From contig NZ_JARANZ010000010.1 of NCBI RefSeq assembly GCF_029889905.1, forward strand, positions 1 to 64,000: a stretch of DNA of 64,000 bases. Direction: 5' to 3'. The notes beneath the pieces were generated by a model. It did no database searches, had not been told where the DNA came from, and saw only the letters and a list, made by a program, of their open reading frames with translations. Within the stretch, counting starts at the first letter, position 1, and every line of letters starts with the position of its first letter. Shown in pieces: positions 1-64,000 of the stretch. The position numbers and the translations under genes are program-made. Origin of the DNA: Chromohalobacter sp. 11-W (GTDB lineage Bacteria > Pseudomonadota > Gammaproteobacteria > Pseudomonadales > Halomonadaceae).

Positions 1-492
1 GAGTGGTCGGATCACATGCGCAACGTGGCTGCTGCGCTCTTTCGATTGGAGCACAATCGCGACGAGCAAGACATGCTGGAGGTGCTGGGCACGTTGGTCG
101 AGTGGCTCAAGGCGCCCGAGCAAACCGGGCTACGACGGGCCTTCGTGGTGTGGATACGCCGCGTACTGCTGCCCAACCGGGCGCCAGGGATGGAACTGCC
201 CGAGTTCAACGAGTTGCAGGATCTACACGAGGTACACGACATGCTGGCAGAACGCATCAAGCAATGGCCTGAACGGTGGGAAGAAAAAGGCCGCCAGGAA
301 GGGCGTCAAGAAGGTCGCCAGGAAGGACTTCAGGAAGGACGTCAAGAAGCTGAGAAGCGCGCTTTGGAAGAAAAGCGTAATACCGCGCGTAATCTGATCG
401 CCCGCACCGAGATGGAAGACCAGTTGATTGCGGAGATTACGGGTTTGGCCGTTGAGGAAGTGAGTCAGCTGCGTCCCGAGAATAAGCACTGA
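1..492 (+). CDS. Rpn-family nuclease / putative transposase, C-terminal part (5' end outside window)
   Basis: The reading frame is open to base 1, with a methionine at base 16 that is probably internal, so this is the 3' part of a longer gene. The residues seen match the C-terminal half of Rpn/YhgA-type recombination-promoting nucleases: a helical segment followed by a charged tail. That tail holds a perfect-to-near-perfect pentapeptide array (GRQEG five times, bases about 292-350), which is typical of this family. The PD-(D/E)XK nuclease core would lie upstream and cannot be checked. Family members promote RecA-independent recombination and often vary in copy number. A terminator follows at 530-555, and the next gene is unrelated. 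Confidence 0.75.
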   Translation, partial: EWSDHMRNVAAALFRLEHNRDEQDMLEVLGTLVEWLKAPEQTGLRRAFVVWIRRVLLPNRAPGMELPEFNELQDLHEVHDMLAERIKQWPERWEEKGRQEGRQEGRQEGLQEGRQEAEKRALEEKRNTARNLIARTEMEDQLIAEITGLAVEEVSQLRPENKH

Positions 493-529
493 CTCCCTCG
501 TTTAATTGACCATGAACTGATGTTTGATG

Positions 530-555
530 ACGGCCTCTTTCGGGGCCGTTTTCGT
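530..555 (+). terminator. Rho-independent terminator after the Rpn-like gene
   Basis: The stem ACGGCC (530-535) pairs with GGCCGT (544-549), extended by two further pairs, and is followed by the T-rich stretch TTTCGTT. It lies 38 bases after the stop at 492. Confidence 0.75.
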
Positions 556-671
556 TGGTGGCCGGGGCATGAGCGCGCCCATGCTGGGATGGCGAGGCTT
601 TTCATCTTCCGGTGGGTGCGCTTTGGCGTCACGATAGGGTGTTGTGCAAAGCGAAATGGGGCTCGGCATTG

Positions 672-1112
672 ATGTTCAAACGTATTCTGGTGGTGTGTAC
701 GGGCAATATCTGTCGTAGCCCGGTGGCGGCGGCGCTGTTACAGCGGCAGTATCCTGACCGGATGATCGCCACGGCGGGTCTTGGCGCGCGTGTGGGAGAG
801 GGCGTCGAGACGCATTCCCGTGCCTTGGCGGAGGCCGAAAAGCCGGAGCTCGCCAATGCGCTCAAGGCGCATAAGGCACGCCAGATCGATGAAACGATGC
901 TGCGCGAAGCGGACTTGGTCTTGGTAATGACGGAACGCCAACGTAGCGCGGTGGGGGAGCTGTTACCCTCGGCGTTCGGCAAGACCATGCTGTTCGGGCG
1001 TTGGCTGGCCAACCCGGAAATTTCCGACCCCTACGGCAAGAGCGATGAAGCGTTCACGCACGTGCATCGGCAATTGGTCAACGCGGCCGAGGCGTGGGCG
1101 GGGAAGTTGTAG
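672..1112 (+). CDS. wzb: Low-molecular-weight protein-tyrosine phosphatase (Wzb/Etp-like)
   Basis: A cytoplasmic phosphatase of 146 residues, the normal size for the family. The P-loop CTGNICRS (C-X5-R-S) sits near the N-terminus (about residues 9-16), and the general-acid loop DPYGKS lies near the C-terminus. In Wzx/Wzy systems this enzyme removes phosphate from the tyrosine tail of the Wzc kinase and so controls chain assembly. The matching wzc lies at 6814. The start at 672 is chosen because the conserved MFKRILVVCTGN begins there; an upstream in-frame ATG at 612 would add 20 unconserved residues. Unusually, the gene has its own terminators on both sides and is separated from wza-wzc by about 4.4 kb and a divergent gene. 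An arsenate reductase role is less likely given the neighbours. Confidence 0.88.
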   Translation: MFKRILVVCTGNICRSPVAAALLQRQYPDRMIATAGLGARVGEGVETHSRALAEAEKPELANALKAHKARQIDETMLREADLVLVMTERQRSAVGELLPSAFGKTMLFGRWLANPEISDPYGKSDEAFTHVHRQLVNAAEAWAGKL

Positions 1113-1165
1113 CCTGGTATTGAGAAATTATACGTACTGAACAGTGCAGTGACGCGTAAATGCTG

Positions 1166-1190
1166 ACGGCCCCTCTTTTGGGGCCGTTTG
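1166..1190 (+). terminator. Rho-independent terminator between wzb and the convergent beta-helix gene
   Basis: A perfect 8-bp stem, ACGGCCCC (1166-1173) with GGGGCCGT (1180-1187), encloses the loop TCTTTT and is followed by TTTGCGTTT. It is placed between convergent genes and may serve both strands. Confidence 0.8.
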
Positions 1191-1217
1191 CGTTTGTGGG
1201 GCAAGCTTGTCGCTGCT

Positions 1218-3371
1218 TTAGCCGTCGGCCATGAGGTCGTCGTCGAGTTCGAAGGCGGTCAGATTGCCGATGGCGGCGTTCTTGCGATTGCCGTACCCGG
1301 TCAGCGAGGCTTGCGGTGGGCGCTGGAGGGTGCGTATCGCGGGGGTTTCGGTGGCCTGGCCAGTGTTTTCGAAGGTGCAGTCGCGGAAGGTGAGATAGTT
1401 GCTCTCATTGGCCATGAAGACACCGGGCGCTGCGTCCAAGGTGATCATGTAGCCGTGCTGGGCGAGGTCTTTCTTGAAACGGCAGCGTTCGAAGCGCACC
1501 ACATGCCGCGCATTGCGTTTGTCGCTGTTGTGCAGGTAGAGGTGCCCGCCGCCGGGGGTGAAGTCGAACCGGCAGTGGCGGTAACGGTGATGCTGCGTGG
1601 TGTCGAAGATATCGAAGCGCGGTACGCCGTCACCGAGTCGGCAGGCGTCTACATCGAGCGTCTCGAAGGCTTTGATCCAGCCGGCGGATATCTCGCAGTC
1701 GTGCAGGCTGATGCGCTCGGCCGGTACATGAAAGAGCCGCGCCTGCGTGGCGCTCAGCGTGAAGTCGCGCAGGTGCGATTGGCCGAGGAGCTTGAAACCT
1801 ACGAGGGCGGACTCATCGGTGTCGCCGTGTCGGCTCTGGAAGTGGGCGAGATGCAGATCGCCTTTGAAGCCGGCCGCCGAGACGATTGAGGCGTAACTGG
1901 CGCGCATGCTGTCATGGCGCGATGCGTTGAACGTCTGCCAGGTTTCGTCGAAATGGCGGATATCGATATGTCCATCGCCTGTGAGCAATAGGGAGCAGCC
2001 ACTGCGCTGGGAGCCACGTAGTTTTGTACAGAGACGTTGCCCCGTTAGGTGGCTGGCCGCAAGGTCCATCTCGATACAAAAGCCTCTGTCGATGTCGCGT
2101 GACAGGCAGCCGTCGACAATGTGACGCACGGGCGTGCCATGTAGGTCTTTGAGGTAAAAGCCGATGTTGGTGGTCTCGGCGATGCAGCCACGTACCGTAA
2201 AATGTCCAACACCCAACGACGGGACGCGTCCGGTGGTGGCGACGAAGCCATAATGCGTCGTATCGCTTGAGCGACAATTGATGAAACGTACCGCGTCACT
2301 ATTTTCGGCCCAGTAACCGGCGTTGAATTCGTCATCTCCGTAATCGATGCTGGCGTGATGGCCGTTTTCGGCAAAGCAGTCGATGAAATCTATGCGCTCG
2401 CTGAGTATGTGTTCCGGGCTACTGCCGTAGGTGTCGCTCACGAAACCGATGCGGGTGAAATCTCGGGCCTCGCAACCCTCGATGCTGCCGTCGCGTGAAT
2501 CGACGACGAAAATACCATCGCCGTGATTGCCACGCGAGTGGTGGGTACGTACGTTCTCAAGTTTGAAGCTACTGGCTTCCACACGTAGGCAGGCCTGATG
2601 TGAGTGGCGGCATACGAGGTTGCGCGCGGAGACGTTATGGCCGCGTAGATACAGCGGTAGGCAGCCGGTGAAGGCGTTATAGTTGCGCGGCGTCCAGGTG
2701 CGAGGGTCGGCGCTGACATTGCCGTCCAAGGTGAATCCTTCGATCGAGGCGCCGTCTTGGACCTCCACCAGGCTACCCATGTTGTGTCCAGTGTAGCGCA
2801 GTGTGGTGTGTGATGGTCCCGCGCCGTTGACGTCGACGCCGTTGAAGACCAACCCCGTGCCTGATAGCGCGTAATCCCCGGCGGGGAACACCACTGCCAA
2901 TCCCATGGTGGAGGCGGTCTTGGCAAGCTGTGCAAGGGGGGCGTACTGATCGCTGCCACCCCCCATGGCACCGAACATAGCGGGGGTGAGTGTGTCGTCG
3001 AGGCGCCGTAGAAAGCGCCCATTGGCCTGGTCGTGGGTGCGAAAACATGTGCCGCCGTCTTCCTCGCGCTGTTCATTGGCGTACCAAGTGAAATGCCCTC
3101 CGCCCAGCGTATCCCCCGCGTAATAGCCGACCACTTCGATGCGTTGCCCGTCCTGAAGGCGGGTAACGTCCAGTGCCTGCATCTCGGCGATGGAGTCGGC
3201 ATGCAGCGTCTCTGCTCCCTCCTGCGTTGTTTTTCCCTCTTTGTCTCTTTTTTCCATACCTGCAGCGTGTTTTTCCATACCGGCCGCGTGAGTCGGCAAT
3301 AAACCGGAAGCGGTCAGTACAGCGCCGCCCTGGAGTAGTCGAGTCAAGAGCCGTCTTCTCGAAGTGTTCAT
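1218..3371 (-). CDS. Tat-exported right-handed beta-helix (pectate-lyase-3-like) protein
   Basis: 717 residues. The N-terminus carries SRRRLLT followed by a hydrophobic stretch and an Ala-rich cleavage region, as in a twin-arginine signal peptide, so export of a folded protein is likely. Residues about 70-190 resemble the tailspike/pectate-lyase-3 N-terminal module, with Gly-rich GGGHFTW and the PAGDYALSGTG segment. The rest is rich in short repeated strands typical of a right-handed beta-helix. Such proteins cleave, epimerise or bind acidic polysaccharides. The position between wzb and the initiating transferase suggests an enzyme acting on the polymer made by this locus. A 7-residue unit, HAAGMEK, is duplicated just after the signal peptide. 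The start is supported by GGAGGG five bases upstream. Catalytic residues were not identified, so the activity (lyase, hydrolase, epimerase or none) is open. Confidence 0.75.
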   Translation of the reverse strand: MNTSRRRLLTRLLQGGAVLTASGLLPTHAAGMEKHAAGMEKRDKEGKTTQEGAETLHADSIAEMQALDVTRLQDGQRIEVVGYYAGDTLGGGHFTWYANEQREEDGGTCFRTHDQANGRFLRRLDDTLTPAMFGAMGGGSDQYAPLAQLAKTASTMGLAVVFPAGDYALSGTGLVFNGVDVNGAGPSHTTLRYTGHNMGSLVEVQDGASIEGFTLDGNVSADPRTWTPRNYNAFTGCLPLYLRGHNVSARNLVCRHSHQACLRVEASSFKLENVRTHHSRGNHGDGIFVVDSRDGSIEGCEARDFTRIGFVSDTYGSSPEHILSERIDFIDCFAENGHHASIDYGDDEFNAGYWAENSDAVRFINCRSSDTTHYGFVATTGRVPSLGVGHFTVRGCIAETTNIGFYLKDLHGTPVRHIVDGCLSRDIDRGFCIEMDLAASHLTGQRLCTKLRGSQRSGCSLLLTGDGHIDIRHFDETWQTFNASRHDSMRASYASIVSAAGFKGDLHLAHFQSRHGDTDESALVGFKLLGQSHLRDFTLSATQARLFHVPAERISLHDCEISAGWIKAFETLDVDACRLGDGVPRFDIFDTTQHHRYRHCRFDFTPGGGHLYLHNSDKRNARHVVRFERCRFKKDLAQHGYMITLDAAPGVFMANESNYLTFRDCTFENTGQATETPAIRTLQRPPQASLTGYGNRKNAAIGNLTAFELDDDLMADG

Positions 3372-3752
3372 TTTTCCCTCCGAAATAATTGCCTAGCGTA
3401 GATGAAATTTTGTTGAGTAATAAGATGAGTATTTTACTTATTGGTGGCGTATTTTTATCATTTTAGTTGTCTTTCGTTATTCGTAGTGAAGGCGCGTTAA
3501 GTGCGTGATGAGTAGCGTTGATATTATTGTGTGGTCTCGTTTGATGTCTGTTTATTACGGCATTGTAAGTGTAAAGTGCGACTGGTTTTTGACGTACGAT
3601 TTGGGTGCTTTTGCGTATGAATAATATAGGGTTCCTTAATCACTAAAACCGTCTGGCTGTAAAGATGAACACTTTGTAACTTGTTTGGCGAAAACCCGGT
3701 TATTTACGTCCTTAAGCGGGCGGCACGGGACACTGAAAAGGTGGCGTCAATC
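3372..3752. other. AT-rich divergent intergenic region upstream of the initiating transferase
   Basis: About 380 bases, much richer in A+T than the flanking genes, lie between the divergent beta-helix gene and the WbaP-like gene and must hold promoters for both. A TTGACG hexamer at 3589-3594 and TA-rich sequence near 3616-3627 could be promoter elements, but the spacing is poor. No ops element or coding signal was seen here. The low GC fits either a regulatory region (for example H-NS-type silencing) or acquired DNA. Confidence 0.4.
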
Positions 3753-5108
3753 ATGTTCAATAAGCATAAAATTTTGGAGAAGATGGATCGTTCGGCATGG
3801 GGGGGCGGTGAGTCGTGGGCGGCGAGTGGCCAAGCGCTAGACACGCGTTACGAACGCCGCCACTCACGCTGGTACGAGCAGTGCCTGATGGGTATGCCGT
3901 TTCACTTCATCGTAGGCTTGCCGGCGGTCGTGATGGTGCCGTCGCTGGTGGTGCACGGTGAGGGGTTTTGGCGCGACCTTCCACCGGGCCTTGCTACGAC
4001 GCTATGGGCGGTGGGGGCGGCATTCCTGATCACATTGTTCGTCTTGCATCGCATGACGCGTTTTCCTGGGACGCAGGCGGTGGTCTATGTCGTGCCGCTG
4101 GTCAGTGCGGTGTTCGCGTTGACCTGGGCGTTGCTGCTTGGCGTGGCGCCTGTCGACGAACGCGTGCTGTGGGGGGGGTATGTGGCAAGCCTGCTGTGGT
4201 TCCTGGTCGGCTATGCGGCGGCACAGCGGTTCAGGCGCCCGCGCTTTGCTTTGGTTCCGCTGGGCGAGGCGCGCCACCTCACCGAGACCGAAGAGAGTCG
4301 ACTGTACCGACTCGAAGTGCCGCGCCTGGGTGCGCAGCGTATCGACGGCATCATCGCCGACCTGCGCAGCGATGAGCTCAATCAGGAGTGGGTGCGGTTT
4401 CTCACCAAGTGCACTTTGCACGGCATTCCCGTGTACCAGATCAAGCAGATCGATGAGTCGCGCACCGGCCGCGTGAAGTACGAACACCTAGCGGATACGG
4501 AGCTGGTCTCCTGGTTGCCGTCACCTTTGTATAGCGCCTGCAAGCGGGGGCTTGATATCTGCGGTGCCATGCTGCTGTTGCCGTTGCTGGCGCCCATCAT
4601 GTTGGCCACGGCATGGGCGATCCGCCGCGACAGTTCGGGGCCGGTGTTTTTCTTGCAATGGCGGATGGGACATCGCGGCCGACCGTTTCGAATCTACAAG
4701 TTTCGCAGCATGTATTGCGACATGAAGGGGAAGGAGTTCGCTTCCGGTGAGGATGATCCGCGCATCACGCCGGTGGGCAGGGTGATCCGCAAGTACCGCC
4801 TGGATGAGTTACCGCAGCTTCTCAACGTGCTCAAGGGCGACATGAGTTTCATCGGTCCGCGCCCCGAGCCTGTGGATCTCTCACAGTGGTACGAGCAGGA
4901 CATACCGCTTTTTAGCTACCGGCGTGTCGTCAGGCCGGGCATCTCGGGCTGGGCCCAGGTCGAGCAGGGCTATGCGGCGGAAGTCGATGATATGGCCATC
5001 AAGTTGCAGTACGACTTCTATTACATCAAGCATTTTTCGCTGTGGCTCGACGTACTGATTCTACTGCGCACGTTGAAGACGATCGGTACCGGGTTTGGGG
5101 CGCGCTGA
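3753..5108 (+). CDS. Undecaprenyl-phosphate sugar-1-phosphate transferase (WbaP/WcaJ-like)
   Basis: An initiating enzyme that transfers a hexose-1-phosphate (usually glucose or galactose) from UDP-sugar to undecaprenyl phosphate at the inner membrane, starting each repeat unit. The 451-residue protein has four N-terminal membrane segments, a central soluble region with LGAQRIDGIIADL, and a C-terminal catalytic domain from about residue 260. The catalytic domain contains the membrane hairpin after CKRGLDICG, then FRIYKFRSM, DDPRITPVG, RKYRLDELPQL and SFIGPRPE, all hallmarks of the bacterial sugar transferase family. The start at 753 of the fourth kilobase (3753) follows GAAAAGGTGG; the frame extends upstream to 3681 without conserved residues. 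A terminator at 5142 separates it from wza. The sugar specificity cannot be read from sequence, though galE downstream makes galactose possible. Confidence 0.9.
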   Translation: MFNKHKILEKMDRSAWGGGESWAASGQALDTRYERRHSRWYEQCLMGMPFHFIVGLPAVVMVPSLVVHGEGFWRDLPPGLATTLWAVGAAFLITLFVLHRMTRFPGTQAVVYVVPLVSAVFALTWALLLGVAPVDERVLWGGYVASLLWFLVGYAAAQRFRRPRFALVPLGEARHLTETEESRLYRLEVPRLGAQRIDGIIADLRSDELNQEWVRFLTKCTLHGIPVYQIKQIDESRTGRVKYEHLADTELVSWLPSPLYSACKRGLDICGAMLLLPLLAPIMLATAWAIRRDSSGPVFFLQWRMGHRGRPFRIYKFRSMYCDMKGKEFASGEDDPRITPVGRVIRKYRLDELPQLLNVLKGDMSFIGPRPEPVDLSQWYEQDIPLFSYRRVVRPGISGWAQVEQGYAAEVDDMAIKLQYDFYYIKHFSLWLDVLILLRTLKTIGTGFGAR

Positions 5109-5141
5109 GGTGTGCCTACGTTGAATTGAGTCATTGTGTGT

Positions 5142-5173
5142 CGCCCCCGTCTCTGTGCGGGGGCGTTCTGTTT
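5142..5173 (+). terminator. Rho-independent terminator after the initiating transferase
   Basis: The stem CGCCCCCG (5142-5149) pairs with CGGGGGCG (5158-5165) and is followed by TTCTGTTT. It separates the WbaP-like gene from the wza operon unless it is read through. Confidence 0.8.
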
Positions 5174-5278
5174 AAAGGATTAGTTTTCTCATTCCTCTTT
5201 GTGGTTAATTTTTTGTACTTGATGGATGAGTTTATTGGTTAAAAGGCGCGATTTAGCAACGAGTAAAACCCAATGTAA

Positions 5279-5317
5279 GCATTGTGTAAATTCAGCCTAT
5301 GAATCGTTACACAATGC
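5279..5317. promoter_or_regulatory. 11-bp perfect inverted repeat upstream of wza
   Basis: GCATTGTGTAA (5279-5289) and TTACACAATGC (5307-5317) are perfect reverse complements separated by 17 bases, in the AT-rich leader about 230 bases before wza. There is no T-run after it, so an operator for a dimeric activator or repressor is more likely than a terminator. The cognate regulator is unknown. Confidence 0.5.
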
Positions 5318-5488
5318 ATAGAATGAAATCCGCAAGAAGAAGATTATGTAAGCAAGGTAGGACGGTGCGAAGTTCAAGAGTTTCGTGACTAAAGAGTACG
5401 TAACACACGAGATGCGTGCCGCAAGCCAAAAGTAGAGAAAGGGTTTGAAAATTAGTGTTATGGCCCGGGAGATGTGGTGTCGCTCCAG

Positions 5489-5500
5489 GGCGGTAGCGTG
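5489..5500 (+). promoter_or_regulatory. ops element (RfaH recruitment site) in the wza leader
   Basis: GGCGGTAGCGTG matches the 12-base core of the ops/JUMPstart element exactly. It lies in the sense orientation 49 bases before the wza start and right before a roughly 15-kb polysaccharide operon, the classic position. In enterobacteria, RNA polymerase pauses at ops and RfaH binds the exposed non-template strand, suppressing termination and coupling translation over long surface-polymer operons. The remainder of 5109-5548 is AT-rich and holds the terminator at 5142 and the inverted repeat at 5279; no gene was seen in it. The element also argues against the longer in-frame wza start at 5474. 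Confidence 0.85.
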
Positions 5501-5548
5501 GGTAAAAGAATTTTAGGCCCTAACAACACGACGAGTGAGGGAATCGGC

Positions 5549-6715
5549 ATGATTGCAAGCCGTATGGAATACCGTTCGGGGTGGAGAAAGCCGCTACTGG
5601 GGCTTTCTTTCGTGGTGGCGCTCTCGGGTTGTGCATTCGCGCCCGGTGGGAACATCGATTATGAAGCTGATTCGCAGGGAGAGGACATCTCCGACAATAT
5701 CGAGGTCAAGGCAATTACGCCGAGTCTCGTCAAGGCGCTGGCGGCGACGGAAGACGAGTTACGCGATTCGTTGTTCGAATACACCGAGAATGCGGTGCCC
5801 GAATCCGAGATCGATTACGACTACATGATTGGACGCGGCGATGTGCTCAACGTAGTGGTGTATGACCATCCTGAGTTGACGATTCCCGCCGGTAGCGAGC
5901 GTAGCGCTGTCGAGTCGGGCAACGTAGTGCACTCGGACGGCACTATCTTCTATCCCTACATCGGCACGGTGGAGGTGGCGGGGCGCACGGTGCGTGATGT
6001 CCGCGGGGAGATCCAGCGCCGCCTGCAGGGCTACATCGCGCAACCCCAGGTGGATGTGAAAGTCGCTGCCTTCAACGCCCAGAAAGCGTATGTCACCGGC
6101 CAGGTCGACAGTCCGGGAGCGCAGCCGATCACCAATGTGCCGCTGACAGTGCTGGATGCGCTCAGCAGCGTCGGCGGTTTGACCCTGGGCGGCGACTGGC
6201 ATGACGTGGTGCTGACCCGCGGTGGTGTCGAGCGGCACTTGTCAGTGTACGACATGCTAGTTAATGGCGATCTCGATCAGAACCTGTTGCTGCAGGATGG
6301 CGACGTGCTGCATGTGCCAGTGGTCGGTAACCAGCAGGTATACGTGATGGGCGAGGTCAACACACCGACCGCCGTGCCGATGCCGAATGCGCGCTTCTCG
6401 CTGACCAATGCCTTGTCACAGGCCGGGGGTATCAACGAGAGCAGCGCCGATGCTTCGGGCATCTTCGTGATTCGCCGCAATCACGATGTCGACAGCGATA
6501 CCTTCGCAACCGTCTACCAGCTCAACGCCAAGAATGCGGTCTCATTCGTGCTGGGGTCGGAGTTCATCCTGCAGCCCACCGATGTGGTGTATGTCACTGC
6601 CGCGCCGATCGCGCGCTGGAACCGCGTCATCACCCAGATCCTGCCCAGTATAACGGCGATCTACCAGGTGACACAGGCCACGCGTGACATCCAGGACCTC
6701 AACGACGACTTTTAA
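5549..6715 (+). CDS. wza: Outer-membrane polysaccharide export lipoprotein Wza
   Basis: 388 residues. Wza forms the octameric outer-membrane channel for capsule/EPS export. The N-terminus is a lipoprotein signal with lipobox LSGC and Cys28 as the lipidated residue. The polysaccharide export domain starts around residue 88 (DYMIGRGDVLNVVVYDHPEL) and is followed by two SLBB-type repeats and a C-terminal amphipathic helix after RWNRVITQILP, which would form the barrel. The ATG at 5549 follows a GAGG box and gives a normal signal peptide; an upstream in-frame GTG at 5474 would place the ops element inside the coding sequence. It is the first gene of the long operon, followed 98 bases later by wzc. 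Confidence 0.93.
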   Translation: MIASRMEYRSGWRKPLLGLSFVVALSGCAFAPGGNIDYEADSQGEDISDNIEVKAITPSLVKALAATEDELRDSLFEYTENAVPESEIDYDYMIGRGDVLNVVVYDHPELTIPAGSERSAVESGNVVHSDGTIFYPYIGTVEVAGRTVRDVRGEIQRRLQGYIAQPQVDVKVAAFNAQKAYVTGQVDSPGAQPITNVPLTVLDALSSVGGLTLGGDWHDVVLTRGGVERHLSVYDMLVNGDLDQNLLLQDGDVLHVPVVGNQQVYVMGEVNTPTAVPMPNARFSLTNALSQAGGINESSADASGIFVIRRNHDVDSDTFATVYQLNAKNAVSFVLGSEFILQPTDVVYVTAAPIARWNRVITQILPSITAIYQVTQATRDIQDLNDDF

Positions 6716-6813
6716 GCCGTCATTGTCTCAAGGCCCGCCGTCGCTGCCGCCTAATGCGTTGATATGACACGGCGTCGGGCCTCGAGCCCACATTCTCTTG
6801 GAGTGGGAATTCT

Positions 6814-9012
6814 ATGAATTTAAACGTGCCTGCCCCGCAGGCGAATAAAACCTCCGATGATATGGAACTGGGCCGCATGCTGGGCCTGTTGTTCGATGCC
6901 AAGGGGCTGGTGGTGAGCTTGATCGTGTTGTTTGCGCTGACCGGCGCAGCCTACGCATTCTTCGCCACGCCTATCTATCGAGCGGATTCCCTGGTTCAGG
7001 TGGAAACAAAAACCCCGACGAACCCCCTGGCGGATACCTCGGCCACCTCCGCCATGTTGTCGCAATTGCCACCATCGCGCACCGAGATGCAGATCATCCA
7101 GTCACGTATGGTGCTTGGGCGCGCGGTGGACCTTCTCAATCTGGATCTTAGTGTGGAACCGGTGCGCGTGCCGGTCATCGGCGGGTTCCTTCACCGCGAA
7201 AAGATTCCTGCGCCACAGTTCGCCGCCGACTGGGGGTACGCCTGGGCGGACGATAGCATCGAGTTGGACGCGATGCCGGTCGACAAAGCCTATCTAGGGC
7301 GCACCTTTACTCTCGAAGTGCTCGATGACCAGCGCTATGCCTTGCATTATCGCGGTGAGCGGTTGGGCGAAGGGCGTGTCGGCGAGGAGTCTCATTTTCT
7401 AGGCGATGCGGTGGGCGTCGAGGTGGCGTCGATTTCGGCCTCGCCAGGGTCGACCTTCAAGCTCACTCATGAACAGAGTGTCGTCGCCATCGACAGGCTG
7501 CGCGATAACTTCGGCGTAGGCGAGAGAGGCAGCGGCACAGGCATCCTGGGATGGTCTTTGACAGATCCGTCGCCGGCATTGGCTGAGCGGATATTGGCAA
7601 CCATCGGTGATATCTATGTCACGCAGAATATCCAGCGTCAGTCCGAGGAGGCGCGCAAGAGCCTGGAGTTTCTGAATAAGCAAGTGCCTGAGGTGCGTGG
7701 TGAGCTTTCTAGTGCCGAGCAACAACTCAACGCCTATCGCTCCGAAAACGACAGCGTAGATATTTCTATGGAGACCCAGTCGGTGCTCGACCGTGTGGTC
7801 AACCTGGAAAGTCAGCTCAATGAGTTGGAGTTTTCTGAAGCGGAAATCTCGCGACGCTTCACGCCCAGCCACCCGACCTATGCTGCCTTGCTGGAGAAGA
7901 AAGCGCAGCTGAAGAAGGAACTGGCGTCCCTGGAAGAGCGCATCGACGGTATGCCGGAAACCCAGCAAGAAGTGCTGCGCATGCAGCGTGATGTAACGGT
8001 CAATCAGGCGATTTATGTCCAGCTTCGCAACAAGGTGCAGGAGATGCAGATCGCCGAGGCGAGCACGGTAGGCAACGTACGGGTGCTCGATGAATCAGAG
8101 TCGTTTCCGCAGCCGGTGGCGCCCGACAAGATGATGATCATCGCGTTGGCGACGGTGCTAGGGGCGGCCTTCGCCGTGGCGGTGGTAATGCTACGGGCGA
8201 TGTTCAATCGAGGCCTGGAAAGCCCCGACCAGCTCGAGCAACTGGGTTTGCCAGTCTATGCCATCGTGCCCAAGTCGGACGATCAAAACAAACTCAATCG
8301 GCGCATTCGTCGTGGCAGCCGTTCGCAGAGTGTGCCGGCGGGATTGCTGGCGTGGCATCGGCCACTGGATGTCTCCATCGAGGCATTGCGCAGCCTGCGC
8401 ACCAGCTTGCACTTCGCGATGCTGGATAGCACTGACAATCGCTTGATGATCACCGGGCCCAGTCCGGGCGTGGGCAAGAGCTTCATTGCCGCCAACCTGG
8501 CAGCGGTGTGCGCCCAGAACGGTCAGCGCGTGTTGGTGATCGACGGCGACATGCGCAAGGGCCAGATGCATAAGATCTTCAAGGGACCTTCCGAAGATGG
8601 CTTGAGCGAAGTGCTGGCGGGGCGTCACACCTTGGCGGAAATGGCGCGCTCCGTGGAAAGCGTCGAGGGGCTCGAGTACCTGGCGCGTGGTGTCGTCCCG
8701 CCGAATGCCTCGGAACTGCTGGCGTCGTCGCGCTTCACTGAGTTGTTGGCTACGGCTAGCGAGCATTACGACTTGGTGATCGTCGACTCGCCGCCGGTGC
8801 TGGCGGTAACTGATGCCACGGTGATCGGCAAATGCGTGGGCACAACCCTGATGGTGGCACGCTTCCAGGTCAATCCGCCCAAGGAAGTTGAGCTGGCTAT
8901 GCGGCGCCTGGATACCAGTGGGGTGCGCGTCAAGGGCGCGATACTCAATGGGCTCGAGCGCAAGGCAGCTACGGCGTATACCTACGGCTATTACAACTAT
9001 TCCTATCGCTGA
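6814..9012 (+). CDS. wzc: Polysaccharide co-polymerase and bacterial tyrosine kinase Wzc
   Basis: 732 residues, the usual size for a proteobacterial Wzc. An N-terminal Wzz domain is flanked by membrane segments at about 30-50 and 440-460, with a long coiled-coil periplasmic region between. The cytoplasmic BY-kinase domain has Walker A GPSPGVGKS (about 548), Walker A' VLVIDGDMRKG (about 573) and Walker B DLVIVDSPP (about 652). The tail is Tyr-rich (AYTYGYYNYSYR), the cluster that is autophosphorylated and is the target of Wzb. Cycling between phosphorylated and unphosphorylated forms drives polymer length and export through Wza. The start is preceded by TTGGAGTGGG. Confidence 0.95.
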   Translation: MNLNVPAPQANKTSDDMELGRMLGLLFDAKGLVVSLIVLFALTGAAYAFFATPIYRADSLVQVETKTPTNPLADTSATSAMLSQLPPSRTEMQIIQSRMVLGRAVDLLNLDLSVEPVRVPVIGGFLHREKIPAPQFAADWGYAWADDSIELDAMPVDKAYLGRTFTLEVLDDQRYALHYRGERLGEGRVGEESHFLGDAVGVEVASISASPGSTFKLTHEQSVVAIDRLRDNFGVGERGSGTGILGWSLTDPSPALAERILATIGDIYVTQNIQRQSEEARKSLEFLNKQVPEVRGELSSAEQQLNAYRSENDSVDISMETQSVLDRVVNLESQLNELEFSEAEISRRFTPSHPTYAALLEKKAQLKKELASLEERIDGMPETQQEVLRMQRDVTVNQAIYVQLRNKVQEMQIAEASTVGNVRVLDESESFPQPVAPDKMMIIALATVLGAAFAVAVVMLRAMFNRGLESPDQLEQLGLPVYAIVPKSDDQNKLNRRIRRGSRSQSVPAGLLAWHRPLDVSIEALRSLRTSLHFAMLDSTDNRLMITGPSPGVGKSFIAANLAAVCAQNGQRVLVIDGDMRKGQMHKIFKGPSEDGLSEVLAGRHTLAEMARSVESVEGLEYLARGVVPPNASELLASSRFTELLATASEHYDLVIVDSPPVLAVTDATVIGKCVGTTLMVARFQVNPPKEVELAMRRLDTSGVRVKGAILNGLERKAATAYTYGYYNYSYR

Positions 9013-9132
9013 GGGATGCCTTTCGGTGATGACGCCCGGCATTGGCTGGGCGCCTTCCGCGCGCTACCTCGCCTTGGTTGCAGGTGGTGCGCGAGAGGAC
9101 AAAACGTTGCCGATTTTCTTGAGGGCTGCACT

Positions 9133-10557
9133 TTGCTAATTCGCTATACCGCTTATTACGGCTTGGCGCGCGGTGTGCCGGGCTTGCTGAATTTTCTCGC
9201 CATTGCGATCTATACGCGCTTGTTGTCACCCAGCGACTATGGGATCTATGCCCTGGTCGTGGTTTGGGTGGGGCTGATCAATGTGGTGTGCTTTCAATGG
9301 ATTCGCTTGTCGTTGCTGCGGTTCTTCCCAGCCCACCTGGACGACCCGCGGCGTTTGTTGAGCACGCTATTGCTGGCATATACCAGCGTGGCGTCGCTGA
9401 CAGGGGGCGCGGGTGTGGCCGTGTGGTTCGCGGTGGCGGACGAATCGCTGAGAACCCTGGTGCTGATCGCAGTGCCATTGATCTGGGTGCAAGCGGGGTT
9501 CGAACTGAGCCTCGAGTTGATGCGTAGTCAGCTCAACCCGCTGCGCTACGGCCTGATGGCGGGAACCCGGGCGGTCATCGCGCTGGGGCTCGGCATGCTG
9601 TTGATCACTTGGGGGTTCGGGGCGCTGGGCCCCTTGCTAGCCATGTTGTTGGGCATGCTAGTGGCGGTAGTGATGCTCGGTTCTTCATTGTGGCGTGGGG
9701 CGCGTCCCTCGTTGTCGTTGTGCCCGGATTTGAAGCCGCTTCTGGCCTATGGTTTGCCGCTGACTGCGACCTTCGCCTTGGGGTTTGTGGTCTCGAGTTC
9801 CGACCGTCTGTTGGTGGCGAGGTTGTTGAGCCACGACGCAGTTGGGATTTATACGGCGGGCTACGATTTGGTCGCGCAGGTCATCGATATGCTGTTGATG
9901 ACGGTCAACCTGGCGGCGTATCCGCTGGTGGTACGGGCGCTCGAGAAGAACGGGCGTGAGGCCGCCCGGGAGCAGTTGGATCGTAACGGCGGCTTGTTAT
10001 TGATGATCGCTGTGCCGGTGACGTTGGGGTTCATTACCTTGGCACCGCAAATTGTCTCGCTGATGCTTGGCGAGTCCTTCCGCGCAGGGGCGACGCAACT
10101 GGTGCCGTGGGTTGCCGTGGCCATTTTCATGAGCTGTATCCGCGCCTTTCATTTTGATCTGGCTTTCCAGTTGAGTGAAAAGACGTTCTACCAGGTATGG
10201 ATTAACGGAAGCGCGGCAGTGGTCAATGTGGCACTCAATCTGATGTTCATTCCAGCCTTCGGCCTAGTGGGCGCGGCGTACGCCACGCTGATTGCATATG
10301 GCGTGGCGCTGGCGCTGAGCATACTGCTGGGGCGGCGTTTGTTCGCGATCTCGCTGATCACGCGTGACAACCTCAAGGTACTGCTGTGCGGCGCCATTAT
10401 GGTGGCGTGCCTGTGGCCACTGCGTGAGGCAAGCGGGACATGGGCCTTGGTTGAGCAAGTGCTGTGGGGCGCGGCGGTTTATACCGTTAGCGTATTTCTT
10501 CTGAACGTGGCAAATGTGCGTGGGATGGTATTTGCCAAGCGACGGACGGCGAAATGA
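9133..10557 (+). CDS. Polysaccharide repeat-unit flippase (Wzx-like)
   Basis: A 474-residue, highly hydrophobic protein with about 12-14 predicted membrane segments, of the polysaccharide-biosynthesis branch of the MOP/MATE-like flippases. The N-terminus YYGLARGVPGLLNFLAIAIY followed by TRLLSPSDYG is typical of this family. It would translocate undecaprenyl-linked repeat units to the periplasm for polymerisation. A TTG start at 9133 is preferred because GAGGG lies 8 bases upstream and the conserved membrane region begins there. The frame runs back to an ATG at 9016 just after wzc, but those 39 residues do not look conserved. The stop overlaps the next start by four bases. Confidence 0.87.
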   Translation: MLIRYTAYYGLARGVPGLLNFLAIAIYTRLLSPSDYGIYALVVVWVGLINVVCFQWIRLSLLRFFPAHLDDPRRLLSTLLLAYTSVASLTGGAGVAVWFAVADESLRTLVLIAVPLIWVQAGFELSLELMRSQLNPLRYGLMAGTRAVIALGLGMLLITWGFGALGPLLAMLLGMLVAVVMLGSSLWRGARPSLSLCPDLKPLLAYGLPLTATFALGFVVSSSDRLLVARLLSHDAVGIYTAGYDLVAQVIDMLLMTVNLAAYPLVVRALEKNGREAAREQLDRNGGLLLMIAVPVTLGFITLAPQIVSLMLGESFRAGATQLVPWVAVAIFMSCIRAFHFDLAFQLSEKTFYQVWINGSAAVVNVALNLMFIPAFGLVGAAYATLIAYGVALALSILLGRRLFAISLITRDNLKVLLCGAIMVACLWPLREASGTWALVEQVLWGAAVYTVSVFLLNVANVRGMVFAKRRTAK

Positions 10558-11675
10558 GAGACGACAATAAACGGATTGCGGTGTTCCTGCCTTCGCTGGC
10601 GGGCGGTGGCGCTGAGCGTGTGATGGTGACGCTCGCCAATGGAATTGCGAATCGTGGCGTGCCGGTGGATCTTGTCGTGGTCATTGCCGAGGGCGCGTAT
10701 CTGGCGGATGTCTCGCCACGAGTGCGTTTGGTGGATCTCGGCGCTTCTCGGATGCTATTCAGTTTACCGGCGCTAGTGCGCTACCTGCGCCGCGAACGCC
10801 CGTATGCCTTACTTTCGGCGCTAAAGCACGCCAACATCATTGCGCTTTGGGCACGCAAGTTAGCGCGGTCGCAGACGCGGATAGTGATCTCAGAGCGCAA
10901 TACGCTGCCGCGCGATGGGTCGAGCGAGCGTTTCGAGCGGATAGTGCCGTGGCTGATGCGCCTAAGTTACCCATCGGCGGATGCCATAATCGCGATCTCT
11001 GGTGGTTTGGCGGACGACCTGGCGCGCAGGGTGGGGCTGTCACGCGAGAGTATCGAGGTCGTCTACAACCCCATCAACCCGAGGCTCGCGCAGTTGTGCG
11101 AAGCGCCGTTGACGCACCCTTGGCTGAAAAGCGGCCAACCACCGGTAATTTTGGCCGTTGGTCGGCTTACCGTTCAGAAAGATTACCCCACCTTGATCGA
11201 GGCCTTCGCCGAGGTGCGTAAGACGCAAGCGGCGCGCCTAGTTATTCTCGGCGAAGGCGAACTACGAGAGAAATTGGAGGCGATGGTAGCGTCGCTGGGG
11301 TTGAGCGCAGATGTCATGTTCCTTGGCTTTGTTGACAACCCCTATGCCTGGATGCGCCACGCGTCATTGTTCGTGTTGTCTTCGGCGTGGGAAGGATTTG
11401 GCAACGTGCTTGCTGAGGCGATGGCCTGCGGGACGCCGGTAGTAAGCACGAATTGCCCCAATGGACCGGCGGAGATTCTTGACAATGGTGCTTGGGGACA
11501 GCTGGTGCCGGTTGGCGATGCGTCAGCGCTAGCCCAGGCGATGGTCGCAGCGCTCAGTGACGAAACGCCCCCCGATGTGCGCCACCGTGCCCGTCACTTC
11601 AATTTGCAGCAGGCGCTTTCCGGCTATCTGCATGCGCTGAAGGTGTCGCTGCCGAAGGAGCATCGCTGTGAATGA
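10554..11675 (+). CDS. Glycosyltransferase family 4 (GT-B fold)
   Basis: 373 residues. The N-terminal Rossmann domain starts with FLPSLAGGGAERVMVTLANG, the donor-site lead-in common to GT4 enzymes. The C-terminal domain has ILAVGRLTVQKDYPTLIEAF and SSAWEGFGNVLAEAMACGTP, containing the E-X7-E type nucleotide-sugar binding motif. A retaining transferase adding one sugar to the lipid-linked repeat unit at the cytoplasmic face is expected. The ATG overlaps the flippase stop (ATGA), which indicates translational coupling. Donor and acceptor cannot be assigned. Confidence 0.88.
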   Translation: MRDDNKRIAVFLPSLAGGGAERVMVTLANGIANRGVPVDLVVVIAEGAYLADVSPRVRLVDLGASRMLFSLPALVRYLRRERPYALLSALKHANIIALWARKLARSQTRIVISERNTLPRDGSSERFERIVPWLMRLSYPSADAIIAISGGLADDLARRVGLSRESIEVVYNPINPRLAQLCEAPLTHPWLKSGQPPVILAVGRLTVQKDYPTLIEAFAEVRKTQAARLVILGEGELREKLEAMVASLGLSADVMFLGFVDNPYAWMRHASLFVLSSAWEGFGNVLAEAMACGTPVVSTNCPNGPAEILDNGAWGQLVPVGDASALAQAMVAALSDETPPDVRHRARHFNLQQALSGYLHALKVSLPKEHRCE

Positions 11676-11792
11676 TGTTCAACGCATGCTGGTACTCGGG
11701 CTCGGCCAGGCATTCAAGCTTATTTACACGGCATGTGGCGCCAGCCCGTATGAGTTCAGGCGCGTCAGTACTCCCGTAAGTTGAGGCGAACG

Positions 11793-12782
11793 ATGAAACT
11801 ATTGATACCCACCGAAGGTTCATACGGTTACAAGGTCATGTGTTTGGTACTGGCCGGCATCTATGCTTGGTTCTTGATGGGTTTGGATGTCGACGGCTAT
11901 GTCGATCGCGCTAATTATCTCATCTATGCCCAGTATTCCGACGAGATATTTGTAAAGTATGCTGCTGGTAGTCTCAAGACGGTTCTCACTAACGAACCGG
12001 TATGGTTGCTTTACAATATATGGGCATCAAAGCATTTTACTCCGGAAGATACACTGCGGGTAATCATATTTTTTTCGTCTTTTTTCGTATCATTTTTGGT
12101 GTTGAGGAGTTATCCAAAGTACGCTTTGTTGCTGGTGCTTTTTATTCTCATGCCGCAGGTCTTGAAGAATAATATAGTCCACCTGCGACAGGGCGTGGGG
12201 ATTACGCTTTTCTTTATCGGCTGGTGGTGTCGTTACTTGCCGCTACGCATGTTTTTCATCGGGCTGGCACCATTGGTGCATGCATCCTTTTTCTTCATTG
12301 ATGCTTTGTTTCTACTCAATATTGCTTTCTCGACGTTCAGGATTTCGACCATCTGGCGGATGATATATACCCTGGGTATGGGCGTCCTGCTAGGGGCTTT
12401 AGGAATCTGGCTTGCAGATGCATTGGGGGCGAGGCAAGGCTCGAGCGCGGAATATAACGCCATGGGCTCGGAAGGGTCGGGGCTGGCGTTTATCTTCTGG
12501 GGCGTGTTCGCCGTGATCTTCTCCATGGAAGGCAAGGAGTTTCTCAAAAACAATTTCTTTCCGGCCTCTATCCTAGTCTTCTACTTGTCGACCTATTTTC
12601 TACTCCCGGTCACAGCACGTGTATTTGAAAGCGGCATGTTGATAGTACTTCTGGCGTCCTTAGGGTTGAGTGACTGGCGACGTTACGCAGCCTATTCATT
12701 ATACATCTTTTACTTTTGCATGCAGTGGTATGAGGCTTTTGGCCTGCCAGGTTATGGGTGGGCTGTCGAAAGTGCAGTTTAA
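11793..12782 (+). CDS. EpsG-like membrane protein, candidate polysaccharide polymerase (Wzy)
   Basis: 329 residues with about nine or ten hydrophobic segments. The stretch NNIVHLRQGVGITLFFIGWW matches the conserved Arg-Gln containing segment of the EpsG family, whose members act as Wzy-type polymerases joining repeat units in the periplasm. No other polymerase candidate exists in the operon, which supports the role. The ATG at 11793 follows GAGGCG; a TTG at 11781 is possible. The gene is visibly richer in A+T than its neighbours, as is common for polymerases, which vary between strains. The 117-base gap before it (11676-11792) holds no clear gene. Confidence 0.75.
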   Translation: MKLLIPTEGSYGYKVMCLVLAGIYAWFLMGLDVDGYVDRANYLIYAQYSDEIFVKYAAGSLKTVLTNEPVWLLYNIWASKHFTPEDTLRVIIFFSSFFVSFLVLRSYPKYALLLVLFILMPQVLKNNIVHLRQGVGITLFFIGWWCRYLPLRMFFIGLAPLVHASFFFIDALFLLNIAFSTFRISTIWRMIYTLGMGVLLGALGIWLADALGARQGSSAEYNAMGSEGSGLAFIFWGVFAVIFSMEGKEFLKNNFFPASILVFYLSTYFLLPVTARVFESGMLIVLLASLGLSDWRRYAAYSLYIFYFCMQWYEAFGLPGYGWAVESAV

Positions 12783-12838
12783 GTTTTTATGGCCACGATG
12801 ATTATACGGCAGGTTTTTATATTTCAGGGAGAGGTGAG

Positions 12839-13801
12839 ATGCAGCGTAATATTCCGTTGGATATTTTGAAGTTGATACTGGCCGTCATCGTAGTGATTAC
12901 ACATGCAGGGGTATTGTTGGGGTATAGCGAATTGGGCTATCAGTTGACGGTGCGGGGGCTCTTTCGCATCGTAGTACCGATCTTCATGATCGTCAGCGGT
13001 TATTTCTTCATTAGTGTGGTCCGCTACGGGTCGCTTGCTAGCTGGCTGAAAAAAGTAGTATCGATGTATCTCTTCTGGATGCTGGTATATGTGTTTTTTT
13101 GGCTGGATATCCCAGAGATTACAGCATATGAGATTCTGAGAATGCTGCGCGTGATGATCATGGGCTACCACCATCTGTGGTTTCTTTCCGCACTTATTGG
13201 GGCCGCCATCCTGCTGTACATGCTGCGTAACCTTTCCCTAAAAGCCCTATTGGGACTGGCATTGACACTCTATGGCATGGGGTTGTTCATCATTTATACC
13301 GGTCATTATCACTTGTTCGCCGGCACGCCATTGGATGTGCTCTTCAACGAGGTCTGGTTTTACCGCAACTTCCTGTTTTTCGGCTTCCCTTTCTTTTGTA
13401 CCGGCTATCTGCTGCGTCACTGGGAAGGTTTTCGCCAATGGGATCGACGTTATTACATGCTGTGGAGCCTAGTCGGTGCGCTGCTGCTGCTGGGGGAGTC
13501 GTACCTTAATTATCTGGGACTCAACGGCCAACGGGGGTTCGACATGTACTTGAGCCTGTTGATCGTTTGTCCGGGCCTGTTCCTTTGGGTCTCGTCGATG
13601 CAGGTGCCCGGTGACAGTACGACCGTGGCGTATTACGCGACGGCGCTGTATTTCATCCATCCGCTTTTCATCTCGCTGTTCGAGGCATTTTCGTATCGGC
13701 AGGGCAACACACTGGCGCTATTGGCGCTCGTGTCGTCGCTACTGGCTGTGGCGTTGCTCAAGGGAAGTCGCAGGCGTTTGCGGTTTGCGTTCGGTGGATG
13801 A
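12839..13801 (+). CDS. Acyltransferase family 3 membrane protein (O-acyl decoration)
   Basis: 320 residues with about ten membrane segments. The N-terminal part has the conserved His in VITHAG and the arginine-containing VRGLFRIVVPIFMIVSGYFF, typical of the acyltransferase-3 (OafA/WecH-like) family. These proteins move acetyl or other acyl groups across the membrane onto sugars, so O-acetylation of the repeat unit is likely. The ATG at 12839 is preceded by GGGAGAGGTGAG. A longer in-frame start overlapping the previous gene (12758) has no conserved sequence. Confidence 0.82.
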   Translation: MQRNIPLDILKLILAVIVVITHAGVLLGYSELGYQLTVRGLFRIVVPIFMIVSGYFFISVVRYGSLASWLKKVVSMYLFWMLVYVFFWLDIPEITAYEILRMLRVMIMGYHHLWFLSALIGAAILLYMLRNLSLKALLGLALTLYGMGLFIIYTGHYHLFAGTPLDVLFNEVWFYRNFLFFGFPFFCTGYLLRHWEGFRQWDRRYYMLWSLVGALLLLGESYLNYLGLNGQRGFDMYLSLLIVCPGLFLWVSSMQVPGDSTTVAYYATALYFIHPLFISLFEAFSYRQGNTLALLALVSSLLAVALLKGSRRRLRFAFGG

Positions 13802-13894
13802 GGAGCCACCGGGCCGCTGACGTTTATTCAAGGTCATGTCCACCGATGCTTGGTCGTCACCACGCGTTGGCCAATCGAAAGGATGTAATCGCTT

Positions 13895-15043
13895 ATGCTA
13901 CCCAAACCATTGAATGTCCTACATATCATTACCGGCTTGACCGATGGAGGTGCAGAGAATTCGCTGTACCAGCTTTGCCATAACGATCGTCATAACATGC
14001 ATCGCGTGGTGAGTTTGATGGACGCTGGGCAATACGGCCCGCGGCTCGAGGCAGCGGGGATCGAGGTCGTGTATCTGCATATGCCGCCTGGCCGTGTGAC
14101 GCTGGGGGGGCTGTGGCGCTTGTGGCGGACCATCCGCACGTTTCGGCCGGACGTGGTGCAGACATGGATGTACCACGCTGACCTGGTAGGCGGTGTCATG
14201 GCAAGGCTGGCGGGAGTCAAGGCCATCTGCTGGGGAGTGCGTAACAGCAACTTGATGCCTGGGGTCACCAAACGCAGCACGATCTGGGTGGCCAAGGCGT
14301 GCGGAGTCTTGTCTAGCGTAGTGCCGAGCAGCATCGTGAGCTGTTCGCAGAACGCAGTAGAGGTACATCGAAAGCTGCGTTATGCGGGCATGAAGTTTGT
14401 GGTCGTGCCGAATGGGTGCAATTTATCGCTGCTAATGCCAGACCCCGAGGCTAGGGCGCACGTGCGTGCGGAGTGGGGGCTAGACGACGCCATGCCTCTG
14501 ATTGGCATGGTGGCGCGATTCGACCCGCAGAAGGACCATGCCAATCTGATCGCTGCCTTGGCGCAACTCAAAGGCCTTGGGTGGAACTTCCACTGCGCGC
14601 TGATCGGTGCCGAAATGGATGCCAACAATCTCGAGTTGACCGAGTTGTTGGAAGATCATGGCGTGCGCGACCGGGTGCTGCTGGTCGGGCGGCGCAGCGA
14701 TATCCCGGCAGTGATGAACGCGCTCGATATTCATGTGCTGTCGTCGCGCTTCGGTGAAGCTTTCCCAAATGTGCTGTCCGAGGCGATGGCCTGCGGTACG
14801 CCGTGTGTATCCACCGATGTCGGTGATGCGGCCTTCATTGTTGGTGATACGGGCTGGATCGTCCCACACAGTGATCCTAGAGCCTTGGCGGATCATCTGG
14901 CTTTGGCGCTCGACGAGTACGCGGATGCGCCAGCATGGCAGGCGCGTAAGCAGCGTGCGCATCAACGTGTCGTCGATTCCTTTAGCGTGCAACGCATGAT
15001 CGACGGCTATAACACTTCCTGGCATCAGGCATGTCTCGCATGA
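13895..15043 (+). CDS. Glycosyltransferase family 4
   Basis: 382 residues with a GT-B architecture. The N-terminal LHIITGLTDGGAENSLYQL is the typical acceptor-side opening of GT4 proteins of the EPS type. The C-terminal half holds MVARFDPQKDHANLI and SSRFGEAFPNVLSEAMACGTP with the conserved glutamates. It is expected to add a sugar to the lipid-linked repeat unit from the cytoplasm. The stop overlaps the following deacetylase gene by 13 bases. Donor specificity is unknown. Confidence 0.88.
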   Translation: MLPKPLNVLHIITGLTDGGAENSLYQLCHNDRHNMHRVVSLMDAGQYGPRLEAAGIEVVYLHMPPGRVTLGGLWRLWRTIRTFRPDVVQTWMYHADLVGGVMARLAGVKAICWGVRNSNLMPGVTKRSTIWVAKACGVLSSVVPSSIVSCSQNAVEVHRKLRYAGMKFVVVPNGCNLSLLMPDPEARAHVRAEWGLDDAMPLIGMVARFDPQKDHANLIAALAQLKGLGWNFHCALIGAEMDANNLELTELLEDHGVRDRVLLVGRRSDIPAVMNALDIHVLSSRFGEAFPNVLSEAMACGTPCVSTDVGDAAFIVGDTGWIVPHSDPRALADHLALALDEYADAPAWQARKQRAHQRVVDSFSVQRMIDGYNTSWHQACLA

Positions 15044-16074
15044 ATGCTAACTGGATGACTCAATTGGCGCGCGCCGAGGGTGAGCCGCTGCGTCCGTCGG
15101 CTTTTGTGATCTCCCTGGATTTCGAATTGCACTGGGGTATGTCGGATATCGTGACTACGCCCGAGCACCCATATGTGCGTCGTTTGCTCGGCGCGCGGCG
15201 TGCGGTACCGGCGATGCTGGATCTTTTTCGCGAGCGCCATATTCGTGCGACCTGGGCCACGGTGGGCTATCTGTTTGCTGAGGACCGCGAGACGCTGACG
15301 CGCTTCTCTCCTGTGCGGCGCCCGCGCTATTCCAACCCGGCGCGTGATAATTATCGGCTGGAGATCGGTGACGATGAGGCCAACGATCCTCTGCATTACG
15401 CTCGTTCGCTGGTCGATCTGATCGCGCAGACGCCGGGCCAAGAGATCGCCTCGCATACCTTTTCTCATTACTACTGTCATGAAGAAGGTCAGACGCCGGC
15501 GGACTTTAAGGCCGATCTTGAGGCAGCTATGGCTATTGCCAAGCATACCGGACACCAACCTGGTTCATTGGTCTTGCCGCGTAATCAGACCGATGAGGCC
15601 TATTTGGCACCGATGCGCGAGGCGGGCTTTCGTTGCTATCGCGGCAATCCACGACGTGCGGGGTTTCAGCGTCAGTTTTACGATGCTGCGCCTACGCGTG
15701 CACTGCGGCTGCTGGATAGCTACGTCAACCTGACCGGGCACCACGGCATCAAATGGCGTGATCTCAAGGGCGACCCGCTGAATATTCCGGCCAGCATGTT
15801 CTTGCGTCCACGCCGTTGGCTGCCGCAGTTGGATGCGTTGCGTATACGGCGCATCAAGAAAGCGATGCGCCGTGCTGCCAAGCGCGGAGAGATATTCCAC
15901 CTGTGGTGGCACCCGCATAACTTCGGTGGCGATACTGATGCTAATCTGCGCGACCTTGCCGTCATCATCGGCTATTTCCAGGTTCTTTCTGTCGAATATG
16001 GCATGCGCTCGATGTCGATGCACGATGTGCTGGTACGGCATGAGCAGGTCACGACAGCCCCCTCGACGACCTAG
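15031..16074 (+). CDS. NodB-type polysaccharide deacetylase
   Basis: 347 residues. The NodB fold motifs are present: SLDFELHWG (motif 1, catalytic/metal Asp, about residue 30), EIASHTFSHYY with the metal-binding His-X3-His (about 140), and HLWWHPHNF near the C-terminus. No signal peptide or membrane segment is evident, so it is predicted to be cytoplasmic and may act on an N-acetyl sugar in the lipid-linked precursor rather than on the finished polymer. It overlaps the preceding GT4 gene by 13 bases. Related proteins occur in EPS loci as O-antigen/EPS modification enzymes, though some members are hydrolases of other bonds. Confidence 0.82.
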   Translation: MSRMNANWMTQLARAEGEPLRPSAFVISLDFELHWGMSDIVTTPEHPYVRRLLGARRAVPAMLDLFRERHIRATWATVGYLFAEDRETLTRFSPVRRPRYSNPARDNYRLEIGDDEANDPLHYARSLVDLIAQTPGQEIASHTFSHYYCHEEGQTPADFKADLEAAMAIAKHTGHQPGSLVLPRNQTDEAYLAPMREAGFRCYRGNPRRAGFQRQFYDAAPTRALRLLDSYVNLTGHHGIKWRDLKGDPLNIPASMFLRPRRWLPQLDALRIRRIKKAMRRAAKRGEIFHLWWHPHNFGGDTDANLRDLAVIIGYFQVLSVEYGMRSMSMHDVLVRHEQVTTAPSTT

Positions 16075-16242
16075 TCCCTAGGCGCCCGCCGTACACACGG
16101 CCTGCGCCTTCACAACGATTAACCATTGCCAACGCGCTTTAGTGCGATGGCCAGGGGCCTTTTGTCTTTACGAACAGGTCTTCACGAACGCGTCTTCGAA
16201 ACGTGCCTAACAAACGATCTCCACTGTAGAGGAGTTGTTTCC

Positions 16243-17388
16243 ATGAACGATAAAACGATTGTGCTGGTTTCCAACACGTCTTGGTCTCTCTACAACTTCT
16301 GCCAGGGGTTTTTGAGGGCGCTAGAGAGACGCGGCTTTCGTGTGGTGTGTTTGGTGCCCGATGACGACTATTCGCAACGTTTGCTCGATGAATTCGACGT
16401 CACCCTTCACAGCATGCCCATGGACGGCAAGAGCACTTCTCCTACGCGGGAGGGAAAGTGTCTGTTCTGGTTGTATGGGCAGTTGCGCGAGCTGCGGCCC
16501 GCCTTTGTTTTCAACTTCACGATCAAGGCCAATCTCTATGCGGGATTAGCGTGCCGCGCCCTGAGAATTCCGTATGCCAACACCATCACCGGACTTGGGA
16601 CGGCTTTCCTGCATGACAGCCACTTGTTTCGCCAAGTGCGACGGCTTTATGGCTTCGCCAATGCCGGGGCGAGGCGGGTGTTTTTCCTCAATCCGGATGA
16701 CAGAGAGGTCTTCGAGCGCCAAGGCATGTTGCAAAAAGTCGACTGGGGGATGTTGCCGGGCGCGGGGGTTGATGTAACGCGCTTTGCATTCACGCCGTTG
16801 CCCCTGGATGGGCCCTTCACCTTTGTTTTGATCGCACGGCTACTAGGCGACAAGGGCGTGCGCGAGTACACCGCGGCGGCCGAGCAAGTGCGTTTGGACA
16901 ATCCCGAGACGCGTTTTTTGATCGTTGGGCCCAAGGGCGTCAGCAATCGCACGGCGATCGAGGACGACGAGATTGAAGCTTGGCGCGAGCGGGGTGTCGT
17001 CGAATACGTCGGTGCTCAGGACGATGTGCGGCCCTGGCTTGCCCAATCTCATGTGCTGGTGCTGCCGTCCTACCGCGAGGGCTTGCCGACCACCGTATTG
17101 GAGGCGGGCGCGATGGGGCGGCCGACCATCGCCACTGATGTGCCGGGGTGTCGCCATGCCGTGACCGACGGCGAAACCGGTTGGCTGTGTCGCGTCAAGG
17201 ACGTTGAGTCGCTGGCGGCGCGTATGCGCGCGTGTCTGGTGATGACGCCGTGGACGCTTTCCCGCGTGGGCGTGGCGGCACGTCGGCGCGCTGAAAAGGA
17301 ATTCTCGCAGGACATCGTCGTGGCGGGATATCTGGCCTGTCTCGAGGTCGATCTGATGAATCACCAACACATGAAAATGGAGGCGTAA
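16243..17388 (+). CDS. Glycosyltransferase family 4 (PglA-like)
   Basis: 381 residues. The N-terminus has VSNTSWSLYNFCQGFLRAL. The middle carries FNFTIKANLYAGLACR and NTITGLGTAFL, a signature of PglA/WbpX-like GT4 enzymes that act on undecaprenyl-linked disaccharides. The C-terminal domain has ARLLGDKGVREY and LPSYREGLPTTVLEAGAMGRP. The ATG at 16243 is chosen because GAGGAG lies 8 bases upstream. It shares one base with galE (TAATG). A 168-base gap precedes it with no gene recognised. Confidence 0.87.
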   Translation: MNDKTIVLVSNTSWSLYNFCQGFLRALERRGFRVVCLVPDDDYSQRLLDEFDVTLHSMPMDGKSTSPTREGKCLFWLYGQLRELRPAFVFNFTIKANLYAGLACRALRIPYANTITGLGTAFLHDSHLFRQVRRLYGFANAGARRVFFLNPDDREVFERQGMLQKVDWGMLPGAGVDVTRFAFTPLPLDGPFTFVLIARLLGDKGVREYTAAAEQVRLDNPETRFLIVGPKGVSNRTAIEDDEIEAWRERGVVEYVGAQDDVRPWLAQSHVLVLPSYREGLPTTVLEAGAMGRPTIATDVPGCRHAVTDGETGWLCRVKDVESLAARMRACLVMTPWTLSRVGVAARRRAEKEFSQDIVVAGYLACLEVDLMNHQHMKMEA

Positions 17389-18509
17389 TGACGATTTTAG
17401 TGACGGGTGGTGCGGGCTACATCGGTTCACATATGGCGCTGCGGCTCATGGAGGCCGGCCACGACGTGGCCGTGATCGACAACCTCTGTAATGCCTCGCG
17501 TGAGTCGCTGGAGCGCGTCTCACAGTTAACCGGCAAAGAAGTTGTCTTCATCGAGGGCGACATACGCGATCGTTCGCTATTGGATTACGTCTTTGCGGAC
17601 TTCGAGATCAGCGATGTGTTGCACTTTGCTGGGCTCAAATCCGTGGGAGAAAGTGTCAACGAGCCATTGGCGTATTTCGAGAACAATGTAGCGGGAACCA
17701 TCACGCTGTGTCAGGCCATGACGGCGGCGGGGGTCTTCCGTCTGGTGTTCAGTTCTTCGGCGACGGTGTACGGCGATGCCACGCGCATGCCGTTGAGCGA
17801 AAGCGCGCCCACCGGACAGCCGACCAATGCCTACGGACATTCCAAGCTGATGGTCGAAGAGGTGCTACGCAAGCTGGCGCGGTCTGACCCACGCTGGTCG
17901 ATCGCACTGCTGCGCTACTTCAATCCTGTGGGTGCGCATCCCAGCGGGCTCATCGGCGAGGACCCATCGGGCAAGCCCAATAACCTGCTGCCGTTTATCT
18001 CCCAAGTGGCAATCGGGCGACTACCGGCGCTATCGGTCTTCGGCGATGACTATCCGACGCCGGACGGTACCGGCGTGCGCGACTATATCCATGTCATGGA
18101 TCTGGTCGAGGGGCATCTGGCGGCGATGCGCGTATTGACAGACCGTTCAGGGGCGAATGTCTGGAACTTGGGAACCGGTCAGGGGTATTCCGTGCTCGAA
18201 ATGGTGCGCGCTTTCGAGATGATTTCGCAGCGCGATGTGGCGTATCGCATCGTGCCGCGCCGCGATGGGGATATCGCCGAATGCTGGGCCGATGCCTCGC
18301 TGGCAGCAAATGAGTTGGGCTGGAAGGCTCAGCGCGGTCTGACCGAGATGATCACCGATACCTGGCGCTGGCAGTCGAACAATCCCGAAGGCTATCCAAG
18401 CAAACGCGTGGTGAGACGAGACGGTCTCAGTAAACCCGGCGGCATGGCCAACGCCTTGCCGAAGATCTACCTCATTGATACCGCACGCGCCAACCGGGTG
18501 GCCTCGTGA
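17388..18509 (+). CDS. galE: UDP-glucose 4-epimerase
   Basis: Interconverts UDP-glucose and UDP-galactose (or the N-acetyl forms) to supply the glycosyltransferases. The N-terminal NAD-binding motif is TGGAGYIGSH, the catalytic region is SSSATVYGD, and YGHSK provides the Tyr-X3-Lys pair near residue 149. FNPVGAHPSG and GTGQGYSVLEMV are typical for GalE. At 373 residues it is about 35 residues longer than usual: after WQSNNPEGYP comes an extra basic, low-complexity tail. The gene is coupled to the GT4 gene upstream by a one-base overlap. Confidence 0.93.
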   Translation: MTILVTGGAGYIGSHMALRLMEAGHDVAVIDNLCNASRESLERVSQLTGKEVVFIEGDIRDRSLLDYVFADFEISDVLHFAGLKSVGESVNEPLAYFENNVAGTITLCQAMTAAGVFRLVFSSSATVYGDATRMPLSESAPTGQPTNAYGHSKLMVEEVLRKLARSDPRWSIALLRYFNPVGAHPSGLIGEDPSGKPNNLLPFISQVAIGRLPALSVFGDDYPTPDGTGVRDYIHVMDLVEGHLAAMRVLTDRSGANVWNLGTGQGYSVLEMVRAFEMISQRDVAYRIVPRRDGDIAECWADASLAANELGWKAQRGLTEMITDTWRWQSNNPEGYPSKRVVRRDGLSKPGGMANALPKIYLIDTARANRVAS

Positions 18510-18596
18510 CAATCCGACAAGTGAAAGAGGGGCGCGGCCACGCCGCCGCGCTCTAATACCTGGTAATTGTCAATTTCAGTACCAAGGGGGCGTCCC

Positions 18597-20372
18597 ATGT
18601 CCAAGGTTTTATATGCTTGTAGTCGAAACTCTAGTTTCAGTTCTAGTACAAAGGAAAAGTTAAATAGAATTTGTAACCAGCTTGTCCCAGACAATATCGA
18701 TGTCCCGAAACCTCATATAGTACGTGTCGAAGATGACTTGGCATATGCTGTATGCATGGATAGTGGTGCCCTCCAAGAGTCGGGAGGGAGCTTGCTTCTG
18801 GGGTTTCTGTATGAAAAAAACAAAGTGAGTTGGGATAAGCCTAAAACATGCTATCCAGATGGTAATTATGCCTTGTTTAGGGTCGATGAGGCTGAACTTG
18901 AAGTGGTAAGCGATTGTGTTGGGACTAGAACGGTCTGGTATTACCATAATGAAGAGATTTTTATTGCATCAACATCGCAACGCGCAATAGTCATGTTTCT
19001 TGGGACATTTGAGTTTGATGAAAGAGTGATCCCGTGGATGCTGTCGACAGGCTCGCTGGGCCCCCAGTTTTCTTGGGATAAAAGAATTAAGCGCCTGCCG
19101 GTCGATAGTTCATTATCGTTGGACAAGAAGTCATGGCTTGTCTCTATTACCCAAGCTCCCATTGATTTTTCTGTGGTTGATCGTGAGACGGAAGACCATA
19201 AGAAATTATTGGCTGATTCGATCGGCCAAGCTTCAGAGTCTCTTGAGAGAATCGATTTTGAGCGATGGGTGTTACCGTTATCCGGAGGCTATGATAGTCG
19301 AGGAATTTTGTTGTTTATAAAGAAAACTATAGGGGCTCCAGATAACCTGAAGGCGATAACATGGGGCTTAGAGAAGTCGCAGTATGAAAAAGGCAATGAT
19401 GCCTATGTGGCTAAGGAGTTAGCTCGCTCCGTGGGGGTTCAGCATAAATACTACCATACAGATATTTCTCCCGAGCCGCTCGAGGTGATTTTCGATCGAT
19501 TCCTTTTTTGCAGTGAAGGTCGTGTTGATCATATTGCTGGGTACATGGATGGTATGGATATCTGGAAACAACTCCATGATGAGGGTGTAAATGGGGTCAT
19601 CAGAGGTGATGAGGGTTTTGGAGAGTTCCCCGTTTCATCAGAACTGACCGTGAGAGCAACAGTCGGTTGTGGTCTATGTTCCGATTACAAAAACTTATCG
19701 CAAGTGATCAATGAGTTTGGATTCCCTCCTCAAGAAATGCCAATTGAATTACGCCAAAAAGAGGGGGAGACATTTGATGCATGGGTTGATCGGCTCCACC
19801 AGCAATATCGTATTCCCACCGTTCTTGCGGCCCTGTCTGATATCAAGTTCTCGTATTTAGAGCAAATCAACCCCCTGCTTTCCAGGTCAGTACTTGATGC
19901 CGTTAGAAGCTTGCCCGACGATCTTAGGATGGATAAGTATCTGTTGAAGAACATCGTTGAAACTATGGAGCCGAGTATTCCATTTGCCGTTAAAATCGCA
20001 AATGGTAATCCTGAAAACATTCTTCGAGAGAAAGCGTGTGTCGACCTTATGAAGTCAGAAATTAGTAGCGATTATTCAGTTGGTCTGTTCGGCTCCAGGT
20101 TTATAGAGAGAGTTGTTGGTGAAGTTAAGGTTGACGATAACGAGTCGAGGAAGCGGAGCAGGAGCATAAAAGGGCTAGTAAGCTCGTTTTTGCCTATCGC
20201 AATAAAGAATCGACTGCGTGATACAGTAGCTCGCCCAACAGTCGATGGTAACGTTCTCGCGTTTAGAGTCTTGATGATTATAAAAATGCATAAAATGCTA
20301 ACGCTAGACGCTTATAGAGTGGCCAGATCACAACAGTATCCGATGGGCGAGGTTCGTGCTGCTGCTAGTTAA
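18597..20372 (+). CDS. Asparagine-synthetase-like ATP-dependent amidotransferase lacking the glutaminase cysteine
   Basis: 591 residues. The C-terminal part carries the PP-loop SGGYDS (about residue 228) and GDEGFGEF, both diagnostic of the asparagine synthetase B synthetase domain, which adenylates a carboxylate with ATP. The N-terminal part looks like a divergent glutaminase-fold domain, but the protein begins MSKVLYA, so the catalytic Cys2 of class II amidotransferases is missing. It may use free ammonia or a partner. In surface-polymer loci such proteins (WbpS-like) are proposed to amidate uronic acids, a reasonable hypothesis here. Codon use and composition are clearly more A+T-rich than galE or the following genes, suggesting separate acquisition. 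The start is supported by AAGGGGGCG before 18597. Confidence 0.75.
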   Translation: MSKVLYACSRNSSFSSSTKEKLNRICNQLVPDNIDVPKPHIVRVEDDLAYAVCMDSGALQESGGSLLLGFLYEKNKVSWDKPKTCYPDGNYALFRVDEAELEVVSDCVGTRTVWYYHNEEIFIASTSQRAIVMFLGTFEFDERVIPWMLSTGSLGPQFSWDKRIKRLPVDSSLSLDKKSWLVSITQAPIDFSVVDRETEDHKKLLADSIGQASESLERIDFERWVLPLSGGYDSRGILLFIKKTIGAPDNLKAITWGLEKSQYEKGNDAYVAKELARSVGVQHKYYHTDISPEPLEVIFDRFLFCSEGRVDHIAGYMDGMDIWKQLHDEGVNGVIRGDEGFGEFPVSSELTVRATVGCGLCSDYKNLSQVINEFGFPPQEMPIELRQKEGETFDAWVDRLHQQYRIPTVLAALSDIKFSYLEQINPLLSRSVLDAVRSLPDDLRMDKYLLKNIVETMEPSIPFAVKIANGNPENILREKACVDLMKSEISSDYSVGLFGSRFIERVVGEVKVDDNESRKRSRSIKGLVSSFLPIAIKNRLRDTVARPTVDGNVLAFRVLMIIKMHKMLTLDAYRVARSQQYPMGEVRAAAS

Positions 20373-20558
20373 AGGCTAGTTGGGGTCTGGGTTGAGGCTT
20401 CTCTTATTAATATTCCGGGGTGAGGTGAGATATTTCATAGAACTCCGGCGAATTTAGTTTCACATAATGATAACGAGGCTATTGTGAGCGGATTTCTAGA
20501 GGTTCGCGGTCGATTAAATAAGATAGCAAGTCAATGTCTCGGCGCGGGGATTTTATAT

Positions 20559-21431
20559 ATGCGTTCGGTCATAAGGCTGATGAGGCCACACCAGTATCTC
20601 AAGAATGGTTTTGTGCTGGTTGGGCCGTTATTTGCTCATCAGTGGGATCTGCTTACTCTCTCTCAAGCGCTGTTGGCCTTTCTGGCCTTCTGCTGCATGG
20701 CGAGTGCGGTGTATGTACTCAACGACATCATGGACATCGAGGCGGATCGAGCCCACCCGGTGAAATGTCGTCGTCCCTTGCCGAGTGGTGCCATTTCCAC
20801 GCGTATGGCCAAACGACTGCTTGTTGGGCTGATAGCCGCATCGATGATGCTGGCACTGCTGGTTAGCGGCTGGGTCGCTCTGTTTGTGGCAACCTACTTT
20901 GTCATCAACATCTTTTACTCTTGGCGCCTCAAGCACATCGTGATCCTCGATGTATTCTTGATCTCGTCCGGTTTCATGCTGCGGATTCTGGCTGGCACGG
21001 TGGGGTTAGGCATCGCGCCATCCGCGTGGCTGCTGCTGTGCGGTTTGATGGTCACGCTGTTTCTGGGCTTCTCCAAGCGACGCGCCGAACTACTGATGCT
21101 TGAGAGTAACGAGCACTGCAACGGAGGGCTGACCCGACGTGTATTAGATGACTATAGCCCGGCCATGCTCGAGCAGTTCATCGCTGTCACGGCTGCATGC
21201 ACGGTGCTTGCCTACGGCCTCTATACTGTGTCCCCGAAGACGATCGCCCTACATGGCAGTGATGGATTGATCTACACCTTACCCTTCGTGGTGTATGGCA
21301 TCTTTCGTTATCTTTACCTGCTGCATCAAAAGTCCAAAGGCAATGATACGGCCAAAGACCTGGTTATCGACCGCCATCTGTTGGCCACGGTCGTGGGCTG
21401 GGTGGGGTCGACTCTGTGGGTCCTAACATGA
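20559..21431 (+). CDS. UbiA-family prenyltransferase, decaprenyl-phosphate phosphoribosyltransferase-like
   Basis: 290 residues with about nine membrane segments. The sequence opens with MRPHQYLKNGFVLVGPLFAH and has the metal/diphosphate motif NDIMDIEADRAHPVK (about 56-70), with the HPVKCRRPLPSG continuation characteristic of the phosphoribosyltransferase branch (Rv3806c-like). That enzyme moves 5-phosphoribose from PRPP to polyprenyl phosphate. The next five genes supply the rest of the polyprenyl-phospho-arabinose pathway, which makes this branch far more likely than ubiquinone or haem synthesis. The ATG at 20559 is chosen; a GTG at 20484 would add 25 residues. The stop overlaps the next gene by four bases. 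Confidence 0.85.
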   Translation: MRSVIRLMRPHQYLKNGFVLVGPLFAHQWDLLTLSQALLAFLAFCCMASAVYVLNDIMDIEADRAHPVKCRRPLPSGAISTRMAKRLLVGLIAASMMLALLVSGWVALFVATYFVINIFYSWRLKHIVILDVFLISSGFMLRILAGTVGLGIAPSAWLLLCGLMVTLFLGFSKRRAELLMLESNEHCNGGLTRRVLDDYSPAMLEQFIAVTAACTVLAYGLYTVSPKTIALHGSDGLIYTLPFVVYGIFRYLYLLHQKSKGNDTAKDLVIDRHLLATVVGWVGSTLWVLT

Positions 21432-22399
21432 CGGCGGCAGTGAGTTATCTGGAAGGGTGGCGGCTGCGGGCGCTGATCCTCTCCATCGTGGCCGCCACCG
21501 CCGGCTATTTGGCGTTTTCCCTGTGGGGAGGCTGGAATGAGGTAGTAGCCGCCTTCGTGCAGATTGGCTTGGTAGGCACGCTGATCGCCCTGCTCTTGTC
21601 GCTGATGAACTACGCCCTGCGGTTCTGTCGCTGGCAGCTCTACTTGTCGCAGCTGGGGCATCGCGTAGCCTGGTCGCCGAGTCTGCGAATCTATCTCAGT
21701 GGCTTTGCCCTGACCACCACGCCCGGTAAGGCGGGGGAGGCTTTCAGGGGCGTACTCCTCAAGCAGCGCGGGGTACCGTTCCCGGTGACCTTCGCTGCCT
21801 TCATCAGCGAGCGACTTTCCGACCTCGTTGCCATCGTGCTGCTCACACTGGTGGGGCTGGCCCAATACCCCCAGGCGCGGAGCATTGTGCTTGCCGGGGT
21901 ACTGGGGATCGTGGTGGTGCTGGCTTGCCTGTCGAGCAAGACCCTGCTGGACCGGCTGCATCGTTGGGCCTCGGCTCGCCAGGGCAAGCTGATGGCCTTG
22001 GTGACCCATGTCAGCGAGATGCTGGGGGGCGCGCGCCGCTGCCATCGCCCCGGCCTTCTAGGCATAGCCACCGTGATCAGCGTGATCGCTTGGGGGGCGG
22101 AGGCACTGGCTTTCTATTGGATGCTGGGCTGGCTCGATGCCGACATCTCGCTTTCGTTCGCCATCTTCGTTTATGCGCTGTCGATGCTGGCCGGCGCCCT
22201 GAGTTTCCTACCGGGCGGTCTGGGGAGCGCTGAAGCGGTGATGGTCTCGCTGCTGGTCCTCAAGGGCATGGCGATGCCCGCCGCCATCGCGGCGACCGTA
22301 TTCATTCGCCTGGCAACGCTGTGGTTTGCCGTACTAATCGGCCTGGTGGCCTTGATCCGCAGCCGTCATGGTGAAGCGCCTGCGGAGGAGACCGCATGA
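21428..22399 (+). CDS. Lysylphosphatidylglycerol-synthase-TM-like integral membrane protein
   Basis: 323 residues with about eight membrane segments, of the LPG_synthase_TM/UPF0104 family. Conserved-looking segments are LRFCRWQLYL, GFALTTTPGKAGEAFRGVLL and SFLPGGLGSAEAVMV. Family members include flippase-like proteins and proteins of unknown role found in glycan loci. Its position between the UbiA and DprE1-like genes, with 4-base overlaps on both sides, suggests a role in handling or flipping the polyprenyl-phospho-pentose. That is inference; no catalytic residues are known for this subgroup. Confidence 0.78.
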   Translation: MTAAVSYLEGWRLRALILSIVAATAGYLAFSLWGGWNEVVAAFVQIGLVGTLIALLLSLMNYALRFCRWQLYLSQLGHRVAWSPSLRIYLSGFALTTTPGKAGEAFRGVLLKQRGVPFPVTFAAFISERLSDLVAIVLLTLVGLAQYPQARSIVLAGVLGIVVVLACLSSKTLLDRLHRWASARQGKLMALVTHVSEMLGGARRCHRPGLLGIATVISVIAWGAEALAFYWMLGWLDADISLSFAIFVYALSMLAGALSFLPGGLGSAEAVMVSLLVLKGMAMPAAIAATVFIRLATLWFAVLIGLVALIRSRHGEAPAEETA

Positions 22400-23697
22400 C
22401 CGCCCCACGTTCATGGAACCGTCTGCCGCGTGTGGCTCCCGACGCCGTCCATGCGTTAACCCAACGCTACGCTGGCGTGCCGGATGGTTTGCCAAGGCCA
22501 TTACTGGCCCATGGTAATGGGCGTAGCTATGGCGATGTGTGCCTGACCGAACAGGGCACGCTGCTGCTTACCCGAGGGCTCGACCGCTTTATCGAATTTG
22601 ACCCGCAGCAGGGGATACTGCGCTGTGAGGCAGGCGTCACCCTAGCCGAGCTCCTCGCACTGGTGGTGCCCCAAGGCTGGTTCTTGCCCAGCACGCCGGG
22701 GACGCGCTTGGCCACGGTAGGTGGTGCCGTGGCCAACGACGTGCATGGCAAGAACCACCATGCCGTAGGCAGCTTCGGCCACCACGTGCGCGCCCTGGAG
22801 CTGTGGCGCAGCGATGGCAGCATTATCGCGTGCCGGCCCGAGGACGACAACGGCTGGTTTTCGGCAACTATCGGCGGGCTGGGCCTGACTGGGCTGATTC
22901 GCTGGGTCGAGCTGCAGCTGATGCCTATCCAGAACCCCTGGATGTGGGTCGAGTCGCAGCGCTTCGCCAATCTCGACGAGTTTTGGGCACTCAACCGTCG
23001 TGCTGAGGCCCGCTGGCCCTATACCGTGGCCTGGATCGACTGCTTGGCCAAAGGTAAGGCGCAGGGCCGGGGGATATTGCTGGCCGGCCAGCATGCGGCG
23101 GCACAGGCCGAGCTGCCGGCGTTCAAGGAAGGCGGCAAGCGGATCCCCGTCGATCCACCATTCTCGTTGGTCAATGGGCTGAGCCTGCGCGCCTTCAATA
23201 CCCTTTATTACCGGCAGCCAGTCAAGCCCCAGGGGGCGCTGACTCATTATGTGCCGTACTTCTACCCGCTGGATGCCATTCAAGGTTGGAACCGCATTTA
23301 TGGGCGGCGTGGTTTCTACCAGTACCAGTGCGTGATTCCGCCCCGCGAGGCCGAGGCTGCTACCGCGGCGCTGCTCGATACCATCGCCAGGCGCGGGGAG
23401 GGGTCGTTTCTTGCCGTGCTCAAGACCTTCGGGAACAAGCCCTCGCTGGGCATGCTGTCGTTTCCGCGCCCCGGCACCACTCTGGCCCTAGACTTTCCCG
23501 ACCGGGGCGACAAGACCCTGCGCCTTCTCGAGGAGTTGGATGCCATCGTGCGCGAGGCCGGTGGCACCCTCTACCCCGGCAAGGACGCCCGTATGCCGGC
23601 GAGCTTGTTTCAGGCTGGCTATCCCCAATGGGAAGCCTTCAGCGCTTACGTCGACCCCGGCTTTTCTTCCCGTTTCTGGCAGCGAGTGACCCCATGA
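22396..23697 (+). CDS. dprE1: DprE1-like FAD oxidase (decaprenylphospho-ribose 2'-oxidase)
   Basis: 433 residues. The FAD-binding region has AHGNGRSYGDVCL, STPGTRLATVGGAVANDVHG and KNHHAVGSFGHHVRAL, which closely follow mycobacterial DprE1 and distinguish it from generic FAD_binding_4 oxidases. The C-terminal part has LSFPRPGTTLALDFPDRG and YPGKDARMP, with the catalytic lysine of the family. DprE1 oxidises the C2' hydroxyl of polyprenyl-phospho-ribose to a keto intermediate that DprE2 then reduces. The cysteine trapped by benzothiazinones in mycobacteria aligns here with an alanine (LALDFP). The start overlaps the preceding gene and the stop overlaps the following dprE2-like gene (ATGA in both cases). 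Confidence 0.87.
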   Translation: MTAPRSWNRLPRVAPDAVHALTQRYAGVPDGLPRPLLAHGNGRSYGDVCLTEQGTLLLTRGLDRFIEFDPQQGILRCEAGVTLAELLALVVPQGWFLPSTPGTRLATVGGAVANDVHGKNHHAVGSFGHHVRALELWRSDGSIIACRPEDDNGWFSATIGGLGLTGLIRWVELQLMPIQNPWMWVESQRFANLDEFWALNRRAEARWPYTVAWIDCLAKGKAQGRGILLAGQHAAAQAELPAFKEGGKRIPVDPPFSLVNGLSLRAFNTLYYRQPVKPQGALTHYVPYFYPLDAIQGWNRIYGRRGFYQYQCVIPPREAEAATAALLDTIARRGEGSFLAVLKTFGNKPSLGMLSFPRPGTTLALDFPDRGDKTLRLLEELDAIVREAGGTLYPGKDARMPASLFQAGYPQWEAFSAYVDPGFSSRFWQRVTP

Positions 23698-24449
23698 ACT
23701 CTCTCAATCGTGTGATCCTCTTCGGGGCGACGTCCGCCATTGCCGAGCAGACCGCCCGGCAACTGGTTGCCCAGGGCGCCTCCCTCTACTGCGTGGGACG
23801 CAACCGCGACAAGCTGATGGCGCTTATTGATGATCTCAAGGTAAGGGCCAGCGACCACCAGCAAATCGATGGGGATGTGGCCGATCTGACCGACAGCGAT
23901 CAGCATGCTCGGCTTATTGACGCTGGTGAACGAGCGCTGGGCGGCATCGATGGCGCGCTGATTGCCCACGGCACTCTGCCGAACCAGCAGGCCTGCCAGG
24001 CGGATGTTACCCAGACACGCCAGGAGATCGAAACCAACGCCCTGAGCGTGATCAGTCTGCTGACCCTGCTGGCCAACCGCCTCGAGCAGCAGCAGTACGG
24101 TGTGATCGCCGTGATCAGCTCGGTAGCCGGCGAGCGGGGGCGGCAGAGCAACTATGTCTATGGCGCCGCCAAGGGCATGGTCACGTTGTTTCTCCAGGGC
24201 CTACGCAACCGGCTGGCCAAGAGCAATGTCGACGTGGTGACCATCAAGCCCGGTTTCGTCGATACCCCTATGACCGCCGAGCTCGATAAGGGTGGGCCGC
24301 TGTGGGCCAAGCCCGAACAGATCGCCAAGGGCATCATCAAGGCCATGCAGAAGGGCAAGGGCGAAGTGTACCTGCCATGGTTCTGGTGGGGCATCATGCT
24401 GATCATCAAGCATATCCCTGAAGCTATCTTCAAACGGATGTCGTTATGA
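23694..24449 (+). CDS. dprE2: DprE2-like short-chain reductase (decaprenylphospho-2-keto-arabinose reductase)
   Basis: 251 residues. The Rossmann motif is unusual for SDRs but matches DprE2: ILFGATSAIAEQTARQL. The active site has VISSVAGERGRQSNYVYGAAKG, with Ser, Tyr and Lys of the SDR triad. The C-terminus includes IKPGFVDTPMTAEL and a hydrophobic membrane-associating tail, WWGIMLIIKHIPEAIF. With the DprE1-like oxidase it would complete 2'-epimerisation of polyprenyl-phospho-ribose to the arabinose form. The true start is the ATG at 23694, overlapping the dprE1 stop; the same frame is open well upstream inside dprE1. Confidence 0.86.
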   Translation: MNSLNRVILFGATSAIAEQTARQLVAQGASLYCVGRNRDKLMALIDDLKVRASDHQQIDGDVADLTDSDQHARLIDAGERALGGIDGALIAHGTLPNQQACQADVTQTRQEIETNALSVISLLTLLANRLEQQQYGVIAVISSVAGERGRQSNYVYGAAKGMVTLFLQGLRNRLAKSNVDVVTIKPGFVDTPMTAELDKGGPLWAKPEQIAKGIIKAMQKGKGEVYLPWFWWGIMLIIKHIPEAIFKRMSL

Positions 24450-25084
24450 ATCAGTTTCCTGAGTTCGATGCTCGTCCCGTCGCGTTTTTTGACTTCGATG
24501 GAACCTTGACGACCGGTGATTCATTGATGCCGTTTCTCAAGTTCGTCGTCGGCACACCGATCTACTACGCCAAGCTTGCACTTCTGAGCCCAGTACTCGG
24601 TGCTTATTATGCGAAGCTACTGCGTAACGACATCGCCAAGCAAATCGTGCTCAAACAGTACTTAGGGGGGTACCACATTGATGAACTCTTTACACTTGGA
24701 GAGCGTTTCAGTGAAGAAGTGATCCCCACCATGCTGCGCCCAGAAGGCATGGAGCGTCTCAGGTGGCACCAGGCCCAAGGCCATGAGTGCGTGCTGGTGA
24801 GTGCTTCGATGAATGTTTACCTGAAGTCTTGGGCTAAGCGAGAGCATTTTTCGGAGGTTATCTGCACAGCGCTAGAAGTTGGCAAGGAGGGCCATGTATC
24901 AGGCAAGTTTCAGGGAAAGAATTGTCATGGTAAGGAAAAGCTGAAGAGGGTGATGAAGTGGCAAGCCAATTGTAGCCCAATAGAAATGTACGCATATGGT
25001 GATACATCTGGAGATATACCAATGTTAACTTATGTTGGGAATGGGTTTATTTTGACACAAAAAACATTCAGAAGGGTTGTTTGA
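24446..25084 (+). CDS. HAD-IB family phosphatase
   Basis: 212 residues. HAD motif I is DFDGTLTTGDS near residue 19, motif II is VLVSASMN, and motif IV is YGDTSGDIPML, as in SerB/GPH-like HAD-IB hydrolases. Polyprenyl-phospho-arabinose synthesis needs removal of the 5-phosphate after the UbiA step. This gene, which overlaps dprE2 by four bases, is the only phosphatase in the cassette and is the natural candidate. Base composition drops toward A+T in its last third (after about 24,850), running into the AT-rich gene that follows. Confidence 0.83.
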   Translation: MNQFPEFDARPVAFFDFDGTLTTGDSLMPFLKFVVGTPIYYAKLALLSPVLGAYYAKLLRNDIAKQIVLKQYLGGYHIDELFTLGERFSEEVIPTMLRPEGMERLRWHQAQGHECVLVSASMNVYLKSWAKREHFSEVICTALEVGKEGHVSGKFQGKNCHGKEKLKRVMKWQANCSPIEMYAYGDTSGDIPMLTYVGNGFILTQKTFRRVV

Positions 25085-25086
25085 TC

Positions 25087-26361
25087 ATGGATAATACTAG
25101 CTACTTGGTTGTGAATCGGGGGGTGAAGCTTTTTCCGTTAGGGGTTTTTTTATCTGTTTTTGTTGTTTGGTTGCTCTTGTATTTATTTCTTGGGGTCCAC
25201 CACAAGCCAGCTGCTGGCGATGAAATTGACTATATCAATCGAGGCATTGAGTTCTTCGAGAATGGGTGGTCTGCGTTTTCAGATGGATGGCGGCCTCCGC
25301 TTTTGCCGTTACTTATAGCATTTTTGAATCTCTTTGTAGATGCGGGGTCCTTGCTTAACTTGGCAAGAATAACAAATATTGCATTTGTTAGCATTGTCCC
25401 AGCCCTGTGGTTTTATGAGTATATGGTAAGTGGTAAAAGAAGAAGTTTTCTTTTAATGGCAATGTTTACTTCGGCTTGGCCAGCATATTATCTCCTTGCG
25501 TTTACTGTATATGCAGAGGCTGCTTCATTTCTTTTTTTGAATATCCTTATTATTCTCACGCTTAGAATGAAAAGCTCGGACAAGTTTCTGGCCCTTTATT
25601 TTATAGGGTTTCCTCTATGCTTGGCGGTGCTCTTCCTTTTTAAAGCAAATAATGTGTTGATATCTGTTCCCTTTGGTCTTTATGTTTTATTTTTTGGGGC
25701 TGGTGGTTTTGTTAAAAGGTTTTTGAGGGTGTCTGTCCTCGCGTTAATTACTGTTGTAATGATTTCTCCATGGTTGGTTTTTTTGAAAAGCGAAATGGGG
25801 GAGTGGGTTGCTACAACAACAGGTGGGTATAACCTCCTCGTGGGGACTGGGTACCATTCATTCGGTATGGCGCCCGACAACGATGCAATACATAGAGAGT
25901 ACTTGCTGAATGCATATGGAGGAGAGTACCCTGGAATCTCTTCTGAAGAGGTCGCTTTAATAAATAGCCAGCCGAGCAAGTATTTGATGGACAAGGTCTC
26001 TAAAGATATTGCTTTTCGTATATGGTCTGAAGATACTAGAAGAATGCTGAATCTTTCTTTTAGGAAGGTAATGCATTCATATGGCATGTCTTTCAGAGGG
26101 ATGGGGGACTTCGTTGTATTTTCTTTGCTCTTGGTCTCTATCGCTGCATCTGTTATGCTTTTATACAAAAATAAGTTTATTAATATAGTCTTTCTTCATT
26201 GGTCAATGGCTTTGGTGGGGTGTGTTGTTTCTTTCTTTTGGTTGCCTAATATAAGGTTCAAGATTTTCTATTTTGACACTACGGCGCTCTACCTTATAGC
26301 ATGCTTGTTATCTGTTATGATTAGTGGTTTTAAGAGCTCTAAGCCTGAATTAAAGAATTAA
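25087..26361 (+). CDS. GT-C fold glycosyltransferase, candidate arabinofuranosyltransferase
   Basis: 424 residues with about 9-11 membrane segments. The first extracytoplasmic loop contains AGDEIDYINRG, an Asp/Glu motif in the place of the catalytic Asp of ArnT/PMT-type GT-C enzymes. It is followed by DGWRPPLLPLLIAFL, also typical. GT-C enzymes use polyprenyl-phospho-sugars as donors in the periplasm, so this is a good candidate to use the lipid-arabinose made by the cassette. It begins two bases after the HAD stop and is very A+T-rich compared with the window. It is the last gene before the operon terminator at 26605. The acceptor is unknown. Confidence 0.72.
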   Translation: MDNTSYLVVNRGVKLFPLGVFLSVFVVWLLLYLFLGVHHKPAAGDEIDYINRGIEFFENGWSAFSDGWRPPLLPLLIAFLNLFVDAGSLLNLARITNIAFVSIVPALWFYEYMVSGKRRSFLLMAMFTSAWPAYYLLAFTVYAEAASFLFLNILIILTLRMKSSDKFLALYFIGFPLCLAVLFLFKANNVLISVPFGLYVLFFGAGGFVKRFLRVSVLALITVVMISPWLVFLKSEMGEWVATTTGGYNLLVGTGYHSFGMAPDNDAIHREYLLNAYGGEYPGISSEEVALINSQPSKYLMDKVSKDIAFRIWSEDTRRMLNLSFRKVMHSYGMSFRGMGDFVVFSLLLVSIAASVMLLYKNKFINIVFLHWSMALVGCVVSFFWLPNIRFKIFYFDTTALYLIACLLSVMISGFKSSKPELKN

Positions 26362-26604
26362 GCGCAGCACTCACAGTGTTCAGTGCTTATGCGTTCGCCA
26401 GTGAACACTTGTGCCGGCATCCGATACCTCGGTCGTTTCCTGGTACGGCTGTTGAGTTTATCCACCAAACGCCAAACTGTAGAGTCCCTTCCCCCCGAAT
26501 GGACTGATGTAGAAGCAGCTCTTGCTGCCAGTCGAGGTTAACTGTCGAGTCTCTACACTCGATTATCTTGGCGGACATCTTACCTTCAACCGTGTCTGCC
26601 CCTG
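26362..26604. other. Intergenic stretch of unknown content after the EPS operon
   Basis: About 240 bases of intermediate composition. A reading frame on the - strand (26387-26677) runs through it and across the terminator, so it is unlikely to be a gene. The region could be a decayed coding or insertion-element remnant, but no terminal repeats or transposase motif was recognised. Confidence 0.3.
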
Positions 26605-26636
26605 ACGCCGGTGCCCTTGTGCACCGGCGTTTTTTT
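26605..26636 (+). terminator. Strong Rho-independent terminator ending the EPS/arabinose operon
   Basis: The perfect 10-bp stem ACGCCGGTGC (26605-26614) with GCACCGGCGT (26621-26630), loop CCTTGT, is followed by seven T residues. From here to the next start at 26795 no other signal was recognised. Confidence 0.9.
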
Positions 26637-26794
26637 ATGCCTTGGCGGTTCGAGCGCATGCCTGTCACAACGCTCATGCAATGAGACGAATCGGTGGTGG
26701 GGGCTCAATCGGTGGCACGGGGTTTGCTCACTGAAGCCGCTGGGATACGCTTGTCGCCCACCACTAAATAATGACGCGGGGCCGGCGAGGCACA

Positions 26795-28816
26795 ATGCGA
26801 ATATGGCCGAATCGCATGAGACGACTACTCAAGACATTGCTACCCAAGACATTGCTGGGGCGTTTGATCCTGGGCACCGGAGTGGGCTGGAGTGTGTTGG
26901 TCATCGCTATCCTGTGGGTATCGCTGCGCGGTGGCAGCGATTTGGCAGAAGATATCAATCGTTCGCACCTGGAATATGAGGGCGATCTGATCGCGCGTAA
27001 TATTCAGCACTCCGTCGAGCTGCGACTTGATGCGTTGGAATCTATCGCGACCTCAATGTCCGGGCGCCTACAGCTCAATGGATCATCGCTGCACTACAAT
27101 GAGCAAATGCGACTGAGCCGTCGCTCGGCTTTGCTGGAGCTGTTCGATTCAGCTTTCGTGACCGATGCGAGCGGCGAGGTCAAAGCCTTTGCGCCAGCGT
27201 TGTCAGGCGCCGTGGGCTTGAATGTGGCCGACCGCGAGTATTTTCGCTTCGTTCAGGAGGTGGGGCGTTCCTTCGTGGGCCGCCCGATCATCAGTAAACT
27301 CCACGATAGACGTCCGCTGGTGGTGATGGGGGTTCCGCTTACGGATGCACAGGGCCGTTTTGCCGGCATGCTGGGCGGCGTGGTCAATCTGCGCGACGGG
27401 CGCTTCTTCCTCGATTTGCGCAGCTTGCGCATCGGCGAGGAGGGATATGCGGTGTTGATGACCAGCGATGGCACGGTGCTCAGCCATCCCGATAGTTCCC
27501 TTATCATGCAGCATGTCCCTTCCACACTGGAGAGTCCGGTGCTGGCGCAGGCACTGGATGGCTGGCAGGGCACCGGTACCGGTCGTCTCACCAACGGTGA
27601 GCCGGCGTTGATGAGTTACCACCAAGTCTGGGAACCGGGCTGGGTGGTGGGTGTCTTCCTGCCGCAAAGTCAAACGCATCAACCGATTATCGATTACGTG
27701 CGTCGCCAATGGTGGGTAGCCGTGGCCGTCGTGCTGTCGATGCTGCCCTTGTTGTGGTGGTTGCTGCATCTGGGTCTCTCACCGCTGCGGCGCTTGGCGC
27801 GTCAGATCGCGCAGGTGGGGCGTGGGGATATCGCGCGTATCTCCCTGGATACCTCGCTGGAGGAACTGCGGCGTATCGCTCATACCTTCAATAGCGTGGA
27901 GTATGAGCGCAATCGCGAGCGTGCGGAGCGACGCAGTCGCCAGGCCTATCTCGATGCGGTGTTGAGTTCGTCGCCGTTGCCGATGTTCCTGGCCGATATC
28001 GAGGGCCGCATCAGCTACGTCAATCCGGCCCTGGAAGCCTTGACGGGGCTTTCGGCGGCGTCGTTCCGGCATCGCGCCTGGTTGCGTCGTCTGCATCCCG
28101 AGGATCGCTCGGTGCTGTTTGCGCTGTGGCGCGACGCGGTGGATGGCGGCCACGAGCTGCATCGCCAGTTGCGCTTTGAGTGTGGCGATGGGGGCATGAT
28201 GTGGCTGGAGCTTTATACCAGTCAGGTCAAGAACGGAGAAAAGCCGCAAGGCGTGGTGGGCTTCATCAAGGATATTACCCATCTGCGCGCGCAGCAGAAG
28301 CGCCAGCTCTGGGAAGCCGAGCACGACCCGCTCACCGGGTTACTCAACCGGCGCGGTTTCGAACGACGTCTCGACGAGACCTACCGGCGTTTCCGCGAAT
28401 ATGGCGAAATGGCGTCGTTGATTCTCTTCGACCTGGATAGTTTCAAGCCGATCAACGATGAAGGCGGTCATGCCTTGGGCGATGAAATGCTGCGTGCCAT
28501 CGCTCGGTGTCTGGAAGGTTGCGTGCGCCGCGACGACCACTTGGCGCGCCTGGGCGGCGATGAGTTCGCCATCCTGCTGCCTGGGTGTGGCAATCCACAG
28601 GCCATACGCATCGCCGAACAGGTTCGCCACGCAGTCAGCGAATTGTCGGTGCTGCGCAAGGACAAGCGCTACCGTGTCACCGCGAGCCTGGGCATTTCAT
28701 GCCTGGGCGCCGACGATAGCGATGCTCAGGCGATGGTGACGCGTGCCGATACCGCGAGTTATGACGCCAAGGCCAAGGGTAAGAACCGCATGATGAACGA
28801 CGCGCGTTGCGAGTGA
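26795..28816 (+). CDS. Membrane diguanylate cyclase: Cache-HAMP-PAS-GGDEF
   Basis: 673 residues. After an N-terminal membrane segment (RLILGTGVGWSVLVIAILWV) there is a periplasmic double-Cache sensor (about 50-300). It contains VADREYFRFVQEVGRSFVG and VVMGVPLTD, typical small-ligand Cache motifs. A second membrane segment follows at about 305-328, then a HAMP linker, a PAS domain and a GGDEF domain. The active site is RLGGDEFAILLPG (about 586), and RRDD five residues before it fits the product-inhibition I-site. It should make cyclic di-GMP in response to a periplasmic ligand. It lies just downstream of the EPS operon, a suggestive position for EPS/motility control. The start at 26795 follows GCGAGG; 26771 is an alternative. 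Confidence 0.9.
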   Translation: MRIWPNRMRRLLKTLLPKTLLGRLILGTGVGWSVLVIAILWVSLRGGSDLAEDINRSHLEYEGDLIARNIQHSVELRLDALESIATSMSGRLQLNGSSLHYNEQMRLSRRSALLELFDSAFVTDASGEVKAFAPALSGAVGLNVADREYFRFVQEVGRSFVGRPIISKLHDRRPLVVMGVPLTDAQGRFAGMLGGVVNLRDGRFFLDLRSLRIGEEGYAVLMTSDGTVLSHPDSSLIMQHVPSTLESPVLAQALDGWQGTGTGRLTNGEPALMSYHQVWEPGWVVGVFLPQSQTHQPIIDYVRRQWWVAVAVVLSMLPLLWWLLHLGLSPLRRLARQIAQVGRGDIARISLDTSLEELRRIAHTFNSVEYERNRERAERRSRQAYLDAVLSSSPLPMFLADIEGRISYVNPALEALTGLSAASFRHRAWLRRLHPEDRSVLFALWRDAVDGGHELHRQLRFECGDGGMMWLELYTSQVKNGEKPQGVVGFIKDITHLRAQQKRQLWEAEHDPLTGLLNRRGFERRLDETYRRFREYGEMASLILFDLDSFKPINDEGGHALGDEMLRAIARCLEGCVRRDDHLARLGGDEFAILLPGCGNPQAIRIAEQVRHAVSELSVLRKDKRYRVTASLGISCLGADDSDAQAMVTRADTASYDAKAKGKNRMMNDARCE

Positions 28817-28859
28817 CGCCGCGCCTTTATACGCAACACGAAAGAGGAACGACGAGACG

Positions 28860-30104
28860 ATGAAGCACGATACTCTGGTGTTGGGCGCGGGCATGGTAGG
28901 TGTCGGCGTGGCGTATCATCTTGCGCGGCGTGGTCGCCGGGTGGGGTTGGTGGATCGTCGCGCTCCGGGTCGTGAAACCTCCTACGGTAATGCCGGCATC
29001 ATCCAGCGTGAAGCGGTGGCGCCGCATGCTTTTCCGCGTGACATGCACACGCTGTGGCGTGTGCTGGGCAATCAGGGCGTAGATATTCGCTACACGCCGC
29101 GTGGCGTGATGCAGGCGGGACGTGCCCTGTGGCAGTACTGGCAGAACAGCGCGCCCAATGCCTATGCGCGGATCGTCCCCGAATATGCCTCGCTGATCGA
29201 GTTGTCGATCACGACACATGCGGAGATGATCGAGGCATCGGGCGCCGAGGCGTTGATCCGCCGCGACGGATGGATGGAGGTCTTTCGTACACCGGGGGCA
29301 CTGGAAGCGCGTTTCAGCGAGGTGCGGGCGCTCGGCGAGCGTTTCGGCCTGGCGCATGACACCTTGGATGCGGGTGAATTGCGCGAGCGTGAGCCCGATC
29401 TGGATGCTCAGGCCATCGGGGCCGTGCATTGGCGCGACTCCTGGAGCGCGGCCGATCCCGGCGCTTTGGTGGCGGCCTACGCGCGGGCTTTCGAGGCCGA
29501 GGGCGGAGAATGCCTGCAAGGCGAGATCCAGGCGATTGCACGCCATGGTGAGGGCTGGCGCGTGACTACGGACACGGGTGCCTTCGAGGCTCGCGATATC
29601 GTACTGGCGCTGGGGCCCTGGGCGGATGAGTGGCTGACCACGCTGGGGTATCGCCTGCCGTTGTTCGTGAAGCGTGGCTATCACATGCATTACGCCACGC
29701 GTGAAGAGACGACATTGCACCATTGGTTGCTGGATGCCGAGACTGGCTATCTGCTGTCGCCGATGCGAGCGGGCATTCGCCTGACTACGGGGGCGGAGTT
29801 GGCGCCGCGCGATGCGCCGCCTGGGTACGCGCAACTCGAAGCCGCGGAAACGGCGGCGCGTGGCTTGTTCCCGCTCGGGCAGCGTCTCGAGTCGCGCCCT
29901 TGGAAGGGCGCACGCCCGTGTACACCGGACATGAAGCCCATAATCGGTCCCGCGCCGCGTCACAAGGGCCTTTGGTTCGCCCTCGGTCATGCCCATCAGG
30001 GCTTCACGCTGGGGCCGGCGACCGGACAACTCCTCGCCTCGATGATGGAAGGTGAGGTGCCGGCCATTGAGATGGGGCCCTTCAGTGCCGAACGCTTCCT
30101 GTAG
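28860..30104 (+). CDS. DadA-like FAD-dependent amino-acid dehydrogenase
   Basis: 414 residues. The N-terminal dinucleotide-binding motif is VLGAGMVGVGVAYHLARRG followed by DRRAPGRETSYGNAGII, closely like D-amino acid dehydrogenase (DadA) and related DAO-family oxidases. The C-terminus has RPCTPDMKPIIGPAP and LGHAHQGFTLGPATG, the conserved FAD-contacting end. It likely oxidises a D-amino acid or another secondary/tertiary amine and passes electrons to the respiratory chain. It starts 43 bases after the diguanylate cyclase and precedes an amino-acid-type binding protein, so the two may share a ligand class. The exact substrate is not readable. Confidence 0.85.
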   Translation: MKHDTLVLGAGMVGVGVAYHLARRGRRVGLVDRRAPGRETSYGNAGIIQREAVAPHAFPRDMHTLWRVLGNQGVDIRYTPRGVMQAGRALWQYWQNSAPNAYARIVPEYASLIELSITTHAEMIEASGAEALIRRDGWMEVFRTPGALEARFSEVRALGERFGLAHDTLDAGELREREPDLDAQAIGAVHWRDSWSAADPGALVAAYARAFEAEGGECLQGEIQAIARHGEGWRVTTDTGAFEARDIVLALGPWADEWLTTLGYRLPLFVKRGYHMHYATREETTLHHWLLDAETGYLLSPMRAGIRLTTGAELAPRDAPPGYAQLEAAETAARGLFPLGQRLESRPWKGARPCTPDMKPIIGPAPRHKGLWFALGHAHQGFTLGPATGQLLASMMEGEVPAIEMGPFSAERFL

Positions 30105-30125
30105 GATTTTCTCAGGTTTCTCGAT

Positions 30126-30152
30126 TCAACTTTTCTGATCTACTGCCGATAG
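30126..30152 (+). promoter_or_regulatory. FliA (sigma-28)-like promoter upstream of the binding-protein/chemoreceptor pair
   Basis: TCAACTTT (30126-30133), an 11-base spacer and GCCGATAG (30145-30152) compare with the sigma-28 consensus TAAAGTTT-N11-GCCGATAA, matching 6 of 8 and 7 of 8 positions. It lies 74 bases before the 30227 start. A second perfect GCCGATAA occurs at 30177-30184 but lacks a correctly spaced -35. Confidence 0.65.
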
Positions 30153-30226
30153 TGACCGCATAAGTACCGAGGGCGAGCCGATAAGCCCCCACGTTAGCGT
30201 GCATCACTATCAAGAGGCAGGGATAC

Positions 30227-31462
30227 ATGAAGTTTTATGGCAGGTGGCTGGCGGACCTAGGGTCGCCGGTGCGTGTGGCGTCGTTGGTGAATGTGGCGTC
30301 GCTGATGAGCGTCGTGTCGCTCGCGTTGCTGGCGACGCCGTCCATGGCGGAGGTCAAGGTCGGGATGGTCGCGCCCTTCAGCGGGGCGGCGTCATCGCTT
30401 GGCAAGGGGATGCGCGAGGGCATCGAGGCGCGCTTCGCCGAGATCAACGCGTCGGGCGGTGTGAATGGCGAGACGCTGACGTTGGTGACACGCGATGACG
30501 GTTATGAGCCGTTGCGTTCGGCCAAAGCGACACGCGAGCTTCTGCAAGACGACGATATATTGGCGATGCTGGGCAATGTTGGCACGCCGACCGCCATCGT
30601 CAACCTGCCCATTCTGCTTGACCACGAGATGCCGCTGATCGGGGCGTTCACCGGCAGCGGCGTCTTGCGTCAGTCTCCGCCGGATCGCTATGTCTTCAAC
30701 TATCGCGCGAGTTACGCCCAGGAAACCGCGACGATGATCGAAGGTTTGCTGTTGGCCGGCATTGCCCCCGAGGAGATCGCCTTTTTTACTCAGGCCGATG
30801 GTTACGGCGATGCCGGTTATCAGGGCGCGCTGCGCTCGTTGGCCAACCATGGTTATTCCCATCCCGAACGCTTGGCGCATGGGCGCTATACGCGCGGCAC
30901 GCGCAACGTCCATCGCGGGCTCGCCAATGTCTTGCAAGCGCCCGTCACGCCGCGTGCGGTGATTATCGTGGGCACCTACGGACCGGCGGCGGATTTCATC
31001 CGCGAAGCCCGCAAGGATCTGCCCAATGCGTTGTTTCTCAATGTCTCCTTCGTGGGTAGTCAGGCGTTGCTCGATGAACTCGGCGATGCCGCCGAGGGCG
31101 TGATCGTGACCCAGGTAGTGCCGCCTTACGAAGCCGAATTGCCGGGCGTGAAGGCGTACCGCAAGGCATTGCAAGCCGAGGATGCCAGCGCTGGCGGCGA
31201 TTTCGTCTCGTTGGAGGGGTATCTGGCGGCGTCGTTGTTCATCAAAGGGCTCGATGCGGCCGGCGCCGATGCCGACCGCGAGGCGCTCGTCGATGGCCTG
31301 GAAGGCTTGGGTGACATCGATCTCGGTATTGGCAAGTCACTGACGTTGGGCCCCAAGGATCATCAAGCGAGTAATTCGGTGTGGGCCACGCGTATTCACG
31401 ATGGCCAATTCGAGTTGATCGATTGGTTCACCCTGCTCGATGACGCCGCGGCCAAGGAGTAA
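30227..31462 (+). CDS. Periplasmic ligand-binding protein (Leu/Ile/Val-binding type I fold)
   Basis: 411 residues. An N-terminal signal peptide, probably cleaved after PSMA, is followed by VKVGMVAPFSGAASSLGKGM, the usual start of the Peripla_BP_6 family. Later segments LGNVGTPTAIVNLPIL, FTGSGVLRQSPP and FFTQADGYGDAGYQG fit the same fold. Family members bind branched-chain amino acids, amides or aromatic acids. No ABC permease or ATPase gene is adjacent; a chemoreceptor follows after only 4 bases. A role as the ligand-presenting partner of that receptor is therefore more likely than transport. The gene sits behind a FliA-like promoter. Confidence 0.85.
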   Translation: MKFYGRWLADLGSPVRVASLVNVASLMSVVSLALLATPSMAEVKVGMVAPFSGAASSLGKGMREGIEARFAEINASGGVNGETLTLVTRDDGYEPLRSAKATRELLQDDDILAMLGNVGTPTAIVNLPILLDHEMPLIGAFTGSGVLRQSPPDRYVFNYRASYAQETATMIEGLLLAGIAPEEIAFFTQADGYGDAGYQGALRSLANHGYSHPERLAHGRYTRGTRNVHRGLANVLQAPVTPRAVIIVGTYGPAADFIREARKDLPNALFLNVSFVGSQALLDELGDAAEGVIVTQVVPPYEAELPGVKAYRKALQAEDASAGGDFVSLEGYLAASLFIKGLDAAGADADREALVDGLEGLGDIDLGIGKSLTLGPKDHQASNSVWATRIHDGQFELIDWFTLLDDAAAKE

Positions 31463-31466
31463 CCCC

Positions 31467-33587
31467 ATGAAAAAGAGTTTGAGCCTACGGGCGATGTTGA
31501 TCGGGTTGTTCGTGGCCGCGGTGCTCGGCGCGGTGATTCCCGCGGCGGCTGGCTTTTTGTCCAACCAGCGGTTGATCGAGGCGCAGCATCTATTTACCGA
31601 CGAGATATTGCCGCAACAGGCGGCCAGTCGCGACATGAGCGATGCGTTGACGCGTTATCGTCAACGCCAGTCGGATCTACTGGCCGCCGACAGCGAGGCT
31701 GATTTCGATGGGGTCGTCGAGCAGGCCGAGGCCGATGAAGCCTTCACGGCGGGGCGTGAACGCCTCGCCGCATTGATCGGCGACGATAACCAGGCATTGT
31801 TCGAGACATTGGATAGCGATTACGCCGACTTGCGCCAGGCCGATACCGCGCTGGAAGAGGTGCGCCGCGAAGATGTGGCGCTGACCACCTCGATGCGCGC
31901 GCGCATCGCCGAGATGCAGGAAAAGATCGCCGAAGTATTGACCGATGCCGAATCGATGGCGGGACGTGCGACCCTCGAGGACGTACGTCAGCAACGCGCT
32001 CTGATTCGGCGTATCCAATCGATGCAAGAAGACGGGCTGTCGATGGTGCCGATGTCGATGCTCGATACGCTGACGGAGCAACGTGCCAACATCGCCGGGC
32101 TCAGCGGCGATGTGCAGATGCTGGTCGCCCAATTGGCCGATCAGGGACGTCAATTGATGCAGGTCGATAGCCACGATGCGTTGGTCGATCTGCGCTATAA
32201 CCAGATCGCTCAGCAGATTTCGCGGATTCATCAGGCGTTGGCGAGTATCGAGAGCGCGGTGGGGGCAACCTCTGCACAGCAGCAAAGTGCCGGTCAGTTG
32301 GAAGACGTGGTGACCGAACTGAATGAATTGATGCTCACGGGCGATAATTCCGTTTATGCATTGCGCGATCGCCAGCTCGGCTTGCGCGAGCGCTCTCGCG
32401 AGGCCCTGGCTGGTGTTTCCCAGGCGATGGACGGCATGGGCGAGAGCTTGGAGCGCGTCGAAGCCTATGCGACCGAGCGCGCCGATGAGGCCGCCGAACA
32501 AGCCGCCGCGACAGCACAGGCCGGGCGCGTATTGCAGCTTGTCGTGTTGCTGATCGTGATCGTGATCCTGGCGGCGGTGGGCTGGCGTGTGATGACACGT
32601 GTGCTCAAGCCTATCGGTGAGATGCGTCGCCAGATGGAAAGCATCAGCGGGGCGGCGGGACAAACCGGTGACTTGTCGATGCGTTTGAAGGTGCGCCACG
32701 GCGATGAAATCGGGCATACCGCGCAGGCCTTCAATCAGATGATGGTGACCTTCGAGCGCCTGATTGCGCGGATTCGCGACGGGGCCGAATCGGTAGCGTC
32801 CAGCAGCCGTCAGATCGCCTCGGGCAATCAGGATCTGGCGCAACGCACCGACGAGCAGTCCTCATCGCTGGCCGAGACGGCGGCGAGCCTCGAGGAAATC
32901 ACCGCGACCGTGAAGCAAACCGCCGACTATGCTCACCAGGCGCGCGACATGAGCCATGGGGTCGGCCAGCGTGCCCGTGAGGCGGGCGACGTGGGAGACC
33001 GCACGCATAGCGCGATGCAGGAGATTCGTGAGTCCAGTGCCAAGATTTCCACGATCGTCGAGGCGATCGACTCCATTGCTTTCCAGACCAATCTGCTGGC
33101 CTTGAACGCCTCGGTGGAAGCGGCCCGCGCCGGTGAGAACGGCCGTGGTTTCGCCGTCGTCGCCGACGAGGTGCGTCGTCTTGCCAGTCGCAGTGCCGAT
33201 GAGGCCGAGCAGATTCGCCACCTGGTCAAGGACAGCGTGGCCAAGGTGGGTGAGGGTGCCAACCTGGTCGAAGAGACGGGAGGGCATTTGCGCGAAATCG
33301 TCGATAGCGTCGACAAGGTGTCGGAGTTCGTCTCCGAAATCGCCGAGGCCACGCAAGAGCAGTCGACGGGGATCGACCAGATCAATCAGGCGATTGCCCA
33401 GCTCGACCAGGTGACCCAGCAGAATGCCTCGCTGGTGCAGGAAGCCTCCTCGGCCAGCCTGTCGCTGGATGAACGGGCCAACGACATGCATGTGCTGGTG
33501 GGACGCTTCAAGGTCAGCAATGCGGCCTACGCGGAAGACGCCGACACGGACGACAGCGCCTCGCCCAAGGCGTTACCCGCAACGTGA
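31467..33587 (+). CDS. Methyl-accepting chemotaxis protein with large helical sensor domain
   Basis: 706 residues. Membrane segment 1 (about 8-32) and segment 2 (about 354-375) flank an almost wholly helical periplasmic region of about 320 residues. That region is much larger than a Tar-type four-helix bundle and closer to helical bimodular or TorS-like sensors. A HAMP domain follows, then the signalling hairpin with the conserved tip IDSIAFQTNLLALNASVEAA. The C-terminus ends in DSASPKALPAT without an NWETF-type CheR-tethering pentapeptide. The ATG at 31467 follows AAGGAG within the end of the binding-protein gene. Large helical sensors are known to read the state of periplasmic binding proteins (for example TorT with TorS), which fits this pairing. 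Confidence 0.92.
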   Translation: MKKSLSLRAMLIGLFVAAVLGAVIPAAAGFLSNQRLIEAQHLFTDEILPQQAASRDMSDALTRYRQRQSDLLAADSEADFDGVVEQAEADEAFTAGRERLAALIGDDNQALFETLDSDYADLRQADTALEEVRREDVALTTSMRARIAEMQEKIAEVLTDAESMAGRATLEDVRQQRALIRRIQSMQEDGLSMVPMSMLDTLTEQRANIAGLSGDVQMLVAQLADQGRQLMQVDSHDALVDLRYNQIAQQISRIHQALASIESAVGATSAQQQSAGQLEDVVTELNELMLTGDNSVYALRDRQLGLRERSREALAGVSQAMDGMGESLERVEAYATERADEAAEQAAATAQAGRVLQLVVLLIVIVILAAVGWRVMTRVLKPIGEMRRQMESISGAAGQTGDLSMRLKVRHGDEIGHTAQAFNQMMVTFERLIARIRDGAESVASSSRQIASGNQDLAQRTDEQSSSLAETAASLEEITATVKQTADYAHQARDMSHGVGQRAREAGDVGDRTHSAMQEIRESSAKISTIVEAIDSIAFQTNLLALNASVEAARAGENGRGFAVVADEVRRLASRSADEAEQIRHLVKDSVAKVGEGANLVEETGGHLREIVDSVDKVSEFVSEIAEATQEQSTGIDQINQAIAQLDQVTQQNASLVQEASSASLSLDERANDMHVLVGRFKVSNAAYAEDADTDDSASPKALPAT

Positions 33588-33620
33588 CCGGATCTTGCCA
33601 GCCCCGTCCGGGCTGGCATG

Positions 33621-33660
33621 AAAAACGCCTTCACCGCTCTAGGCAGTGAAGGCGTTTTTT
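33621..33660. terminator. Bidirectional terminator between the chemoreceptor and the lactonase gene
   Basis: AAAAACGCCTTCAC (33621-33634) pairs perfectly with GTGAAGGCGTTTTT (33646-33659). The A-run before and T-run after let it act on both strands between convergent genes. A second hairpin (GCCAGCCC/GGGCTGGC, about 33598-33617) lies just before it. Confidence 0.88.
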
Positions 33661-33688
33661 GTGATGCCGCAGGACGCCGACGGGTTGT

Positions 33689-34573
33689 TTAAGCGCCGAA
33701 GGTGCCGGCCAGCATGCCTTGTGCTTGAGTGTCGATGGCGAATAGCGCACCGGCATCGGGTTGCGCCGCGAGGGCTGCGTCGTCGAGCCCCTTGCGTGCG
33801 GTGGTGATATACAGGGTGGAAAGGTCTGGGCCGCCGAAGGTGCAACTGGTGATGTTGGCGACGGGCATGGGGATTTCTTCGCGCAGTTGGCCCTGACTAT
33901 CGAATATGCTGATACGCCATCCGCCGAATTGGCAGACCCAGAGATTACCCTCGCGGTCGGTGGTCATGCCGTCGGGGCAGCCCTGATCCTCGGGGATGCG
34001 GATGAAAGGCTCGCGATCCGAGAGGTTGCCATGTTCATCCACGGCGAACCGATAGATGAGGCGTTCTAGCGTGTCGGTGTGATAGAGCCAATCACCCTGA
34101 GGCGAGAGTACCGGGCCGTTGGTGACGATATACCCGCTATCCTGGCGTTGGCAGTCGCCGTCGGGGCGCACGCGATAGAGCGAGCCGCTGGTGTGGCCCT
34201 CGGCGTCGTCCATGGTGCCGCACCAGAGATTGCCGCTGGTATCGACGACGGCATCGTTGAAGCGGTTGCCGGGAAGCTCGGGCTCGGGTGTCAGCCACTT
34301 TTCGAGCGTACCGTCAGGCAGCTGCAGGCGGGCGATAGCGTGTCGCAGTGTGACGATGAATCCACCTTTGGCGTGACGATGCACGCTGGTGATTTCCTCG
34401 TCGAACGACCACTGGCGAACGTTACCGCTGGCTAGACACTGTAGTTGGTGGCCTTTGATATCCACCCAGTAAAGCGCTTGTTCCGTATCGTCCCATAGCG
34501 GCCCTTCGCCGAGGATGTTGTGGGCCGGATGGACGACGCGCGGTGTTGCCTGTGGGGCTATGAGTGTGGGCAT
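33689..34573 (-). CDS. xylC: SMP-30/gluconolaconase-family sugar lactonase, probable xylonolactonase
   Basis: 294 residues. The metal-binding and catalytic positions of the SMP-30 beta-propeller are visible: GEGPLWDD (Glu), NRFNDAVVD (Asn) and CPDGMTTDREGNLWV (Asp). These enzymes open aldonolactones. The neighbours, a XylB-type xylose dehydrogenase, a sugar porter and a ROK repressor, point to D-xylonolactone as the substrate. The start follows AAGGAG. The gene lies downstream of the porter gene on the same strand, but a terminator (34600-34639) stands between them, so it may be partly or separately transcribed. Gluconolactone or arabinonolactone are alternatives. Confidence 0.85.
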   Translation of the reverse strand: MPTLIAPQATPRVVHPAHNILGEGPLWDDTEQALYWVDIKGHQLQCLASGNVRQWSFDEEITSVHRHAKGGFIVTLRHAIARLQLPDGTLEKWLTPEPELPGNRFNDAVVDTSGNLWCGTMDDAEGHTSGSLYRVRPDGDCQRQDSGYIVTNGPVLSPQGDWLYHTDTLERLIYRFAVDEHGNLSDREPFIRIPEDQGCPDGMTTDREGNLWVCQFGGWRISIFDSQGQLREEIPMPVANITSCTFGGPDLSTLYITTARKGLDDAALAAQPDAGALFAIDTQAQGMLAGTFGA

Positions 34574-34599
34574 CGTGACTCCTTAGGCAGTTTGGCGCT

Positions 34600-34639
34600 A
34601 AAAACACAAAACCGGTGTCGGAGTTTCCTCCGACACCGG
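34600..34639 (-). terminator. Rho-independent terminator after the sugar porter gene
   Basis: Read on the - strand, an 11-bp perfect stem (CCGGTGTCGGA with TCCGACACCGG, loop of six) is followed by TTTTGTGTTTTTAG. It lies just before the lactonase start. Confidence 0.85.
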
Positions 34640-34664
34640 AATGATGGCAACTATGCGATGGCAA

Positions 34665-36071
34665 TTATGCGTAAGCCATGTCTTCGAGTTCACGACCCTT
34701 CGTTTCGCGGACGAACTTGATGACGAAGAAGATCGAGATGACCGCGCAGATGGCGTAGAAGCTATAAGCGCCGGTCAGGCCGATGGAGGCGAGCATGATC
34801 GGGAAGGTCATGGTGATGGCGAAGTTGCTGACCCATTGGAACAGACCCGCAATGGCAAGCCCCGAGCCACGTACCTGGTTGGGGAACATCTCGCCGAGCA
34901 TGACCCACATGACCGGCCCCCAGGAGCTATTGAAGAAGAACACATAAGCGTTGGCGGCGATCAGTGCGAGCACGCCATTGCCTGGAGAGAGATTCAGGCT
35001 ACCGTCGACCATCTCGGCGGTGGAGAAGGCATAGACGAGAATGGACAGCGTGATAGCCATGCCGACGGAGCCGCCCCACAGCAGAGGCTTACGCCCAATG
35101 CGGTCGATCAAGGCGATGGCGCCGAAGCAGGCCGCGATACTCACCGCGCCACTGATGACGTTGATCAGCAAGGCATCGCCTTCGGAGAAGCCCACGGCTT
35201 GCCAGAGAACGGCACCGTAGTAGAAGACGACGTTGATCCCCACCAACTGCTGGAACACGGCCAGACCGATCCCGACCCAGACCAAGTTGATTACCTTGCC
35301 GGTCTTGGGATTGATCAAGTCGCTAAAGCGTGGCTTGCGCTGCTCGGAGAGCGAGTCGCGGATTTGAGCCAGGCGCTCTTTGGCGTCGCTTTCATTGTAG
35401 ATCATGTGCAGCACGCGTTCGGCACGATCGTCGCGACGCGCGCTGACCAGATAGCGCGGGCTTTCCGGAATGAACAACAGCGCCACCAGGAAGATCGTCG
35501 CGGGGATCAGTTCCATCCAGAACATCCAGCGCCAAGCGGTAAAGCCGAACCACAATTCGGAGGTGGAGCCCCCGGCGACGTTGGCCAGCAAGTAGTTATT
35601 CAAAAACGAGAAGAAAAGCCCCGAGATGATGGCGACTTGCTGGATGGTAGCGAGGCGTCCACGCAAGTGTGCGGGAGCGATTTCGCTGATGTAGGCCGGT
35701 GCCATGACACTCGCGGCACCCACGGCCAAGCCACCCAGGATGCGATAGATGACGAATTCCAGTGAGCCACCGGCGACACCCGAGCCCCAGGCGCTGACGA
35801 TGAAGAAGACGGCGGCGACGAGCAGCAGGGTGCGTCGACCGTACTTATCGGCCAGGCTGCCGGCAAAGAACGCGCCCACTGCACAACCCAGCAGCATGGA
35901 GGCGACATTGAAACCGGTGCCGACGCTGTCGGAATTGAACGAGGATTGCAGGCCATCGACGGTGCCGTTGATGACCCCGCTGTCGAAGCCGAACAGGAAG
36001 CCGCCGATGGCGGCGACACAGCATGTTAAAAAGACAATCAGGGAACGTTGCGAATCGCTATATGTTGGCAT
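34665..36071 (-). CDS. Sugar porter of the major facilitator superfamily, probable D-xylose:H+ symporter
   Basis: 468 residues with 12 membrane segments. Sugar-porter signatures are present: GGFLFGFDSGVINGT near the N-terminus, DKYGRRTLLL between segments 2 and 3, PESPRYLVSARR after segment 6, and DRIGRKPLLWGG between segments 8 and 9. The family takes up hexoses and pentoses by proton symport. Genomic context (XylB-type dehydrogenase immediately upstream in the operon, lactonase downstream, ROK repressor divergent) supports xylose as the substrate. The start follows GGAGCACATC. Specificity for glucose or arabinose cannot be excluded from sequence. Confidence 0.88.
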   Translation of the reverse strand: MPTYSDSQRSLIVFLTCCVAAIGGFLFGFDSGVINGTVDGLQSSFNSDSVGTGFNVASMLLGCAVGAFFAGSLADKYGRRTLLLVAAVFFIVSAWGSGVAGGSLEFVIYRILGGLAVGAASVMAPAYISEIAPAHLRGRLATIQQVAIISGLFFSFLNNYLLANVAGGSTSELWFGFTAWRWMFWMELIPATIFLVALLFIPESPRYLVSARRDDRAERVLHMIYNESDAKERLAQIRDSLSEQRKPRFSDLINPKTGKVINLVWVGIGLAVFQQLVGINVVFYYGAVLWQAVGFSEGDALLINVISGAVSIAACFGAIALIDRIGRKPLLWGGSVGMAITLSILVYAFSTAEMVDGSLNLSPGNGVLALIAANAYVFFFNSSWGPVMWVMLGEMFPNQVRGSGLAIAGLFQWVSNFAITMTFPIMLASIGLTGAYSFYAICAVISIFFVIKFVRETKGRELEDMAYA

Positions 36072-36115
36072 GATGTGCTCCGTTGTTGTTGGTGGCGGCT
36101 GCTAGTGGCTAGGGT

Positions 36116-36853
36116 TTACAGCCAGCCGGCATCGACCCAGTAGTTGTGAGCGGTGCAGGCAGCGGCGTCATCCGACGCCAGGAACAGCGCCATCGCGGCC
36201 ACGTGATGAGGGTGAATGCGTACCTTGAGCTTTTGCTCGGCGACGATTTGTTCCTCGTCATCGGGGCTATACCAGCGTGATTGGCGTGGTGTCTTGACGT
36301 TGCCGGGGATGATGCAGTTGACACGAATGCCGTCGCTGCCCAGATCGCTCGCCAGGGCTCGAGTCAGACCTTCGATACCGGCCTTGGCGGTTTCGTAGAG
36401 CAGCATGTCGGACTGCCCCAGGTGCCAACTGATCGACCCCAGGTTAATGATCGCCCCCTGGCCTTGACGACGCATGGCGGGAGCCACCTCACGAGCGGCG
36501 AGCACCAGGTGGCGCAGGTTGACGTTCATGCGGTCTTCCCAGTACTCGGGCGTGATGTCCTCGAGCTTGTGGCGGTCGTCGTTGGCGGCGTTGTTGATCA
36601 GCACGTCGACGTGACCGATGTCGCTCAGCGTGTCGCGGAGTTGGTCGGGCTGGGTAAGGTCGCAGTAGTGGAAATGCGGCGCACCACTGCATTTCTCGAC
36701 CAGTTCGTTCGCGAGCGCCTCAGCGACATCCAGGAAATGGACGTTCGCGCCCTGATTCACGAAGGCTTCGACCAAGCCGGCGCCGATGCCGGAACCGCCA
36801 CCGGTGATGACGACCGTCTTGTCCTTGAGGCTGGGATAAATTGCGGAACTCAT
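36116..36853 (-). CDS. xylB: D-xylose 1-dehydrogenase (SDR family, Caulobacter XylB type)
   Basis: 245 residues. The NAD-binding motif is VVITGGGSGIGAG, with NNAANDDRHKLEDITPEYW and the catalytic region LGSISWHLGQ...YETAKAG providing Ser, Tyr and Lys. The N-terminal MSSAIYPSLK, the NDDRHKL segment and the C-terminal YWVDAGWL are very close to the Caulobacter XylB I know. It would oxidise D-xylose to xylono-lactone with NAD+, the first step of the Weimberg/Dahms routes. It is the first gene of a - strand operon with the porter. The palindromic site at 36907-36927 lies 54 bases upstream of its start. Note that this xylB is a dehydrogenase, not xylulokinase. Confidence 0.88.
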   Translation of the reverse strand: MSSAIYPSLKDKTVVITGGGSGIGAGLVEAFVNQGANVHFLDVAEALANELVEKCSGAPHFHYCDLTQPDQLRDTLSDIGHVDVLINNAANDDRHKLEDITPEYWEDRMNVNLRHLVLAAREVAPAMRRQGQGAIINLGSISWHLGQSDMLLYETAKAGIEGLTRALASDLGSDGIRVNCIIPGNVKTPRQSRWYSPDDEEQIVAEQKLKVRIHPHHVAAMALFLASDDAAACTAHNYWVDAGWL

Positions 36854-36906
36854 GCAGGACCTCTATCGCATTGGGAGCGAGCTGTCGTTAGGCGATCTTT
36901 CATTCT

Positions 36907-36927
36907 TTAGTTAATAGATTTAACTAA
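36907..36927. promoter_or_regulatory. Palindromic candidate operator for the ROK (XylR-type) repressor
   Basis: TTAGTTAA (36907-36914) and TTAACTAA (36920-36927) form a perfect 8-bp inverted repeat around TAGAT. It resembles the TTAGTTTG...CAAACTAA half-sites described for XylR operators. It lies in the 330-base region between the divergent dehydrogenase and repressor genes; the rest of that region shows no gene. Confidence 0.6.
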
Positions 36928-37183
36928 GTGGATGATCGTTCAGAGAGGCGGTGATTTCCATGCGACGATAGTCATACGCTTTACTGATAGAAGGCCATGG
37001 GCATTACACGAACAGCAGGCCTCCAAGACAGGGGCGACAGCGTATCGGCTGTGATAGAGACTGATACTTTTAGGCAAACGTTGGCGATGCATTGTCAATT
37101 TCGTCGAGTCACCGCGGCGAGGGGCAATAATTTGTTATATTGCGGAACCCGATCCGCATTTCAGCGAGGCACCTTGTATTGCC

Positions 37184-38374
37184 ATGGTTAGTACCTTTGC
37201 CCCTCAAGCCGCCGGTGATCTCAATTTTCTCAAGAAGCTCAATCGCAGCTCGATTCTAGGTACCGTGCGCCGCTATCCCGGTGCGACACGTGCCGATATC
37301 GCGGCGCGTACGCAGCTGACCAAGGCCACCGTGGGGGGCGTGGTGCAAGCGCTTCTGGAGCGCGGCTGGCTACGGGAAGGCGAGTTGCAGCCACGTGGCG
37401 GAGGACGTCCGGGGCGGGCCCTGTATTTGGACGACGCCCATCATGTGCTTTTGGGGGCGGATATCGGCGTGAGGGGATTACGTGTCGTGGCGTGCACGCT
37501 GGGCGGCGAGGTGCTTCTGCAGCGTTATGTCACCGAGGCTCCCACGACACCCGAGGAAACGGCAACGCGCTTGGCCGAGATGTTGCGCGTCCTGCGCGGC
37601 GACCCCGTCATCGCCGATCGGCACTGCTTGGGCTTGGGTGTGACGGTGCCGGGGCCGGTCGCCCCGGATCAGCCCATCCTGCGGCTCGCGCCCAATCTAG
37701 GGTGGATCGATGTCGCTTTCCTTGAGGTGCTTCGCCCGCACCTGCCCGACCTCGACGGTGCCTGGCTACTGGATAACGAAGCCAACGCCGCGGCCTTCGG
37801 CGAGTTTTACTTCCACGACGGCATTCCTCCGGAGTCCATCGTCTACATCAGCGCCGGGAGCGGTATCGGTAGCGGCCTTGTCACCGGCGACAATTACCCT
37901 CTGGTGCCACGTGGCATACAAGGACTGGTGGGCGAGATCGGTCACACCATCGTGCAGCCGGGGGGGCTTTATTGCCACTGTGGCAATCGCGGCTGTGCCG
38001 AAACCCTGGTCAGTGGTTGGGCGATTCGCGCTGCGTTGGGCATCGCCGATACCGAGAACCTGGAAGCGGCGATAGCGGCGCGGGGCGACGATGCCGACGT
38101 CAATGCTGTCCTGCGGCGTGCCGGTGAAGCGCTGGGTACCCTGATGCTCAATCTGCATCACACGCTCAATCCGGCCATGTTGGTACTCGGCGGATCGCTA
38201 ATGCATCTGGGCGAGCGCCTGATCGAGCCGGCGCTGGCCTATTTCGAAGCCCACCAGAATGACTTGCTGCGAGGGACGCAGCGCGTCCCTATCAAGGTGA
38301 TTCACGACAGCACCTTCACCGCCGCGCGGGGTGCCGCCGCCCAGGTCATGGCCAAGGCGGCGCTTGAGGCGTAA
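37184..38374 (+). CDS. xylR: ROK-family transcriptional repressor (XylR-type)
   Basis: 396 residues. An N-terminal winged helix (about 15-75; [20 protein letters not shown]) precedes a ROK sugar-kinase-like domain. That domain has [12 protein letters not shown] and the ROK zinc signature [19 protein letters not shown]. Members with this architecture (XylR, NagC, Mlc) release DNA on binding a sugar. Divergence from the xylose dehydrogenase operon and the palindrome near 36917 support control of xylose genes. It converges with the TRAP dctM gene; between them only a tandem repeat is seen. Confidence 0.87.
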
Positions 38375-38392
38375 GGCTGGCTGTCGCTGCGT

Positions 38393-38450
38393 TCAGAAAA
38401 GTGCCCGTGTTCAGACAGTGCCCGTGTTAAGAAAAGTGCCTGTGCTCAGA
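38393..38450. repeat. Imperfect 17-18-bp tandem repeat spanning the stop codon of the first dctM
   Basis: On the + strand, units TCAGAAAAGTGCCCGTGT, TCAGACAGTGCCCGTGT and TAAGAAAAGTGCCTGTGC lie head to tail. They run into TCAGAAAATCAA, which is the reverse complement of the last codons and stop of dctM. The stop-codon region of the gene has therefore been copied downstream about three times. Confidence 0.75.
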
Positions 38451-39729
38451 AAATCAAGTTGGGCAGCGTCATGGAGACGGCAGGCACGAAGGTCACCATC
38501 AGCAGTATGCCGACCAGTAGCAGCCAATAAGGCATGATGGCACGGATGAAGTCGGGCACCCTGACGCCGGTGATACTGCAGGTGGTAAACATGACCGTGC
38601 CGAGGGGCGGCGTGATCGTACCGATGGACGCATTGAGGATGAAGATGATCCCGAAATGCACCGGGTCGATGCCGAACTGGGCCGCCACGGGTGCCAGCAA
38701 GGGCGATAGCACGATGAGAATGGCGTTGCCTTCCAGAAACATACCCAGCACCAGCAGGATGACATTGGCGAGAAGCAAGAACGCTACCACGCTGCCCACC
38801 TGGGATGAGAGCAGCATGGCGATATCCTGTGGGATGTGCTCCCAGGTCAGAAAGCGCGCGAATCCCGACGCCACGGCGATGATGAACAAGACGTTGACCG
38901 ATGCGAACAGCGATTCCCGCGTGGCCACCGCGACGCTGCCGACGTTCATTTCCTTGTAGACGAACATGCCCACGATCAAGGCATACAGCACGGCCATGGC
39001 GCCGGCTTCGGTCGGTGTGAAAACGCCGACACGAATGCCGCCAATGACCACCACAGGCAGCAGCAGGGCAATGATGCCGGCGCGCGTCACACTGACCCAT
39101 TCACGCCGTGAGACCCGCTCCTTGTGTGGCGGTTGATAACCCAGTCGGCGGCACTGACGCGATACCAGCACCATCATGCAGACGGCCATCAGGACACCGG
39201 GCACCACGCCGGCCAGGAACAAACGACCGATCGAGACGTTGTTGACGTAGCCGTAGACGATCAGCGCGATCCCCGGCGGAATGGTCGAGGTCACCAATGA
39301 GGAGGCGGCGGTAACGGCGGTGGAAAACGGCTTGGGGTAGCCGCTTGCCGTCATGCTGGGCACCAGCAGCTTGGCGTTCATGGCGGCATCGGCGATGTTG
39401 GAGCCGGAGAGCCCTCCCATGAAGGTGCTCAGCAGCACGTTGGCCTGGGCCAGTCCGCCATGCAGGCGCCGGGTCATGAGTTCGGCCAGTTTCAGCAGGC
39501 GGTCGGTGATGCCGGAGTAGTTCATGAACACCCCCGCCATGATGAAGAACGGGATCGCCAGCAGCGAGATGGACTCCAGCCCCCCGGCCAGGCGCTGGAT
39601 GAGCAGCATGGTGGGCTGATCGGCGCCGAACAGGAAATACAAGAACGTCGACAGGAACAGTGCGAAGGCGACGGGCGTGCCCAGCACGAAAAGAAGCAAC
39701 AGCGCAGCGAGTGCTATGCCTACGGCCAT
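38446..39729 (-). CDS. dctM: TRAP transporter large permease (DctM), hexonate system
   Basis: 427 residues with about 12 membrane segments. The conserved DctM segments GGLSGSNIADAAMNAKLLVP and ASSLVTSTIPPGIALIVYG, and the second-half repeat FGIIFILNASIGTITPPLG, are clear. It forms the ion-coupled channel of a tripartite ATP-independent periplasmic transporter together with the DctQ subunit encoded 12 bases upstream and the DctP binding protein. All three follow lgoD/uxaA/uxaB-like genes on the same strand, so a sugar acid such as L-galactonate or altronate is the expected cargo. The gene ends inside a tandem repeat. Confidence 0.92.
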   Translation of the reverse strand: MAVGIALAALLLLFVLGTPVAFALFLSTFLYFLFGADQPTMLLIQRLAGGLESISLLAIPFFIMAGVFMNYSGITDRLLKLAELMTRRLHGGLAQANVLLSTFMGGLSGSNIADAAMNAKLLVPSMTASGYPKPFSTAVTAASSLVTSTIPPGIALIVYGYVNNVSIGRLFLAGVVPGVLMAVCMMVLVSRQCRRLGYQPPHKERVSRREWVSVTRAGIIALLLPVVVIGGIRVGVFTPTEAGAMAVLYALIVGMFVYKEMNVGSVAVATRESLFASVNVLFIIAVASGFARFLTWEHIPQDIAMLLSSQVGSVVAFLLLANVILLVLGMFLEGNAILIVLSPLLAPVAAQFGIDPVHFGIIFILNASIGTITPPLGTVMFTTCSITGVRVPDFIRAIMPYWLLLVGILLMVTFVPAVSMTLPNLIF

Positions 39730-39741
39730 GGGAAGTATCCT

Positions 39742-40209
39742 TTAAGTATCGCGAGCCAGGCGGACGAGGCAGTGGTAGGCCATGATGACGGCACTGACCG
39801 GAATGGCGACGTGGATCCACATGTACGGGATCTGCAGCATGGGCGTGCTGCGGAAATTGGAATAGGGCAACAGTTGCAGCCCCCAGTAGCCGAGCACGAT
39901 GGCGGCGATCAGCACCATGCCGACGTTGAAGAGACGGTCGTTCCAGCGGGCGAGCGACGCCGGCAGGTTTTCCGACAGCATGCCGATGAGTACGTGTTCG
40001 TTGCGCCGCACTAGGGCGCTGGCGCCGAGAAAGGTGGCCCATACCATGAGTAGCTGCAGGACCTCCTCGGTCCAGGCCAGCGGGGTGTTGAAGATATAAC
40101 GCATGAAGATGTTGCTGATGGCGACGAGAAAGATCGCGAAGAGCGCCGCGCTGGCCAACACTTCATCGAGTCGCATGATGCGGTCGATCCAATGGAATAC
40201 GCGTTTCAT
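39742..40209 (-). CDS. dctQ: TRAP transporter small permease (DctQ), hexonate system
   Basis: 155 residues with four membrane segments. Typical features are the N-terminal helix leading into FLVAISNIFMRYIFNTPLAWTEEVLQLLMVW and the later RRNEHVLIGML. DctQ stabilises and assists DctM. The start at 40209 is chosen because GAGGAG lies 7 bases upstream; 40227 would add six residues. It is separated from dctP by a strong hairpin. Confidence 0.88.
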   Translation of the reverse strand: MKRVFHWIDRIMRLDEVLASAALFAIFLVAISNIFMRYIFNTPLAWTEEVLQLLMVWATFLGASALVRRNEHVLIGMLSENLPASLARWNDRLFNVGMVLIAAIVLGYWGLQLLPYSNFRSTPMLQIPYMWIHVAIPVSAVIMAYHCLVRLARDT

Positions 40210-40261
40210 TTGAGACTCCTCGGTCACGGCAATTCACGGTGTTGCCGTCCGTGATACGCGT

Positions 40262-40291
40262 GCCGGCGCCACGGAGTTATGTGGCGCCGGC
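40262..40291 (-). terminator. Intercistronic hairpin between dctP and dctQ
   Basis: An 11-bp perfect stem (GCCGGCGCCAC with GTGGCGCCGGC, loop of eight) without a following T-run on the - strand. This suggests mRNA 3'-end protection or partial attenuation, raising binding-protein over permease expression. Confidence 0.65.
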
Positions 40292-40304
40292 GGTCGTTCA
40301 ACGC

Positions 40305-41291
40305 TTATCCGTTGATGATCTGGCGAACCTGTTCGTACAGGCCATCGCTCCACTGCGGGAAGGCAGCGGGAATCTGCTCTGCGGCGCGTTCGCGGAACGG
40401 CTGCGTATCCACTTCGTGGACCTCGACGCCGGCATCCTTGAGCTTCTGCAGGGCGACGTCGCTCTGCTTCTCGACCAGTTCACGCAGGTGCGCGGCCATG
40501 TCTTGCCCGGTCTCGGTCAGGATCTGCCGGTTTTCTTCGCTGAGCTGGTCCCAGAACGCCTTGCCGGTGACGAACGGTGCCACGGTGTTCATGTGGCCGG
40601 TCAGGTTGAGGTGCTTGACGACTTCGTGGAACTTGCCGCCGAACAAGACCGGTGTGGGATTTTCGACCCCGTCGACCATGCCCTGGGCCAGTGCCGGATA
40701 CACGTCGCCCAGCGACATGGGCGTGGGCGTGGCGCCCATCGAGCGCATGGCCTCGACGTACATCGGCGAGTTCTGCACGCGGATCTTCACGCCATCGAGT
40801 TCTTCGGGCGTGGTGGCGGGCTCGCGAGAGAGCAGGTGGCGCGTGCCGTACACGGTGTTGGGGATGACGATGTGATAACCGGCATCCTCGACCTTCTGGC
40901 TTTGCTCGGCGAACCACTCGGAGTCGAAGACCTTGAGCTTGTCGTCGAAGTTATCGGCGAGGTAGGGCGCGTCGAGCACCGACAGGTCGGGCACCGAGCT
41001 CATGAAATTACTGTAGGCGGTGATCGTGATGATCGGTGAGCCGAAGCGCGCCTGCTCCATGACGTCGGTCTCGGAGCCGAGTTGGCTGGCGGGGAAGGCG
41101 CTGAGCGTGAGTTCGCCGTCGCTGGCTTCCTCGACGTTTTCCGCCCATTCCTTGACGGCGACATCGACCGGTTCGCCCGGCTGGTTACCGTAGGCGACGC
41201 GGATCTCGGTGGCAGCCTGGGCGAGATTCAAGCCGCCGAGGCCGGCGATGGAGAGGCTGGTGGCGATGAGTGTGAGCTTCTTGAAACGCAT
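40305..41291 (-). CDS. dctP: TRAP transporter solute-binding protein (DctP), hexonate system
   Basis: 328 residues with a signal peptide ending about LAQA. The mature part starts TEIRVAYGNQPGEPVDVAV. The family features are GVKIRVQNSPMYVEAMRSMGATPTPM, which includes the conserved ligand-binding Arg, and ALAQGMVDGVENPTPVLFG. It captures the substrate in the periplasm for DctQM. It follows the uxaB-like gene by 38 bases within one - strand operon, so a sugar acid (L-galactonate, altronate, uronate) is expected. The start is preceded by AAGGAG. Confidence 0.92.
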   Translation of the reverse strand: MRFKKLTLIATSLSIAGLGGLNLAQAATEIRVAYGNQPGEPVDVAVKEWAENVEEASDGELTLSAFPASQLGSETDVMEQARFGSPIITITAYSNFMSSVPDLSVLDAPYLADNFDDKLKVFDSEWFAEQSQKVEDAGYHIVIPNTVYGTRHLLSREPATTPEELDGVKIRVQNSPMYVEAMRSMGATPTPMSLGDVYPALAQGMVDGVENPTPVLFGGKFHEVVKHLNLTGHMNTVAPFVTGKAFWDQLSEENRQILTETGQDMAAHLRELVEKQSDVALQKLKDAGVEVHEVDTQPFRERAAEQIPAAFPQWSDGLYEQVRQIING

Positions 41292-41329
41292 TGTCGTGCT
41301 CCTTGATTGTTGTCGGTCGTGCGGTCGGG

Positions 41330-42466
41330 TTACCGGGAGTGCGTCGTGGATTGTGCGCTCGATATGGCGTCATCGAGCCGCGGCGTGGCGATGCCTCGTC
41401 GGCGCGCCGATTCGACCACGGGTTGCAGACGTCGCTGGCACTTCATGGCGTGGTGCTGGGCGATGTCCTGCAGGGCGTGATCGAGATAAGGGTTGGCGAA
41501 ACGCTCGAGCGTCGCGTCGCGATAGGCCTCGAGAGAGGGCCGTTCGAGGTGTTCCGCCAAGGTGGGCAGCACTTCGTCGTCGAGTACCTGGCGCAGCTCC
41601 GCGGCCCATGCCGGATCGTTCATGGCCTCCCGCACGAAGCGGATGCGCGATTGCGGCGCACGCTGCCAGCGGTGGACGAGATAGGTGTGCGCCAGATTGA
41701 GAATATGCAGCTTGCGCATCTCATAGGGGGCCAGGGACGTCACGCGCTGCACATCGGAATGCTGGCAGGGCAGTTCGAGCCCGGGCTGATCCTCGATGGC
41801 CCAGAGCGCGTACGGCTCGGCGACGGCGCCGACTGGCTCCAACGCCGCCGAAACGATGCGATCGACGAGGGTGTTGGCCCATAGACAGCGGGTCGTCAGC
41901 CAGGTATCGAAGTCGGCATCGGCGTAGTCGCGCTGCGCCAGTTCCCGGACCAGGGCCAGGAGCTGCTCGCCGTTGCGGCTGACCAGCTCGCATGGCAGCA
42001 CGGTGAGGCCATCACGTCCCGCGTTGTAGCGCGCGTAAAGTAGCTTGGTGAGCTTGGCCGGGAAGCTTTGCGGCACCTCTTCCAGCGCACTGTCATCGTC
42101 GATTCGATAACCGCTGTCGCCGGTATTGGAGATCACGAAGCGTGCATGCTCGACGAAGTGCCGCTCAAGTTCGGGCCACTGCTCGTCGGCGATCAGACAG
42201 CCGGCGACGCTGGTGACGGTCTCGCGGGTATCGATGTCGCGCCCGTTGCGACGACCGCGAATCGCCAGTGGATAATGCCGGTGCGCATCCAGATCGCGGG
42301 CTTTTTGCTTGCCGGCCTCGCGCGGGGAGGTCTGTACGACGAGGATTCTGTCGCGCGTGTGCCCGGCTTCTCGCGAGGCATGCACGAACGCTGCGACATG
42401 CCCCAGCAAGAAGCGGCTGGTGCCGAATTGCACGATACCGGCGTCGGCGAGCGATGGCGCTGTCAC
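41330..42466 (-). CDS. Mannitol-dehydrogenase-family oxidoreductase, probable tagaturonate reductase (UxaB-like)
   Basis: 378 residues. The N-terminal Rossmann segment has GIVQFGTSRFLLGHVAAFV, and the later VISNTGDSGYRI, PCELVSRNGEQL and LANTLVDRIVS are conserved in the long-chain polyol dehydrogenase family (UxaB, UxuB, MtlD). It would interconvert tagaturonate and altronate with NAD. The adjacent altronate dehydratase supports this. The GTG at 42466 is chosen because it overlaps the uxaA stop by four bases with GGAG upstream. An open frame extends to 42556 but lies within uxaA. Mannonate oxidoreductase is an alternative. Confidence 0.8.
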   Translation of the reverse strand: MTAPSLADAGIVQFGTSRFLLGHVAAFVHASREAGHTRDRILVVQTSPREAGKQKARDLDAHRHYPLAIRGRRNGRDIDTRETVTSVAGCLIADEQWPELERHFVEHARFVISNTGDSGYRIDDDSALEEVPQSFPAKLTKLLYARYNAGRDGLTVLPCELVSRNGEQLLALVRELAQRDYADADFDTWLTTRCLWANTLVDRIVSAALEPVGAVAEPYALWAIEDQPGLELPCQHSDVQRVTSLAPYEMRKLHILNLAHTYLVHRWQRAPQSRIRFVREAMNDPAWAAELRQVLDDEVLPTLAEHLERPSLEAYRDATLERFANPYLDHALQDIAQHHAMKCQRRLQPVVESARRRGIATPRLDDAISSAQSTTHSR

Positions 42467-44103
42467 AGGGAGACTCCACGTTTCCAGGGGATGAAATCGA
42501 GCTGCGAGAGGCGCATGGCCTTGGTGCGATAGCGCCCCGAGGCGGTATCGATGCACAGGTGCAGGAGTTCATCGGCGAGCTCGGCGATTTCCGCCTCGCC
42601 GCGGATGATGGGCCCGGCGTCGAAGTCGATGACATCGTGCATGCGCTGCGCCAGCTCGCTGTTGCTGGCGAGCTTCAAGACCGGCGTGATGGGGTTGCCG
42701 GTGGGCGTGCCGAGGCCGGTGGTGAACATCACCAGGTTGGCGCCGGAGCCGACCAGGGCCGTGGTGGATTCGACATCGTTGCCCGGCGAGCAGAGCAGGT
42801 TGAGGCCCTTGCGTACCTGGGGCTCGGTGTAATCCAGTACGTCGACGATGGGGCTGTCGCCGCCTTTCTTGGCCGCGCCGGCAGACTTCATGGCGTCGGT
42901 GATCAGGCCGTCTCGGATGTTGCCGGGCGAAGGGTTCATCGAGAAGTGCGCGCCCACCGAGGCAGCGTGCCGCTGGTAGGCCTCCATGAGCTGTTGAAAG
43001 CGCGAGGCCGTGGCGTCGTCGCGGCAGCGCGCCAGCAATTCATGCTCGACACCGCATAGCTCGGGGAACTCGCTCAGGATGCCGCTACCGCCCAAGGTCG
43101 CCAGGCGGTCGATGACGGCGCCCACCAAGGGATTGGCCGAGAGGCCGGAGAAGCCGTCCGAGCCGCCGCATTCGACGCCGATGGTGAGCTCTGAAAGTGG
43201 GGCGGGACGCCGTTCGACGGCATTGGCGACCTTGAGACCGTCGAAGATGCTGCCCAGCGCCTGACGGATCAGTTCGGGCTCTGTGTTGGTGGCCTGCTGC
43301 TCGAAGTAGTGAACGGGACGCAGACCCTTGGGGTCGCGCTTGGCCACCGCCTCCTTGAGCATCTCGATCTGGGCCTTCTGGCATCCTAGGCTGAGGACCG
43401 TGGCGCCAGCCACGTTGGGGTGACAGATGTAACCGGCCAGTAGCTGGCACAGCGACTGGGCGTCGTCGTCGGTGCCGCCGCAGCCCAGCGTGTGGGTCAG
43501 AAAGCGCACGCCGTCGACGTTCGGGAACAGAGACGCGTCGGGCGTCGGGGCTGGGGCCGCCTGCGCATCGCCGTGGAGCATGCGGCGGGCCATGTGCTTG
43601 TAATCCCGGTAGGGGTCGTCGCCGATGGCGTCCTCGACGCACTGGCGCAGTACCTCGATGTTGCGGTTCTCGCAGAAGACCAGGGGGATGACCAACCAAT
43701 GGTTGGCGGTGCCCACGCGGTCGTCGGGGCGGTGATAACCATCGAAGGTTTGCCCGGTGAAGGCACTGACGTCCGGGGCATCCCAATGTTCGCGATGGCC
43801 TTGAGGCTTGGCATTGGCGGTGGAATGCTCGACGTTGGACGTGGTGATGGCGGCGCCCGCGGCGATGGGCTGGACGACACGTCCCACGGTTACGCCATAC
43901 ATCACGATGAGTTCATCGGGTTGCATGGCGTGCAATGTGAACTTGTGCTTGTGCTGTACGGCTTCGGAGAGCCGCAGTCGATGGCCATTGTCGTCGATCT
44001 CCATGCCTTCGGAGAGATCGCGCAGTGCCACGCGCACATTGTCGTGGGCATGGACACGCAGACTGGGCTGCTGAAGCTGGTCGGAGGCGATGGTCTGGGT
44101 CAT
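42463..44103 (-). CDS. uxaA: Altronate dehydratase (full-length UxaA)
   Basis: 546 residues with the usual two parts. The N-terminal SAF domain (about 15-95) is followed by the large domain, which opens FDGYHRPDDRVGTANHWLVI and contains LVFCENRNIEVL, TLGCGGTDDDAQ, GVECGGSDGFSGLSANP and MNPSPGNIRDGL. It dehydrates altronate to 2-keto-3-deoxygluconate, needing a divalent metal. It overlaps lgoD upstream (ATGA) and uxaB downstream (GTGA), a tightly coupled trio. The start follows AAGGAGG. Confidence 0.9.
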   Translation of the reverse strand: MTQTIASDQLQQPSLRVHAHDNVRVALRDLSEGMEIDDNGHRLRLSEAVQHKHKFTLHAMQPDELIVMYGVTVGRVVQPIAAGAAITTSNVEHSTANAKPQGHREHWDAPDVSAFTGQTFDGYHRPDDRVGTANHWLVIPLVFCENRNIEVLRQCVEDAIGDDPYRDYKHMARRMLHGDAQAAPAPTPDASLFPNVDGVRFLTHTLGCGGTDDDAQSLCQLLAGYICHPNVAGATVLSLGCQKAQIEMLKEAVAKRDPKGLRPVHYFEQQATNTEPELIRQALGSIFDGLKVANAVERRPAPLSELTIGVECGGSDGFSGLSANPLVGAVIDRLATLGGSGILSEFPELCGVEHELLARCRDDATASRFQQLMEAYQRHAASVGAHFSMNPSPGNIRDGLITDAMKSAGAAKKGGDSPIVDVLDYTEPQVRKGLNLLCSPGNDVESTTALVGSGANLVMFTTGLGTPTGNPITPVLKLASNSELAQRMHDVIDFDAGPIIRGEAEIAELADELLHLCIDTASGRYRTKAMRLSQLDFIPWKRGVSL

Positions 44104-45149
44104 GCCGAGCGACCTCCTTCAGCGGGGGCGTCATCGAACGTCACCATTGCCTTGATGACACCGGTTGTCGGGTCGCACCACTGCGGCATCAGCGAGGGCA
44201 GGTCGGCATAATGGCCGCGATGGGTGATCATTGCCGTCGACTGCATGCGGCCTTCTTCCATCAGGCGGGCCACCGTTTCGAAGTCTTCCCGCGTGGCATT
44301 GCGACTACCCAGCAGGCTGAGCTCCCGCTTGTGGAAGTCGGGGTCGTTGAAGGTGATGTCGGCCTTGACCACGCTCACCAGCACATAGCGCCCACCATGG
44401 CCTGCAAAGTCGAAGCCGCGATTCATAGCGGCAGGGTTGCCCGTGGCGTCGAACACGACATCGGCCAGGGCGCCGTCATTGTGGCGCTCGATGGCAGCTT
44501 CCACGTCGTCATCCAGCGCATGCAGCACGCCATCCACGCCTAACGTGTCGCGACAGAAGGCCAAGCGATCGCGGTTGGTATCCACCACCAGCACCCGGGC
44601 TCCACGGCTCTGGGCGATTTGCACGATACCGATGCCGATCGGCCCGGCGCCGACCACGACGGCCAGCTCGTCGGCTTCGATGCCGCTGCGGCGCACGGCG
44701 TGCGCGCCGATGGAAAGACACTCCACCAGCGCCAGCTGTTCGGCATCGAGGGTGCTCGAGGTGACTAGGTGATCCACGGGCACGCTGAGAAACTCCGCCA
44801 TGCCGCCATCGCGATGCACGCCGATGACCTGCATGTGCTGGCAGCAGTTGGTTTGTCCCTTCCGGCAAGCGCGACATTCGCCGCAATGTAGATAAGGAAT
44901 GACGTAAGCGCTGTGGCCGACGAGCGCTTCATCGACGCCTTCCCCGACGCCGACGATGTCACCGGAAAGTTCGTGGCCCAACACGCGGGGATAGGTGAAA
45001 TAGGGCTGGTTGCCGCCGTAGGCGTGAATGTCGGTGCCGCAAATACCCACGCGACGAATCTTGAGCATGGCCTCGCCCGGAGCGCATTGCGGATCGGGCA
45101 CGTCGCGCAATTCCATGTCTTGAGGCTGTGTGCAGACGATCGTGTGCAT
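44100..45149 (-). CDS. Zinc-dependent alcohol dehydrogenase, probable L-galactonate 5-dehydrogenase (LgoD-like)
   Basis: 349 residues. The medium-chain ADH motifs are GICGTDIHAYGG, GHELSGDIVGVGEGV, the four-cysteine structural zinc lobe CGECRACRKGQTNCC, and the cofactor motif VVGAGPIGIGIVQIA. Linkage to uxaA and uxaB fits LgoD (YjjN), which oxidises L-galactonate to D-tagaturonate, so the three enzymes would run L-galactonate to 2-keto-3-deoxygluconate. Other polyol/aldonate substrates are possible. The start at 45149 follows GAAGGAAG. Two candidate GntR sites lie just upstream (45180-45226). It is first in the operon lgoD-uxaA-uxaB-dctPQM. Confidence 0.82.
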   Translation of the reverse strand: MHTIVCTQPQDMELRDVPDPQCAPGEAMLKIRRVGICGTDIHAYGGNQPYFTYPRVLGHELSGDIVGVGEGVDEALVGHSAYVIPYLHCGECRACRKGQTNCCQHMQVIGVHRDGGMAEFLSVPVDHLVTSSTLDAEQLALVECLSIGAHAVRRSGIEADELAVVVGAGPIGIGIVQIAQSRGARVLVVDTNRDRLAFCRDTLGVDGVLHALDDDVEAAIERHNDGALADVVFDATGNPAAMNRGFDFAGHGGRYVLVSVVKADITFNDPDFHKRELSLLGSRNATREDFETVARLMEEGRMQSTAMITHRGHYADLPSLMPQWCDPTTGVIKAMVTFDDAPAEGGRSA

Positions 45150-45179
45150 AGAGCTTCCTTCGTGCATCGCTAGGCAAGA

Positions 45180-45226
45180 TGGTCAGGCCAGTTGCCTAGC
45201 GGTATTTTGATCCAGAGGTCAGGCCA
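45180..45226. promoter_or_regulatory. Two candidate FadR-type operator sites upstream of the lgoD operon
   Basis: TGGTCAGGCCA (45180-45190) and AGGTCAGGCCA (45216-45226) are direct repeats with related flanks (GTTGCCTAG and ATTGGCTAA). The pseudo-palindrome TGG-Y-C-W-G-R-CCA resembles FadR/UxuR-type operators (TGGTC-type half-sites). A third copy stands upstream of the regulator gene at 47052. Confidence 0.6.
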
Positions 45227-45337
45227 ATTGGCTAACAAGATGCCCAAGCGATGGACCTGACTTCAAGCGTTTTAGTAGTAACGAGGCCTAGACATAGGTC
45301 GTGGTCGCCTTTGGTCTAACGCCACTCTATGAAGGTC

Positions 45338-45359
45338 GAGGCCGCCGCACGGCGGCCTC
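45338..45359 (-). terminator. Hairpin downstream of the FAH-type hydrolase gene
   Basis: A 9-bp perfect stem (GAGGCCGCC with GGCGGCCTC, loop GCAC) begins 8 bases after the hydrolase stop on the - strand. No real T-run follows, so termination may be weak. Confidence 0.55.
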
Positions 45360-45367
45360 TGGCACGA

Positions 45368-46210
45368 TCAAGCTTGCTTGGTACGTTGGCACTGTTCGCC
45401 GAGCCCTTCGATGCCCAGGCGCATGGTCTGACCGGACTTGAGGAAGACCTGAGGTTTCTGGCCGGCGCCCACGCCGGGGGGCGTGCCGGTGGAAATGACA
45501 TCGCCGGGCTGCAGGCTCATGAAGCGGCTCAGATACGCCACCAGATAGGGGATCTGATAGACCATGGTGCGGCTGTTGCCGTCCTGGTAGCGCTTGCCGT
45601 CGACGTCCAGCCACATGTCGAGCGCCTGGGGATCGGCGACCTCGTCGCGGGTGACCAGCCACGGGCCGAGCGGGCCGAAGGTGTCGCAGCCCTTGCCCTT
45701 GTCCCAACTGCCGCTGCGCTCGAGCTGGAATTCCCGCTCGGAGACATCGTTGATTACGCAGTATCCGGCGACATGATCCATGGCGTCGGCCTCGTCGATA
45801 TAGCGACCAGGCTTGCCGATGATGACGCCCAGCTCGACTTCCCAATCCGTCTTGTGCGAGTCGCGGGGAATTTCCACGTCATCGTTGGGGCCGCAGATGG
45901 CACTGGTCCATTTGTTGAAGACCACCGGTTCCGGCGGCACCTCGGCGCCGGTTTCGGCGGCGTGGTCCGAGTAGTTGAGGCCGATGCAGATGAATTTGCC
46001 GACCTGCCCTACACAGGGCCCCAGACGAGTGCCTTCGGGTACCTCCGGCAGGCTTTGGGGATCGGCTTGGGCGATCTGGGCCAGGGCGGTGTCGGAAAGC
46101 GACTCGCCGGCGACATCCTTGATGAGCGACGAAAGATCGCGAATTTTGCCGTTGTCATCCAGCAGGCCGGGCTTTTCCTGGCCCTGGGGGCCGAAACGTA
46201 GCAGTTTCAT
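45368..46210 (-). CDS. FAH-family hydrolase, probable 2,4-diketo-3-deoxy-L-fuconate hydrolase
   Basis: 280 residues. The FAH fold motifs are CIGLNYSDHAAETGAEVP, VVFNKWTSAICGPNDDV, DWEVELGVIIGKPGRY (metal-binding Glu residues) and STGTPPGVGAG. It follows an SDR closely resembling 2-keto-3-deoxy-L-fuconate dehydrogenase, and L-fuconate dehydratase is nearby. Cleavage of the diketo acid to pyruvate and lactate is therefore the most likely reaction. FAH-fold homologues also act as ureidoglycolate lyases or acylpyruvate hydrolases. The start follows GAGGACACGTC. Confidence 0.85.
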   Translation of the reverse strand: MKLLRFGPQGQEKPGLLDDNGKIRDLSSLIKDVAGESLSDTALAQIAQADPQSLPEVPEGTRLGPCVGQVGKFICIGLNYSDHAAETGAEVPPEPVVFNKWTSAICGPNDDVEIPRDSHKTDWEVELGVIIGKPGRYIDEADAMDHVAGYCVINDVSEREFQLERSGSWDKGKGCDTFGPLGPWLVTRDEVADPQALDMWLDVDGKRYQDGNSRTMVYQIPYLVAYLSRFMSLQPGDVISTGTPPGVGAGQKPQVFLKSGQTMRLGIEGLGEQCQRTKQA

Positions 46211-46250
46211 GACGTGTCCTCGTGTGGGTCGATGGTATGTATGTCGGGTG

Positions 46251-46991
46251 TCAGTTGGCCCAGCCGCCGTCGATCAACTGCGCGGTGCCGGTGATGAACG
46301 CTGCTTCGTCCGAGGCCAGAAAAGTCGCCAGTGCGGCGATTTCTTCCGGTCTTCCGAGTCGTCCCATGGGCTGGCGGTCGATGAATTCCTGAAAAACCGC
46401 CGCTTTATCGCGCCCTTGTTGCTGGGCCTGGGCCTCAATGCGCTGATGCAGCGAGGGCGACTCGACGGTGCCGGGGCAGATGGCATTGCAGCGGATGCCT
46501 TGCGTCATGTAGTCGGCTGCGACCGACTTGGTCAAGCCGATGACGGCGGCCTTGGTGGTGCCGTAGGCAAAGCGGTTGGGGATGCCTTTGATGCTGGAGG
46601 CCAGCGAGGCCATGTTGACGATACTGCCGCCGCCTCGATTGAGCATGCCAGGAAGAAAGGCCTGAATCATATGGAACATGGCGGTTACGTTGAGGCCGAA
46701 GCTTCGCTCCCAGCTTGTGTCGTCGCATTCCAGGATCGAGCCGCCCGGCACCGTGCCGGCACAGTTGAATAGAATATCGAGCTCGCCTAGTTCATTGGCC
46801 AGCGTGTCGATTTCAGCGCGTTGGGTGACATCCAGCCGATAGACGTTGGCTCCCTCGAGGTCGGCGAGCAGGCGGGTATCGATATCGGTGGCGATGACGT
46901 TGGCGCCTTCCGCAAGGAAGCGCTCCACCGTGGCGCGACCGATGCCTTGGCCAGCGGCGGTAACCAGTGCCGTCTTGTTTTGAAGTCTCAT
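46251..46991 (-). CDS. SDR dehydrogenase, probable 2-keto-3-deoxy-L-fuconate dehydrogenase
   Basis: 246 residues. The cofactor motif is ALVTAAGQGIGRATVERF, followed by NCAGTVPGGSILECDDTSWE, the active site MASLASSIKGIPNRFAYGTTKAAVIGL (shown by residues Ser, Tyr, Lys at about 136-154) and IRCNAICPGTVESPSL. The pattern is very close to the Xanthomonas-type 2-keto-3-deoxy-L-fuconate dehydrogenase. It oxidises C4 before cleavage by the FAH enzyme encoded 40 bases downstream. It is divergent from the FadR-type regulator gene, with a candidate operator between them. The start at 46991 is where similarity begins. Confidence 0.85.
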   Translation of the reverse strand: MRLQNKTALVTAAGQGIGRATVERFLAEGANVIATDIDTRLLADLEGANVYRLDVTQRAEIDTLANELGELDILFNCAGTVPGGSILECDDTSWERSFGLNVTAMFHMIQAFLPGMLNRGGGSIVNMASLASSIKGIPNRFAYGTTKAAVIGLTKSVAADYMTQGIRCNAICPGTVESPSLHQRIEAQAQQQGRDKAAVFQEFIDRQPMGRLGRPEEIAALATFLASDEAAFITGTAQLIDGGWAN

Positions 46992-47051
46992 GGTGTGGCG
47001 AATCCCTGCTGAACGTGGGAACATGACGCGGCCAGCCATTCGAAGATCCAG

Positions 47052-47062
47052 AGGCCTGACCA
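47052..47062. promoter_or_regulatory. Third candidate FadR-type operator, between the regulator and SDR genes
   Basis: AGGCCTGACCA is the reverse complement of TGGTCAGGCCT and is preceded by GATCCAG, as is the site at 45216. The position between divergent genes suits autoregulation and control of the SDR-hydrolase operon. Confidence 0.6.
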
Positions 47063-47152
47063 ATGATTGGGCCATCATCTACTGGGCTAGGTCTCGGCGG
47101 CAAGTCAATTGCCATCAACTTTAGTCGCAACGCGGTACGGAGAGACGATGCG

Positions 47153-47908
47153 ATGCCGATTCAAACCATTCGCTCACAACGCTTGTACCGGCAGATCGCC
47201 GATCAGTTACAGCAACTGATTCGCGATGGTGAGTTCCCCCCGGGGTCACTATTACCGCCCGAGCGGGACCTGGCACAGCAATTAGGTGTCAGCCGCGCGT
47301 CGGTGCGTGAGGCGCTGATCGCCCTGGAAGTCGTGGGCATCGTCGAGGTGCGCGTGGGGCATGGGGTATTGGTAAAGGAAGTCGATGCCATGCCGCCGGG
47401 TTCGGTGATGCAAGCCGCAGCACGCAAGGAGCCATGGGCACTCGACCCTGAGTTCGCCAGTGAGATCGAGCTCAACCTCGACGAGGAAATACCCCCGTTT
47501 TCCCTCTTGCAGGCGCGGCGTTACCTGGAGCCCGAGAATGCGGCGTTGGCGGCGATGAACGCCAGTGACGAGGACCTGACGGCGATTCGCGCGGCGTTGA
47601 CGCGCAATATCTACGATAACAATCACGGTGGTGGCAATCTGGCGGGGGACCGGCTGTTGCACATCCGCATCGCCGAAGCCTCGGGCAACGCCGCCTATGC
47701 GCTGTTGATCAAGCACCTGTTGGGTCACCAGTACGGGGTCATGTTCCGGCGCCTGCAGGAGTTGTTCATGGAGACCGGCATGCCGCAGCGCTCACAGGAA
47801 GACCACGAGCGCCTGGTGGCGGCGATCGAGGCGCGCGACCCCGCAGCGGCGAGGCAGGCCATGGAAGTCCACCTCGATCATGTGCTGCGGGTGTTTTTCG
47901 CGGAGTAG
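47153..47908 (+). CDS. GntR/FadR-family transcriptional regulator of sugar-acid genes
   Basis: 251 residues. The winged helix at about 5-75 has LYRQIADQLQQLIRDGEFPP and RDLAQQLGVSRASVREALIALE, the GntR signature. The C-terminal FCD domain contains RRYLEPENAALAA and metal-binding histidines in FHIRIAEASGN-like and EDHERLVAAIEARD segments. FCD regulators respond to organic or sugar acids. The gene is divergent from the fuconate SDR/hydrolase operon. The start follows GGAGAG at 47139. It converges with the GlcD-type oxidase gene. Confidence 0.88.
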   Translation: MPIQTIRSQRLYRQIADQLQQLIRDGEFPPGSLLPPERDLAQQLGVSRASVREALIALEVVGIVEVRVGHGVLVKEVDAMPPGSVMQAAARKEPWALDPEFASEIELNLDEEIPPFSLLQARRYLEPENAALAAMNASDEDLTAIRAALTRNIYDNNHGGGNLAGDRLLHIRIAEASGNAAYALLIKHLLGHQYGVMFRRLQELFMETGMPQRSQEDHERLVAAIEARDPAAARQAMEVHLDHVLRVFFAE

Positions 47909-47942
47909 CTGTCATGTTCCCTAGATATCGGGACACCTAAGA

Positions 47943-49364
47943 TCAACGCGGCAGGATGCGGCCGGCGGTCATCAGGCCCTCTGGGTCGAAGAGGTGTTTG
48001 AGACCTTTCAAGAGCGTGTATTCGGTCTCTCCCAGGTCTTCGAGGAAAGGCACTTGCTTGACGCGCCCGATGCCGTGTTCGGCGCTGATGCTGCCATGGT
48101 GCGCATCGACGATATCGAACAAGACTTCTTCCAGCTCATGCAATAGCGCCTTTTTGGCCTCGAGGTCGAGGTTCGCGGGCGGCAGAAGGTTGAAATGCAG
48201 GTTACCGTCGCCGATGTGGCCGTAGGCGATGACCTGTGTCTCCGGCGAGCGCTGGGCCATGGCCTGATTGGCGGCGTCACAGAACGCCGTCAACGACGAA
48301 ATGGGCAACGAGATATCGGTGCGCAGGTGTTCGCCGCGCATTTGCTGGCCTTCCAGCATGCTCTCACGAATCTGCCATAGCTGCGCTGCCTGCGTCTCGC
48401 TGCTGGCGAGTACGCCATCCAGCACATTTTCCTGCTCCGAACCCGTCTCGAAGAGATGTTCGATCATCGTGTCGAGATCCGCCGGGCCGCTGGCCGAGAC
48501 TTCCATCAAGACATAGACCGGATGCGCTTCGTCGAGTGGGTCGGGGAGGTCCGGCGCCGCTTCGAATGCCAACTCCATGCACACGCGAGGAATCAACTCG
48601 AACGCCGAGAGTAGATCGCAACAGCTACGGCGTGCCTGGGCGTAAAGCGCCAATGCCGACGCGATATCGGGCACGGCGATCAGCGCGGTGCGGCTGGTCT
48701 GCGGCCGAGGTGCGAGCTTGAGTACGGCGCCGGTGACGATGCCCAGCGTGCCTTCGGCACCGATGAACAACTGCTTGAGGTCGTAACCGCGGTTGTCCTT
48801 GTGCAGGGCATGCATGCCGTTCCACAGGCGGCCGTCGGGCAGCACGACCTCGAGCCCCAGCACCAGCTGGCGCATCATGCCGTAGCGCAACACATTGAGC
48901 CCGCCGGCGTTGGTGGAGACGTTGCCGCCTATCTGACAGCTCCCTTGGGCGCCCAAGGCGAGCGGGAAGTAGCAATCCGCCTCTTCGGCGGCATCCTTGA
49001 CGTTTTGCAGGATGCAGCCACTATCCACGCTCATGCTGAAATTGATGGGGTCGAGATGACGAATTCGGTTCAGCCGCTCGAGGCTGATCATGAGTTCGCC
49101 GCGCTCGGGATCGGGTTGCGCGCCGCCGACGAGGCCTGAATGCCCCCCTTGAGCCACCATGGGAATCTGGTGGCGATGACAGAACGCGACGATGTCGGCG
49201 ACCTGTTCCGGGGTGGAGGGACGGGCGATCATCCAGGGATCGCCGCCTTTGTCGCCGGCCCAGTCGGTGGTATAGCGAGCAAACTCCGCGGGGTCGTCGA
49301 TGACCCCGCTGCTACCCAGCAAGTCGCTGAGAAAGCGATGCAGTTCTGCCGTGTCGATGGGCAT
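47943..49364 (-). CDS. GlcD-type FAD-linked 2-hydroxyacid dehydrogenase
   Basis: 473 residues. The FAD-binding PCMH domain has VAQGGHSGLVGGAQP and GSCQIGGNVSTNAGGLNVLR. The C-terminal oxidase domain has YGHIGDGNLHFNLLPP and SAEHGIGRVKQ, with the His residues typical of D-lactate/D-2-hydroxyglutarate dehydrogenases. It likely feeds electrons from a 2-hydroxy acid into the respiratory chain. In this operon the hydroxy acid may be lactate released from ketodeoxyfuconate cleavage, although stereochemistry would need checking. An ATG at 49388 is an alternative start, but the ATG at 49364 is the first with GGAG upstream. It is the last gene of the fuconate/TRAP operon. Confidence 0.85.
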   Translation of the reverse strand: MPIDTAELHRFLSDLLGSSGVIDDPAEFARYTTDWAGDKGGDPWMIARPSTPEQVADIVAFCHRHQIPMVAQGGHSGLVGGAQPDPERGELMISLERLNRIRHLDPINFSMSVDSGCILQNVKDAAEEADCYFPLALGAQGSCQIGGNVSTNAGGLNVLRYGMMRQLVLGLEVVLPDGRLWNGMHALHKDNRGYDLKQLFIGAEGTLGIVTGAVLKLAPRPQTSRTALIAVPDIASALALYAQARRSCCDLLSAFELIPRVCMELAFEAAPDLPDPLDEAHPVYVLMEVSASGPADLDTMIEHLFETGSEQENVLDGVLASSETQAAQLWQIRESMLEGQQMRGEHLRTDISLPISSLTAFCDAANQAMAQRSPETQVIAYGHIGDGNLHFNLLPPANLDLEAKKALLHELEEVLFDIVDAHHGSISAEHGIGRVKQVPFLEDLGETEYTLLKGLKHLFDPEGLMTAGRILPR

Positions 49365-49387
49365 AGTGAGGTCTTGCTCCACTGTCA

Positions 49388-49437
49388 TATCACTTGTACC
49401 AGAACGCTATTTATACCAGAGCACTACTTATACCAAA
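49388..49437. repeat. Imperfect 17-bp tandem repeat spanning the stop codon of the second dctM
   Basis: Read on the + strand, TATCACTTGTACCAGA, ACGCTATTTATACCAGA and GCACTACTTATACCAAA lie head to tail (about 49388-49403, 49404-49420, 49421-49437). The last unit contains the dctM stop (CTA, 49424-49426). As at 38393, the copied unit is the end of a dctM gene. Confidence 0.72.
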
Positions 49438-50680
49438 GCACCAGGCCGGGGAAGGCCAGGAACGCGATAAGCAGCGCGATCAGCGTGAAGTAGTAGGGCA
49501 GCAGGCTCTTGACCAGTTCTTCGAGCTTGACCTTGCCGACTCCGCAGCCGACATAGAGCACGGTGCCCACTGGCGGTGTGATCAGGCCGATCCCGAGTAC
49601 GAACGACATCAGGACGCCGAAGTAGACCGGGTCGATGCCGAGCTTGACGACCACGGGCGTCATCAGCGGCGCCAGAATGACCATGGCCGGTGTGAGGTCC
49701 ATGAAGAAGCCCACGACCAACAGGAACAGCGTCAGAATACCCAGAATGAAGTACTTGTTCTGGGATAGCTCCGAGAGCATGACGACGATCTGCTGTGGGA
49801 TCAGGTTGGCGGTCAAAAGCCACGCCAGGACGCTGGCAAACGCCAGTAACAGCAAGACCACTCCGGTCAAGCGGCCGGTGGAAACGCACAAGCCAAAGAA
49901 GCTCTTCAAGGTGAGGCTGCGATACACGAACATCGAGACCACCACGGCATACAGCAGGGCGATTGCGGCGCTTTCGGTGGGCGTGAAGACGCCGCTCAAG
50001 ATCCCGCCGACGATGATGATCGGCAGCAGCAACGCGAGTACCGAATCCTTGAGGGCGGCGAGCAGTTCCTGGAAATCGAACGGCTGTGCGGAGCCGGTCT
50101 TCTTGGACTGGAAATACGTCGCCATGGCGAGGCCCAAGGTGATCAGAATCCCCGGTACGATACCGGCCATGAACAGCTGCGAAATCGAGGTGCCGGTCAC
50201 GACCCCGAAGAGAATCATCGGGATAGACGGTGGAATGATGATGCCGACCACCGAAGCGGCGACGACGATGGCGGTGGCACGCGGCCCCGAATAGCCGTGT
50301 TGCTTCATCGGGTTGATCATCATGCTGCCCACCGCAGAGGCGTCCGCCACGGCGGAGCCGCTGATACCGCCGAAGAACATCGAAGTCAGCACGGTCACTT
50401 GGCCCAGACCGCCGGCGACGAAGCCGACCATGGCGCTGGCCAGACGTACCAGACGCTTGGCGATACCGCCTGAACTCATGACCTCGCCGACGAGAATGAA
50501 CAAAGGAATAGCCAGCAAGGGGAACGAGTTAAGCCCGTTGACGGCTTCCGATACCAGCGAGGAGAGGCCGTAGTCGGCGAAGTGAAAGATGAACAGGCAG
50601 ATCGCGGCCAGGCCAAACGAGATCGGCATGCCGATCACAATGCAGGCGAACAGCCCTAAGAGAATGCTCCATAGGATCAT
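49424..50680 (-). CDS. dctM: TRAP transporter large permease (DctM), L-fuconate-associated system
   Basis: 418 residues with about 12 membrane segments. Conserved segments include GGISGSAVADASAVGSMMI, VVGIIIPPSIPMILFGVV and VLGIGLITPPVGTVLYVGC. It forms the transport channel with DctQ, whose stop it overlaps by four bases. The operon also encodes L-fuconate dehydratase, so L-fuconate or a related aldonate is the likely cargo. The C-terminus lies in a tandem repeat. Confidence 0.92.
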   Translation of the reverse strand: MILWSILLGLFACIVIGMPISFGLAAICLFIFHFADYGLSSLVSEAVNGLNSFPLLAIPLFILVGEVMSSGGIAKRLVRLASAMVGFVAGGLGQVTVLTSMFFGGISGSAVADASAVGSMMINPMKQHGYSGPRATAIVVAASVVGIIIPPSIPMILFGVVTGTSISQLFMAGIVPGILITLGLAMATYFQSKKTGSAQPFDFQELLAALKDSVLALLLPIIIVGGILSGVFTPTESAAIALLYAVVVSMFVYRSLTLKSFFGLCVSTGRLTGVVLLLLAFASVLAWLLTANLIPQQIVVMLSELSQNKYFILGILTLFLLVVGFFMDLTPAMVILAPLMTPVVVKLGIDPVYFGVLMSFVLGIGLITPPVGTVLYVGCGVGKVKLEELVKSLLPYYFTLIALLIAFLAFPGLVLWYK

Positions 50681-51159
50681 GCCGCACCTCGCTTGAAGAC
50701 TTTGTAGAGAAAAATGGTGTTACCGATGGTGGTGAGTACGGCCATGATCACCATCGCGCTATACAGGACGGTCTTGGAGATGCCCAGGAAGGGGGTCGTC
50801 CCCACATAGCCTGAAATAATGTTGTTGAAGCCGAGAAAGATACTGATGCACACGGCATAGATGATCGCCGCTGCAAGCAAGGCGAAGATCTTCTGCAGTA
50901 TGGGAGGTGCCTTGTCCTTGAATAAGGTCACGGCGACGTGTTCGTTGGTTAGACTGGCGATGCCCGCGCCGAGTAGCACCATCCAGATGAAGAACAAGCG
51001 TGAAATTTCCGCTGCCCAGGCAAAGGAGTAGCTGAATATGAAGCGCCCGAAGACGTTCATCGAGACGGTAACGACCACGCCAATGACGAGGAGCCCGATG
51101 ATGACGTCCAATCCGCTTATCAGCTTGTTCAAGTAGGCGTTACCCGAACGTGACTTCAT
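50677..51159 (-). CDS. dctQ: TRAP transporter small permease (DctQ), L-fuconate-associated system
   Basis: 160 residues with four membrane segments. Typical elements are GVVVTVSMNVFGRFIFSYSF, WAAEISRLFFIWMVLLGAG and the NEHVAVTLF segment. It partners with the overlapping dctM product. The start follows TTGGAGGCTTC. Confidence 0.88.
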   Translation of the reverse strand: MKSRSGNAYLNKLISGLDVIIGLLVIGVVVTVSMNVFGRFIFSYSFAWAAEISRLFFIWMVLLGAGIASLTNEHVAVTLFKDKAPPILQKIFALLAAAIIYAVCISIFLGFNNIISGYVGTTPFLGISKTVLYSAMVIMAVLTTIGNTIFLYKVFKRGAA

Positions 51160-51197
51160 GAAGCCTCCAAGGAGGGGGTGCTTATCGTGTTGATGCC

Positions 51198-51231
51198 AAA
51201 AGCAGGGAAGGGCGTGGCCGACCTTCCCTGC
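51198..51231 (-). terminator. Attenuator-like terminator between dctP and dctQ of the second TRAP system
   Basis: A 10-bp stem (GCAGGGAAGG with CCTTCCCTGC, loop of ten) is followed on the - strand by TTTT. Partial termination would favour synthesis of the binding protein over the permeases. Confidence 0.7.
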
Positions 51232-51260
51232 GTACGTGTGTTACTGAGGATAGATGATGC

Positions 51261-52331
51261 TTATTCTTGCTCTTGTGCCTGCTGCACCTGCTCGCGGATA
51301 TCGTCGATCAGCTCGCCGCCGATCTGGTCGCGCCAATCCTTATAGACCGGCTCCAGTGTGTCCTGGAAGACCTTGACCTGCTCGGGGCTCAGCTCGGTGA
51401 TCTGCATGCCTGAATCTTTCAGGTCCTGCTTGATCTGATCGTTCAGCGTACGGCTAACTTCACGCTGATAGTCGCCCATCTTGGTGGCTGCGTCGCGCAC
51501 CAGCGCTTGATAATCTTCCGGCAGACGGTCCCAGAAGCGAGCGGAGACCAGGGTGATGAACGGCGTATAGACGTGGTTGGTTTCAGTGGCGTAGTCCTGC
51601 ACTTCGTTGAACTTGGACGACTCGATGGTGATCCAGGGGTTTTCCTGGCCATCGACGACACCTTGCTCAAGCGCCGTGAACAGTTCCGCGAAGGACATCG
51701 GCGTGGGGTTGGCGCCCAGTGTCCGCCAGATATCCAGGTGAAGATCGTTTTCCATGGTGCGGATCTTCAGGCCATCGAGATCTTCCGGCTTTTCGACGGG
51801 ATGCTGACTGTTGGTCAACTGGCGATAGCCATTCTCGCCCCAGCCGATAGCAACCAGGCCCTGAGAGGACGCGTCTTCGAGCATTTGCTGGCCGATCTCG
51901 CCATCGAGTACGGCATCCGCCATTTCCGGCTGGGGGAACAGGAACGGCAGGTCGAATACGGCGAACTGCGGGAACATGTTCACTAGCGGCGAGGTGGATG
52001 GCATGGTCATTTCCAGCGTGCCCGCCTGCAGTGCGCTGGTGGCTTCGCGGTCATCGCCTAGCTGGGCACCGGGGAAGAGATCCACTTGGATATGCCCATC
52101 ACTGCGTTGTTCGACGATCTTCTCGAAATACTGAAGGCCGCGATATTGCGCGCCGGATTCCGTGGTACCGATGCTGAATTTGATCTTGAAGTCGCCATCG
52201 GCTTGAACCTTGTCGCCTGTGACGTCGGGCAGTGCGGGCATTTCGGTCGCCGCGGAGGCACTGAGTGCGGTCAAGCCAAGAAAGGCGCCGCCGACGACCG
52301 AAACAAAGCGTGTCGTTGTGGTTGTTGTCAT
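51261..52331 (-). CDS. dctP: TRAP transporter solute-binding protein (DctP), L-fuconate-associated system
   Basis: 356 residues with an N-terminal signal peptide (MTTTTTTRFVSVVGGAFLGL onward, cleavage after SASA). The mature part has KIKFSIGTTESGAQYRGLQYF, PGAQLGDDREA, GLKIRTMENDLHLDIWRTLG with the ligand-binding Arg, and ALEQGVVDGQENPWITI. These are all family features. It lies between L-fuconate dehydratase and dctQM on the - strand. The start follows CAGGAGGACAAG. The 206 bases between it and the dehydratase gene (52332-52537) show no recognisable element. Confidence 0.92.
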   Translation of the reverse strand: MTTTTTTRFVSVVGGAFLGLTALSASAATEMPALPDVTGDKVQADGDFKIKFSIGTTESGAQYRGLQYFEKIVEQRSDGHIQVDLFPGAQLGDDREATSALQAGTLEMTMPSTSPLVNMFPQFAVFDLPFLFPQPEMADAVLDGEIGQQMLEDASSQGLVAIGWGENGYRQLTNSQHPVEKPEDLDGLKIRTMENDLHLDIWRTLGANPTPMSFAELFTALEQGVVDGQENPWITIESSKFNEVQDYATETNHVYTPFITLVSARFWDRLPEDYQALVRDAATKMGDYQREVSRTLNDQIKQDLKDSGMQITELSPEQVKVFQDTLEPVYKDWRDQIGGELIDDIREQVQQAQEQE

Positions 52332-52537
52332 CTTGTCCTCCTGGAACTGATGATTAGTGCTGGCATGTGTGTCACGAATGACACCGGTATCATCGCGACC
52401 TGCACCAGAAACCCTTGCCTACTGATGGGTCACGCGATGTCCTTGGCAGAGAGTGTGTCTGCTCTTGAGCATCTTAATGTTGAACATACACCTAGATGCC
52501 CCCTGTTGAGACTTCATCGTTAGTCGTAGATGGCCAA

Positions 52538-53854
52538 TTAATTTTCGCTGGAAGCCTCATGCCAGGCCTCTCCGTCGGGATAGCGATGACGTTCGAGAGA
52601 GTCATCATGCATGGTGATGCTGTAGCCGGGGGCTTCGGGAACCTGATAACGGCCTCGGTGAATGCGCACCGGATCGACGAAGTGTTCATGAAGGTGGTCG
52701 ACGTATTCGAGGATGCGACCGTCCAGCGAGCCGGAGACGGCGATATAGTCGAACAGCGAAATGTGTTGCGTGTACTCGCACAGCCCCACGCCACCGCCGT
52801 GCGGGCAAACCGGCACGTCAAACTTGGCGGCCATCAGCAGCACCAGGATCACTTCGTTGAGTCCGCCCAGCCGCGCGGCATCGATCTGGCAATAGTCGAT
52901 GGCATCGGCCTGTAATAGCTGCTTGAACATCACGCGGTTATGGCAGTGCTCGCCGGTGGCGACACCCATGGGGTCGAGCCGGCGACGAATTTCGGCATGG
53001 CCGAGGATGTCGTCGGGGCTGGTAGGCTCCTCGATCCACAGTGGATCGAATTCCGCCAGGTCGCGCATGTTGGCGATGGCTTCGTCCACGTCCCACATCT
53101 GGTTGGCGTCCATCATCAGCTCGCGGTCCCAGCCGATTTCATCACGCAGTATGCGGGCGCGCTGGCGATCCTCCTCGAGGTTGCCGCCGACCTTCTGCTT
53201 GAAATGGGTCCAGCCTTCGGCCAGCGCTTCGCGCGCCAGGCGTCGCATCTTGTCCTCGGAGTAGCCGAGCCAGCCGGCGGAAGTGGTATAGCCGGGGTAG
53301 CCCTCGGCGCGCATGTGGGCTTCGCGTTCACTTTTGCCGGCTTCCTTGCGCTTGAGCAAGGCGATGGCTTCCTGCGGCGTCAGCGCGTCGGTGACGAAGC
53401 GGAAATCCAGGCACTGGACCAATTGCTCGGGGGACATGTCCGCCAGCAGCTTCCAGACTGGCTTACCTTCGCGCTTGGCCCATAGGTCCCACACGGCGTT
53501 GACGATGGCCGCCGCCGCCAGGTGCATGACGCCCTTTTCCGGTCCCAGCCAACGCAGTTGGCTATCACCGCTGGTGAGGTCGCGCCAGAAGGTGCCCATA
53601 TCGGCGGTGATCGCTTCGAGATCGCGTCCCACAATGCGCGAGGCCAACGCCTCGACACCCTTGACGCAGACATCGTTGCCGCGCCCGATGGTAAAGGTCA
53701 GGCCATGGCCTTGATGGGCATCGTCGGCATCGGTGGTCAGGGTCACGTAGGTGGCCGAATAATCCGGCGCTGCGTTCATGGCGTCTGAGCCATCGAGCTG
53801 CCGCGAGGTGGGAAAGCGAATGTCACGCGCTTGTAGGTGGGTAATCGTGGTCAT
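52538..53854 (-). CDS. fucD: L-fuconate dehydratase (enolase superfamily)
   Basis: 438 residues, the length of Xanthomonas FucD. Enolase-superfamily catalytic elements are visible: HFKQKVGG (Lys-X-Lys base), LMMDANQMWDVDEAI (metal Asp), WIEEPTSPDDILGHA (metal Glu), GVATGEHCHNRVMFKQLL (metal Glu) and VCPHGGGVGLCEYTQHI (His). FTIGRGNDVCVKGVEAL near the N-terminus is also characteristic. It dehydrates L-fuconate to 2-keto-3-deoxy-L-fuconate; homologues also accept L-galactonate and D-arabinonate. It heads the operon fucD-dctPQM-glcD-like. Confidence 0.92.
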   Translation of the reverse strand: MTTITHLQARDIRFPTSRQLDGSDAMNAAPDYSATYVTLTTDADDAHQGHGLTFTIGRGNDVCVKGVEALASRIVGRDLEAITADMGTFWRDLTSGDSQLRWLGPEKGVMHLAAAAIVNAVWDLWAKREGKPVWKLLADMSPEQLVQCLDFRFVTDALTPQEAIALLKRKEAGKSEREAHMRAEGYPGYTTSAGWLGYSEDKMRRLAREALAEGWTHFKQKVGGNLEEDRQRARILRDEIGWDRELMMDANQMWDVDEAIANMRDLAEFDPLWIEEPTSPDDILGHAEIRRRLDPMGVATGEHCHNRVMFKQLLQADAIDYCQIDAARLGGLNEVILVLLMAAKFDVPVCPHGGGVGLCEYTQHISLFDYIAVSGSLDGRILEYVDHLHEHFVDPVRIHRGRYQVPEAPGYSITMHDDSLERHRYPDGEAWHEASSEN

Positions 53855-54032
53855 GATCTAGCGTCCTGAAGAGAGAGCGGTCTGCGCCGCGTCAACGAGT
53901 GTTATTCAGGATCAGACTAAGGCGAACTATCAATAACAGGCCAATCGCAATTTTATTGTGGCGATTTCTTCTGGTTATCGCGTGATGCGAGGGCTCGCGG
54001 GGCTGCTTCTGGTGCGTTAAGATTTTAATTGA

Positions 54033-54075
54033 ACATTGTGTGCAATATTCAATATTGTGACGTTGGTCTAATCGA
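54033..54075. promoter_or_regulatory. Composite candidate operator upstream of the UxaA/GarD-family gene
   Basis: ACATTGTGTGCAATATTCA (54033-54051) contains the palindrome ATTG-N4-CAAT. After seven bases it is followed by GACGTTGGTCTAATCGA (54059-54075). Nearly the same two blocks occur upstream of tctC at 61789-61831. The site lies in the 322-base region between fucD and the + strand lyase gene, about 100 bases before the latter. The rest of the region shows no gene. Confidence 0.65.
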
Positions 54076-54176
54076 CGTTTTCCGAGCGGCGTCTGAGAGT
54101 ACGTTTAGAACCAATGTCCCGAAATCGATGCGTCCCACCGTGGCGGCGAGGCGTGTCCTTGTTACCGAGGTCCATC

Positions 54177-55706
54177 ATGCAGCTCATCAATACGACACCG
54201 TCGGTCATCCGACTCAACGCGACCGATAACGTGGGGGTCGCCACGCGTGCCGTGCCGGAAGGCTTGCCGCTCGGCGTCGACGAGTGCGTGGCACGTCACA
54301 ATATCGATGCTGGACATAAGGTGGCGCTGACGCCGCTCGCCAAGGGTGACAGCGTCATCAAGTACGGTCAGGTCATCGGCCGGGCGAGCCGTAATATCGC
54401 CGTCGGCGAGCACGTGCATACCCATAATCTCGACATGCTCGAGCGCGATACGGCGCTGGAGGGCTTCGAGCCTTTTCCGCGTACGCCGGCGAGTGACACG
54501 GGGCGCACTTTCATGGGCTATCACCGCCCCAACGGTCAGGTGGGCACGCGCAACTATATCGGTATTCTGTCGACCGTGAACTGCTCGGCGACCGTGGCCA
54601 AGGTCGCCGCCGAACGGCTCAATGCGGAGGGTGAAATCGCGGCATTGGGTTTCGATGGCGTGGTGCCGATTACCCACGGTTCGGGCTGCGCGATGAATAC
54701 CGAGTCCGAGGGATTCGCCTTTCTCGAGCGCGTCATCGCGGGCTATGCGCGGCATCCCAACTTCGCGCACGTGGTGATCATCGGGCTGGGGTGTGAAACC
54801 AACCAGGTCAAGCAGTTGGTGGAGAAGTCGGGCCTGGAGGATGCCGCGCGCCTGGCCTACTTCAACATTCAACAGGTCGGCGGCACGCGCGCGAGCATCC
54901 AGATGGCCTGCGACAAGGTGCTGGACATGGCGCGCAGCCGCGAACGCGATGAGCGACGCCCCGCGCCGCTCCATCACTTGAGCGTGGCGTTGCAATGCGG
55001 TGGCTCGGATGGTTATTCGGGTATCACCGCCAACCCGGCGCTGGGGCACGCCGCTGATCTACTCGTGCGTCACGGGGGCAGCGCGATCTTGAGCGAAACG
55101 CCGGAGATCTACGGCGCCGAGCATTTGTTGCTGGATCGCGCGGTGGACGTGGACGTCGCGCGGAAGCTGCTGGAACGCATCGCCTGGTGGAAGCATTACA
55201 CCGAGATCAACGGCGCGGAACTCAACAACAACCCCTCGCCGGGCAACAAGGCTGGAGGCTTGTCGACGATTCTGGAAAAATCCCTGGGCGCGGTGGCCAA
55301 GGGTGGGGCATCGAGCCTCAACGATGTGCTCGAATACGCCGAGCCGCTCAAGGTGCCGGGCTTCAATTTCATGGACAGTCCCGGTTATGACCCGGTCTCG
55401 GTCACCGGACAGATCGCCTCGGGCGCGACCGTGGTGTGCTTCACCACCGGGCGTGGCTCGGTCTCCGGTTTCAAGCCGGCGCCATGCCTCAAGCTGGCCA
55501 CGAATACGCACATGTATGAGACCATGAGTGAGGACATGGACCTCAACTGTGGGGCCATCATCGACGGTGAGGTCTCGGTGGAGGAGATGGGCGAGGCGAT
55601 TTTCGAGCGGATCGTCGCCGTTGCGTCCGGCGACGCCAGTGCCAGCGAATCGCTGGGCTATGGCAGCAATGAATTCGTGCCCTGGATGGTCGGCGCGATC
55701 ACCTGA
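54177..55706 (+). CDS. UxaA/GarD-family hydro-lyase (altronate/galactarate dehydratase or sulfo-lyase-like), full length
   Basis: 509 residues. The N-terminal SAF domain (about 10-85) ends in the conserved VGEHVHTHNL. The large domain begins FMGYHRPNGQVGTRNYIGI and has THGSGCAMNTESEGF, GLGCETNQVKQLV, ALQCGGSDGYSGITANP and NNPSPGNKAGGLSTIL. The family eliminates water (altronate, galactarate) or, in the split SuyAB form, bisulfite from sulfolactate. Here both parts are fused. The neighbours include two dehydrogenases and a TTT transporter but no aldolase or kinase, so the substrate is open. The ATG at 54177 follows CGAGG; the frame extends to 54114 without support. Confidence 0.82.
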   Translation: MQLINTTPSVIRLNATDNVGVATRAVPEGLPLGVDECVARHNIDAGHKVALTPLAKGDSVIKYGQVIGRASRNIAVGEHVHTHNLDMLERDTALEGFEPFPRTPASDTGRTFMGYHRPNGQVGTRNYIGILSTVNCSATVAKVAAERLNAEGEIAALGFDGVVPITHGSGCAMNTESEGFAFLERVIAGYARHPNFAHVVIIGLGCETNQVKQLVEKSGLEDAARLAYFNIQQVGGTRASIQMACDKVLDMARSRERDERRPAPLHHLSVALQCGGSDGYSGITANPALGHAADLLVRHGGSAILSETPEIYGAEHLLLDRAVDVDVARKLLERIAWWKHYTEINGAELNNNPSPGNKAGGLSTILEKSLGAVAKGGASSLNDVLEYAEPLKVPGFNFMDSPGYDPVSVTGQIASGATVVCFTTGRGSVSGFKPAPCLKLATNTHMYETMSEDMDLNCGAIIDGEVSVEEMGEAIFERIVAVASGDASASESLGYGSNEFVPWMVGAIT

Positions 55707-55748
55707 CGAACGCCGCGCTGCCATCACGTTCAGGAGCGCTCGAACCGC

Positions 55749-56750
55749 GTGCACGCATCAATCGGGGAGTACGACAGCCGCATGGCCAGATCGTTGAAGG
55801 ATCAACTTTATCGGGTAGTCCGCGAGGCCATCGAGGATGGGCGTCTCGAGCCGGGGTTGGTGCTGCTGGAAGGACATCTCGCCGAGCACTTCGCGATGAG
55901 TCGTTCGCCGGTACGCCAGACCTTGGCACGCCTCCATGCGGAAGGGCGAGTCTGTCGCTTCGAAGGGCGCGGCTACCAAGTCGGCGCACAACCCGGCGAC
56001 GCGGTGCGCCGCTCGCTGGGAAAGAGCGATTTCCGCGCTTCGCGTATCGAACGCACGGATACGTGGCGTGCGCATGCCGAGGGCGTAGAGCGCGACGTGG
56101 TGCTGTGCTCGATGAAAGGGCGCTTCGAACTCAACGAACTGCAACTGGCGCGCTCGTTGTCGGTGAGTCGGACCCTGACGCATCGCATCCTGCTGTATCT
56201 GCAGAGCATCGGGGTGGTCGAGAAGGTCAAGTACAGCAGTTGGACGGTGGTGCCGCTGGACGACACGCGCCTGCACGATCTTTACCAGGCACGGCGTCAG
56301 CTAGAACCGTTCATGATGACCCGTGCCGCCGAGACGTTGAGCGACGCGGACATCCAGCGTTATCTGACGCGCCTGGATAATGCCGCGCGCGATTACCCCC
56401 AGGTGCCCAGCGCATTGCTCGATGCCCTCGAGAATGACCTGCACCATGAGGCACTGATGCGCGGCAACAACGCCGAAATCATGACCATGTTGCGTCGCAC
56501 GCGGCCGATTCTATTGATTAGCAAGCACCTATTGGGCTCGTCGATCGAGCTGCCCAGCGTGGCGCCGTTTTTCGACGAGCATCGATATGTGTTCGAAAAG
56601 GCCCGTGCCCGTCACGGTGAAGGCGCGGGACGCGCGCTTGAAGAACATCTGGCACGCTCCGAATCTCAGGTGCAGGCGCGTCTGGCCGATTTTCGCGATG
56701 CCGGCGCGATTGAAGTGCCGGATTATCTGCGCGAGGTCGCGCCTTCCTGA
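55749..56750 (+). CDS. GntR-family regulator with two winged-helix domains and an FCD-like domain
   Basis: 333 residues, about 100 more than a normal FCD regulator. The first winged helix (about 14-80) has LAEHFAMSRSPVRQTLARLH. A second one (about 110-170) has LNELQLARSLSVSRTLTHRI and a wing ending SSWTVVPLDD. The C-terminal part (about 175-320) is helical, with LYQARRQLEPFMMTRAAETL as in FCD domains. Duplicated DNA-binding units could read the two-block operator found at both ends of this cluster. A GTG at 55749 with AGGAGCG upstream is used here; the ATG at 55782 is an alternative. It follows the lyase gene by 42 bases. Confidence 0.8.
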   Translation: MHASIGEYDSRMARSLKDQLYRVVREAIEDGRLEPGLVLLEGHLAEHFAMSRSPVRQTLARLHAEGRVCRFEGRGYQVGAQPGDAVRRSLGKSDFRASRIERTDTWRAHAEGVERDVVLCSMKGRFELNELQLARSLSVSRTLTHRILLYLQSIGVVEKVKYSSWTVVPLDDTRLHDLYQARRQLEPFMMTRAAETLSDADIQRYLTRLDNAARDYPQVPSALLDALENDLHHEALMRGNNAEIMTMLRRTRPILLISKHLLGSSIELPSVAPFFDEHRYVFEKARARHGEGAGRALEEHLARSESQVQARLADFRDAGAIEVPDYLREVAPS

Positions 56751-56768
56751 TCGGCGACCTGCCGCCGG

Positions 56769-57677
56769 TCAGCTCGGGCGTTCGCCGTTGCGCCGGCGCA
56801 GCTCGCGTATCAAGGCGCTGTGGTCAAGCTCGCCGTCGCCGTGCGCGACCAGATCCCTGAACAAGCCATCCACCAAGCGCGATACCGGAAGCTCAAGCGA
56901 TAATTCATCCGCGAGTTTTTGCGCGGTTTGCGTGTCCTTCCACTGCCATTTGGCGGGTCCGCCGGGGCGGAAATCTTCCCTGAGCATGCGTTCGCCGTGG
57001 ACTTGAAGGATGGTCGAGTCGGCAAAGCCGCCCAGCAAGGCCTCGCGCACTTTGGCGGGGTCGGCACCGCCGCGTTCGGCGAGCAGCAAGGCTTCGGCCA
57101 CCGTGGCGATAGTGTTGGCGACGATCGTCTGATTGGCCAGCTTGGCGAGTTGGCCGCTACCCGCGGGGCCGACATGCACGTCGCGTCCGAGGTGCGAAAA
57201 AAGCGCTCTCGCTTGCGCGTAGGTGGCCGCTTCGCCGCCGACCATGATCGCCAACGTGCCGTCGATGGCGCCGCGTTCGCCACCGGACACCGGTGCATCC
57301 AGATAGCCGACGCCCGCTGCCTCGGCGGCCTGGGCCTGGCCCCTGGCGGCCTCGACCGGGATCGAACTCATCACCACCAGAGTCGCACCAGGCGCCATGT
57401 GGGCGATCACGCCGTCGTCACCTAGCAAAACGTCGTCGCATACCGGTCCCGAGCTGAGCATGACCATGATGAGATCGGCGTCGGTGGCGGTGTCGTTCGC
57501 CGAATGGGCTACTTCGATACCGTGCTCGTGCAGTGTCTCTGTCTTGTCGGGCGTGCGGTTCCAGGCGCGGACCCGATAGCCCGCCTCGGCGAGACGGCGA
57601 GCCATCGGCGCGCCCATGAGGCCGGTGCCGATCACGCCGATGGTGTTGATATCGTGCATGCGCTTATCTTGTTTCAT
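56769..57677 (-). CDS. 3-hydroxyisobutyrate dehydrogenase family (GarR/tartronate-semialdehyde-reductase-like)
   Basis: 302 residues. The motif GVIGTGLMGAPMARRLAEAG binds NAD(P), DAPVSGGERGAIDGTLAIM is the substrate signature, and GSGQLAKLANQTIVANTIA carries the catalytic Lys. Members reduce tartronate semialdehyde, oxidise L-threonate or hydroxyisobutyrate, or reduce sulfolactaldehyde (YihU). It is the last gene of the tctC-tctB-tctA-ldh2 operon and starts one base after the Ldh2 stop. The product assignment cannot be narrowed from sequence alone. It converges with the GntR gene. Confidence 0.85.
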   Translation of the reverse strand: MKQDKRMHDINTIGVIGTGLMGAPMARRLAEAGYRVRAWNRTPDKTETLHEHGIEVAHSANDTATDADLIMVMLSSGPVCDDVLLGDDGVIAHMAPGATLVVMSSIPVEAARGQAQAAEAAGVGYLDAPVSGGERGAIDGTLAIMVGGEAATYAQARALFSHLGRDVHVGPAGSGQLAKLANQTIVANTIATVAEALLLAERGGADPAKVREALLGGFADSTILQVHGERMLREDFRPGGPAKWQWKDTQTAQKLADELSLELPVSRLVDGLFRDLVAHGDGELDHSALIRELRRRNGERPS

Positions 57678-57678
57678 C

Positions 57679-58746
57679 TCATAACCCCAGTGCGCGACTC
57701 AACGAACCGTCTGCCAATGTCGAGCCGGCGACGGCCTGGCGTAGCGAGTCGACGACATCATCGGGCAGGGGAATTCCCTCACGTAGATACCGCTGGCGCT
57801 TGGCGAGGCCGGATTGACCGGGCAAGCGCACCGCGACCTCGGGGTCGGCGCGCTCGGCATCGAGGCAGCGCCGGGTGAGGAAGTCGGTTTCCTCGACGAA
57901 GGCATCGGTGCCGCCGAAACGTGCCGGATCGATGACCATCACCGTGGCCGAGGCGCCCCATTGGGTCGGGGCGTCCTTGCGACCGAAACCGCCGAGCGCC
58001 GAGGTCAGTGCTTCGACCATCAGCCCCAGGGCGAATCCCTTATGACCGAAGGCCTGCCCCCCGAGTGGCAGAATGCTGCCGGGCGGTGTGGTGAAGAAGT
58101 CCTCGGGGTCGTCGCTGACCGTTCCCCGGTTGGTGAGGATGGCCGGATGCGCGAGCTTGCCACCTGCGGCGCGTGTCTTGTTGACGGTGCCGTTGGTGAT
58201 GCTCGACATGCTGACATCGATCAGCATGGGGTTGTCGCGACCCGGGATGCCGATCGCCAGTGGGTTCGGCGTGTACACGGGCGTTACGCCGCCATAGGGC
58301 GCGACCGACGCCACTGTGGGGTCCGAGCTGAGCACGATGGGCACCAGGTTGCGCTCGACGAGGGGGCGCAAATAGGCCGCCAGGCAGGCGATGTGATGGG
58401 AGCGCTTGAGCGTGACGATGCCGATACCGAATCCTTCGGCCGCTTGTCGTGCATGTTCCAACGCGCGCCTGACCAGGTACGGCCCCAACACATAATGCCC
58501 ATCGATCGCGGCGGCCACGGGGCTGCTTTCCGTCATCTCGAGCGTGTCGGGGTCGCCGCTCGCCTTGCCGGCCTTGAGGTCCTTGAGATAGCCATGCGCG
58601 AGTTTGATGCCATGCGTGTGGTGGCCGAGGAGATCGCCCTCGACCAGCACGTCGGCGGTGGTGTCGGCGACCTCTCGATGTGCGCCGGCCTCCTCGAAGA
58701 GGGCCGTCAAGAGCTCATGAAGTTGTGCAGGTGAGTAGGTGGTCAT
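57679..58746 (-). CDS. Ldh2/malate-lactate dehydrogenase family oxidoreductase
   Basis: 355 residues. The family features are GDLLGHHTHGIKLAHGYL near residue 40, IVTLKRSHHIACLAAYL with the catalytic His, YTPNPLAIGIPG and GHKGFALGLMVEAL. Enzymes of this NAD(P)-dependent fold include ComC ((R)-sulfolactate dehydrogenase), ureidoglycolate dehydrogenase, YiaK and malate/lactate dehydrogenases. It overlaps tctA by four bases and is followed at once by the GarR-like gene. Paired dehydrogenases of different folds suggest inversion or oxidation of a chiral 2-hydroxy acid. Confidence 0.85.
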   Translation of the reverse strand: MTTYSPAQLHELLTALFEEAGAHREVADTTADVLVEGDLLGHHTHGIKLAHGYLKDLKAGKASGDPDTLEMTESSPVAAAIDGHYVLGPYLVRRALEHARQAAEGFGIGIVTLKRSHHIACLAAYLRPLVERNLVPIVLSSDPTVASVAPYGGVTPVYTPNPLAIGIPGRDNPMLIDVSMSSITNGTVNKTRAAGGKLAHPAILTNRGTVSDDPEDFFTTPPGSILPLGGQAFGHKGFALGLMVEALTSALGGFGRKDAPTQWGASATVMVIDPARFGGTDAFVEETDFLTRRCLDAERADPEVAVRLPGQSGLAKRQRYLREGIPLPDDVVDSLRQAVAGSTLADGSLSRALGL

Positions 58747-60251
58747 GGCGTCCTCGGGGATTGGGGAGCGCCGCGATAACGGCGATAGAGGCGAATGAAC
58801 AGCGGCACGAACCAGATCAGGATGACCATGGCACCCAGGCCTGCGCTGATCGGGCGTGAGAAGAAGCTGAGCAGGTCGCCGTTGCTCTTGAGCATCGAGC
58901 TCATGAAGTTGTTCTCCAGCGTGCCGCCGAGTACCAGCCCCAGAATGGCCGGGGCCATGGGGAAGTCGTTGCGCGCCAGGATGAACGCGACCGAGCCGGT
59001 GATCAGCATGATCCAGACATCGGTAATCGTATTATTGATGGCAAAGGCACCCACGATGCAGAAGCACAGGATGATCGGCATCAATATCTTGCGCGGTGTC
59101 AGGATGAAGACCTTGGCCGAGCGAATGGCGATATAGCCGATGGGCAGCATGATCAAGTTGGCGATGAAGAACACGATGAATAGGGCATAGATGAGGCCGC
59201 CACCGTCCATGAAGATGGTGGGCCCGGGGTTCATGCCTTTCATGTACAGCACGCCGATGACGATGGCGGTGATCGAGTCGCCGGGAATGCCGAAGACCAG
59301 TGCGGGCACCCAGGCGCCGCTGATGCCGGAATTGTTGGCCGAGCTGGCGTCGACGATGCCCTCGATGTGGCCGGTGCCATAGGCGTCCCTGTCTTTCGAC
59401 CGGCTTTTGCCCATGGCGTAGGAAATCCAGGCCGCGATATCGGCGCCAGCGCCGGGCAGCGCGCCGATCAGAGTACCGGTCGAGCTCCCGCGTAGCAGGT
59501 TGCGCCAGTAGCGCTTGAGGTGCTTGGGAACGCTGCTGAAGACCTCGTCCTTGTGCACGGCGGGGACGTTGCGGCCCTCGTTGCGCGAGCCGTAGAACAT
59601 CATTAGCTCGTTGAGCGCGAACATGCCGATCATCACGGGGATGAAATTGACGCCGGCCATCAAATCCGGAATGCCGAATGTGAAACGCGGGGCGCCGCTC
59701 ATCATGTCGAGACCGACGGTGGAAAGCAGCAAGCCTACCAGCAAGGAAAGGAAGGCCTTGGTCTTGGACCCGATAGAAATGAAGATCGAGCAGCTCAGGC
59801 CCAGCAAGGCCAGCCAGAAATACTCGAATGAGCTGAACTTGAGTGCGACCTCGGCGAGCGAAGGCGAGACGAAGACCAGCACCAGCGTGCCGAACAATCC
59901 GCCGAACATCGAGCACACCAGGTTGGTACCCAGCGTTTCGCGCGCGCGCCCTTGTCGTGCCAGTTGATGCGATTCGCCGACATAGGCGGCCGACGCGGGG
60001 GTACCGGGAATGTTGAGATAGGTACCGGGAATGTCGCCGGCAAAAATGGCCATCGCCGACGTGGTGACGATCGCCGCGATGGCGGGCGTCGGGTCCATGT
60101 AAAAGGTGATGGGCACCAGCAGCGCGACGGCCATGGTGGCGGTCAGCCCGGGCACTGCGCCCACGAATACGCCGAAAATGGCCGCGCCGATGATTACCAG
60201 CAACGTCTGGAAATTGAAGACCAGCGCCAGGCCTTGCAGAAATGCATCCAT
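58743..60251 (-). CDS. tctA: Tripartite tricarboxylate transporter large permease (TctA)
   Basis: 502 residues with about 11-12 membrane segments. Typical elements are FGVFVGAVPGLTATMAVALL, PGTPASAAYVGESHQLARQG, GALPGAGADIAAWISYAMGK and FGIPGDSITAIVIGVLYMKG. It is the main channel of a TTT system with TctB and the periplasmic TctC. It begins 3 bases after the tctB stop and overlaps the Ldh2 gene. Confidence 0.93.
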   Translation of the reverse strand: MDAFLQGLALVFNFQTLLVIIGAAIFGVFVGAVPGLTATMAVALLVPITFYMDPTPAIAAIVTTSAMAIFAGDIPGTYLNIPGTPASAAYVGESHQLARQGRARETLGTNLVCSMFGGLFGTLVLVFVSPSLAEVALKFSSFEYFWLALLGLSCSIFISIGSKTKAFLSLLVGLLLSTVGLDMMSGAPRFTFGIPDLMAGVNFIPVMIGMFALNELMMFYGSRNEGRNVPAVHKDEVFSSVPKHLKRYWRNLLRGSSTGTLIGALPGAGADIAAWISYAMGKSRSKDRDAYGTGHIEGIVDASSANNSGISGAWVPALVFGIPGDSITAIVIGVLYMKGMNPGPTIFMDGGGLIYALFIVFFIANLIMLPIGYIAIRSAKVFILTPRKILMPIILCFCIVGAFAINNTITDVWIMLITGSVAFILARNDFPMAPAILGLVLGGTLENNFMSSMLKSNGDLLSFFSRPISAGLGAMVILIWFVPLFIRLYRRYRGAPQSPRTP

Positions 60252-60254
60252 GGC

Positions 60255-60722
60255 TTACCCCCAGATGCTCATGAGGCCCTCGGGGAGGGGAATGAGCAGG
60301 TAACGAGAGAACAGAAGATCGACGATCAGCGCCGCGACGAGGGAAACGCCAAGTGCCAGCAGAGGCGGTGTGCGCCGTGCCAGCATCAATACGAACATGA
60401 CCAGGGCGAGGCTGAGCAGGGCGCCCAGCCACTCGCTGGTGAGAATATAGAAAACGATGGCGAGACCCGGCAGGATGGAAAGCAGCGTATTGCGCAACTG
60501 CTCACGGTCCATATGCCAGGTCATACCGTGCCCGATGCCCTTGAGTGCCCCGACATGACTGATTGCGAGTATCAGACCGCCAATCATGAACCCTCCCCCG
60601 ATGAGGGAGGGAAACAGTGAAGGCCCATACTGCAGGCTCGGCATGGTGGGGAACTGCTGGGCCACGAGATAGACGATAGCGCCCGCTGCCATGAACGCGA
60701 GGCCGAGGAGGAAGTCTTTCAT
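60255..60722 (-). CDS. tctB: Tripartite tricarboxylate transporter small permease (TctB)
   Basis: 155 residues with four membrane segments. It has the usual N-terminal LGLAFMAAGAIVYLVAQQFP, then YGPSLFPSLIGGGFMIGGLI, and ends PLPEGLMSIWG. It partners with TctA. The start follows GGGAGGCCACG. The gene sits between tctC and tctA with short gaps. Confidence 0.88.
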   Translation of the reverse strand: MKDFLLGLAFMAAGAIVYLVAQQFPTMPSLQYGPSLFPSLIGGGFMIGGLILAISHVGALKGIGHGMTWHMDREQLRNTLLSILPGLAIVFYILTSEWLGALLSLALVMFVLMLARRTPPLLALGVSLVAALIVDLLFSRYLLIPLPEGLMSIWG

Positions 60723-60735
60723 CGTGGCCTCCCGG

Positions 60736-61713
60736 CTATTTGGCCAAACCGACTTGTTCGACGATCTTGCCGAAGCGTTCGTCCATGTCCGCCATCAGCT
60801 GGCCGAACTCCTCGGCGTTGCGCCATTCGGTACCGAAGCCTTGCTTGGCCATGAACCCTTGGTAGGTATCGCTGTTGTAGGCGGCTTCCAGCGCGTCTTC
60901 CAGCGTCGAGACGATTTCGGGATCCATGCCTTTGGGGCCTGCGATACCGCGCCATTCACCGATTTGGTAGTCGCTGCCGATAGCTTCCTGAACCGTGGGG
61001 ACGTCGGGGAAACTATCCAGGCGTTCGGGTGCCATGATCCCCAGGCTGTTGGCACGTCCGGCTTCTATCATCGAACGGCCTTCGGGCACTGAGCTGGGCA
61101 CGATGTCGATGCCGCCGGCGGCGAGTTCGGTCATGGCGGGCGCCGCGCCTTGGCTGGGAATCCAGGTGACGCGGTCGGGTTCCATGCCTTGGTCCATCAA
61201 GAAGCCGGCGAATGCCAGGTGCCAGACGCCCCCTTGGCCGGTACCGGAGGCGGTGTAAGTGCCCTTGGGTTGTTCGCCTACGGTTTTAACCAGGTCTTCG
61301 AGGTCATCGAAGGGACCGTCGGCGGCGACCTGAACGCCTGCGTAGTCGTAGTTGATCTGGGCAATCGGTGTGTAATCCCGATAAGTCAGATCGGTGAGGC
61401 CTTGCCAATGCATCATGTTGATCTCGCCCGTGACCAGTCCGAGCGTGTAACCGTCGGGATTGGCGCGGGCGATGGCGCTGTGGCCTACCACGCCGCTCCC
61501 GCCGGTGCGGTTGACGACGTTGACCGTCGCGCCGAGTTCTTCTTCCAGCGCCTTGCCGATGGTGCGCGCGGTGGCATCGGTACCGCCGCCGGCGGCCCAC
61601 GGTACGATGATAGTGATGGGTTTTTCGGGGTAGTCGGCGAGAGCCGGTCCGGCGATGGCGGTGAGCAGGACGGCGATGCTGGCGAGTCCGGCTTTATTGT
61701 GCAGTTTGAGCAT
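60736..61713 (-). CDS. tctC: Tripartite tricarboxylate transporter substrate-binding protein (TctC/Bug type)
   Basis: 325 residues with a signal peptide cleaved after about GPALA. The mature protein opens YPEKPITIIVPWAAGGGTDA, the standard Bug-protein start, followed by VVNRTGGSGVVGHSAIA. Other family segments are ASGTGQGGVWHLAFAGFL and FPDVPTVQEAIG. The ligand, a carboxylate or sulfonate, is not readable. It is the first gene of the operon tctCBA-ldh2-garR-like, with a composite operator at 61789-61831. Confidence 0.92.
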   Translation of the reverse strand: MLKLHNKAGLASIAVLLTAIAGPALADYPEKPITIIVPWAAGGGTDATARTIGKALEEELGATVNVVNRTGGSGVVGHSAIARANPDGYTLGLVTGEINMMHWQGLTDLTYRDYTPIAQINYDYAGVQVAADGPFDDLEDLVKTVGEQPKGTYTASGTGQGGVWHLAFAGFLMDQGMEPDRVTWIPSQGAAPAMTELAAGGIDIVPSSVPEGRSMIEAGRANSLGIMAPERLDSFPDVPTVQEAIGSDYQIGEWRGIAGPKGMDPEIVSTLEDALEAAYNSDTYQGFMAKQGFGTEWRNAEEFGQLMADMDERFGKIVEQVGLAK

Positions 61714-61788
61714 GATCGATCCTTGTTATTGGCGTGTCATGAAGTGTTGTCGTGCACGGGATGCGTCTTTCAAGTTAGTTCTTAATGT

Positions 61789-61831
61789 ACATTGTACGCA
61801 ATATTCATTTATCTAGACTTTGGTCTATCGA
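61789..61831. promoter_or_regulatory. Composite candidate operator upstream of tctC
   Basis: ACATTGTACGCAATATTCA (61789-61807) and, eight bases later, GACTTTGGTCTATCGA (61816-61831) repeat the two-block site at 54033-54075 in the same orientation on the + strand. The site is about 75-120 bases upstream of tctC. The remaining intergenic bases are AT-rich and show no gene. Confidence 0.65.
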
Positions 61832-61884
61832 GTAGGTTGAATCTCCTCTTTTTTCAGTTAGTTAAATTTCTTTAAAAGTAATCT

Positions 61885-63018
61885 TCATAGCGCCTCCAAG
61901 AGCATGCGCTGAAAATCGTCGTGCGTCGGGGCACGCGGGTTGGTGGCAGTGGAATGGTCTTCCAGCGCCCATTGGGCAACCGGTGCCAGACGTTCGCGTG
62001 TGACGCCCAGATCGCTCAACCGCATGGGCAAGCCCAGGTCGATGTTGAGCTGGGTGAAGGCCTCGACGACATCCGTTCCGGGGGCCAATCCCATCGCATC
62101 GCGCAGCCGGGCGAACTTGTCGTCGCAATGGTCCTGGTTGAAGCGCAGCACGATGGGCATCAGCAAGGCATTGAGCGTGCCGTGGTGGAGCTTCAGATCG
62201 TGAAAGCCGCCCAGGGCGTGGGAAAGAGAGTGCACCGCGCCGAGACCTTTCTGGAACGCCAAAGCCCCTTGCGTGGCGGCCATCAACATCTCTCGGCGTG
62301 CTTCTAGGTTGCTACCATCGTTGACGGCAGTGCGGATATAGCGCGTGGCGCGTTGCAATCCATCCAGGGCGATGGCATCGGCGGGTGGGTTGAAGCGCGG
62401 ACTGAGGAACGTCTCGACACAATGCGCGATGGCGTCCATGCCGGTGGCGGCGGTCAGGTGCGCCGGTAGCGATAGCGTCAGCAGTGGATCGCAGATCGCT
62501 ACGTCGGGAATCAGATGCGGCGAGAGGAAGCCGAGCTTACGTTCATCGCGCATGCTGATCAGGGCGGCGCGTCCGACCTCGCTACCCGTTCCCGCCGTGG
62601 TGGGAATCGCCACCAATGGCAGCACCTGGCTGCTGATATGGGCGGCACCGCCCTCAATCATCGCATATTGCCGCAATGGCGCGGGATGGCTGGCCAGCAG
62701 GGCGACCCCCTTGGCGAGATCGATGCTCGAGCCGCCGCCCAGGGCGACGATGCCGTCGCAAGCATGCTCGCGGAAACGGGCGACGGCGTCTTCGATGGCG
62801 ACCTCGGTGGGGTTGGCGGGCGTGCCGTCGTAAACCGGAGCGGGACGTGTACCGCCGATGGCCGCTTGCACGCGTGTTACCAAGCCGCTGGCGGTAAGGC
62901 CGGCGTCGGTGACGATCAATGGCGTGTCAACGCCGAGCAACGTCAATTCTTCGGCCAGGTCGTCCAGGGCATCGTCGCCGAAGCGTATCTTGGTGAGGTA
63001 GTTGATGGTCGCACTCAT
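61885..63018 (-). CDS. Iron-containing alcohol dehydrogenase
   Basis: 377 residues of the group III Fe-ADH fold. The NAD-binding segment is DGIVALGGGSSIDLAKGVAL. The metal site comes from PDVAICDPLLT, GMDAIAHCVETFLS and VHSLSHALGGFHDLKLHHG, where the Asp and three His residues are visible. Members oxidise or reduce short alcohols, 4-hydroxybutyrate, lactaldehyde or similar compounds. The start at 63018 follows GGGAGAG. It is upstream of, and on the same strand as, the tct operon, and divergent from a LysR gene that may control it. Confidence 0.88.
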   Translation of the reverse strand: MSATINYLTKIRFGDDALDDLAEELTLLGVDTPLIVTDAGLTASGLVTRVQAAIGGTRPAPVYDGTPANPTEVAIEDAVARFREHACDGIVALGGGSSIDLAKGVALLASHPAPLRQYAMIEGGAAHISSQVLPLVAIPTTAGTGSEVGRAALISMRDERKLGFLSPHLIPDVAICDPLLTLSLPAHLTAATGMDAIAHCVETFLSPRFNPPADAIALDGLQRATRYIRTAVNDGSNLEARREMLMAATQGALAFQKGLGAVHSLSHALGGFHDLKLHHGTLNALLMPIVLRFNQDHCDDKFARLRDAMGLAPGTDVVEAFTQLNIDLGLPMRLSDLGVTRERLAPVAQWALEDHSTATNPRAPTHDDFQRMLLEAL

Positions 63019-63180
63019 GCCGCTCTCCCTATGTGCCTTGGCGACCAAGGCGGTGATTGTTGTTCATAGTGGTGCAACGCGTGTTGTTGTCTTATCGCTC
63101 AGGCTATGGCCGCATTGAAATCACAATCCAATCGAAGTTTATGGCATTCTGATTCGTTCTGGTTATCAGGAAGGGCAATC

Positions 63181-64000
63181 ATGACGGCGGGCAAGCTTTC
63201 ACACGCACACCTGTGTGCCTGGTTACGTTTCAAGCATCTGATGTTGCTGACCACCTTGGCCGAAAGCCGCAACATGCATGCCACAGCGCGGGTCATGCAT
63301 CTGAGTCAGCCGGCGGCGAGCAAGATGTTGCGCGATCTAGAGGCCTATTTCGGGTTCGCACTTTTCGAGCGTTTGCCGCGGGCCATGCAGCCCACCGAAC
63401 TGGGCGAGCAGGTCATTCGTCATGCGTGGATCCTGCTCAACGACATGGAACGCCTGGTGGATGACATCAATGATCTACGTGAAGGGGGCTATGGCCAGCT
63501 ACTGATCGGTGCCATCGCCGCTGCTGCGCCGGAAATCCTGCCGGCGGCGATCGCGCGTCTCAAACGTGACCGGCCACGCTTATCGGTGAGCCTGCAGGAG
63601 CAAACCAGCGATCGCCTGTTGCTCGAGCTCGAGCACAAGCGCCTGGATGTCGTCATCGGACGTTTGACGCATGTCAGTCAGCACAATGTATTCGACTTCG
63701 AGCCGCTACTGGATGAGCCGCTGCGGGTCGTGGTGCGCCGCGATCATCCTTTGACACGACTTGATCACGCCCCGGGCCTGGATGAACTGAGCCAATGGCC
63801 GTGGATATTGCATCCGCTGTCGAGTCCCATGCGTGGTGTATTCGAGTCGGCCCTGGCGGAAGAGGGCATCGCCACGCCTGCCAACGTGGTCGAAACCACT
63901 TCGATTCAGGCAACTCTACAATTGTTGCAGTCTTCGGACATGCTGGCGGTCTTGCCGCGCTCGGTGATGCGGCGACCGCTGGCGGGCGGGCAATACGTCG
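63181..64000 (+). CDS. LysR-family transcriptional regulator (3' end outside window)
   Basis: The frame is open from the ATG at 63181 to the window end, 273 residues so far against about 310 for the family. The N-terminal helix-turn-helix has LAESRNMHATARVMHLSQPAASKMLRDLE followed by LFERLPRAMQPTELGE (key residues Ala, Ser, Gln, Pro and Ala of the LysR signature at about 37-60). The effector domain begins LLIGAIAAAAPEILPAAI, as in GbpR-like LysR proteins that sense sugars or sugar acids. It is divergent from the Fe-ADH gene, the usual arrangement for a LysR regulator and its target. No stop codon is seen. Confidence 0.88.
   Translation, partial: MTAGKLSHAHLCAWLRFKHLMLLTTLAESRNMHATARVMHLSQPAASKMLRDLEAYFGFALFERLPRAMQPTELGEQVIRHAWILLNDMERLVDDINDLREGGYGQLLIGAIAAAAPEILPAAIARLKRDRPRLSVSLQEQTSDRLLLELEHKRLDVVIGRLTHVSQHNVFDFEPLLDEPLRVVVRRDHPLTRLDHAPGLDELSQWPWILHPLSSPMRGVFESALAEEGIATPANVVETTSIQATLQLLQSSDMLAVLPRSVMRRPLAGGQYV

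Follow-up and report, generated by a model that had tools for sequence, protein, structure and literature searches.

A probable D-arabinofuranosylation module added at the 3′ end of an exopolysaccharide operon in Chromohalobacter

Results

Overview of the module

Six genes at positions 20559-26361 of the 64,000-nucleotide stretch of Chromohalobacter sp. 11-W DNA analysed here (the window) probably constitute a self-contained D-arabinofuranosylation module, which was added at the 3′ end of an exopolysaccharide (EPS) operon and is a variant form of three-component pentofuranose system (Table 1). This biochemical reading is well supported and is not new in kind: three-component systems, with DprE1/E2 homologues in those that contain arabinofuranose (Araf), are described in the part of Kelly et al. 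2024 (PMC11127046) available to us. An earlier note on this DNA overstated the novelty of the class, but its observation that every step has a candidate gene stands. New here are an 8.1-kb block at a site that is empty in three sister genomes, the exchange of the sixth gene next to a constant set of donor genes, the complementary occurrence of separate HAD genes and HAD-UbiA fusions and, as judged from a structure model, an LPG_synthase_TM (LPG_TM) protein with the MprF-flippase fold, where the published systems have a small transporter.

In the proposed pathway, the UbiA-family enzyme would make polyprenyl-P-ribose-5-P from PRPP, the HAD phosphatase would strip the 5′-phosphate from this presumed substrate, and C2 would be oxidised by the DprE1-like and reduced by the DprE2-like enzyme to give polyprenyl-P-D-Araf. 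The MprF-fold protein may flip this donor to the periplasm, where the sixth protein, a GT-C candidate, may put D-Araf onto the EPS before or after polymerisation by Wzy, with a linkage and anomeric configuration that are likewise putative. The donor and flippase genes would be the constant part, and the transferase an exchangeable cartridge that fixes the acceptor or the linkage. The kinship of UbiA, DprE1 and DprE2, the order and conservation of the module, the exchange of the sixth gene and the empty site were computed directly.

Table 1. Features of the window, with the evidence for each.
Feature	Coordinates	Strand	Basis
EPS (Wzx/Wzy-type) operon	3681..18509	+	PGT, Wza, Wzc, Wzx, three GT4, Wzy candidate, acyltransferase, deacetylase, GalE
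Add-on block between galE and operon terminator	18510..26603	.	sister-genome comparison; 8.1 kb
Asparagine-synthase-like gene, first of add-on block	18567..20372	+	TIGR01536 9.3e-7; PF00733 just at cut-off
UbiA-family polyprenyl-phosphate phosphoribosyltransferase	20559..21431	+	ATG start; NF008977, PDB 8j8j, motifs
LPG_TM, candidate polyprenyl-P-Araf flippase	21428..22399	+	ATG start; PF03706, MprF fold
DprE1-like FAD oxidase (2′-oxidation of polyprenyl-P-ribose)	22396..23697	+	NF053785, M. tuberculosis DprE1 structures, motifs
DprE2-like SDR reductase (keto to arabino)	23694..24449	+	NF053786, PDB 21gq_C, motifs
HAD-IB phosphatase, candidate 5′-phosphatase of polyprenyl-P-ribose-5-P	24446..25084	+	PF12710, TIGR01490, complementarity with fused HAD-UbiA
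Polytopic membrane protein, candidate GT-C D-arabinofuranosyltransferase	25081 (TTG) or 25087 (ATG)..26361	+	hhalign, GDEIDY...RPP motif
Exchanged block: 3′ end of HAD gene and sixth gene	24931..26556	.	blastn limits, window-by-window identity, G+C
Intrinsic terminator of EPS operon	26604..26631	+	11-pair stem and T tail

Gene order and recurrence

The six genes are open, consecutive, co-directional and tightly packed. ATGA overlaps join them at four junctions; at the fifth, the choice of start codon gives either a TTGA overlap or a gap of 2 bases. The cassette with mostly 4-base overlaps is real, its ORFs and junctions being as the earlier note had described them. An in-frame GTG is also present upstream of the UbiA ORF, at 20484.

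The five donor genes occur in the same order in 13 of 14 other loci (taken from 13 more genomes in the family), with UbiA interrupted in 2 of those 13. The fourteenth locus (L035 in G007) has a gene of the fused HAD-UbiA type together with DprE1 and DprE2, and its nearest LPG_TM gene lies ~7 kb further. This recurrence across the family is more than chance; the donor genes hold their order across genera and the sixth gene is interchangeable. In a wider survey, 54 of 80 named loci had enough flank for neighbourhood counts, and 52 of these 54 have a DprE2 homologue no more than 5 kb from DprE1.

Donor enzymes

The UbiA protein matches PF01040 (5e-26) and passes the cut-off of the decaprenyl-phosphate phosphoribosyltransferase model NF008977 (267.6 bits against 234), and its top match in a PDB sequence search is 8j8j, the M. 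tuberculosis DPPR synthase (5.5e-33). It keeps the motifs N55DIMDIEAD, YSWRLKH and KRRAEL, the first of which holds, from residue 55, the N-D-x-x-D-x-x-x-D site of polyprenyl phosphoribose synthases. A FastTree phylogeny of 75 tips places Rv3806c together with 35 stand-alone UbiAs of cassettes (support 0.944) and separates them from the one long-branched outgroup, which is the genome's own UbiA paralogue. The earlier note had named a position outside the DPPR-synthase clade as evidence against its reading; UbiA is found inside it.

The profile and PDB searches likewise point to DprE1 for the oxidase, which matches PF01565 (3.6e-20), NF053785 (DprE1; 4.3e-102, 342.6 bits) and the M. tuberculosis DprE1 structures (about 3e-69), and keeps HGKNHH, QYQ and GKD. 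The reductase matches PF00106 (2.4e-34) and NF053786 (DprE2; 2.9e-48, 164.7 bits); its best NCBIfam model is the SDR model NF005489 (306 bits, over the cut-off), its top PDB match is the DprE2 chain 21gq_C (2.7e-28), and it has the motifs SSVAGER and Y156xxxK. Because both proteins score under the curated equivalog cut-offs (500 and 250 bits, respectively), we name them DprE1-like and DprE2-like. UbiA, DprE1 and DprE2 are relatives of known M. tuberculosis enzymes, and the polyprenyl-P-D-Araf donor pathway that the earlier note had read here is strongly supported by the best PDB matches and by the UbiA profile and tree.

The HAD protein carries the DFDGT motif and matches PF12710 (8.1e-39) and TIGR01490. 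Within the 54 loci, a separate HAD gene is present in 23 of 30 with a stand-alone UbiA vs. 0 of 22 with a HAD-UbiA fusion (Fisher 8e-9, treating related loci as independent), and the fused and split UbiA forms are largely two clades in the UbiA tree. The N-termini of the fused proteins belong to PF12710 in the three of three scanned, i.e. to the same family as the window HAD. Because of this complementary occurrence, the HAD protein is the likely 5′-phosphatase of the pathway, a role that is now firmer than when first proposed, with polyprenyl-P-ribose-5-P as its presumed substrate. No HAD gene was found in 7 stand-alone-UbiA loci of the set, and a crude motif scan of the HAD-less loci L052, L055, L056, L063, L066, L071 and L110 gave no other convincing phosphatase.

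The EPS operon and its empty site

Pfam supports the upstream genes of the Wzx/Wzy operon to which the cassette is joined, namely: PGT (PF02397), Wza (PF02563), Wzx (PF13440), three GT4 genes, an acyltransferase and a deacetylase; GalE is also supported by a profile. The Wzy candidate at 11781 has no Pfam match, and Wzc at 6814 was read from sequence alone.

The add-on block consists of the asparagine-synthase-like gene and the six module genes. In three sister Chromohalobacter genomes (G075, G100 and G085) the EPS operon has no module and the site is empty, with a matching terminator hairpin shortly after galE; in G064 the operon has only the asparagine-synthase-like gene and a formyltransferase-like gene, with no D-Araf module, and in G053 the contig ends within 4.1 kb. 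The operon is largely conserved in the sister genomes, although some genes (wzx, GT4) differ. All 4 readable module-less operons carry a second GT4 gene next to wzy, and none of the 5 module-bearing ones has it there (9 genomes in a single genus), which would fit a change of the EPS repeat unit along with the module. Another GT4-like gene follows galE in three of these five module-bearing genomes. In addition, G100 has a second copy of the GGDEF gene that flanks the site, on another contig (L171), in whose preceding 15 kb no EPS genes of the window were matched (at 45% identity or 250 residues).

The LPG_TM protein

LPG_TM matches PF03706 (3.8e-46). Its predicted structure (pLDDT 89) matches 6 MprF entries in a fold search (Z 20.1-21.8, 258-269 residues aligned), covering MprF residues ~45-350, and the next unrelated entry has Z 5.5; a sequence search of the PDB found no chain. 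In 42 of the 54 loci the gene is at most 5 kb from DprE1; it is missing from 8 fused-UbiA and 2 split loci. Fold and linkage make the putative flippase role, put forward in the earlier note, firmer.

Other membrane proteins were looked for in thirteen LPG_TM-less loci. Six of these loci (L045, L074, L079, L094, L109 and L115) supplied 10 proteins for a family scan: one GtrA (L109), an NADH dehydrogenase chain, a DUF218 protein, a weak PMT_2 match and six with no family match, two of them small ORFs that lie side by side in L074.

Three cassette-like LPG_TM genes came independently from scanning 60 genomes with PF03706, and the one in G517 is linked to UbiA, DprE1 and DprE2. The copies in G490 and G496 have no UbiA or DprE gene within ~9 kb, and the idea that this clade is exclusive to D-Araf loci was rejected. 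For the LPG_TM tree, 13 of 31 background loci (L126-L156) matched the cassette profile and entered, the rest being dropped; tip L124_bg, labelled as background, is in fact the LPG_TM gene of the window itself. Among the open-access matches listed, no title or abstract start joined LPG_TM/COG0392 to pentofuranose donors. When PMC11127046 was written, lipid-linked pentofuranose flippase activity had no direct proof in mycobacteria or the published Gram-negative systems, according to the part available. The window offers a compact halophile module with one dominant flippase candidate, which makes pentofuranose flipping directly testable.

The sixth gene and its exchange

No Pfam or NCBIfam model matches the sixth protein at E≤0.01 (one chance-level match at 0.13). 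In hhalign comparisons, it scores E 1.4e-4 (probability 53%) against one PMT_2-type sixth-gene set and E 0.035 or worse against 14 other profiles, among them the L038/L027 profile (E 0.17), which is also PMT_2-like. One weak profile comparison and the GDEIDY...RPP motif suggest a candidate D-Araf transferase of GT-C type, the role named in the earlier note. The AlphaFold model (two input sequences) has pLDDT 36 and pTM 0.20. PDB searches with the protein alone or as a three-sequence profile found no relative and detected no Emb-type transferase; two polyketide synthase matches at E 2 were taken as chance. A suspected resemblance of the L030/L033 protein to mycobacterial AftB found no support, since a PDB search with the L030/L033 profile gave no relative.

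The window and C. moromii are 97% identical up to 24930, share nothing to 26556 and then match again (blastn, window by window), and C. moromii has an unrelated 409-aa membrane-protein gene in this place. The exchanged block has a G+C of 0.413 vs. 0.593 for the window. In hhalign, the gene that takes the sixth place in C. moromii, G025 and G093 obtained no support as a GT-C. By BLAST, the sixth genes of the window and 13 family loci fall into 9 mutually unrelated groups, two of them short and possibly fragments, and any claim that a GT-C protein always takes the sixth place is confined to this family set.

In the wider set, three of the sixth genes that were scanned (L038, L046 and L063) exceed the cut-off for PMT_2 (GT-C). 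A membrane protein other than LPG_TM (at least 5 crude hydropathy helices, with mechanical ORF picking that made some picks spurious) lies directly downstream in 15 of 42 non-fused loci, and these 15 form 11 BLAST groups; the rest have either a different type of ORF or no such gene within 600 bases. Relatives of the window's sixth gene, its own genome counted, occur in 2 of 201 family, 3 of 293 order and 1 of 398 phylum genomes, with no plasmid record; within the family of G388, which has the nearest distant relative, only G388 itself carries one (1 of 15).

Discussion

Comparison with known systems

Gtr seroconversion systems are known for their portability. Their O-antigen forms (GtrA/GtrB/Gtr-type) resemble the module, with its flippase and GT-C candidates, in joining a donor synthase, a flippase and a type-specific GT-C (PMC11127046, in part). 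Their donor, however, is Und-P-Glc/Gal made by GtrB, and the window module has no GtrB-type gene. The Citrobacter youngae O1/O2 systems share with the window a UbiA-type synthase, a HAD phosphatase and an epimerase step, and have a flippase and a GT-C where the window has candidates for both, but their HAD is fused to UbiA, their flippase (ORF14) is a small four-helix MATE/SMR-type protein rather than a PF03706, MprF-like one, and their GT136 transferase with a CBM serves an ABC-exported O antigen instead of a Wzx/Wzy-type EPS operon (PMC11127046, in part).

In the mycobacterial decaprenyl-P-arabinose pathway (Rv3806c, Rv3807c, DprE1, DprE2, Emb/Aft), the phosphoribosyltransferase, oxidase and reductase are homologous to those of the window, whereas the phosphatase is unrelated to the window HAD. 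The proposed flippase there, Rv3789, is SMR-like (PMC11127046, in part), in contrast to the MprF-like candidate here. The pilin locus of P. paraeruginosa PA7/Pa5196 (TfpW) also places D-Araf donor genes in a gammaproteobacterium, together with a GT-C where the window has a candidate, but as described in the available parts of PMC12369383 and PMC11841053 the target is pilin and the transferase gene stands apart, beside pilA. Finally, the P. aeruginosa gpgSDF operon ends in a COG0392/LPG_TM protein predicted to flip a glycolipid; that lipid is glucosaminyl phosphatidylglycerol, and flipping by GpgF is unproven (PMC12713373, in part).

Alternative readings

An unlikely alternative is that LPG_TM serves another step (e.g. 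Und-P recycling or lipid modification) and that another protein, such as GtrA or an SMR pair, flips the donor. Loci that lack LPG_TM but keep the rest of the pathway are what it would predict, as is the linked locus L159 (G517), where a GtrA protein and LPG_TM are both found; small transporters are named in the published systems (PMC11127046, in part) and the flipping by GpgF is a prediction (PMC12713373, in part). The MprF flippase-domain fold, the proximity to DprE1 and the single GtrA and zero SMR among the scanned proteins argue instead for LPG_TM as the flippase, and the window module itself has no GtrA or SMR gene. Least probable by far is a product such as D-ribofuranose or another pentofuranose, made by a DprE-like pair with a different substrate. 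The scores of both proteins under the curated cut-offs would fit it, and in a published system Ribf arises with no epimerase and Xylf through a different one (PMC11127046, in part), but both epimerase halves are adjacent here and no more than 5 kb apart in nearly all surveyed loci, their best solved relatives are DprE1 and DprE2, and the same source assigns such homologues to Araf-containing glycans.

The EPS is suggested as the D-Araf acceptor by the operon position and the sister-genome comparison. Position does not prove this, because in other genera the module is found apart from recognisable glycan genes. In L026 it is flanked by an extensin-like gene, beyond which lies a BCCT transporter, and by a peptidyl-arginine deiminase; L031 has an antiporter and an RND pump close by, and L030 an integrase-core gene (neighbours scanned: six for L026 and L031, two for L030). 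That D-Araf goes elsewhere (an LPS O-chain, type IV pilin or other surface protein), the module merely sitting in the EPS operon, seems to us unlikely, even with pilin D-Araf published for P. paraeruginosa (PMC12369383 and PMC11841053, in part). The G388 relative of the sixth gene is on a separate contig from that genome's donor genes, but it adjoins a gene that weakly resembles Wzy (35% over 60 residues); furthermore, in four other module-bearing Chromohalobacter genomes the module again has EPS genes on one side and the GGDEF gene that flanks it here on the other, and an EPS GT4 gene covaries with it. A published sugar analysis of C. canadensis strain 28, which bears on this only if that strain carries the module, lists GlcN, Glc, Rha, Xyl and 3.9% unknown sugar, with no arabinose (PMC10780585, in part), and among the open-access matches listed no title or abstract start reported D-Araf in Chromohalobacter or Halomonas EPS.

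Wider distribution

Strains that differ by the whole module (empty site) or by the transferase (C. moromii) are natural comparisons of EPS composition, limited by backbone genes (wzx, GT4) that also differ between them. A broader proposal, of which we are slightly more doubtful than convinced, is that the MprF-fold (COG0392) clade is a separate class of polyprenyl-phospho-D-arabinofuranose flippase, that it forms a portable kit together with UbiA, HAD and DprE1/E2, and that the transferase is swapped by recombination with a breakpoint in the phosphatase gene, which would diversify surface glycans, EPS among them, in several phyla. Knowledge of the separate, fused and exchanged forms helps to spot candidate D-Araf glycans in genomes.

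The module and its operon

The six consecutive genes described in the earlier note (UbiA, LPG_synthase_TM or LPG_TM, DprE1-like, DprE2-like, HAD and a sixth, membrane-protein gene) are indeed real: they run in one direction and are tightly packed, with ATGA overlaps at four junctions. The exopolysaccharide (EPS) operon 5′ of them encodes, by Pfam/NCBIfam, PGT, Wza, Wzx, three GT4 proteins, an acyltransferase, a deacetylase and GalE; Wzc and Wzy were assigned from sequence and position. Divergent before this operon is the gene of a 717-aa protein, a right-handed beta-helix by eye, with full or partial matches in several sister genomes.

This class of system is already known: the pentofuranose systems were founded as a class by PMC11127046, and donor genes for D-arabinofuranose (D-Araf) have been described in pilin glycosylation (PMC12369383, PMC11841053). 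In the open-access literature (titles and abstract openings), no prior account was found, among the matches listed, of an MprF-fold flippase candidate, of the separate versus fused phosphatase pattern at this scale, of an interchangeable sixth gene whose exchange breaks within the HAD gene, or of empty sites in sister EPS operons.

Coordinates of the features discussed
Feature	Record	Positions	Strand
717-aa protein gene	window	1218-3371	minus
GT4 gap beside wzy	window	11675-11781	
Add-on site at EPS operon 3′ end	window	18510-26603	
Six-gene module	window	20559-26361	
DprE1-like gene	window	22396-23697	
97% DNA identity to C. moromii	window	24001-24930	
Exchanged block, no identity to C. moromii	window	24931-26556	
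Sixth gene	window	25081-26361	
Identity to C. moromii resumes	window	26557	
Counterpart of empty-site terminator	window	26604-26631	
Different Wzx-type protein and GT4 after galE	L022 (G041)	8616-9944	
Fused HAD-UbiA/DprE1/DprE2 locus	L159 (G517)	888-10424	
UbiA homologue	phage MT837543.1	4877-5746	

A variable add-on site in Chromohalobacter

The module is present in 5 of the 10 genomes of our genus sample and absent from the other 5. In three module-less genomes (G075, G100 and G085) the EPS genes are present and the operon terminator comes shortly after galE; a duplicate of the flanking gene lies elsewhere in G100, on a different contig, where these EPS genes do not accompany it. In a fourth (G064), galE is followed by an asparagine-synthase-like and a formyltransferase-like gene (PF00551 6.6e-4, under the cut-off), and in G053 the contig ends too early. 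The 3′ end of the EPS operon (compared with the module-less loci L169, L170, L172 and L173) has a variable content: three genomes carry nothing at this add-on site, G064 has the asparagine-synthase-like and formyltransferase-like genes there, and five have an asparagine-synthase-like gene plus the D-Araf module.

A second GT4 paralogue stands beside wzy in all four readable module-less operons and in none of the five module-bearing ones (Fisher 0.008, uncorrected for kinship). Another GT4-like gene follows galE in the module-bearing G041, G001 and G025, where nothing from Wzc to the first GT4 gene matched the window-type Wzx (L174-L176). After galE, G041 encodes a different Wzx-type protein and another GT4, and G001 and G025 have ORFs of similar size. 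When a tree is built from the flanking GGDEF gene, including some partial copies, the module-bearing genomes do not form one clade.

An exchangeable sixth gene

Among 201 Halomonadaceae genomes, UbiA was detected in 14 (E 1e-20 or better) and the sixth protein in two (E 0.001 or better). The five donor genes keep the same order at 13 of 14 further family loci, the 14th (G007) being of the type with HAD fused to UbiA, while the sixth position at these 13 loci and the window holds nine groups without mutual BLAST similarity, two of them short. DNA identity to C. moromii breaks off inside the HAD gene, so that the exchanged block takes in its last ~50 codons; G+C is 0.413 in the block vs 0.593 for the window. 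The C. moromii type recurs in G025 and G093, and the window type in C. canadensis. Judged by these sequence comparisons, the sixth gene is an exchangeable cartridge. The C. canadensis copy (L023) has one internal stop near its end.

In profile comparisons, the window's sixth protein matched a set from four loci (L046, L063, L071 and L067) at E 1.4e-4, while none of 14 other profiles did better than 0.035; L046 and L063 exceed the PMT_2 cut-off, and one of those 14, the likewise PMT_2-like L038/L027 profile, reached only 0.17. Together with a GDEIDY...RPP motif at residues 46-73, this one comparison suggests, short of proof, a GT-C-like protein. The same comparisons gave no GT-C support for the C. 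moromii-type protein.

Donor enzymes

UbiA scored 267.6 bits, above the curated cut-off of 234 for decaprenyl-phosphate phosphoribosyltransferase, and its best relative of solved structure is M. tuberculosis DPPR synthase (5.5e-33). It keeps the motifs NDIMDIEAD and KRRAEL, which correspond, by motif rather than alignment, to sites mutated in the Citrobacter enzyme (PMC11127046). Rv3806c, the M. tuberculosis DPPR synthase, clusters with 35 stand-alone cassette UbiAs at support 0.944 (FastTree, 75 tips), the only outgroup being the genome's own, long-branched ubiquinone-type UbiA. Against M. tuberculosis structures, the DprE1-like protein reaches about 3e-69 and the DprE2-like protein 2.7e-28; both score under the curated equivalog cut-offs, hence their names. 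The kinship with DPPR synthase and DprE1 proposed in the earlier note thus holds, through the Rv3806c grouping for UbiA and the DprE1 structure match for the oxidase. Residue 364 of the DprE1-like protein is an alanine, aligned with M. tuberculosis DprE1 Cys387, the benzothiazinone-binding cysteine. Both UbiA genes of G192 (L029 and L034) are broken, each in two pieces.

Phosphatase and flippase candidates

The named loci are the best 80 of 530 in a genome-wide scan for DprE1, and 54 of them were usable (at least 3.5 kb before and at least 2.7 kb after DprE1). Stand-alone UbiA is accompanied by a separate HAD gene in 23 of 30 loci, the fusion in 0 of 22 (Fisher 8e-9), a count that reflects few events because fused and split types largely form two clades; UbiA was not found in the remaining 2 of the 54. 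For L067 and L096, the HAD coordinates look odd and were checked. PF12710 is present in all three fused proteins scanned, as in the window's HAD protein. The pattern is the one expected if HAD dephosphorylates the UbiA product; counting against this role, HAD was not found in seven stand-alone-UbiA loci (six with LPG_TM, one without).

In 42 of the 54 loci, LPG_TM lies no more than 5 kb from DprE1; it was not found in 8 fused ones. Its model, built from 34 sequences (pLDDT 89), matches six MprF structures over their residues ~45-350 with Z 20.1-21.8, the next row being 5.5. In the pentofuranose systems of PMC11127046 a small four-helix transporter is named, whereas the candidate here has the MprF fold. 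Two further LPG_TM paralogues of the window genome fall outside the cassette group in the tree. Near two cassette-like LPG_TM genes of other genomes no UbiA or DprE was found; the clade is therefore not exclusive to D-Araf loci. In the fused-type locus L159, the genes for a GtrA protein and for LPG_TM are neighbours; the locus also encodes a 792-aa protein that matches no Pfam family and has two further genes, epimerase-like and oxidase-like by eye.

Proposed pathway and acceptor

UbiA would convert PRPP to polyprenyl-P-ribose-5-P, DprE1 would oxidize polyprenyl-P-ribose to the 2-keto form, and DprE2 would yield polyprenyl-P-D-Araf; the enzyme identities at these steps are well supported. We infer that HAD would supply polyprenyl-P-ribose from polyprenyl-P-ribose-5-P, that LPG_TM would move polyprenyl-P-D-Araf to the periplasm, and that the sixth protein would transfer D-Araf to a glycan. 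Operon position, conditional presence and the covarying GT4 gene make the EPS our best guess for the acceptor.

In other genera, the module lies among genes without a glycan link at L026 and L031 (neighbours scanned), near an integrase-core gene at L030 and next to a Wza gene at L027. The copies outside glycan loci, and the EPS composition reported for C. canadensis strain 28 (no arabinose, 3.9% unknown sugar; PMC10780585), speak against a firm assignment of the EPS as acceptor. DprE1 relatives also occur in 64 plasmid records, 34 of them from Rhizobium. A 6.6 kb phage record from human faeces (MT837543.1) encodes a UbiA phosphoribosyltransferase homologue, nearly full length at 36% identity.
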